From the IMG/VR virus record IMGVR_UViG_3300021139_000115, positions 1 through 27,300 of that record: a stretch of DNA of 27,300 nt. One strand, given 5' to 3'. The DNA comes from a virus. Of this stretch, positions 1-27,300 are shown one piece after another (position 1 is the stretch's first letter; every line of letters starts with the position of its first letter). The notes beneath the pieces were generated by a model that worked only from the letters and a program-made list of their open reading frames with translations, did no database searches and was not told the origin of the DNA. A program made the position numbers and the translations under genes.

Positions 1-384
1 TATGTTAATGCACACTATAATTCACATTCGGGTCATGGCAGCCAAGGATACGTTCATCGAGATACTCCTTTAGAATACAATGATAGCAAAACTGTAACCA
101 TGTTATACATTGCCAATACCGAATGGTACCCATCGTGGAGTGGGGAACTAAAATACTATCCCGAAGACTTAAATGGGGAGGCAGGTGACCGACAACAGTT
201 TAATAAAGGTATTGAACAACAACGTGGTTACCAAATTGGGTGGTTGGATCAAGGGCGTGTTGTAAGCCCAGTTCCCGGAAGATTGGTTGTATATGATGGT
301 AGATGTTTACACTCAACTACATTACCATCGGCTGCATTGGAAACTCCAATTATTAAAATAGCCTTTCGAGCTCGATTAAAATAA
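1..384 (+). CDS. 2OG-Fe(II) oxygenase, C-terminal part (5' truncated by window edge)
   Basis: The frame is open from the first base, so this is the C-terminal 127 residues of a longer protein; a Met at base 100 is internal. The iron-binding HxD appears as HRD at window residues 19-21, followed by a GEL strand. The distal His lies in GRCLHSTTLP, and a basic residue near the end (FRARLK) is placed to bind 2-oxoglutarate. This spacing is typical of prolyl-4-hydroxylase-like dioxygenases, which couple oxidation of 2-oxoglutarate to hydroxylation of a substrate. The substrate cannot be read from the sequence. The gene runs opposite to the structural genes that follow and is separated from them by a strong bidirectional terminator. 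A second, different 2OG oxygenase lies at 2634-3191. Confidence 0.8.
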   Translation, partial: YVNAHYNSHSGHGSQGYVHRDTPLEYNDSKTVTMLYIANTEWYPSWSGELKYYPEDLNGEAGDRQQFNKGIEQQRGYQIGWLDQGRVVSPVPGRLVVYDGRCLHSTTLPSAALETPIIKIAFRARLK

Positions 385-392
385 TGCCAAGG

Positions 393-419
393 AAAAAGGA
401 GAATTTATTTCTCCTTTTT
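393..419. terminator. Bidirectional rho-independent terminator
   Basis: An 11-bp perfect stem (AAAAAGGAGAA, 393-403, and TTCTCCTTTTT, 409-419) closes a 5-nt loop. The A-run on one side and T-run on the other let it work in both directions. It sits between the convergent genes ending at 384 (+) and 444 (-). Confidence 0.85.
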
Positions 420-443
420 GTTTTGCCAAATTTTGGGTTTATA

Positions 444-1106
444 TTATTTCTTCATTACAGGCAGTTTATTTGTTTGCGCTTGATTTTGTCTAGCTTGTGG
501 GATTGTGGCCTGCCCTGACCCCATTGCATTTTGACTGTCCACCCAAGATGACATTGTGCCTTTATAACCAAGCGCTCTATTTTGTCGTTCAATTGATGAT
601 TCTTCATCAACTCCTTGCTCTGATCCGGGAATGTTGCCTTTGGTAAATGTACTCAACAATATACCAAGACCTATCAGGGCTATTGATGTGGCTAGCATGG
701 GTAGGGCAAAGGTCGTGGCTTGTGCCGATGTTAGTAACGGATCAAGCAATTTTGCGCAAATACTCGAAAACGGGGTGGCCACCGCACCAATGCCGCCCAC
801 CGCACCTGCTGCTACACCTGCGGCTTGTGAAAATGCATTTTCATTTGCGGGAGCCTTGGCCAGTTGTTGTATACGGCCCATTGCTTCTTCTCCAGATTTA
901 GAAGTTTTTAAAATCGCTTGAACCTGTGGTGTCATTGTTTTGGCTTTTTGGTATGCTTGAGAGAAACCCGGCATTGCCTTTGCTTTGTTAAACAACGCCA
1001 TGGCTTGTGTTTTGATGTCGTTGAGCATGCCTTCGGTAAGCACTGGTTTATTGTTTTCTGCAGATTCTATCAGGTCTGCATATTTTCTAAAAAACTTTGG
1101 ATCCAT
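444..1106 (-). CDS. Unknown 220-aa protein with hydrophobic segments
   Basis: I do not recognise a family. The first 90 residues are helical and charged (start MDPKFFRKYADLIESAENN). A Gly/Ala-rich stretch follows at about 95-113, then a clear hydrophobic segment at about 132-153 (ALPMLATSIALIGLGILLS) that could cross a membrane. The last 65 residues are polar and Gln/Asn-rich. PVLTEG at 22-27 looks like the LxE sites cut by T4-type prohead protease, but that is only a resemblance. The start is supported by an SD (AAGGAA) and a CTAAATA late box 24 nt upstream. It is the last gene of this late cluster and meets the oxygenase gene at 1-384 tail to tail. Confidence 0.7.
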   Translation of the reverse strand: MDPKFFRKYADLIESAENNKPVLTEGMLNDIKTQAMALFNKAKAMPGFSQAYQKAKTMTPQVQAILKTSKSGEEAMGRIQQLAKAPANENAFSQAAGVAAGAVGGIGAVATPFSSICAKLLDPLLTSAQATTFALPMLATSIALIGLGILLSTFTKGNIPGSEQGVDEESSIERQNRALGYKGTMSSWVDSQNAMGSGQATIPQARQNQAQTNKLPVMKK

Positions 1107-1129
1107 GGTAATTCCTTAATATCTTTTAT

Positions 1130-2629
1130 TTATTTAGCTTTTATGCCCGCCAAAAAACGGATAAAGTCCAAACTGTCTTCTTGCATGGCAGTTGGTATGT
1201 TGGGATCGGTAACAGGATCATCCAAACTGGCATTGGCTGCACCATATTCATCATTGGGATGTGCAGATTTTGGACTTGTTTGTGGCATCCAATTGGTGTG
1301 CGCATCATCCACATTGTTTTCGCCAAACTGTAGTTCACCAGCCCATTCGGGCATGTTTTGTTGTGCCCAAGACTTGATCAAGCTTCTTACATCTGCATCC
1401 GAACCGCGTCCGGTAGTGGTGTCGGCCAGTTCGCTTATGTTGGACAACAACTCGTCTGCGCCAGGCAAATTATTGACAATAGGTTCTAGATCAGTTTTGG
1501 CATCTATACCATTTATACCAGCAGTCAGTGGTGCTTTGCACAATTCTTGTAGGGCACGTAGTTTATCATCTAATACATCGTTTTCACCATCGTCTTCAAC
1601 AATGGTGTCGGCCCATTCTTCCAATTGGTTGCCCAAACTGTTTTGTTGGCGTCGGTATTCTCTATACACGATTGGCAATGCTTCGTCAAAACGTGCATCA
1701 TATACTTTTTTAACAAAGCGTTCTTTTAGCGCATCAACATCAAACTCGTTTTCTATTGGTGCAGGAGCAATAAAGTCTTCTACAAATTCATCATAGTACT
1801 TTTTTTGACTGAGATGACGTAATGTGTTTTGTAAATGATAATAATGTTTTACCGCTGCCTGCGCCATGTCCGAAGTCTCAGCATCTTCAAACTGTTTGTT
1901 TTTACAACTGCGAACAAAATGTCGCATGGAGGTCATTTCGCGCACCATGTTGTTGATGCATTCGGCTATTTCATCGTAAGGTGTTCCACCGTTGTTCAAA
2001 TGCTCGGCCAGTGCTCGTGCCGCATGTACGTTGTTGTGCTCGCAACGAAAACGCTCACCCAGGGGAGTTTCTAAAAATATACTTTCAATTTTTCTACTTC
2101 GTGCTCCACGCACTTCGTCAACAATGGGTTCAGAGTGTGTGATTTTTAATCTAACGTTGCCGTGTTCGCCAACGCTCTGTCTGGGACGTCCCGGTGTTCC
2201 GTACAGTCTACTTTCAGTAACTCGAACATCATCACTGTCGGCTACATCATCCACACGTGCCTGTTGTTTTACATCCTTGATGTTCAATCCGCTCTTGGCC
2301 AAATCTCTAACATCAAATTTCAATAAACTGCGCTTGGCAAATGATCTCATGTTGCGTAAGAAATCATACCATTCTTGTCGCTGATGGCGATCCATGTCAC
2401 GAGTAATATCCTCGCCATAAGCAATCTTTAAACTGGTTTCATCAATCAAGCTGATTGTGATTTTGCCAAACTTGTTGCCGTTGCTGTCCGAATAAAGAAA
2501 GTTAAAAAATCTTGCTTGTTTGGGATCATCGGTGGGCTTGGCTTTGTCTGTGCCTAGTGTAATGGGGCTGAACCGACTTCGTATCTTGTCAAAGAGGGCT
2601 ACTGTTACGCTTTCAATTTCTGTACTCAT
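1130..2629 (-). CDS. Unknown 499-aa late protein, probably virion-associated
   Basis: I do not recognise a family. The protein begins MSTEIESVTVALFDKIRSRF. The N-terminal third is mixed alpha/beta with a basic patch around residues 95-120. The middle is helical and charged, and the C-terminal 150 residues are acidic and low in complexity. It ends with DSLDFIRFLAGIKAK, which matches a short LAG motif seen in two neighbouring late proteins. An upstream in-frame start at 2737 exists, but I chose 2629. The CTAAATA late box sits only 5 nt before this ATG, and the longer version would run 104 nt into the oxygenase gene. It lies directly after the TerL-C/oxygenase pair and is probably late-expressed; a structural role is an inference from position. 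Confidence 0.75.
   Translation of the reverse strand: MSTEIESVTVALFDKIRSRFSPITLGTDKAKPTDDPKQARFFNFLYSDSNGNKFGKITISLIDETSLKIAYGEDITRDMDRHQRQEWYDFLRNMRSFAKRSLLKFDVRDLAKSGLNIKDVKQQARVDDVADSDDVRVTESRLYGTPGRPRQSVGEHGNVRLKITHSEPIVDEVRGARSRKIESIFLETPLGERFRCEHNNVHAARALAEHLNNGGTPYDEIAECINNMVREMTSMRHFVRSCKNKQFEDAETSDMAQAAVKHYYHLQNTLRHLSQKKYYDEFVEDFIAPAPIENEFDVDALKERFVKKVYDARFDEALPIVYREYRRQQNSLGNQLEEWADTIVEDDGENDVLDDKLRALQELCKAPLTAGINGIDAKTDLEPIVNNLPGADELLSNISELADTTTGRGSDADVRSLIKSWAQQNMPEWAGELQFGENNVDDAHTNWMPQTSPKSAHPNDEYGAANASLDDPVTDPNIPTAMQEDSLDFIRFLAGIKAK
1131..1137 (-). promoter_or_regulatory. Late promoter box CTAAATA (leadered)
   Basis: CTAAATA lies 24 nt before the ATG at 1106, with an SD (AAGGAA) in the leader. 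It overlaps the last codons and the stop of the upstream 499-aa gene. Confidence 0.65.
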
Positions 2630-2633
2630 ATAG

Positions 2634-3191
2634 CTATTTAGTCTTGTAGTTCGCAAAATGTGTGTAACTTGATACACGATAATGCCCGGGCGGTACCGGA
2701 TTCTGCATGCCGTGCCACTGTAACGGTTGACTTCCATCCAAATTCAGTTGGTTCAGCATGAGATATCCTGAGTTTGGCACGAATTTGAACGGATACAACA
2801 CATCATGACTGTTTTTGCTATTGTAGAACACAGTGCCATGCTCGGGACCAACCCCGTGCCAATACAGTTGCATGGCAGCTGCAAGATGCCCATCGGTGTG
2901 TATTGCTACATCAAATCCCGGCTCATCGACCCACCAATTGGTGTCAGGCCATGACAACTCTACCGAAATTTGTTCCCCAATCTGTGCAATATTGTCTATG
3001 AGATACTGATTGGCAACCTTTATCTCGGACGTGTTGTCAAACTCCAATTGCCTTCGGGGCCAATGTTGTTGATGCTGATTTTTCTTCCATGCTATTGCAG
3101 TCCAGTCTAGCGCCTGCAATTGCGACACTATCTCGTATGGAAATACATCTTCAACATGAAACAGTCTATCAGTTATGGCAGTTAGTTTCAA
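2634..3191 (-). CDS. 2OG-Fe(II) oxygenase
   Basis: A 185-aa protein with the double-stranded beta-helix dioxygenase signature: H98-T-D100 (FDVAIHTDGH), a distal His at 160 (LQWHGM) and Arg172 (GHYRVSSYTHF) in the 2-oxoglutarate position. The length is normal for a stand-alone phage 2OG oxygenase. The start is TTG at 3191, overlapping the TerL-C stop as TTGA. The next upstream in-frame codons reach a stop within three codons, so no ATG is available. That overlap suggests translational coupling to TerL-C. The substrate is unknown; in phages such enzymes have been proposed to modify proteins or nucleotides. It has only moderate similarity in layout to the oxygenase at 1-384, so it is not a recent duplicate. 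Confidence 0.8.
   Translation of the reverse strand: MKLTAITDRLFHVEDVFPYEIVSQLQALDWTAIAWKKNQHQQHWPRRQLEFDNTSEIKVANQYLIDNIAQIGEQISVELSWPDTNWWVDEPGFDVAIHTDGHLAAAMQLYWHGVGPEHGTVFYNSKNSHDVLYPFKFVPNSGYLMLNQLNLDGSQPLQWHGMQNPVPPGHYRVSSYTHFANYKTK
2635..2641 (-). promoter_or_regulatory. Late promoter box CTAAATA, 5 nt from ATG (leaderless)
   Basis: CTAAATA then GCTAT then ATG at 2629, with no SD. T4 late promoters start about 5-7 nt after the box, so the transcript should begin at or near the start codon. The box overlaps the stop of the oxygenase gene. Confidence 0.65.
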
Positions 3192-4264
3192 AGTCCGCTA
3201 CTCATTATAAAAGGCATGGGTTCTACAAATTCATCTATAGTGTCTCGCATCTCGGCGTCGAGATTGGCATCAAAGTCCTGTATGTATTGTATCATGCGTA
3301 TAACCAACAGTGTGGCCATCACCAAGTCATCTTGTTGACCAAGTTTGGCTTCATAACTGTGTCCCTTGGCCACAAAGTTTTTTAACTCGCTTATCAACAT
3401 TTTGCTGGCAATTCGCATGCGTTTGGTTTCAATAAGACTTTTCAATTTGGCACAAGCAGCCAACTTGCTTTTATTAGACGTTGTAAATCCTCGTCTCATA
3501 CGTGATCCAGCCACACGTTTTGGCTCACTCAAGAATACTCCAGGAATATTCTCTTCGCCCATTTGTGCAATAACCACCAAAGCAGCTTCGCCAAGAGTAT
3601 TATTTTCCACGCTCCAATACACACTGTCATTGCCCACTGTTTCTGTTAGGTATTTGCAAATTTCTTGCATGATGACAACTTGTCGTTGAATGATGGTTTT
3701 GTTGTGACTCCACTCGGCCACTTGTTTGAGTCCTGGTAATTCATACACCTGTATAGCAGCCGGATCACCGCCAGTGCCGAGACTGGGATCGAGTGCTACG
3801 ACATAGGTGCAATTTTTTTCAGGTTTCTTGTACCAACGTATTTGTCCTTGTTTTTCAATAGGCTCTATGCCCGCCATCTCCACTAGGTGCAACGGATTGA
3901 TCAAGGTCTCGTCAAAGATAATGAATTCGCAGTTTGAGCATAAAATGCCATTTGCATAAAATCTATGATTATTTTTTACGTTTAATAAATCATATACTGT
4001 TTCTATTTCAAGAATTGTGACCGAGACAACTTTTTGTATACCCAATGTAGTGTGTATTTTAACTCCGGGTTTCAATTGTTTAACCATTAGAGCAACAAAA
4101 TTATCTGTAAAGATTTTATGATCAAGTGTTGCTCTAATAGACGCCTGCTCTAGTTGCACCAATGCTACTTGTCGTTGGCCTTTGTTGAGTACTCCATCAA
4201 AGTCGCTCCATCCGGTATCTGTTAATACTTGTAAGCCTAATTTATTTTTTATTAATTCTTCCAC
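3188..4264 (-). CDS. Split-intein C-part fused to terminase large subunit C-terminal (nuclease) domain
   Basis: The 358-aa product has two parts. Residues 1-111 are the C-terminal half of an intein. Residues 112-358 are the TerL extein, starting CEFIIFDETLI, which continues the gp17-type sequence FRREME of the upstream gene. The extein carries the RNase H-like packaging nuclease: D159 in VVALDP, E220 in SVENNT, and D312-D313 in GQQDDL. The start is GTG at 4264, supported by an SD (GAAGGA) 7 nt upstream; a stop codon lies nine codons further up. The first 23 nt overlap the HNH gene, whose translation may feed this one. Trans-splicing would give a 522-residue TerL, somewhat shorter than T4 gp17 (610). 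No late box directly precedes it, so it probably depends on transcripts from upstream. Confidence 0.9.
   Translation of the reverse strand: MEELIKNKLGLQVLTDTGWSDFDGVLNKGQRQVALVQLEQASIRATLDHKIFTDNFVALMVKQLKPGVKIHTTLGIQKVVSVTILEIETVYDLLNVKNNHRFYANGILCSNCEFIIFDETLINPLHLVEMAGIEPIEKQGQIRWYKKPEKNCTYVVALDPSLGTGGDPAAIQVYELPGLKQVAEWSHNKTIIQRQVVIMQEICKYLTETVGNDSVYWSVENNTLGEAALVVIAQMGEENIPGVFLSEPKRVAGSRMRRGFTTSNKSKLAACAKLKSLIETKRMRIASKMLISELKNFVAKGHSYEAKLGQQDDLVMATLLVIRMIQYIQDFDANLDAEMRDTIDEFVEPMPFIMSSGL
3932..4264 (-). other. Intein C-terminal fragment (IntC, 111 aa) of TerL
   Basis: Intein block B is seen as T46-L-D-H49 (RATLDHKIF). Block F and G are seen as VYDLLNVKNNHRFYANGIL followed by CSN, then the +1 extein Cys112. 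The terminal Asn111 and Cys+1 are in place. The penultimate residue, usually His, is Ser110. The size and the opening layout match the C-part of the known atypically split terminase intein AceL-TerL. Confidence 0.9.
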
Positions 4265-4781
4265 GAACGTATCCTTCAGGTTGTTGGCCTAATGTATAAT
4301 ATTTTTCTTCTATGCCGTTATTGAACCAAACTTTACCATTTGCGGCACCAAGTTTACCTTTTCGTCCTTTTGCTATTTTTTCATTGCGAGTCGGATCAGT
4401 GTAAACTTTACTCATTTTTTCTTTATGCTCTTTAGATTTATGCATTTTCATTTTTGATTTGCGTTCTTCCTCAGACCACGTTGTCCCTTTCTTTCTGCCA
4501 CCAACCCCAGGACGTTTGATTCCACGATTAGGGGCCGGCTTTCCGTACATTGGATTTAGTTCGCCCTTCATCCTATTAGAATTTAATTCATACATTAAAT
4601 CTGCATGTGGTGCTAAATTTGCTAGCCCCATCCAAGCAACTTTATCTTGTACTCTTCCATATTGTTCATACAATTTTTTATGTGCTTCTGCATGTTCCGC
4701 TACAGTTAATTCTATAACATTAGAGAGATCGTCTGTGCCACCTGCATGCCTAGGAATAATATGATGTTTATGTGTTTTCAT
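4242..4781 (-). CDS. Free-standing HNH homing endonuclease nested in the split intein
   Basis: A 179-aa protein starting MKTHKHHIIPRHAGGTDDLS. This is the HNH core of phage mobile endonucleases (HHIIPR, then SNVIELT and AEHAEAH). It is followed by NUMOD3-type helix-turn-helix DNA-binding repeats (TWSEEERKSKMKMHKS, EHKEKMS) and a C-terminal WFNNGIEEKYYTLG...PEGYVRGR segment common in such enzymes. I chose 4781 over an upstream ATG at 4856 because HHIIPR normally lies near the N-terminus and because a CTAAATA late box ends 5 nt before it. The gene fills the gap between the two intein halves, with 37 nt after TerL-N and a 23-nt overlap with TerL-C. It presumably spreads the split locus by cutting intein-free terL genes. 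Confidence 0.88.
   Translation of the reverse strand: MKTHKHHIIPRHAGGTDDLSNVIELTVAEHAEAHKKLYEQYGRVQDKVAWMGLANLAPHADLMYELNSNRMKGELNPMYGKPAPNRGIKRPGVGGRKKGTTWSEEERKSKMKMHKSKEHKEKMSKVYTDPTRNEKIAKGRKGKLGAANGKVWFNNGIEEKYYTLGQQPEGYVRGRINKK
4272..4277 (-). promoter_or_regulatory. Shine-Dalgarno of TerL-C inside the HNH gene
   Basis: GAAGGA lies 7 nt before the GTG start at 4264. It is made of HNH codons (Pro-Glu-Gly), so the second terminase gene is initiated from within the endonuclease reading frame. This site decides the GTG start. Confidence 0.75.
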
Positions 4782-4786
4782 ATTAT

Positions 4787-4793
4787 TATTTAG
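4787..4793 (-). promoter_or_regulatory. Late promoter box CTAAATA, 5 nt from HNH ATG (leaderless)
   Basis: CTAAATA, then ATAAT, then ATG at 4781, with no SD. It would drive the HNH gene and, through it, TerL-C. Confidence 0.6.
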
Positions 4794-4818
4794 TGTCGTA
4801 AATGATGAACTTATGAAC

Positions 4819-5736
4819 TTAACGTAATAATTGTTCAAGATCACCAATGGTTGCATTAAAAATTTTACCCGAGTTATCGCGTAGAGTTAAAATTGAATCT
4901 TGCGTAATGCACTCCATCTCACGTCTAAAACGTTCTTCACCCAATTGTGCTCGCATTTGTTGTGCCCAGGCATCATCACGTCCGGGAGTTTCTTGCCATT
5001 TACTGCTAAAGGCCTTGAATCCGTTTTTACCTAATGCGGTGGTGTTGCCGTACTCGTCAAAGCAGTCGTTAGCGGCACGCCATATCTGTGCAAACTGATC
5101 TTCATCACTGTTGGGAGTTGATGTAATAATACATTTACCACCTGTTGACAATGTAGGTGTAATCGAAGTCCAAAATTCTGAGGCAATAGTGGGCCGTACG
5201 AACGCAAACTCGTCACAGTATAAGAGTGATATAGACATACCACGACCGGTGTTTTCTGTTGTTGTTTGACTTACTATGCGACTACCGTTTTCAAAGTCCA
5301 ACGATCCTTTGTTGTAACTGGTAACACCGGCACGTATAAAGTCTGGGCAGTTTTCATAACTGTAGCGTATACGTTGCATAATCTCCTGTGCACCCAAATA
5401 CTTGTGCGCCGCAACAAGAATAGTCGAGTCCGGAACAAACATAGCATACCAAAGCAAATAACCTGCGGCACTGATAGTCTTACCAGTTTGTCTGGGCATT
5501 AACGAGATCGAGAATCTATTGTTATGATACGCATCAATCAAGCGTATTTGATATTCGTAGGGCTTGTACTGTATGCTACCTCTTGTGGGATGCTGAATGT
5601 AAAAGTAATTGGTCATGAAGTATTCAGGACCGGTAACAGGATCGGCACAACGAGCAAACTCAAGAATCTGCTCCTCGGTCATGCTCATTTTCTGATACGG
5701 ATTGCGTATAATTGCGGTTTCTAAATCTTTGCTCAT
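4819..5736 (-). CDS. Terminase large subunit N-terminal ATPase domain fused to intein N-part
   Basis: The 305-aa product carries the packaging ATPase of a gp17-like TerL: Walker A PRQTGKT at 81-87, Walker B LLYCDEF at 171-177, and a coupling motif TSTPNS at 205-210. The extein stops after Glu275 in FRREME, and residues 276-305 form the N-terminal intein fragment before a TAA stop. The protein therefore lacks the nuclease domain, which is encoded at 3188-4264. The ATG at 5736 overlaps the stop of the upstream HNH gene (TAATG). A GTAAATA late box 4 nt upstream lies inside the last codons of that HNH gene, and there is no SD. The encoded enzyme drives DNA into proheads. Confidence 0.93.
   Translation of the reverse strand: MSKDLETAIIRNPYQKMSMTEEQILEFARCADPVTGPEYFMTNYFYIQHPTRGSIQYKPYEYQIRLIDAYHNNRFSISLMPRQTGKTISAAGYLLWYAMFVPDSTILVAAHKYLGAQEIMQRIRYSYENCPDFIRAGVTSYNKGSLDFENGSRIVSQTTTENTGRGMSISLLYCDEFAFVRPTIASEFWTSITPTLSTGGKCIITSTPNSDEDQFAQIWRAANDCFDEYGNTTALGKNGFKAFSSKWQETPGRDDAWAQQMRAQLGEERFRREMECITQDSILTLRDNSGKIFNATIGDLEQLLR
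4822..4911 (-). other. Intein N-terminal fragment (IntN, 30 aa) of TerL
   Basis: It starts with Cys1 directly after extein Glu275 and has a block-A pattern CITQDSILTL, comparable to the usual CxxGD(T/S)xV. The Gly normally at position 4 is replaced: Q4 precedes D5. The fragment ends after 30 residues, far upstream of the usual split point at the endonuclease-domain position. This is the short-N layout of AceL-TerL (25 residues). Confidence 0.88.
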
Positions 5737-6524
5737 TATGTATTTACTCGTCTTGCTCTGTGGGACGCAGACATTTTCTTTTTAGTCTCTTCGCTTATTA
5801 CCTGTTTTGCTCTTGCTTCTCTAATTTTTTGTTTCGTTTCTTCAGACAGAGGACCGCGTCGCCTATTAGCTTCTCCTATTTTTCTTCTATGCTCTTCAGA
5901 ATATTTTCTTCCTTTCATCATTGCCGATTGGTGTTTCTTTTGTTCAATAGTTTTAGGAGTCCCAGACTTACCTCTATTAGATTCTGCTATTTTCTTTTTA
6001 GTCTCTTCAGAATGAGTATAACCAAAGGTTTTACCTTTTCTTGATTCTGATAACTTTCTTTTATGTTCTTCAGATTTTGGCTTTCGAAGTTTTTGCTTGT
6101 GTTCTTCGGATTTTGGTGTTGTATTTTTGCCTTTCAAGGATGCAGATAGTTTTGCCTTTTGTTCTTCGGACATTGTTTTGCCAAGATTTGGGCCTGGACG
6201 TTCCTTATTTGCCAGTGATAAATTTCGTTTAGCTAAGTCGTACATACGTGCCGAAGGACGATATCTGTTAGTTCCCCGCATCATCATGTAGTGGGCATAC
6301 CACATTTTATGTCTGCTAGGGCCTTCGACCATTTTTGTCAATAATAAGTGACAAATATAATGTGCTTTTGGGGTTAGTTTAACTAAGTTTACTGCTTCGT
6401 TAGTGCCACCAAGGGATTTGGGTATAATGTGATGTTTTTCTCTGAAATTTCCATCATTGACTTGTAATGATGCTTTTGCTATAATAGCAAAATACCAATT
6501 GGTATATTTGTTATGTAAATACAT
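5736..6524 (-). CDS. HNH homing endonuclease with eight NUMOD3 repeats
   Basis: A 262-aa protein starting MYLHNKYTNWYFAIIAKA. The HNH core is KHHIIPKSLGGTNEA, VNLVKLTPKAHYICH and LLLTKM at about 34-68. The C-terminal half is about eight tandem NUMOD3-type DNA-binding repeats built on (S)EE(H/T/Q)K+K(L/I)+E(A/S), for example MSEEQKAKLS, SEEHKRKLSES and SEETKKKIAES. The start at 6524 has an SD (AAGGAG) 10 nt upstream and matches the start of the paralogue at 20944, so I reject an in-frame start at 6647. The stop overlaps the TerL-N start by one base. The late box and a 5' hairpin lie upstream. It is probably mobile, inserted directly in front of terL. Confidence 0.9.
   Translation of the reverse strand: MYLHNKYTNWYFAIIAKASLQVNDGNFREKHHIIPKSLGGTNEAVNLVKLTPKAHYICHLLLTKMVEGPSRHKMWYAHYMMMRGTNRYRPSARMYDLAKRNLSLANKERPGPNLGKTMSEEQKAKLSASLKGKNTTPKSEEHKQKLRKPKSEEHKRKLSESRKGKTFGYTHSEETKKKIAESNRGKSGTPKTIEQKKHQSAMMKGRKYSEEHRRKIGEANRRRGPLSEETKQKIREARAKQVISEETKKKMSASHRARRVNT
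5741..5747 (-). promoter_or_regulatory. Late promoter box GTAAATA, 4 nt from TerL-N ATG (leaderless)
   Basis: GTAAATA, CATA, ATG at 5736. The box codes for the final Val-Asn of the upstream HNH protein. No SD is present. Confidence 0.6.
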
Positions 6525-6552
6525 TTTGCTGATGCTCCTTATAAGCGTTAGA

Positions 6553-6583
6553 GTAGTTGGATATTTGCAGTATCGCGAACTAC
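6553..6583 (-). promoter_or_regulatory. 5'-terminal mRNA hairpin of HEG A
   Basis: Outer stem GTAGTT/AACTAC, 5' bulge CGC, inner stem GATA/TATC, 7-nt loop, and a single C bulge on the 3' side. The first stem base is 5 nt after the late box, where transcription should start. The inner stem differs from copy B by compensatory changes. Confidence 0.7.
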
Positions 6584-6588
6584 AATAA

Positions 6589-6596
6589 TATTTATC
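6589..6596 (-). promoter_or_regulatory. Late promoter box GATAAATA of HEG A
   Basis: GATAAATA sits 5 nt upstream of the hairpin and 64 nt upstream of the ATG at 6524. It is one of the better matches to TATAAATA in the window. Confidence 0.6.
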
Positions 6597-6609
6597 AAAA
6601 ATTTTTAAT

Positions 6610-7143
6610 ATGGATACCTTACTCTTGAATGCAAATTTTGAGCCCATTTCTATATTACCACTTAGTGTAATAGATTGGCGTCACGCAATAAAATTAATGT
6701 TTCTTGGAAGAATCACGGTCATCGAAACCTATCCCGATTGGATAATCCGTAGTGAAAAACTAGCAATTAATGTACCGTCGGTATGTGTAACCAAGGACTA
6801 CTTTCACTTCAAAAAAGGTGTACGCTTTAGTCGCTACAACATGTACCTACGTGACCTGTTTCAATGTCAGTACTGTAATGATGTATTTGATTTTGAAGAC
6901 TTGACTATCGATCATGTAGTACCGCGTGTGAGTGGAGGCAAAACTAACTGGACCAACTGTGTGACTGCTTGTAAAACCTGTAACTTTAACAAGGGCAGTA
7001 AAACCAATATCCTGCCCCGGATCAAGCCCTACAAGCCCGACTACTATGCACTAGTTAAGAAGTGGAAGGAGATGCCGTTCACTGTTCGACAAGAGTCATG
7101 GAACCAATACTTAGGAACCGATAAGAAGGTGGCTAATCGTTAA
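6610..7143 (+). CDS. HNH endonuclease, stand-alone (McrA-like fold)
   Basis: A 177-aa protein with a zinc-bound HNH core: C86-x2-C89 (FQCQYCND), D101-H102 (TIDHVVPR), N116, and C121-x2-C124 with a following N127-K128 (ACKTCNFNKGS). The N-terminal 80 residues (LLLNANFEPISILPLSVIDWRHAIKLM) are typical of a widespread phage and bacterial HNH family that lacks NUMOD repeats. It is unrelated to the homing endonucleases beside it apart from the core. It is transcribed away from HEG A, with 85 nt between the starts. Neither an SD nor a late box is visible on this strand, so it may be expressed at another stage. It ends in a TTAA shared with the stop of the convergent gene at 7140. Confidence 0.85.
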   Translation: MDTLLLNANFEPISILPLSVIDWRHAIKLMFLGRITVIETYPDWIIRSEKLAINVPSVCVTKDYFHFKKGVRFSRYNMYLRDLFQCQYCNDVFDFEDLTIDHVVPRVSGGKTNWTNCVTACKTCNFNKGSKTNILPRIKPYKPDYYALVKKWKEMPFTVRQESWNQYLGTDKKVANR

Positions 7144-7562
7144 TCTGCGTCGTTGGCGCCAGTGCCCGGAGGTAGCTGAGGTCTATACTCCGGGTTCTTC
7201 TTGAGATAGGCTTCAACATAACTTTTTAAATCTCTACCCTGTTGTGGCATTGTGAAATTGATCAAGAACCATAAATCAGTTCCAGGCTGAACTGCATACT
7301 CTTGTTCTAGTTGTCTACGCTCTTTGCTTATATTTCTCTGAGTGCTTCCCACCGGACTTTGAATTCCAGTTTCTTGCGCTTGTGGTACATTGTCTAAATT
7401 ACCACCAACTATGCCAGCACCTCTTGGCTCACCATCTTCAGCAATGGGCATGCCTGCTAGGCGTTTGAGTTCATTGAGTTCTCGCGGGTCTATGTAGGCA
7501 TCGGCCTCGCCAGTTTCTCCTAGCGGAACAAAATTGGCACTGGTTATTCTATATTGCTTCAT
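7140..7562 (-). CDS. Unknown 140-aa late protein
   Basis: I do not recognise a family. It begins MKQYRITSANFVPLGETG and is acidic early. It holds ELNELKRLAGMPI at 28-40, a motif shared with the 670-aa and 499-aa proteins. The centre is Gly/Gln-rich and probably disordered. A more ordered segment follows at about 95-125 (DLWFLINFTMPQQGRDLKSY), then a Pro-rich tail. The start is supported by an ATAAATA box 4 nt upstream without SD. It lies between the SGNH hydrolase gene and the HNH gene, and overlaps the latter's end by 4 nt, tail to tail. Confidence 0.7.
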   Translation of the reverse strand: MKQYRITSANFVPLGETGEADAYIDPRELNELKRLAGMPIAEDGEPRGAGIVGGNLDNVPQAQETGIQSPVGSTQRNISKERRQLEQEYAVQPGTDLWFLINFTMPQQGRDLKSYVEAYLKKNPEYRPQLPPGTGANDAD

Positions 7563-7566
7563 TGTG

Positions 7567-7573
7567 TATTTAT
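7567..7573 (-). promoter_or_regulatory. Late promoter box ATAAATA, 4 nt from ATG (leaderless)
   Basis: ATAAATA, CACA, ATG at 7562, with no SD. It overlaps the end of the SGNH gene. Confidence 0.6.
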
Positions 7574-8757
7574 TTTAATTTTTTAATAAAGTAGTTGGCA
7601 ATGGCACGATGAGTTTTTGGCCCTAGGCTGCTGTAAACATTGTAATAAATCAAATCTAATGGTATTTTTTTATCATCTCGATTGATATAGAGATCTTGAT
7701 ACAGAATTGAAAATTTAGCACATACTGATTCTATTAGAATTTTGTTTTTGTTGAAGTTGTAATTGTTGCTTTTCCAATCAATGTGTTCCCACCAATCGGC
7801 ATAGGGCAAATTGTCATTTCTATGTGTATGCACCCCGCCACTGAATTTTTTACTGACAAATTCGCGTAGACTCATTGAGGGATACAACATGAATACAGCA
7901 ACAATTTGCGGGCTCAATAATTGAATGGTTTGCGTGGCTATACGAGCCAAGCCATCTGTGCTTATGCCCAATACACTGAGATTTAGCACTGTTGCGCCAG
8001 TTTGTTGTTCAACAAGATAAGGCCAAGTCATATCTTGTTCAATGCCTATACCAAATGTATCGCTGTCGCCCAAACAAATTATAAGTTTTTTGTTTGCCAG
8101 TGTTTCAGCAGTGTAGTCTTGACTGGCACGATAGCCAAGATTGTTGTAACGATACACAGTGTCGTCGCCAGGATATCTAAATTCTTCGGCATCAATTCTG
8201 GCCGGTATTGATGATGCTGCGGGTATTTTCTTATTGAAATACAAATTGCGTAAATGGTCTTTACCTAGATAGCTTTCTATGTCGTCAACATCAACTCCCA
8301 AGTCAAAGTATTCCAATTTTGGTGCAAAAGTTTTTTCTTGCACTATGTCGGCAACTGTTTGTGTTGTGGCATAGGGTTTTAGTGTGACCCTGGCAATTTG
8401 TTTGTGTTTGATTGGCAAGTTGTGCCATTCTCCTTGAGTGGCAAAATCAGTTTTTTCAATACATTGTTGAACTGGTATAAGTTGTGTATAGTCAGGCGAA
8501 GTGGGTGCAAAAAACAATATAACAATGTCGGGGTCATGAACACTGACCGAAATGTTAAATTCAAGATCAACATTGCTTCTCACATCATCCACCTTGACCA
8601 TGTCGTCGGCAATTTGACTATGCCAGGTTCGCGTCATGAGATTGAACTCGGTAGTGGTAGATGAATTGTTGCCAAATATAGTTATCGTGCCGATGGCTGA
8701 CTTTATTATTCCTGCATTAGAAATCGCACAGAAAGGAAATAGGTATCTAGCACTCAT
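7570..8757 (-). CDS. SGNH/GDSL-type hydrolase-like protein
   Basis: The 395-aa protein has two parts. Residues 1-185 are an uncharacterised, beta-rich N-terminal region. From about 195 the sequence runs RYNNLGYRAS...LIICLGDSDTFGIG, with the nucleophile block GDS at 230-232, a second block around G264 (NLSVLGIS) and a candidate catalytic His383 (GPKTHRAIA). The usual block III Asn is not evident (FMLYPSMS at about 289), so activity is uncertain. SGNH enzymes hydrolyse esters such as O-acetyl groups on sugars; on a virion this could mean host glycan deacetylation, but that is inference. A TTAAATA box lies 6 nt before the start. The upstream 670-aa gene is closed off by a terminator. Confidence 0.72.
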   Translation of the reverse strand: MSARYLFPFCAISNAGIIKSAIGTITIFGNNSSTTTEFNLMTRTWHSQIADDMVKVDDVRSNVDLEFNISVSVHDPDIVILFFAPTSPDYTQLIPVQQCIEKTDFATQGEWHNLPIKHKQIARVTLKPYATTQTVADIVQEKTFAPKLEYFDLGVDVDDIESYLGKDHLRNLYFNKKIPAASSIPARIDAEEFRYPGDDTVYRYNNLGYRASQDYTAETLANKKLIICLGDSDTFGIGIEQDMTWPYLVEQQTGATVLNLSVLGISTDGLARIATQTIQLLSPQIVAVFMLYPSMSLREFVSKKFSGGVHTHRNDNLPYADWWEHIDWKSNNYNFNKNKILIESVCAKFSILYQDLYINRDDKKIPLDLIYYNVYSSLGPKTHRAIANYFIKKLK

Positions 8758-8763
8758 GTAGAT

Positions 8764-8770
8764 TATTTAA
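8764..8770 (-). promoter_or_regulatory. Late promoter box TTAAATA, 6 nt from ATG (leaderless)
   Basis: TTAAATA, ATCTAC, ATG at 8757, with no SD. It is placed just after the terminator of the preceding gene. Confidence 0.5.
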
Positions 8771-8790
8771 TACAATTTTGGATTGGATGT

Positions 8791-8816
8791 AAAAATCGCT
8801 ACCTAAGTAGCGATTT
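8791..8816 (-). terminator. Rho-independent terminator
   Basis: Stem AAATCGCTAC/GTAGCGATTT (10 bp, 4-nt loop). Read on the minus strand it is followed by a T-run (8791-8795). It ends the transcript of the 670-aa gene, whose stop is 4 nt away. Confidence 0.85.
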
Positions 8817-8819
8817 GGT

Positions 8820-10832
8820 TTACTTTTTAATACTTTCGTATTCGGCTAGTAACTGTGCTTCAAGTTCAAGTATGCTTTCTTGTACTTTACCATCAATTGG
8901 CATACCACGTGCGGGTTGAGTCATGGCATTGTCTCCGTCGGGTGCTTTTGGATACATGCGTTTCTCACCAGGATCGCCTTCGCCTGGGCCCATTGTGCTG
9001 CCCTTCATGCTTTGGTATTTGACTTTGTGAGCAGTATTCATTGGCTCTTCTTCGGGCTCGTCTACAGGCGCATCGGCTTCGTCTAAATGATCATGTCCGT
9101 GAACTGGACAATTTTCCTCGCCTTTGTCATCGCAGCAACATGTATCCTCGGCCTCGTTCATTTCATTTACTTGTAATCCGGCCAATTTAGCTAGTTCGTG
9201 TAAAGCAGCATTTTCTTTCTTGATCTCACCAGTAGGCTTGCCATCAATTTTGATTTCCTCGCCAGGCGGAGTCTGTTGTACTGCTAGGCCAAATGCGTTA
9301 CCTTCGTCTATGCCCAAATCTTCAGCGAAACGTTGAGAAATAAACTCAGATGCATCAGCATCATAGTTACGAATTTCGCCTTTGTTGAAATAGTATTCCC
9401 ATAAATCACTTTCTAAATCATAATCCATTTCACCGCCTTGTTTGAAATGTTCAACTGCGGCAGAATTGTTCTGTATAATATTAGCCAATTCATCGTCGAA
9501 ATTTTCTTTTACCGGAAAAGTTTTGCCACCTAAGGTAAAATGATCTTCGCCAGCTTCTTTAGCCTTCTCATCTTTATAGTGCATTACTCCTGCACCTTCA
9601 TCAGTTAAGCCTGCCAATTTAGCAATCTCGTCTAACTCGTCGTGGACTGCAGGCTTAGGTGCGTCTAATTTAGTCATACCAGGGTGCATACTGCGTTCTG
9701 CATCCTGTTGCTCTACATCTTTCAAACTCAATGGGGCGGCCCCAGAGGCCTTGCGTTGTATTGTTGGTATTTCGTATTGTACTGGTTTTGATTCATCCAT
9801 ATGATGTTTGTGTAGTGCTAAAGCGCTGTTTAACAAATCACTGCACTCTCCGGTCATTTTGTATTTGTTGTAGTGATCGTTAAGAGTATTCATGCACTCG
9901 TCCATGCCCATACCATGTTTCTTGGCCAAGGCTTGAAAGTTCATGCTTTCGTTAACTGTGTCAATGTTGCCTTTGCCTGATATCTTGGTACCTTTTTTAC
10001 CTTTTGGTACTTCACCTGTGGTGCGACCAAATGGATCTGCAGGTACGCTTGCTTTCATGGGTGCATCTTTCTTGGGACGACCTTTTTGTCCTGTTCGAGG
10101 AACGTGTTTTGTTTTGGTTTTCTTTTCTTCGTCGCTAGGATCATAACTGGTACCGTATGTGCCTTTGTGCACACGTACATTATCCTTAGCGGCTTTTTTC
10201 ATTAACTCTTTTTCATTACCGTCATGATCTAAATCAAGGAAGTCGGGCTTTGAGCCTTCCGCCACACCTGGTCCGTTTACTAGTTTGAATTTTCGTTCCC
10301 ATACACTATAGTCTTTACCAGATTGTTCACCGGCTTGTTTTAATACCCAACCTATTCCTTTAGGGCGCTGACCATTTGGCATTTTGACCTTTTCGGATCG
10401 CAGGCCTTCTGCCACACCGTGTTCAGTACATGTACCGGCTTCGCACATGGCACATTCACCCATGTTGCCCATTCCGCCATCCAGTGACTCATTGGCTTTT
10501 TTCTTACCAGCAACACTACGGCGTGTCATTTCTTTTTGTCCCAGCTTTTCACGACCAATAGTGGCTGCAATGGCCTTGGCAGATTCTTTGCTCTTGCCTG
10601 ACTTTTCTATTGCCTTAGTGGTTTTATCAAATTTGCTTTCTTCAAACATCTTTGCTAGGCGTTGTTCTGTTGTGCTTACGTCACGTAGGCCAGCAAGGAT
10701 ACTGCCCTGTGCTTCTACGCTTTCGCGAATCACTTGTGCTTTGTCTTTGATGACTTCTGCAGGCGTTGGCTCAAGAGCTTGCAACTTACCTAATATACTA
10801 TAAATGTTATCGTGTGGGTGATTTTGGCTCAT
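8820..10832 (-). CDS. Unknown 670-aa multi-motif late protein
   Basis: I do not recognise a family; the size and low complexity suggest a head-core or internal virion protein, which is inference. Visible parts: a helical, charged N-terminus (1-110); a Cys/His cluster C127-x2-C130-x4-C135-x2-H138; an EF-hand-like loop D200-L-D202-H-D204-G205 (PDFLDLDHDGNEKE); a basic stretch 238-262 with an AT-hook-like KGRPKK; ELDEIAKLAGLTDE at 399-412 and HELAKLAGLQVNE at 545-557; a second cluster C565-C567, C575-x2-H578 (NCPVHGHDH); and a helical, acidic end. The SD (AGAGG) lies in the tail of the upstream 211-aa gene, 2 bases from its stop, so the two genes are probably co-translated. Confidence 0.75.
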   Translation of the reverse strand: MSQNHPHDNIYSILGKLQALEPTPAEVIKDKAQVIRESVEAQGSILAGLRDVSTTEQRLAKMFEESKFDKTTKAIEKSGKSKESAKAIAATIGREKLGQKEMTRRSVAGKKKANESLDGGMGNMGECAMCEAGTCTEHGVAEGLRSEKVKMPNGQRPKGIGWVLKQAGEQSGKDYSVWERKFKLVNGPGVAEGSKPDFLDLDHDGNEKELMKKAAKDNVRVHKGTYGTSYDPSDEEKKTKTKHVPRTGQKGRPKKDAPMKASVPADPFGRTTGEVPKGKKGTKISGKGNIDTVNESMNFQALAKKHGMGMDECMNTLNDHYNKYKMTGECSDLLNSALALHKHHMDESKPVQYEIPTIQRKASGAAPLSLKDVEQQDAERSMHPGMTKLDAPKPAVHDELDEIAKLAGLTDEGAGVMHYKDEKAKEAGEDHFTLGGKTFPVKENFDDELANIIQNNSAAVEHFKQGGEMDYDLESDLWEYYFNKGEIRNYDADASEFISQRFAEDLGIDEGNAFGLAVQQTPPGEEIKIDGKPTGEIKKENAALHELAKLAGLQVNEMNEAEDTCCCDDKGEENCPVHGHDHLDEADAPVDEPEEEPMNTAHKVKYQSMKGSTMGPGEGDPGEKRMYPKAPDGDNAMTQPARGMPIDGKVQESILELEAQLLAEYESIKK

Positions 10833-10834
10833 CG

Positions 10835-11470
10835 TTATTGTCCTCTTTTGCCTTGCAGTTTATTTTTTGTTGTACCAATTGGTGCAGTGTCGCCTTGTGG
10901 TACTCGTTTACTGTTTGTTGTTTCGCCTTTGGTAGTGCCTTTTTCAAACACTCGATCGCTATTAGAGTCACTACCAGCAGTTTCAAATTTGCGTGTATGT
11001 TTTTCTAATTCAGCAATCAAACTTGTAATACGACCAGGACCAACTAACTCTTGTGCGCCTTTAACGTCTTTTAATTCTGGATCGTCAAGCAATGCCGTTT
11101 TTTCTACATTGTTGACGCCACGCATTTCAGCCTCTTCAGTGAATTCAGCCTCTTGCAAATTGCGCACATTTAACCAATTGGGATTGATTTTGGCACGCTC
11201 TTTAATTATCTGTGCTATAGCAACATTGGTAGTGGGATAGGCCACTTGAACATCAAACATCCAGCAGTCACAAGGACCGCCCCAATTTGGAAACTCTCTG
11301 TGCTCTTGTATTGGCAAATGTTTTACTGCACTAATGCTTTCCAATTGATAAGTTTCAAGAGCATTTTTAATTGCTTCCATCACTTCCTTGGTGGGCTCAG
11401 TACCGGCTAGTTTAATGCGAAATTCGTATGGCTTGGTAAGCTCAAATACGTAAGTCTGAAATGGTTTCAT
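10835..11470 (-). CDS. Unknown 211-aa late protein
   Basis: I do not recognise a family with certainty. Residues 1-105 look like a compact alpha/beta domain (YVFELTKPYEFRIKLAGT, then a helix EVMEAIKNALETYQL, then WMFDVQVAYPTTNVAIAQII). The middle is charged. The last 60 residues are polar and basic, probably disordered (KGTTKGETTNSKRVPQG). It lies between the probable TerS and the 670-aa protein and shares a transcript with the latter. The start has an SD (AGGAC) and a CTAAATA box 20 nt upstream. A head-assembly role would fit the position but is not shown. Confidence 0.7.
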   Translation of the reverse strand: MKPFQTYVFELTKPYEFRIKLAGTEPTKEVMEAIKNALETYQLESISAVKHLPIQEHREFPNWGGPCDCWMFDVQVAYPTTNVAIAQIIKERAKINPNWLNVRNLQEAEFTEEAEMRGVNNVEKTALLDDPELKDVKGAQELVGPGRITSLIAELEKHTRKFETAGSDSNSDRVFEKGTTKGETTNSKRVPQGDTAPIGTTKNKLQGKRGQ

Positions 11471-11490
11471 CGTAATAGTCCTATATTGTA

Positions 11491-11497
11491 TATTTAG
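11491..11497 (-). promoter_or_regulatory. Late promoter box CTAAATA (leadered)
   Basis: CTAAATA lies 20 nt upstream of the ATG at 11470, with an SD AGGAC in the leader. Confidence 0.65.
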
Positions 11498-11507
11498 TCT
11501 TGATTAA

Positions 11508-12011
11508 TTATTTGCTCTGCTTGCTCAGGATCTGTTTCAACAGTTCATTACGATCAAGTACTATGCCTTTACCATCAATTGGTTCTTCAACAGCGTCGGA
11601 ATCACCGCTTTTGGCATCTTTTCGAATTTGATGATCCAAACGTGCCTTGGCCAACTGTAGATTAATCATGCGCAATTTCTTGTCCATTTTGGCAGTTTTG
11701 GCAGTGATGGCGTGTCCCAACATGGTGCCGGCAGTCTGCATGATTACCCCAGCAAAACGTGGATCAATGTTCATGCCCAAATCCATTAAGTCTATTGCTT
11801 TGTCTCTAGCCAAATCTGCTAGTTCATCAAGCTCTTGGTCAGCAGTGTCTAGGTCACGCACAGTGGGCAGAGCAATATCAATTTTGCTGATGGCACTGTC
11901 TACTTCGGCAATGGTGGCTAGATTTTCATCAATGAATTGTTGCGCTTCTTCGGTGGTGGGATCGTCGGGGTTGGATGCTAGATTCAGCAACTCTTCAAGT
12001 TTTTTAGTCAT
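11508..12011 (-). CDS. Probable terminase small subunit (gp16-like)
   Basis: A 167-aa, almost all-helical protein. The central segment DLMDLGMNIDPRFAGVIMQT followed by GTMLGHAITAKTAKMDKKLR and MINLQLAKARLD resembles the DNA-packaging small terminase family of T4-like aquatic phages; T4 gp16 is 164 aa. TerS recognises phage DNA and regulates the TerL ATPase. Here it is not next to terL but about 6 kb away, beside the gp4 nuclease gene. The N-terminus is acidic and helical. A late box lies 4 nt before the start, with the spacer AGGT acting at best as a very weak SD. The family call comes from recall of the motif and is not certain. Confidence 0.6.
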   Translation of the reverse strand: MTKKLEELLNLASNPDDPTTEEAQQFIDENLATIAEVDSAISKIDIALPTVRDLDTADQELDELADLARDKAIDLMDLGMNIDPRFAGVIMQTAGTMLGHAITAKTAKMDKKLRMINLQLAKARLDHQIRKDAKSGDSDAVEEPIDGKGIVLDRNELLKQILSKQSK

Positions 12012-12015
12012 ACCT

Positions 12016-12022
12016 TATTTAT
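12016..12022 (-). promoter_or_regulatory. Late promoter box ATAAATA, 4 nt from ATG (near-leaderless)
   Basis: ATAAATA, AGGT, ATG at 12011. The box overlaps the stop of the gp4 gene. Confidence 0.55.
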
Positions 12023-12453
12023 TTTGCTCGGCCTTGATGGAACAAATCATTTTCGGTAAGAATTCTAAACTTTATGTTTTGATTGGCACAGTATTGTCGT
12101 GCTGCTTGCCACTTGGCCATATTCAATATGGCGGCGGCTTTGTCACGCTGGCTTCTTGCTGCCTCCAGTGTGGTTTCTTTGGCAGGCTTGATTTCCCACA
12201 ACTCGGCGTGAGTTCTTTGGGCTGCATCAATAAAAGTTACAAAAAAGTCGGGCACATAAATTGTGTTCTTGCCAGTGAAGGGGTTGCGGTAGTTTATGTG
12301 TATGGCTTCATTGGCCCAGTTCAGTATTGCGGGATTGTTGTCGCACATGCGCATCACCGCATGCTCCCAACTGCTGCGATAGTGTGGTCGCTTTTTGCCC
12401 ACATACTTGTTGGGGTTTAGCATCTGAAACTCGCCGTTGGCGTATTTGCTCAT
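12019..12453 (-). CDS. 4: Head completion protein gp4 (PD-(D/E)XK nuclease fold)
   Basis: A 144-aa protein of the T4 gp4 (head completion) type. It has YRSSWEHAVMRMCDNNPA at 25-42 with a conserved Glu30, then VPDF (Asp69) and ELWEIKP with Glu87 and Lys89. Together these form the PD-x(17)-E-x-K nuclease core also seen in TnsA. In T4 this protein acts at the end of DNA packaging to prepare filled heads for tail joining. The length is close to T4 gp4 (150). The start overlaps the stop of the 145-aa gene as ATGA, so the two are coupled. It belongs to the tube-region transcript starting at 14359. Confidence 0.85.
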   Translation of the reverse strand: MSKYANGEFQMLNPNKYVGKKRPHYRSSWEHAVMRMCDNNPAILNWANEAIHINYRNPFTGKNTIYVPDFFVTFIDAAQRTHAELWEIKPAKETTLEAARSQRDKAAAILNMAKWQAARQYCANQNIKFRILTENDLFHQGRAK

Positions 12454-12887
12454 AGTAGTATTGTTCTAGTAACGTAGGGACTGGTCTTTGTACCTTTTTT
12501 CACTCCCAACACACTGGTGGGTACGCGATTACTGTTTAAGAATGCTATAAGATAATTGCTCAATTCACCTTTGGGTAAACTTTGAAATTGTCCCAATATT
12601 TGCAAAGGATTTAAATTTTGTGCCTTGGCCGAATAGGTCAAAGTTGCTGCAAGATTTTGCGCAGTGATTTTGTTGTTGCAATACTCTTCAAAAAATGCCA
12701 CTATGGCATCATTGGTTTCGGCGGCCACATTAAATGGCACCGACATGAGATTGTTAAAGTATTTGGGCTTGGCAGCTGTTTGTACATTTAACGGAGCATT
12801 GGGGCCAGTTTGAGTAACCGGTGCTGGCACCACTGTGACTGGACCAGTAATGTTGGTTGCGGTCGAATATTGCGTAGTTGCCATCAT
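12450..12887 (-). CDS. Conserved-looking unknown 145-aa virion-region protein
   Basis: I cannot assign a function. The first 40 residues are Thr/Pro/Val-rich and probably extended. The rest is helical (VPFNVAAETNDAIVAFFEEY, then NLAATLTYSAKAQNL). It ends NSNRVPTSVLGVKKGTKTSP, a pattern I associate with conserved proteins of aquatic T4-like phages. The start is ambiguous between two adjacent ATGs. The first (12887) overlaps the upstream stop as TAATG, while the second (12884) has better spacing, 7 nt, to the SD AGGAG. It is coupled on both sides, between the tube-like protein and gp4, so it is probably needed in similar amounts. Confidence 0.75.
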   Translation of the reverse strand: MMATTQYSTATNITGPVTVVPAPVTQTGPNAPLNVQTAAKPKYFNNLMSVPFNVAAETNDAIVAFFEEYCNNKITAQNLAATLTYSAKAQNLNPLQILGQFQSLPKGELSNYLIAFLNSNRVPTSVLGVKKGTKTSPYVTRTILL

Positions 12888-14359
12888 TATACTCCTGGTA
12901 GACTTAGATCAATAGAAGAAGGTATGCTAAAGAAAGGACTTGCAGTACTGTTGGGATTAAGGAAACTGGTAAAGCTACTCCAACTTGAAGTCAATGCAGT
13001 TCCAATACCGGTACTAGATACCAAGCTACTGATACCAGGTACCAGATAAGTTGAGATTGCAGTATTGATTGCTGCTCCAGCAGCCTTGGTGGCATACGAG
13101 ATGGCAAGGTTTTCGGCAGTTTGGATTGCATTTTTGGGATTGGCAATTGCTGTAGCCACCAAAGTAACAATGCTGGGGCTGACGCCAGCTCCTTGTGCAA
13201 TACCTTTGATTACACCATTTACAATTTGTGTTTGTGCGTTGTTTACAATACTGCTCAATGCCAATTGTGCATTTTGACTTGGAGGTAAACCGTACTTGGC
13301 GCCAAGTTGGAATGCTGCTGATGACTGTGCAAAACTTGTAAATCCTGGAAGACTCAAGCCGCCACCGTTGACACTGGCACTGGCGTTTACTGTGGTAGCA
13401 GTGGCCATGCCGCCTGCTGGTCCAGTTGCATATATACTGAGATCTGCTTGGGCAGCAGCAGTTGCCTGTATGGCTCCAGCGGGATTTATACCTACTCCAC
13501 CAGTGGCCAAATCAGTAATGGTACTGGGCACATTGGTGGCACCGCCTTGTCCGTTGTCAATCAAGTTTACTCCGGCATAGGGGCTAATAACACTTGGCGA
13601 TGTATCATAATTCAGTGTTGTGTATCCGCCAACTGTGTTCGGTGTTGTGTATCCGGTCAAGTACTTTACTGTTTCAAATTGCAAAGTCATGTCGTGTTCA
13701 AGTAAACCGCCTTCACCATTCACATGCTCGCCGTGTTTGAAACTGGTGATTATGGGATTGACTAGTTCGTATTCACTAAAATACTTTTGATACAAACTAT
13801 AGATACGTATTGCTTGTATGTATTGATACTCTTGGAAATTGTCACTGGAAGCGCCTGCGGCTCCGGCATTGGCTCTAGGTGTGTATCCCCAATTGAATGT
13901 GGCACGTGTGTTGTATTTGGTGGGTATTTGATATGTGGCATCTGCATAATCAGGATCACGATAATAGTAACTGTAGTAGTCGTACCAAAAATTTCTAATT
14001 AGGTCAGACTGGTCATCGTGAAATTTTATAGTAACAGGATCATACTTGATGTTGTTCTGCACATAATTTTTACGGTTATAGGCATTGTGTTCTTTGACGC
14101 CTATAGTGAATTTTGGTAAGTTGACGCTTTTAACTATCATGCCCATTTGTTGGGCGCTGAGAGTACTCACATTAGATACCGCAGGATTAAGATCAAATTC
14201 TACATAGAATAAAAAATTATATTTTGGACTCAGTTTGTAGTCGTTGTCGATAAAGATCTTTTTGGCGTGTGTGTAGTCGCGCAGAATCACAGTGCCTTCA
14301 GTGTCGTTATCTAAAATGTTTACGGTGCGACTGGGTCGCAGATATCTATTAATACTCAT
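12887..14359 (-). CDS. Tail-tube-fold structural protein (tube/baseplate type), 490 aa
   Basis: Residues 40-255 have the look of the gp19/gp54 tail-tube fold: LSPKYNFLFYVEFDLNP, VKSVNLPKFTIGVKEHNAYN, and IKYDPVTIKFHDDQSD with a following Tyr-rich stretch (FWYDYYSYYYRD). The segment HDMTLQFETVKYLTGY closes the domain. Residues 260-490 are Ala/Gly/Ser-rich with long hydrophobic helices and no family I recognise. It sits directly after the tail tube gene, so a tube-cap or tube-initiator role in the baseplate is plausible but inferred. Tube proteins of this family are usually under 220 residues, so the C-terminal half is an addition. The CTAAATA box lies 5 nt before the start. Confidence 0.68.
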   Translation of the reverse strand: MSINRYLRPSRTVNILDNDTEGTVILRDYTHAKKIFIDNDYKLSPKYNFLFYVEFDLNPAVSNVSTLSAQQMGMIVKSVNLPKFTIGVKEHNAYNRKNYVQNNIKYDPVTIKFHDDQSDLIRNFWYDYYSYYYRDPDYADATYQIPTKYNTRATFNWGYTPRANAGAAGASSDNFQEYQYIQAIRIYSLYQKYFSEYELVNPIITSFKHGEHVNGEGGLLEHDMTLQFETVKYLTGYTTPNTVGGYTTLNYDTSPSVISPYAGVNLIDNGQGGATNVPSTITDLATGGVGINPAGAIQATAAAQADLSIYATGPAGGMATATTVNASASVNGGGLSLPGFTSFAQSSAAFQLGAKYGLPPSQNAQLALSSIVNNAQTQIVNGVIKGIAQGAGVSPSIVTLVATAIANPKNAIQTAENLAISYATKAAGAAINTAISTYLVPGISSLVSSTGIGTALTSSWSSFTSFLNPNSTASPFFSIPSSIDLSLPGV

Positions 14360-14364
14360 AGTAA

Positions 14365-14371
14365 TATTTAG
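14365..14371 (-). promoter_or_regulatory. Late promoter box CTAAATA, 5 nt from ATG (leaderless)
   Basis: CTAAATA, TTACT, ATG at 14359, with no SD. It follows the terminator of the tube gene by a few bases, so the two transcription units are separate. Confidence 0.68.
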
Positions 14372-14376
14372 TCAAT

Positions 14377-14400
14377 AAAAAACCCGGTCAAAACCGGGTT
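14377..14400 (-). terminator. Rho-independent terminator after tail tube gene
   Basis: A GC-rich stem AACCCGGT/ACCGGGTT with a 4-nt loop, followed on the minus strand by a T-run. It lies 17 nt after the stop of the tail tube gene. Confidence 0.9.
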
Positions 14401-14417
14401 AATCGTGTGAGGGTCTA

Positions 14418-15035
14418 TTAACCTGTTATAGTTAGACCTGGAGTCTGTGTAGTTACTGTTGTACCAACACCGCCGCCAAATGTTTGAATTGCATTGTCAA
14501 ACTTGATTGTTAGTGCAATTTGAACTGGGTCACTGCTGTTGTACGCCATGTCACCATAGTCAACTTGGCTCAAGAAGCAACCATCCAATTCCCAACTTTC
14601 AAGAATGCTAGGAGTTGTGTTTCCATTACCACCATCCAGTATGTCATAAACCACAGAGAATTTATAATCAATGCCGCTTGGAGCACTGGCTTGCTCTAGG
14701 AAGTCAAATTGTTTCTGAATTTGCTCACCAACCAATTGACTGACTTGACCTGTGGTGTCGTCACGTACATTGATTGTGGTGTCTTGCCACTCAGGTTTGC
14801 CTTGTAAATGAACTTTACTGTTATAAACGTCAATAGTAATTGGGTTAAAATTTACGTTGGGACGCTTGATATCAACCACTTGTTTGGTTAATTCAGTAGT
14901 TGGACTGGTTACGCCAAAGTTGATGAATGTCGCACGGAAGCGATACTTCAACTTGGGCATCAACAAACCCTGCGAGCTTGCACTCTGGTTTGTTGATAGC
15001 GGTACTGTAAACTTACTCAACGATGCGATTGCCAT
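14418..15035 (-). CDS. 19: Tail tube protein gp19
   Basis: A 205-aa protein matching T4 gp19-type tube proteins. It has LLMPKLKYRFRATFINFGV near the N-terminus, TKQVVDIKRPNVNFNPITID, then DPVQIALTIKFDNAIQT near the end. T4 gp19 is 163 aa; the extra length lies mostly in the Ser-rich start and the Gly/Thr-rich end. It polymerises into the inner tube of the contractile tail. The start is well defined by an SD (AGGAGA) 7 nt upstream and by a GATAAATA late box 18 nt upstream. A strong terminator follows, giving a single-gene transcript, as expected for a high-copy protein. The sheath gene lies immediately upstream. Confidence 0.9.
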   Translation of the reverse strand: MAIASLSKFTVPLSTNQSASSQGLLMPKLKYRFRATFINFGVTSPTTELTKQVVDIKRPNVNFNPITIDVYNSKVHLQGKPEWQDTTINVRDDTTGQVSQLVGEQIQKQFDFLEQASAPSGIDYKFSVVYDILDGGNGNTTPSILESWELDGCFLSQVDYGDMAYNSSDPVQIALTIKFDNAIQTFGGGVGTTVTTQTPGLTITG

Positions 15036-15053
15036 ATTATTCTCCTATATTCT

Positions 15054-15061
15054 TATTTATC
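15054..15061 (-). promoter_or_regulatory. Late promoter box GATAAATA (leadered) of tail tube gene
   Basis: GATAAATA lies 18 nt before the ATG at 15035, with SD AGGAGA in the leader. Confidence 0.7.
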
Positions 15062-15068
15062 CAATTCT

Positions 15069-18000
15069 TTAGGTTGAAGTCTTACCTAATGCTGCGATTG
15101 TTCCTGGATTATATAAAGCAATCGGTATGTAGATATACTCAACATCTTTCACTGGCTCAATTGCAACATCAACATAAAGTTGGTTGTTTGCAATAGTGCT
15201 TGGAGTATTGTTGCTTGTATCACAAATTACCAAATAGTCGTATATACCACGTTGTGCCACCAAGTTATTCAATGCGCTTTCAATTTGAGTCGCAATTGTT
15301 TTTCTTGTAATAGTGTCGTTTGGTTCAAACAAGAATCCATTAGCAATAGTTGCCAATATGGTTCTTAGATAGTTTTCTAAACGAACAACGTTTACACGAT
15401 TACGTGAGCTGGTATCGCCACTGCGTGTTTCTTGGCCCCAAATTACCAATCCCACACCTGGTAGGTTTGTAATTGGGTTGATGTTGATGCTAGATAGTAA
15501 ATCACGTAGGCCTTGGTTGATACCGTTATGAATAAATGATCCGCTGTTTGCGTCAAGATAACCAATGTCACTGAATGTGCTTACCAGTCCACGATGTGTT
15601 CCGGCTGGGGCAAACCATGGATGACTCACTTGGTCATTGTACAAATATGTGTACAGAGCCGCGTGGCTGGCTGGCATAACAATTTGATTCCCGGCTAGGT
15701 CATTTGTCAATCCAGCAGGATAGTACACTGCCAAATATGGACTTGCAGTTGATAGTCCTGTACCATTGGTGTTATTACTCCAAGCGGTCAACACTGTTGA
15801 TGTTGGTGTCAATGTCATTGGGGTATCACCAATAACAAACGCAGTATCACCACGATTGCTGTTTAGTGTTATCATGTCTGGGATCAGCTCAGGATAATTA
15901 GGAGCAGTAATCAGATTGAACTGATATATCTGTTCTAGTATATCTGTGTTGCTGCTGATTGCAGATTCCATTGCATCTACAATCAGTGCACGTTGAGCAG
16001 CACTTCCACCGTACATAACACCTTGCTCGTTGTTGCCACTTGCACTCACCCAAGCATTTGCAATAGATGGTAATGTGCCAGCAGTTCCTGGCGTTGTGCC
16101 AGGTGATGGGAAACTGGTGCTATTGAAATAGTTGGCCACAAACTTCTTGACATTAAATCCGCTACGGCGTGTGTTGAACAACAATGTTCCGCGTGGATAT
16201 AGTCTAGGATCTGGAACGTCTTGATCAACATAGTTACTTGTTAACAATGTTGTAATAGATGGTAAAGTTCCGCTGATTGGATCTGTTGTTCCAGTTGAAT
16301 CCCAACGTGCATCTGCAAAAATAATACCGTTGTTGCTTACATGATCAGTATTGTCAATTGCTACCCATGCAGTTCCTGTATAGCGATATAGGCTTGGGAA
16401 GTTGATCAAGTTACCACTGTCTAACCATAGATCACCTTTCACTAATGCTGTACCATCACTTTGACTTGTTGGTGCAGTGTTTGGTGTTATAATAACGCCG
16501 CCTGGACTGGTTTGGCTTAGGTTGTATCCACGAATATCTTGTGTTACATTTTGGTAACCGTGCCATGTGCCGTTGTAGTTGATCATGATGTCAATGTCGG
16601 CTGGATTACTGTAGTACCAGTAGGTTCCTGTTGCAGGATTTCCTTGTGGTTGTGTCTTAGAATAAACAATGTTTTGTGTTTCTGGTGTAAAGTTACTGAT
16701 ATACACATAACCGGTAGCTGAACCAATTATAAAGCCAGTACCTTGTCCACTCACAAAGCCAGCTGAAGTCAATGGTTGAGTACCAGTGTTGCCAGAGGCA
16801 TTTTGAATTTGGATTTGTCCGCCAGCTGTGTGTGTAATAGTAATTGTGTTGCTTGTAGCGTTGTATGTCGCAGTAACAAACGGAATGTTTTTAGCCAATA
16901 TTGCTGCTACAAAGCCGGCTGCTGATGTATCTGCCCCAACAGTAATGGTGTACTGATTAAAGGATGATGACGATTGCGCAGTTGCATTTAGCAATATTGA
17001 GTTGCCGGTAACGAATGTTGTTGCAGGCCCGCCAGTTGCTGATACTGGACCAGTGCTGGTTGCTTCGTTGAATCTAAGTTGATTGTATGAAGAATCGCCA
17101 ACAATATAACCAGCGTACCATGTGCCGATTGGAATGTTCAAACCGCCACCAGTGTAATCAAATGCATTGATAGTTGTAATGGTGTTGTAGTACATGGGGA
17201 CGGACAATGGATTCCAAGAGTCCTGGCTTGCACTATACTGTTTTAGTACCGGATTAAATCCGCCACCGGTGGCTGTTGTTTTCCACCATATACTGCCACT
17301 AGGTCGCGGTTGCGAATCAGTTGAGAACCAACCTCCACTAGGTGCTTGAGCATAACTACCATAGAATACTGTTGGGCAATAGTATGTGCCAGCCGAAATA
17401 CCACACTTGGTTAAAGGTGTACCTGTTCCTTCTGTTATAGTCAATGTACCAGCACCGCTGGCTGCTGCACTAGTTACAAAAAGTTGTAGCACACCAGTTG
17501 CTGCTGACGCTTTAACGCCAGTGATTGCAGCGTTGTTAATATCGCTAGCCAATTGAGTCACTGTAGTACCAGTGGTAGTAACGTTACTACCGTTAATATA
17601 AACATTTGACCCAATTGACAAATTGCTTGGATTGCTTACGTTTCCTGCTACTGCTGGAACTGAATACTGCCAATTTGGTGATGATGGGCCAACTTGGATC
17701 CATTGATTGTTGAATCCGCCTTGTGTTGATCCATTGATAGAACTTGTTGTTGCTTTGTAGTACAAACGTACTGACTGTGGGGTTGTACCATCTGCATTTA
17801 CAAACACCATGGCGTATTGTCCTGGATTACCCACACTGCTAATTGGTGCAGGAACTGTGTATGCAAATGTAGCACTCACTGTATCTTGTGTGACTTGATT
17901 GGCACTGGTAATCAGCAACAAGTTACTGTCGATGCTGGTAAACGAACTGGTTGTGGCATTTAAAGTATAAACTCCAAACTCAGTGTTTGCAAGATCAAGC

Positions 18001-18401
18001 CATAATGTACCATCAGCTTCGGTACCAATTGGGCGAACACTTGTGCCCACCAGCTGGTTTAAATCAATATCGGCACGAATAGCATACAATTGATTGGTGA
18101 TGCCAAGCGCACTGTAAGATGTCATCAAACCATACTCGTTAAGTTCGCTACCGTTTAACGAAGTTCCGTTGGTGCTGGTTTGAAAATTAGGAGTTCCCAT
18201 TGCAGTTACTAGTTCGCGCTGACTAGTGAACGACTGCAATTTTCCTGCATAGGCTTTTGATGTACCTACTGCTGCTGCTCCATTATATGTTTTATCTTGT
18301 GCAGTTGCGAGTAAAACTAGTGGTACTGAACCTACGTTACTGTTTACATACTGACTTTGATCATTTATACTGATCGATACTCCTGGGGATACTAATGCCA
18401 T
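15069..18401 (-). CDS. 18: Tail sheath protein gp18, greatly enlarged (1110 aa)
   Basis: The ends are those of a contractile tail sheath. It starts MALVSPGVSISINDQSQYV. The C-terminal core (about 700-1110) has DPRLYPRGTLLFNTRRSGFN, SFIHNGINQGLRDLL, GVGLVIWGQETRSGD, RLENYLRTILATIANGFLFE and a final VEYIYIPIALYNPGT. T4 gp18 is 659 aa. The excess is residues ~125-700, beta-rich and Gly/Ser/Thr-rich. Four similar segments are visible there, at about 127-160, 369-398, 591-616 and 655-683, each with a G-x2-W strand and most ending in a Tyr/Trp-rich strand (for example YRYTGTAWVAID). They should face outwards. The start has an SD (AAAGGA) and a CTAAATA box 30 nt upstream. Confidence 0.93.
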   Translation of the reverse strand: MALVSPGVSISINDQSQYVNSNVGSVPLVLLATAQDKTYNGAAAVGTSKAYAGKLQSFTSQRELVTAMGTPNFQTSTNGTSLNGSELNEYGLMTSYSALGITNQLYAIRADIDLNQLVGTSVRPIGTEADGTLWLDLANTEFGVYTLNATTSSFTSIDSNLLLITSANQVTQDTVSATFAYTVPAPISSVGNPGQYAMVFVNADGTTPQSVRLYYKATTSSINGSTQGGFNNQWIQVGPSSPNWQYSVPAVAGNVSNPSNLSIGSNVYINGSNVTTTGTTVTQLASDINNAAITGVKASAATGVLQLFVTSAAASGAGTLTITEGTGTPLTKCGISAGTYYCPTVFYGSYAQAPSGGWFSTDSQPRPSGSIWWKTTATGGGFNPVLKQYSASQDSWNPLSVPMYYNTITTINAFDYTGGGLNIPIGTWYAGYIVGDSSYNQLRFNEATSTGPVSATGGPATTFVTGNSILLNATAQSSSSFNQYTITVGADTSAAGFVAAILAKNIPFVTATYNATSNTITITHTAGGQIQIQNASGNTGTQPLTSAGFVSGQGTGFIIGSATGYVYISNFTPETQNIVYSKTQPQGNPATGTYWYYSNPADIDIMINYNGTWHGYQNVTQDIRGYNLSQTSPGGVIITPNTAPTSQSDGTALVKGDLWLDSGNLINFPSLYRYTGTAWVAIDNTDHVSNNGIIFADARWDSTGTTDPISGTLPSITTLLTSNYVDQDVPDPRLYPRGTLLFNTRRSGFNVKKFVANYFNSTSFPSPGTTPGTAGTLPSIANAWVSASGNNEQGVMYGGSAAQRALIVDAMESAISSNTDILEQIYQFNLITAPNYPELIPDMITLNSNRGDTAFVIGDTPMTLTPTSTVLTAWSNNTNGTGLSTASPYLAVYYPAGLTNDLAGNQIVMPASHAALYTYLYNDQVSHPWFAPAGTHRGLVSTFSDIGYLDANSGSFIHNGINQGLRDLLSSININPITNLPGVGLVIWGQETRSGDTSSRNRVNVVRLENYLRTILATIANGFLFEPNDTITRKTIATQIESALNNLVAQRGIYDYLVICDTSNNTPSTIANNQLYVDVAIEPVKDVEYIYIPIALYNPGTIAALGKTST

Positions 18402-18431
18402 GGTAAAAATCCTTTTTAAGACTGTTATGAA

Positions 18432-18438
18432 TATTTAG
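18432..18438 (-). promoter_or_regulatory. Late promoter box CTAAATA (leadered) of tail sheath gene
   Basis: CTAAATA lies 30 nt before the ATG at 18401, with an SD AAAGGA in the leader. It faces away from the promoter of the + strand gene at 18502. Confidence 0.7.
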
Positions 18439-18488
18439 TTATAATGGCAAAATTCCATGGGTTAACAGGAGCCTTTGCAAAGCCTATG

Positions 18489-18496
18489 TATAAATA
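18489..18496 (+). promoter_or_regulatory. Perfect T4-type late promoter TATAAATA, 5 nt from ATG (leaderless)
   Basis: TATAAATA, TCAGT, ATG at 18502, with no SD. This is the exact T4 consensus and the best match in the window. Confidence 0.75.
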
Positions 18497-18501
18497 TCAG
18501 T

Positions 18502-18852
18502 ATGAAAAAACGTGAGTTGTGCAAGGTTTGTAATACAAACGCTAGAGCCATTAACTATGTCAAGGAAGGGGTATATCACTACCGTTCTCGATGCTCGGCG
18601 TGTATAAGAAAAGGACACAAAATTAAATTGGTGCCGGCATGGGCCAAGTCAGGATATGCGAAAAAGCCGCAATGTGACAAGTGCGGCTTCAAGTTCAAGT
18701 TCCCGGTGGAACAGAGTGCGGTGTTTTATGTAGACGGCAATTTGAAAAACAACAACTGGGTCAACCTCAAGACACTGTGTCTCAATTGTGTGCAAGAGGT
18801 GTATAAGAGCCGAGTACATTGGCGACCTGCGGAGATTGTACCAGACTTTTGA
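18502..18852 (+). CDS. Four-CxxC zinc protein, degenerate HNH-like
   Basis: A 116-aa protein with four CxxC pairs: C7/C10, C31/C34, C58/C61 and C93/C96, enough for two zinc sites. The second half resembles a phage HNH fold (VFYVDGNLKNNNWVNLKTLC then LNC). The position that is usually the first catalytic His before V/I-D-G-N is Tyr76, so cleavage activity is doubtful; a DNA-binding role is possible. The start at 18502 is fixed by the perfect late promoter 5 nt upstream, and I reject an in-frame ATG at 18475. The 3' end overlaps the opposite-strand dNMP kinase gene by 71 nt. Confidence 0.78.
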   Translation: MKKRELCKVCNTNARAINYVKEGVYHYRSRCSACIRKGHKIKLVPAWAKSGYAKKPQCDKCGFKFKFPVEQSAVFYVDGNLKNNNWVNLKTLCLNCVQEVYKSRVHWRPAEIVPDF

Positions 18853-19444
18853 GTTGTGTAAACAATTCGTCAATTGTGTCGTTGTTGTCTATTTCAGCAT
18901 CAAATTCAGTTCCGGCCCAAGCAGTCTCTGAGGGATGTATGCCCAGGGTTTTCAAGTTTTCCTTGAACATTGGGTCTCCACTATTTGCCCGTGTTGCCAC
19001 TGGATACCATTCGGGCAAGGCGCCACGCTGAATCCAAATTATCTTGCCGCCCTGTTTGCGTATGGCTGCGATCTCGTTGGGAAATCTGCAGTCAGTGATC
19101 ACAATGTTGTCTCGACTGTTGCGTATCTTGTTTTCCAAGCTGGCAATCCACATATCATCGTGGAAATTGTCGCGTATGACTTCGGTTCCCCATTGTTGCA
19201 ACACATGTCTTGGAGTAATTGTTTGTCCCAGGCGCTGGCTCCACCAATCATCTGGTTGTTCGCGCCAAGCTCGACTTTGAGTAGTTCTACCCTCGAGCAA
19301 GGTGCGATCCCAGCCAAACACACTTGCAACAGCATCCTTTAAACTTGCGGCAAAACTTTCTCTTCGAAATCCATGAAAGTTAACCAAATAATCAGCGGCA
19401 GTGTCTTTGCCTGAACCTATAAAACCACATATTCCTATAATCAT
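18782..19444 (-). CDS. 1: Deoxynucleoside monophosphate kinase (gp1-like)
   Basis: A 220-aa P-loop kinase of the T4 gp1 type. It starts MIIGICGFIGSGKDTAADYL with Walker A at 7-14, then SFAASLKDAVASVFGWDRTL, a lid/NMP-binding region (TTQSRAWREQPDDWW; PRHVLQQWGTEVIRD), and NIVITDCRFPNE. The enzyme phosphorylates dNMPs to dNDPs, supplying nucleotides for phage DNA synthesis in the host cytoplasm. The length is near T4 gp1 (241). The ATG directly abuts the T-run of an upstream hairpin, whose 3' arm includes GGGAG at SD distance. The last 24 codons lie antisense to the end of the four-CxxC gene. Finding a nucleotide enzyme inside a late structural block is unusual, but it is also adjacent to tail genes in T4 (gp1-gp3-gp2). 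Confidence 0.9.
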   Translation of the reverse strand: MIIGICGFIGSGKDTAADYLVNFHGFRRESFAASLKDAVASVFGWDRTLLEGRTTQSRAWREQPDDWWSQRLGQTITPRHVLQQWGTEVIRDNFHDDMWIASLENKIRNSRDNIVITDCRFPNEIAAIRKQGGKIIWIQRGALPEWYPVATRANSGDPMFKENLKTLGIHPSETAWAGTEFDAEIDNNDTIDELFTQLKSLVQSPQVANVLGSYTPLAHN

Positions 19445-19470
19445 AAAAAATGCTCCCGTAAGAGCATTTT
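19445..19470 (-). terminator. Terminator-like hairpin ending at the dNMP kinase start
   Basis: Stem AAAATGCTC/GAGCATTTT with a 6-nt loop, followed by T's that touch the ATG at 19444. It can terminate the 125-aa gene transcript. The GGGAG in loop and 3' arm could also serve as the SD of the kinase. Confidence 0.75.
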
Positions 19471-19495
19471 AACGTAATTGTAACACAAGGTCAAG

Positions 19496-19873
19496 TTATT
19501 TGCGTCGCAATGTCACCGGTTCACGTGCCTTTACCGGACTTACACTGTGAACTTCTGCAGGCTCACTGCTGTCATTAGGTGTTAGTCTGTGCGATTTGAC
19601 TCCAAATGCTTTTTCTGCTTGATCCAGTATTTGGTGTTCTCCTTCACTGTAGGCCACGGTGACTAGAGCTTGTCCGGTGGGGCCTTCTTTTTCAGGTACA
19701 TGTTCATATTTGCCATCTGGAGCGCCAGCACCACCCAAGAAGTGAGCCGAAAAACGCCAGGGTGCATAAGGACTTGAGTTATCCAATTTGGGATGATTTT
19801 TCATTCCTGGAGTAGCAGCAATATGGCTATCAGGCATTTGACTTTCTTCTGTGATGATTTCTGTAATTTTCAT
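19496..19873 (-). CDS. Unknown 125-aa late protein
   Basis: I do not recognise a family. It starts MKITEIITEESQMPDSHIAA, then PYAPWRFSAHFLGGAG, EKEGPTGQALVTVAYSEGEH and a short helix DQAEKAFG, with a polar, basic end. The compact middle (40-100) looks folded; the ends look flexible. I chose the ATG at 19873 because a GATAAATA late box lies 5 nt upstream; the in-frame ATG at 19897 lies inside the gp13 gene. It follows gp13 and precedes the dNMP kinase, from which a hairpin separates it. A neck or head-completion role would fit its neighbours but is not shown. Confidence 0.75.
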   Translation of the reverse strand: MKITEIITEESQMPDSHIAATPGMKNHPKLDNSSPYAPWRFSAHFLGGAGAPDGKYEHVPEKEGPTGQALVTVAYSEGEHQILDQAEKAFGVKSHRLTPNDSSEPAEVHSVSPVKAREPVTLRRK

Positions 19874-19878
19874 AAGTG

Positions 19879-19886
19879 TATTTATC
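19879..19886 (-). promoter_or_regulatory. Late promoter box GATAAATA, 5 nt from ATG (leaderless)
   Basis: GATAAATA, CACTT, ATG at 19873, with no SD. It lies inside the 3' end of the gp13 gene. Confidence 0.65.
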
Positions 19887-20838
19887 CCATTATCCAAGTC
19901 AAAGGCTGGCTTCCATCAACATACAGTTTCAAGTCCTCTTCGAGCTTTTCCATTTCGGCCACTGCTTCTGTTTTTAATGCATCACCATTGAGATTGGCTC
20001 CACCTTGCGGTCCGGCAATTTGACTAAATTTACTTCTAGCTTCGCCTAGGATTCTTTTGCAGAAACTGTACGCATAGTCTTGAACCCAGGGGAACGATTG
20101 CGGATCATTCAAGATCATTGAATCGGGTTTGGTATTAAAAATCCAAAGCAGAACACTTTCGTTTTGCACTGGATCGGGGTTGGCGCCTTGGAACGGCATT
20201 TTACGTACCAAGGTCAATTTCTTTGTGACCGGATTGAATGTATAATTCATGTAGCCGCCAAACATGGTCATGGCCAGCTTTTGATAGTCCACAAACAATT
20301 CGTAGTTGGTAAGTCCGCCCACACGTCCTGCCACCAACATGTAAGTGTTCAAGTATCCCGATGCAAACGGCTCAAATTGGCTTGCTGTAGTTCCTGTCAC
20401 ACTTCCAATACCGCGTCTAAAAACTGCTCGGACGTTTTGTATTTCTCGAGGAAGAATATATTCTTGTGTTTCGGGCAGCAGGCTTAAAAATGCATAGCTT
20501 TCTTCATAGGCATTTTGTGCCTTTTGACGATACTTGATTAGGGCTTGATTAATGCCCATTTCATAATGCTCTTTTTCAAGTTCTACATCAACAATGCCAT
20601 CGGCCAAGCGCATGCGAATGTAGTCAATGATTGCGGCACGCATGGAATCATTGGTGTTACCATAGGCCCAATTGGGATCTTGCACTCCGGGAAAAGTTGT
20701 TGTGCTTGATCCATCAAAAGCGATGTGAGCGCCCGACTGTGAGCCGGTGTTGGCATTGAACAGGCTCTTTGCGTTGATGTTGTTTTGTGCGTCGAACCCT
20801 GGTTCGACAGTGACATTGCTGGTAAATGGTGTAGCCAT
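19882..20838 (-). CDS. 13: Neck protein gp13
   Basis: A 318-aa protein matching the gp13 neck family. After about 65 extended residues it has DYIRMRLADGIVDVELEKEH, YEMGINQALIKYRQKAQNAY, ESYAFLSLLPETQEYILP, then VRAVFRRGIGSV, and near the end SFPWVQDYAYSFCKRILGEA and IAGPQGGANLNGDALK. T4 gp13 is 309 aa. In T4, gp13 and gp14 form the neck that joins the filled head to the tail and carries the whisker collar. The start has an AATAAATA-type late box 18 nt upstream and a GGGA SD. Its promoter is back to back with that of the homing endonuclease at 20944. Probable partners gp14 and gp15 lie at 23108-25860 on the other strand. Confidence 0.88.
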   Translation of the reverse strand: MATPFTSNVTVEPGFDAQNNINAKSLFNANTGSQSGAHIAFDGSSTTTFPGVQDPNWAYGNTNDSMRAAIIDYIRMRLADGIVDVELEKEHYEMGINQALIKYRQKAQNAYEESYAFLSLLPETQEYILPREIQNVRAVFRRGIGSVTGTTASQFEPFASGYLNTYMLVAGRVGGLTNYELFVDYQKLAMTMFGGYMNYTFNPVTKKLTLVRKMPFQGANPDPVQNESVLLWIFNTKPDSMILNDPQSFPWVQDYAYSFCKRILGEARSKFSQIAGPQGGANLNGDALKTEAVAEMEKLEEDLKLYVDGSQPLTWIMG

Positions 20839-20856
20839 GAAAAATCCCGTATAGTG

Positions 20857-20863
20857 TATTTAT
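20857..20863 (-). promoter_or_regulatory. Late promoter box ATAAATA (leadered) of gp13
   Basis: ATAAATA lies 18 nt before the ATG at 20838, with a short SD (CGGGA) between them. It is only about 11 nt from the divergent box of the homing endonuclease. Confidence 0.65.
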
Positions 20864-20874
20864 TAAAAACATTA

Positions 20875-20881
20875 CTAAATA
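20875..20881 (+). promoter_or_regulatory. Late promoter box CTAAATA of HEG B
   Basis: CTAAATA sits 5 nt before the conserved hairpin and 62 nt before the ATG at 20944. Confidence 0.65.
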
Positions 20882-20886
20882 ATAGT

Positions 20887-20916
20887 GTAGTTCGCGGAAT
20901 TGGCGTTCCCAACTAC
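20887..20916 (+). promoter_or_regulatory. 5'-terminal mRNA hairpin of HEG B
   Basis: Outer stem GTAGTT/AACTAC, 5' bulge CGC, inner stem GGAA/TTCC, 6-nt loop, and a single C bulge on the 3' side. The same architecture occurs in copy A with GATA/TATC, so the inner stem is kept by paired changes. Confidence 0.7.
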
Positions 20917-20943
20917 TCTAACGCTTACAAGGAGCACCAGCAA

Positions 20944-21618
20944 ATGTATTTACCCAACAAGTACACTCGTACATACTATAACATCATCAATCGTGCTAGA
21001 GCACGTATCGTTACCGGATATACTGAATCTCATCATATCATTCCTCGTAGTCTGGGCGGTGATGATTCAAAAGAAAATCTTGTAACATTAACCGCAAGAG
21101 AACACTTTGTTTGCCATCTTTTACTTACTAAGATGACTGAAGGTTTGTTTAGACAAAAAATGTTATACGCAGTCTTTTGTTTAATGAATTTTAAAAACGA
21201 ATTTACAAAAGAACGATACATTCCAACATCAAGGACCTTTGCTAGACTACGAGAATTATATATCAAAACTGTTAGCGATAGGCTCACTGGTAGAAAACGA
21301 TCAATTGAATCGAGAGCGAAACAATCTGCTACTATGACTGGCAGAAAACTGAGTCCAGGCCATGCAGAGAAGGTTGCCCGTTCTAATAGGATACGTAATC
21401 TTGCTAATAAAGGTAAGCCAGCACATAACAAAGGCATTTCAGGTCCTATGAAAGGTGTGCCCAAAACTGAAGCGCATAAAGCAAATATGCGTAAGCCCAA
21501 ATCCAAATTGGAATGCCCCCACTGTCATAAACAAGGGGGCAGTAGTCAGATGAAACGTTGGCACTTTGCTAACTGTAAGATGTTCACTCTACCTTTAGAA
21601 GAACAACATCTTGGCTGA
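20944..21618 (+). CDS. HNH homing endonuclease with NUMOD3 repeats and C-terminal zinc knuckle
   Basis: A 224-aa protein, paralogous to the one at 5736-6524. It starts MYLPNKYTRTYYNIINRARA. The HNH core is SHHIIPRSLGGDDSKENLV with LTAREHFVCHLLLTKM. Degenerate NUMOD3-type repeats follow (SIESRAKQSATMTGRK, SPGHAEKVARSNR, TEAHKANMRKPKSK). It ends in a zinc-knuckle-like element (CPHCHKQGGSSQMKRWHFANC). The ATG at 20944 has an SD (AAGGAG) 9 nt upstream; in-frame extension to 20785 would run antisense through gp13. It is inserted between the gp13 promoter and the 390-aa gene, whose end it overlaps by 35 nt on the opposite strand. Confidence 0.9.
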   Translation: MYLPNKYTRTYYNIINRARARIVTGYTESHHIIPRSLGGDDSKENLVTLTAREHFVCHLLLTKMTEGLFRQKMLYAVFCLMNFKNEFTKERYIPTSRTFARLRELYIKTVSDRLTGRKRSIESRAKQSATMTGRKLSPGHAEKVARSNRIRNLANKGKPAHNKGISGPMKGVPKTEAHKANMRKPKSKLECPHCHKQGGSSQMKRWHFANCKMFTLPLEEQHLG

Positions 21619-22756
21619 TACGTCCATTCATTTTAGACTCTGTTGCTTTAACATCATCTAAGAACTTACGCAAGGCCACTTTGCCTGCTTTGGCAAATTC
21701 TTTAAGTTTCTCATCGGGTTTTCTTAAAGTCTTACATACACTCTTGTCAGTATCAAAGTTAACAATCGATGTACCTTTGACATTGAGCGTTTGGTATGCG
21801 GCTGCTGTATAGCGTCCAAGTTTCCTAGTCTTAATATTATACACCCACAAAGCCGAAGCACCAATAATGTCTGCGGGGTTGATACTGACTAGTTTAAGTA
21901 CTGGGTCTGTCTTTGCATACTTAATTTTAGCCACTACCTTTTCGCGACTTGGAGCCTTTTTAACTCTAGCTTTCTTTGTGGCCTTTTTAACTCCGCGATA
22001 CTGTTCAATCGCTGCCATCAAGTTATCGATCCAAGCAATCATGCGTTTGAAGTCTGCGGCTTTGTAATGTGCATAACCTTCTTTCAAGTCTGCATCTTTT
22101 TTGGCCATTGCCGCTTCAAGTTCTGCTTTACGAGCAGTGTAAACTGCCTCGTACTTGCCTAGCTGACTTTGTACCACATTCCGAGCAACTAAAAAATCAT
22201 AGGGTTTAAAATCAGTTTTGATTGCTCGTGTAACATCATCATAAACACCTTCAATGTCACCAATGATCTCGCTGGTCTTTTCGTTTAAACGATCTTGAAT
22301 TGTAGGAGCTCGATACACTTCTTTGACTTCTGCTACAACCGCTTGCACTTCGGGCTCGGCACCATCAATGGCTTCTAGTATGCACTGGTCCAAAAACTCA
22401 ATGTGTCTGGGCTTGAACGGCATGTTGGCGCGAATGTGTGCCATAATCAAACAACATGCAGTCATTGGAATACTGCGATCGCCAGTGCGTTCAAATGTTC
22501 GTATTTGTTCTCGTGTGAATCGTTTGGTTTGTAATCGCAACCATTCGATGACATTTTTGCGGGCGTCTTTTTGACTGTAGTAATAGTTGTAATAGTAGAA
22601 ACTTTTTCTCAGTTTATGGTCAAAGTCTGCATCACTTAACTCAATATCACTGGCTTCCCAATCGGGCTCGCCTCCGGTGTACTTTTCATCGTGAAAAGCC
22701 GGATTACGAACTTTGGTTTGTTTGGTCTTGATCTTGATGCCTGCAACTGTTGCCAT
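21584..22756 (-). CDS. Unknown 390-aa basic helical protein
   Basis: I do not recognise a family. It starts MATVAGIKIKTKQTKVRNPA. The N-terminal part includes DHKLRKSFYYYNYYYSQKDA and a helical region to about 140. The centre (about 140-260) has long charged helices, likely coiled coil (LEAAMAKKDADLKEGYAHYK). A very basic linker at about 255-280 (KKATKKARVKKAPSREKV) precedes a compact beta-rich end (ASALWVYNIKTRKLGRYTAA). The basic linker suggests nucleic-acid contact, which is inference. The start has a good SD (GGGAGA) 5 nt upstream. There is no TAAATA late box, but a TATAAT sequence lies upstream, so timing may differ from the virion genes. Its 3' end lies under the end of the homing endonuclease gene. 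Confidence 0.75.
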   Translation of the reverse strand: MATVAGIKIKTKQTKVRNPAFHDEKYTGGEPDWEASDIELSDADFDHKLRKSFYYYNYYYSQKDARKNVIEWLRLQTKRFTREQIRTFERTGDRSIPMTACCLIMAHIRANMPFKPRHIEFLDQCILEAIDGAEPEVQAVVAEVKEVYRAPTIQDRLNEKTSEIIGDIEGVYDDVTRAIKTDFKPYDFLVARNVVQSQLGKYEAVYTARKAELEAAMAKKDADLKEGYAHYKAADFKRMIAWIDNLMAAIEQYRGVKKATKKARVKKAPSREKVVAKIKYAKTDPVLKLVSINPADIIGASALWVYNIKTRKLGRYTAAAYQTLNVKGTSIVNFDTDKSVCKTLRKPDEKLKEFAKAGKVALRKFLDDVKATESKMNGRISQDVVLLKVE

Positions 22757-22782
22757 ATTTTCTCCCGTAAAACTATATTATA

Positions 22783-23088
22783 CTACATCTTTAGCAAAGT
22801 GCCAAATGTCAGGTGTTGCTCTAATACAACAAGAGCTTCATCCAATTGGCGAGCCAATTCTTCATATCGAACAGTATATCGATTTCGGCGTCTGCATTCC
22901 ACAAATTCCCCATCCAATTTTGCCCAATATGCAACACAATTTTGAAACATCAAATGTAATTTGGCATCGCCCAATCGTATTACGATGGGACGAGCATCTG
23001 CTATTCTGTTGTAAAGAGCGGGGCTATGTGACTGCATAACTGTAATTATACTAGATAAATCATTCCCAGTCAAATTGGGTAAATACAC
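22783..23088 (-). CDS. Small unknown protein, up to 101 aa (start uncertain)
   Basis: This frame fills the gap between the 390-aa gene and the gp14-like gene. The sequence reads like a real protein: SPALYNRIADARPIVIRLGD, then KLHLMFQNCVAYWAKLDGEF and a terminal helix EELARQLDEALVVLEQHL. I do not recognise a family. The GTG at 23088 gives the longest form; an ATG at 23037 gives 84 aa. Neither has an SD. A TATAAT-like sequence just upstream of the ATG at 23037 could be a -10 element. The longer form overlaps the late promoter of the divergent gp14-like gene on the other strand. Confidence 0.55.
   Translation of the reverse strand: MYLPNLTGNDLSSIITVMQSHSPALYNRIADARPIVIRLGDAKLHLMFQNCVAYWAKLDGEFVECRRRNRYTVRYEELARQLDEALVVLEQHLTFGTLLKM
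23079..23085 (+). promoter_or_regulatory. Late promoter box GTAAATA (leadered) of gp14-gp15-Nudix operon
   Basis: GTAAATA lies 22 nt before the GTG at 23108, with SD AGGA in the leader. Confidence 0.6.
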
Positions 23089-23107
23089 AATAATCTAGGA
23101 AAACACA

Positions 23108-24496
23108 GTGGCAAGACTAAGTTTATGGCAAAACGGCCGACACAGTAACGACTACAAGTTCCTTGACCGTCGAATTTCAGAAATGTTTACCATTGGCGGT
23201 ACAGGAGTATTGCTTAATAAGTATCTGGGACCTGCCACTCAGGGTGTGCAATTGACCACGAGTGCAAGTCAGTCCGTGAATACTGATCCCTTGGTGTTTA
23301 GCAACACCAACGGTGTTCAAGTAAACGATTTTGTATTTGGCACTGGAATTCCTGCAAATGCACGAGTCAGCGCAATCAGCACAACTTCCATCACACTCAA
23401 TGTTACCACTACTAGCCTAATAGGAACAGGTGTCACAGTGGGCTTCAGCAGTGATGCTACCCAACCCAGCTACACCAATCAAAGTGCCTTAAACATACAA
23501 GACTTGTTGTGGACTGAGAATAGAGATAGAAAATACGATACCTCAGTTTACAAAATGCGCGGTATCTATCAACGTGCTGACCAAGACTTTGATTTGAGTC
23601 AGTTTGGTTTATTCTTGCAGACTGGCACCATCTTTATGGTGTTTCATTTGCGTGACATGGTGGATACTATTGGACGTAAACTGTTGAGCGGTGATGTCTT
23701 AGAGCTAGAACACTTGAAAGACTACGACAGTCTGGACCAAGATGTGCCGGCTGCGTTAAAACGTTTTTATGTTGTGGGCGATGCCAGCTGGGCTGCTGAG
23801 GGCTTTAGTCCCACATGGTGGCCACACCTATGGCGTGTGAAATTGAATCCCTTAGTGGACTCACAAGAATACAAAGATATATTGAACAAGATTGCTGCTG
23901 GTTCAAGCACAACAACTCCAGTGGGACAAGTTTTAAGTACCTATCAAAAGTATCTCAATATCAATCAAGCCATTGTGGCACAGGCTGAATTTGATGTTCC
24001 CGAGTCAGGATACAACACTCAAAACCTTTACACAGTTCCTGTGGATTCAACAATGACCACCGCAGTTGGCGATGTGCTTGCTGCCACTGCCGACCTCACC
24101 ACAATCACCGCTGACTCATCTTTAGTGACTGCGGATTCAGGTGTACCCAGTCCCGACTACAAGATAGGCGGCTACTTAGTGGGCGATGGGGCTGCTCCCA
24201 ACAGTTTGACCACCAATGCTGGTATTGCGTTTCCAACCAATCCCGCAAACGGAGAGTTTTTCTTGCGGTTGGACTATTTGCCAAATCGCTTGTTTAGATT
24301 CAATGGTACATATTGGCAGAAAATTGAAGATGTACAACGCACCAATATAACTCCAGGAGCTGCAAATAATCAGACCCAACGTGCAAGTTATGTAAATAAT
24401 ACAGATACTTACATTGGTCCAGATGGCACTACACAAAATTCATTGCAACCACTGAGCCGTGTATTATCTCCCCGAGCAGACAACAATGAAAGTTAA
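23108..24496 (+). CDS. Probable neck protein gp14, enlarged (462 aa)
   Basis: The start is GTG at 23108 with an SD (AGGA) 7 nt upstream. Residues 125-262 have gp14-like features: DFDLSQFGLFLQTGTIFMVF, then GDVLELEHLKDYDSLD and a segment ending in LWRVKLNPLVDSQEYKDIL. T4 gp14 is 256 aa. A beta-rich Thr/Ser insert occupies about 45-118, and a long C-terminal extension holds NPANGEFFLRLDYLPNRLF followed by RFNGTYWQKIEDV at about 378-409. The gp14 call rests on that core and on its position directly before a clear gp15. In T4, gp14 forms the neck with gp13. The C-terminal segment resembles repeats in the sheath and gp15 proteins. Confidence 0.6.
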   Translation: MARLSLWQNGRHSNDYKFLDRRISEMFTIGGTGVLLNKYLGPATQGVQLTTSASQSVNTDPLVFSNTNGVQVNDFVFGTGIPANARVSAISTTSITLNVTTTSLIGTGVTVGFSSDATQPSYTNQSALNIQDLLWTENRDRKYDTSVYKMRGIYQRADQDFDLSQFGLFLQTGTIFMVFHLRDMVDTIGRKLLSGDVLELEHLKDYDSLDQDVPAALKRFYVVGDASWAAEGFSPTWWPHLWRVKLNPLVDSQEYKDILNKIAAGSSTTTPVGQVLSTYQKYLNINQAIVAQAEFDVPESGYNTQNLYTVPVDSTMTTAVGDVLAATADLTTITADSSLVTADSGVPSPDYKIGGYLVGDGAAPNSLTTNAGIAFPTNPANGEFFLRLDYLPNRLFRFNGTYWQKIEDVQRTNITPGAANNQTQRASYVNNTDTYIGPDGTTQNSLQPLSRVLSPRADNNES

Positions 24497-24498
24497 TA

Positions 24499-25860
24499 AT
24501 GGCTAATATAGTACAGTTTACCTATGATGGGCAACTAAGACGTTTTGTGACTCAGTTTATCCGTATGTTTTCCAATTTTCAAGTGGAATTTGGTCTAGAC
24601 AGTAACGGCAATAGAACACTACAAACTGTTCCAGTGTACTACGGTATTCCCAGTCACCAAGCTGACACTATACTTAGACTCAACAGTGAGAATCCACTCA
24701 ATGCAGTTCCTGCAATGGCTGCATACATTGATGGCTTGCGTTACGATCGAGACCGTGTGCAAAATCCCTACTTTGAAAGTTATGCTCGAGTACAGGAACA
24801 AACATTTGATCCGGACACACAAACCTACACCGGTGGGTATGGCGGCAATTACAGTGTAGAGCGTTTGATGCCGGCTCCGTACACTCTGAAAATGAAATTG
24901 GATATTTGGACTAGCAGCACCGATCAAAAACATCAGTTGCTAGAACAACTGGTGCCGTTGTTCAATCCCGGCTTTGAAATACAAAGCACCGACAACTATC
25001 TGGATTGGACCAGCTTGAGTGTTGTGCTGTTGACCGATGTCAGTTACACCAATAGAACTGTGCCTTTGGGCGGAGATGACAACATCGATATTGCCAGCCT
25101 CAGTTTTGATATTCCCATATGGATCACGTTGCCGGCCAAGGTGAAAAAAGCCGGAGTTGTCACACAAATTATTGCCAACATATACAATGCCACTGGCGAA
25201 CTGAGCGAGGATTTGTTGAGTGGCATGCAAGCCACACAGGCAAGATTTACTCCATTGAATTATGATTTGGTGTATGTGGGCAACACTCTAACGTTGTACA
25301 AGCCACTGTCAGGCGACGGGGAAGGCACTGCTGTGGCCTGGCAAAACTTGGTGAGCAGCTATGGCAAGTTGGTAAATGGTGTCAGTCAAGTGCGTTTGGA
25401 TTTTGAGTTTCCAGATGGTGCTCACGAGATTGTGGGCACAGTGGCCTACAATCCCAGCAATCCCACACAGTTGTTGTATACTCCTGACTCAGCCACACTG
25501 CCAGCAAATACTTTGCCCGCAGTCACTGCAATCATTGATCCCTACACTGTAGCAGTCAATAGCACACTGCTCAATCCCACAACCGGCACAAGATACCTGA
25601 TACTCAATCCCATTGGCGATGCCAACAGTGACAGTGCAGTGGCCTGGGCCGGTGCGCCGGGTACACAACTGATTGCTCGCGCCAACGACATCATTGAGTG
25701 GAATGGCACGTATTGGACTGTGAGTTTTGACAGCGTGAATACGCAAGTTGAGTATGTGACCAATCTCAATACCACTACACAGTACTGTTGGACCGGTAGC
25801 ACATGGGTCAAGAGCTATCAAGGCGTTTACAAGGCCGGCACATGGAGTCTGGTGCTGTAA
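24499..25860 (+). CDS. 15: Tail sheath terminator gp15-like, with C-terminal extension (453 aa)
   Basis: Residues 1-240 match the T4 gp15 tail completion/sheath stabiliser family (272 aa in T4): TYDGQLRRFVTQFIRMFSNF, TVPVYYGIPSHQADTIL, MPAPYTLKMKLDIWTSSTD, QLVPLFNPGFEIQ and SLSFDIPIWITLP. gp15 caps the tube and sheath and binds the neck. The C-terminal 210 residues are extra, beta-rich and without Lys/Arg clusters. They end in two Trp-containing strands, IIEWNGTYWTVSF and YCWTGSTWVKSYQG, close to motifs in the sheath and gp14-like proteins. The ATG follows the gp14-like stop by 2 nt, and the stop overlaps the Nudix start as TAATG, so the three genes form one coupled unit. Confidence 0.82.
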   Translation: MANIVQFTYDGQLRRFVTQFIRMFSNFQVEFGLDSNGNRTLQTVPVYYGIPSHQADTILRLNSENPLNAVPAMAAYIDGLRYDRDRVQNPYFESYARVQEQTFDPDTQTYTGGYGGNYSVERLMPAPYTLKMKLDIWTSSTDQKHQLLEQLVPLFNPGFEIQSTDNYLDWTSLSVVLLTDVSYTNRTVPLGGDDNIDIASLSFDIPIWITLPAKVKKAGVVTQIIANIYNATGELSEDLLSGMQATQARFTPLNYDLVYVGNTLTLYKPLSGDGEGTAVAWQNLVSSYGKLVNGVSQVRLDFEFPDGAHEIVGTVAYNPSNPTQLLYTPDSATLPANTLPAVTAIIDPYTVAVNSTLLNPTTGTRYLILNPIGDANSDSAVAWAGAPGTQLIARANDIIEWNGTYWTVSFDSVNTQVEYVTNLNTTTQYCWTGSTWVKSYQGVYKAGTWSLVL

Positions 25861-26291
25861 TGACCGAAACTGCATCAGAAGGTTGTGGCGCACTGGTTTA
25901 CGCCAAACGAACCAATCGTTACTTGTTCTTGTTACGCAACAAAAGCAAACATGCAGGTTCTTGGGGCATTGTGGGCGGTAAAATAGATGCTGGCGAGACT
26001 GTGATACAGGGCCTGGTACGCGAAATACAAGAAGAAATTGGTGCGGATTTTGCTACGAAAAAATTTATTCCATTAGAAACATTCACCGCAGACAATCATA
26101 AATTTATCTACTATACATTTGTGGTCAATGTTGACGACGAATTTGTGCCTGAGCTAAATGACGAGCATCGCGGTTACTGTTGGGTTGAGTTGGATGACTA
26201 TCCTCGCCCGTTGCATCCGGGCTTGTGGCGCAGTTTCAACTTTGATATTGTGCGCAAAAAAATTCGAACGCTTGAATCTATATTACGCTGA
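25860..26291 (+). CDS. Nudix hydrolase
   Basis: A 143-aa protein with a complete Nudix box, GGKIDAGETVIQGLV then REIQEEIGAD, which fits G-x5-E-x7-REUxEExGU. The family hydrolyses nucleoside diphosphates linked to another group, for example oxidised dNTPs, NADH or mRNA caps; the substrate here is not evident. N-terminal CGALVYAKRTNRYLFLLRNK and the hydrophobic strands after the box fit the usual fold and length. The start at 25860 overlaps the gp15-like stop by one base; an in-frame ATG at 25803 would lie inside gp15. It is the last gene of that operon, and its end overlaps the DUF115-like gene by 9 nt, tail to tail. Confidence 0.88.
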   Translation: MTETASEGCGALVYAKRTNRYLFLLRNKSKHAGSWGIVGGKIDAGETVIQGLVREIQEEIGADFATKKFIPLETFTADNHKFIYYTFVVNVDDEFVPELNDEHRGYCWVELDDYPRPLHPGLWRSFNFDIVRKKIRTLESILR

Positions 26292-27041
26292 TATCAAGCC
26301 AATGTCGGCCTCTAGTACAAAATCTCTATAATCAATTTGTCTAAAATTTGGCAATGAACTGTGTGCATCGTGTACCCAATGCGTGTCGTAAGGCATGACA
26401 CGAATAAACTCGGTGTTGTAATAGGTGCTCATTACCGCATGTAGACTTTTGGTAAAATAAGTATTGTCTTGCTCGTGTTGAGTACTCAAATAGCCATTGG
26501 TGTTCTTGTACACATTGTTGTAGGGACCTTTGGAGTCGTAACTGTCAAATCCCAACAAAAACACTTTGCTATGTCCATCAAATGCTGCCATGTAAGCCGC
26601 CACAGCACCTGCATCAAAATAGATATTTTGCGGTATTAGGTAAAACTTGCCCGGATACTCAAGCAAGTAGTCACCGTTGGTATAAACAATGTGATTGTCG
26701 CAATAGCCCGATTCGGCTATTTCTTTGATGATGGTGTCGCCCACTGCAATCAAAAAATCTGTCTCGTAGTCTCTATAAAATGCATTACACCCATAAGTTT
26801 GCAAACTGTTGACCCCGCCCAGGCCCGACACATGACTCATGATCAAGCGCATGTCAACATTCAACTCTAAGCGACTTTCACCATTACCAATTACTGCGGC
26901 CTGTGTTGTGGTGTGCGAGTTGAACACACTGTTGGGCACCACCTCGACCTCGGGAGTCCAAGTTTGGTTCTCGTATGTGAGGTTTTTGACAACGCCTTCT
27001 CCACTGTAATTGCTGCGATAAAGTTGTTTAATTTTTTGCAT
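26283..27041 (-). CDS. DUF115/MptE-like Rossmann-type protein
   Basis: A 252-aa protein with the layout of DUF115 (motility accessory/6-hydroxymethylpterin pyrophosphokinase-like) proteins: AAVIGNGESRLELNVDM, LQTYGCNAFYRDYETDFLIA with a following VGDTIIKEI, then KVFLLGFDSYDSKGPYNNVY. Such proteins are often linked to glycosylation or surface-sugar handling, and some resemble glycosyltransferases; phage versions are mostly uncharacterised. The function here is therefore open. The start has an SD (AGGAC) 6 nt upstream. The last residues carry no known motif. It follows the surface protein gene at the window edge, which may be its target or partner (inference). Confidence 0.65.
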   Translation of the reverse strand: MQKIKQLYRSNYSGEGVVKNLTYENQTWTPEVEVVPNSVFNSHTTTQAAVIGNGESRLELNVDMRLIMSHVSGLGGVNSLQTYGCNAFYRDYETDFLIAVGDTIIKEIAESGYCDNHIVYTNGDYLLEYPGKFYLIPQNIYFDAGAVAAYMAAFDGHSKVFLLGFDSYDSKGPYNNVYKNTNGYLSTQHEQDNTYFTKSLHAVMSTYYNTEFIRVMPYDTHWVHDAHSSLPNFRQIDYRDFVLEADIGLISA

Positions 27042-27053
27042 TTGATGTCCTAA

Positions 27054-27300
27054 TTAGAATCTGCCTACCACTACTTCAATAGTTTCTATTGCATTGGTAT
27101 TTATCGCTTGTAGGGATTTGCCTATGACACATCCTGGTAAAAATTTGCCATTGTCAATGGCTTGGGCGACGCCAGGGGTGTTGCTGGTTACTAGTACTTG
27201 ACCTTTTACAACTGGTCCTTGTACTCGACAAGGAACTCGTCCAGTTAATGCAACTGGTAATCCTTGATTATTGTCGTTCATTAGATATGCAGGGTTTGTA
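27054..27300 (-). CDS. C-terminal end of a virion surface/fibre-type protein (truncated by window edge)
   Basis: The frame is open to the window edge, with TNPAY encoded ahead of the Met at 27281, so the start lies outside. The visible 81 residues include GLPVALTGRVPCRVQGPVVK, LVTSNTPGVAQAID, PGCVIGKSLQAIN and a final IEVVVGRF. Ends of this type occur on phage tail fibre and appendage proteins with a small beta-rich C-terminal domain. I cannot name the exact family. It precedes the DUF115-like gene by 12 nt, probably in the same transcript. Confidence 0.65.
   Translation of the reverse strand, partial: TNPAYLMNDNNQGLPVALTGRVPCRVQGPVVKGQVLVTSNTPGVAQAIDNGKFLPGCVIGKSLQAINTNAIETIEVVVGRF
27098..27105 (-). 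promoter_or_regulatory. Possible internal late box GATAAATA
   Basis: GATAAATA lies within the coding sequence of the partial surface protein, 56 nt before the ATG at 27041. It may drive the DUF115-like gene or may be chance in coding sequence. Confidence 0.3.

Follow-up and report, generated by a model that had tools for sequence, protein, structure and literature searches.

In the viral DNA analysed here (27.3 kb in all, hereafter the window) and in its close relatives, the late-type box TAAATA stands at one of two distances from the start codon that it precedes: either 4 to 6 nt (near class) or, after a gap, 14 nt and more (far class). The class to which a gene belongs is conserved and stays fixed over deep divergence. 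We consider it very likely that the near-class late genes are served by gp55-type promoters that start at, or within one base of, the ATG and so yield leaderless mRNAs, and that the far-class genes are led by a Shine-Dalgarno (SD) sequence.

The window comes from an uncultivated jumbo myovirus that falls within the T4 superclade and is only distantly related to PA5oct and Atu_ph07. Its genes include those for tail sheath, tail tube, a second tube-like protein, a head-closure protein, a dNMP kinase, a terminase in two pieces, and several HNH homing endonucleases. Over the aligned parts, the sheath is ca. 38-43% identical to those of the jumbo phages PA5oct, Phosso and Atu_ph07. Close relatives were found in IMG/VR at 78 further loci, including one 354 kb contig that was covered whole (IMGVR_UViG_3300022602_000024, locus L111), and the set used to compare spacings amounts to about 1.2 Mb of relatives.

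A sequence-only reading of the window had listed nine ATGs with a TAAATA box 4-6 nt upstream. All nine boxes are present at these ATGs, eight on the minus strand and one, at 18502, on the plus strand (Table 1). The same reading held that so consistent a spacing is unlikely to be an accident, and this is borne out: 1000 dinucleotide-preserving shuffles of the window gave on average 1.47 and at most 6 occurrences of TAAATA-N4-6-ATG, against the 9 observed. The bare word TAAATA occurs 22 times, with a shuffle mean of 21.9, so that the peculiarity of the window lies in the position of the boxes relative to ATG and not in their number. Six other late-type starts in the window (1106, 11470, 15035, 18401, 20838 and 23108) are leadered, at 18-30 nt from the box.

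Table 1. Late-type boxes and the starts they precede in the window, with the distribution of each start over its orthologs (near: box-to-ATG spacer of N4-6).
Start	Coordinates	Strand	Box	Spacer or SD	Orthologs	Gene and context
ATG 2629	2629..2640	-	TAAATA 2640-2635	N5, gctat	n=24: 17 near, 5 at N7-8	virion structural protein, phrog_13484; stop of upstream gene ends 4 nt before ATG, inside spacer
ATG 4781	4781..4792	-	TAAATA 4792-4787	N5, ataat	n=3: 1 near (weak comparative support)	HNH homing endonuclease, phrog_655, between terminase halves
ATG 5736	5736..5746	-	TAAATA 5746-5741	N4, cata	variable: 4 near, 4 at N7-8, 13 far, 4 without box	N-terminal part of large terminase
ATG 7562	7562..7572	-	TAAATA 7572-7567	N4, caca	near 4/23	box TAA is stop codon of upstream gene
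ATG 8757	8757..8769	-	TAAATA 8769-8764	N6, atctac	n=3: 2 near, 1 at N7-8	hairpin and T-run just upstream
ATG 12011	12011..12021	-	TAAATA 12021-12016	N4, aggt	near 28/28	phrog_16202; box TAA is upstream stop codon
ATG 14359	14359..14370	-	TAAATA 14370-14365	N5, ttact	near 29/37	second tail-tube-like protein
	14381..14400	-				intrinsic terminator AACCCGGTTTTGACCGGGTT + TTTTATT, stopping ca. 10 nt short of the 14359 box
ATG 18502	18491..18504	+	TAAATA 18491-18496	N5, tcagt	near 41/44	divergent from sheath gene
ATG 19873	19873..19884	-	TAAATA 19884-19879	N5, cactt	n=20: 8 near, 3 at N7-8	box TAA is upstream stop codon
ATG 1106	1106..1136	-	TAAATAAATA 1136-1127	SD aagga	far, single ortholog with sequence	leadered late promoter (predicted)
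ATG 11470	11470..11496	-	11496-11491	SD tagga	far 25/25	leadered late promoter (predicted)
ATG 15035	15035..15059	-	15059-15054	SD taggagaa	far 44/44	tail tube; leadered late promoter (predicted)
ATG 18401	18401..18437	-	18437-18432	SD-like aaaagga	far 43/45	tail sheath; leadered late promoter (predicted)
ATG 20838	20838..20862	-	20862-20857		far 33/33	leadered late promoter (predicted)
GTG 23108	23080..23110	+	23080-23085	SD tagga	far 23/23	leadered late promoter (predicted)

A flat distribution of box-to-ATG distances in relatives had been named as the outcome that speaks against leaderless late mRNAs; the tally is sharply bimodal. In a first pass from TAAATA to an in-frame ATG, we counted 36, 108 and 14 cases at 4, 5 and 6 nt, none at 9-13 nt, and a broad class at 14 nt and beyond, and permuted hexamers gave no peak at 4-6 nt in the relatives. 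In a larger set from which duplicates were removed, the counts at 4, 5 and 6 nt were 39, 118 and 20 (177 near sites in all), followed by 18 at 7 nt, 5 at 8 nt, a total of 3 at 9-13 nt, and about 297 at 14-35 nt. With one vote for each of the 126 orthogroups, 34.3 fell at 4-6 nt and 1.0 at 9-13 nt (binomial tail about 6e-10 and 1e-7). Genome-wide counts at N5, at N11 and for a reversed control were 17, 2 and 5 in one 354 kb relative, 27, 3 and 4 in another, and 11, 3 and 1 in the cultured Xanthomonas phage XacN1. Could an A+T-rich box simply meet common ATGs, with kinship between loci inflating the count? Single sites such as 4781 have nearly no comparative support, and in T4 TAAATA-N5-ATG matches occur four times, all of them gene-internal. 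For the class as a whole, the nine sites where about 1.5 are expected, the N5 excess over both controls in two relatives and in XacN1, and the survival of the signal under orthogroup weighting leave chance with a negligible probability, and we reject it, individual weak sites excepted. Composition effects, wrong start calls and over-counted relatives likewise did not hold as accounts of the class.

T4-type late promoters consist of a TATAAATA-like box of 8 bp, no -35 element, and an A+T-rich downstream segment. The boxes described here share with them the TAAATA core, a preference for A before the box, and an A/T-rich spacer. No conserved -35 element was seen, the profile to 25 nt upstream of the box having no TTGACA-like columns, and a sigma-70 scan of 8.7-20.9 kb returned chance numbers (27 found, 25.9 expected). 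A gp55-family late sigma factor (phrog_234) is encoded by all five large relatives searched (E 1e-23 to 1e-25); none is seen in the 27 kb window. Searches of the relatives for a gp45-type clamp with phrog_223 and PF02916 gave 0 matches, with no control hit in a phage close to these to show that a clamp would be found. RNA polymerase usually prefers to start with a pyrimidine at -1 and a purine at +1; a T stands just before the ATG at 84% of near sites, 38% of far sites and 37% of box-less ORFs (66% near versus 44% far after orthogroup weighting). The dinucleotide TA at box+5/+6 of leadered promoters (41%) was considered as evidence on the start position as well; since it is weak after orthogroup weighting (24% versus 15% expected), it is not used here as strong support.

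The T4 late box spans positions -13 to -6 (PMC2988020), so with a spacer of N5 the A of ATG falls on +1. If the T4 geometry holds, sites with N4 would have +1 at the T of their ATG, barring a one-base shift of initiation. Spacers of 9-13 nt correspond to leaders of 4-8 nt, in which a leader is present yet an SD does not fit, and from a spacer of 17 nt upwards the leader is at least 12 nt and the SD fits. The emptied range of 9-13 nt is exactly that of the leaders that are too short. By analogy with T4, then, each box would act as the -10-like element of a gp55-dependent late promoter from which transcription would begin 5-7 nt past the box. In the near class this start point would coincide with the A of the start codon or fall within one base of it, and the predicted leaderless mRNA would be translated by recognition of its 5'-terminal AUG and not by SD pairing. 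The second late class, which in the window includes the sheath and the tube, would retain a leader of at least 12 nt with an SD.

The remark that the near sites have no real SD applies to the class at large. Among 153 non-redundant near sites and 263 far sites, the mean anti-SD duplex energy is -0.75 kcal/mol for the near class and -4.74 for the far class, with a dG of -4 or below at 5% and 78% of the sites and an SD motif at 1.3% and 71%, respectively, although the absence in the near class is partly forced, since the box occupies the position of the SD. In the far class, SD-like motifs are most frequent 7-10 nt past the box, immediately after the predicted transcription start. Leaderless initiation needs a 5'-terminal AUG. 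At N4-6, ORFs of at least 100 aa begin with ATG in 173 cases, GTG in 1, TTG in 3 and CTG in none (ATT with 8 and ATC with 5 give the chance level). This preference for ATG fits leaderless initiation, for whose dependence on the 5'-terminal AUG a passage of PMC5312081 cites Brock et al. 2008. The preference also bears on the question whether the true starts lie elsewhere, at an in-frame codon upstream or a leadered ATG downstream, with the near ATG incidental. An in-frame ATG, GTG or TTG does exist upstream at 56/153 near sites, and the 18502 gene of the window could be extended to TTG 18475. The other 97 sites have no upstream alternative before a stop, protein alignments of the 12011, 18502 and 7562 families have their conserved N-terminus at the near ATG, and a ratio of 173 ATG to 4 GTG and TTG is not that of incidental codons; we regard misplaced starts as very improbable.

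More serious is the proposal that the near genes are read from longer mRNAs made at promoters further upstream, and that TAAATA next to the ATG is an A/U-rich translation element or an upstream stop. The TAA of the box doubles as the stop codon of the upstream gene at 31/153 near sites, where its conservation could partly serve the stop, 96/153 near genes closely follow a gene on the same strand, and the first 40 nt of near genes are weakly structured. But the same box lies 14-35 nt from the leadered genes and is thus not tied to translation, and an upstream promoter gives no reason for the gap at 9-13 nt. In the 14359 orthogroup, moreover, an intrinsic terminator lies directly upstream of the box in 32/32 near-class members (such terminators precede 36/153 near and 8/263 far sites, these 32 included, and are found in 4/4 of the 8757 group). 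Upstream of the 18502 gene, the window has no gene on the same strand. For these families an upstream promoter is therefore a poor explanation, and we judge it improbable in general. An argument from apparent tRNA genes directly before near boxes at some loci (L006, L020 and L046) was dropped because ARAGORN calls no tRNA there. The sequences concerned resemble a tRNA 3' half (GGTTCAAAGCCTGCCCGACTGCTCCA; L006 ca. 21090-21130, L020 ca. 11545-11585, L046 ca. 21810-21850) and are perhaps tRNA remnants or insertion scars.

The division into two classes is made gene by gene. The 12011, 18502, 14359 and 2629 families are strongly conserved as near class; the remaining five of the nine window sites (7562, 8757, 19873, 5736 and 4781) are near in part of their orthologs only. 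Genes without a box keep to their state as well, the dNMP kinase being box-less in 38/38 orthologs. Sheath and tube, normally high-copy proteins, are both leadered, which suggests a possible role in dosage. A broader proposal, namely that the two fixed translation classes provide gene-by-gene control of dosage or timing, possibly with the host machinery tilted towards 5'-AUG initiation, seems to us rather unlikely. In leaderless late expression of the phiYS40 type, the phage shifts the balance of initiation factors (IF2 up, IF3 down). None of the five relatives encodes an IF3 C-terminal domain, and one of the five, the 354 kb L111 (G001:232992-233144), encodes ribosomal protein bS21; this protein could influence which start sites are chosen, and it is a lead only. 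Within the far class, the clade of the window shows a sub-peak at a spacing of 31-32 nt, with the SD ca. 18 nt past the box, that includes the sheath gene of the 354 kb relative.

The near class is unevenly distributed over the phages. On a sheath tree it makes up ca. 41% of box-preceded starts in the 68-tip clade of the window and 20-30% among a broader sample of uncultivated relatives, ca. 0.04 in the Atu_ph07/Phosso group, and 0 in PA5oct, CBB, RaK2 and Vibrio phage 2.275.O. Genome-wide, the N5 spacing is not enriched over controls in PA5oct, CBB and RaK2, and the enrichment in SCTP-2 (24 N5 matches versus 19 in the control) is not convincing. T4 itself differs, as the sequence-only reading had supposed: its gene tables hold no annotated gene with TAAATA-N4-6-ATG. 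XacN1 has 15 sites at N4-6 (a few counted twice owing to the long terminal repeats), 0 at 9-13 and about 58 at 14-34, and its depositors placed CDS starts exactly at the near ATGs 126974, 128288, 158321, 239774 and 261711. At 115513 and 163334 of the XacN1 record (AP018399) a near-class ATG precedes the annotated start by 9 and 72 nt, respectively; if the promoters are real, these two starts may be mis-annotated.

Several known systems resemble this one in part. With the T4 late promoters (gp55/gp33/gp45, TATAAATA) it has in common the box, the late virion genes, a gp55 homolog and an A+T-rich spacer; T4 late genes, however, have an SD leader, whereas ca. 40% of the box-preceded starts in the clade of the window are TAAATA-N4-6-ATG. 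For the Thermus phage phiYS40, leaderless middle and late mRNAs are described in a review (PMC3594737). The likeness lies in the leaderless middle/late phage mRNAs, and the host differs. In Deinococcus-Thermus, leaderless mRNAs that lack an SD arise from a -10-type element situated a few bp ahead of the ORF (PMC12340547); those are cellular promoters of that phylum, whereas here a T4-type late box occurs in phages with a gp55 homolog. The ATAAATA motif stands also before structural genes of the related jumbo phages CBB and GAP32, which have a gp55-like factor; the relevant passages of PMC5259590 propose no leaderless reading, and in the region of CBB that we examined 0/15 box-preceded ATGs have the box at 4-6 nt. 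For T4-type late promoters, a full-text search, with most subscription papers outside its scope, returned no description of leaderless transcripts. Leaderless phage mRNAs as such are known already (phiYS40), and what appears to be new, and is well supported by the comparison of sequences, is a predicted leaderless class from T4-type late promoters.

If this is true, T4-type late transcription can yield leaderless mRNAs as a standard class in widespread uncultivated giant phages. Such phages would offer a natural experiment in which SD-led and leaderless genes, fixed per gene, are expressed in one phage from one type of promoter. The model specifies the positions at which 5' ends and protein starts are to be expected, and XacN1 is a cultured phage with the pattern. 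Gene callers that rely on the SD may misplace near-class starts.

Some further observations concern the HNH endonuclease genes and their surroundings. In the split large terminase (3188-5736, minus strand), the N-part ends with an intein-like N-half (..MECITQDSILTLRDNSGK..) and the C-part opens with an intein-like C-half (..FYANGILCSNCEF..). Between the two parts lies the ORF of an HNH homing endonuclease, and the whole resembles a fractured gene, in which a split intein is accompanied by a freestanding endonuclease. At ca. 6500-6600 and 20860-20970 the same element, TAAATA..GTAGTTCGCG..CCAACT..GCGTTAGAGTA, with boxes pointing in both directions, precedes two HNH endonuclease genes and is possibly a mobile regulatory or homing cassette. 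The sequence GTAGTTCGC is found also near position 2645 of the window.
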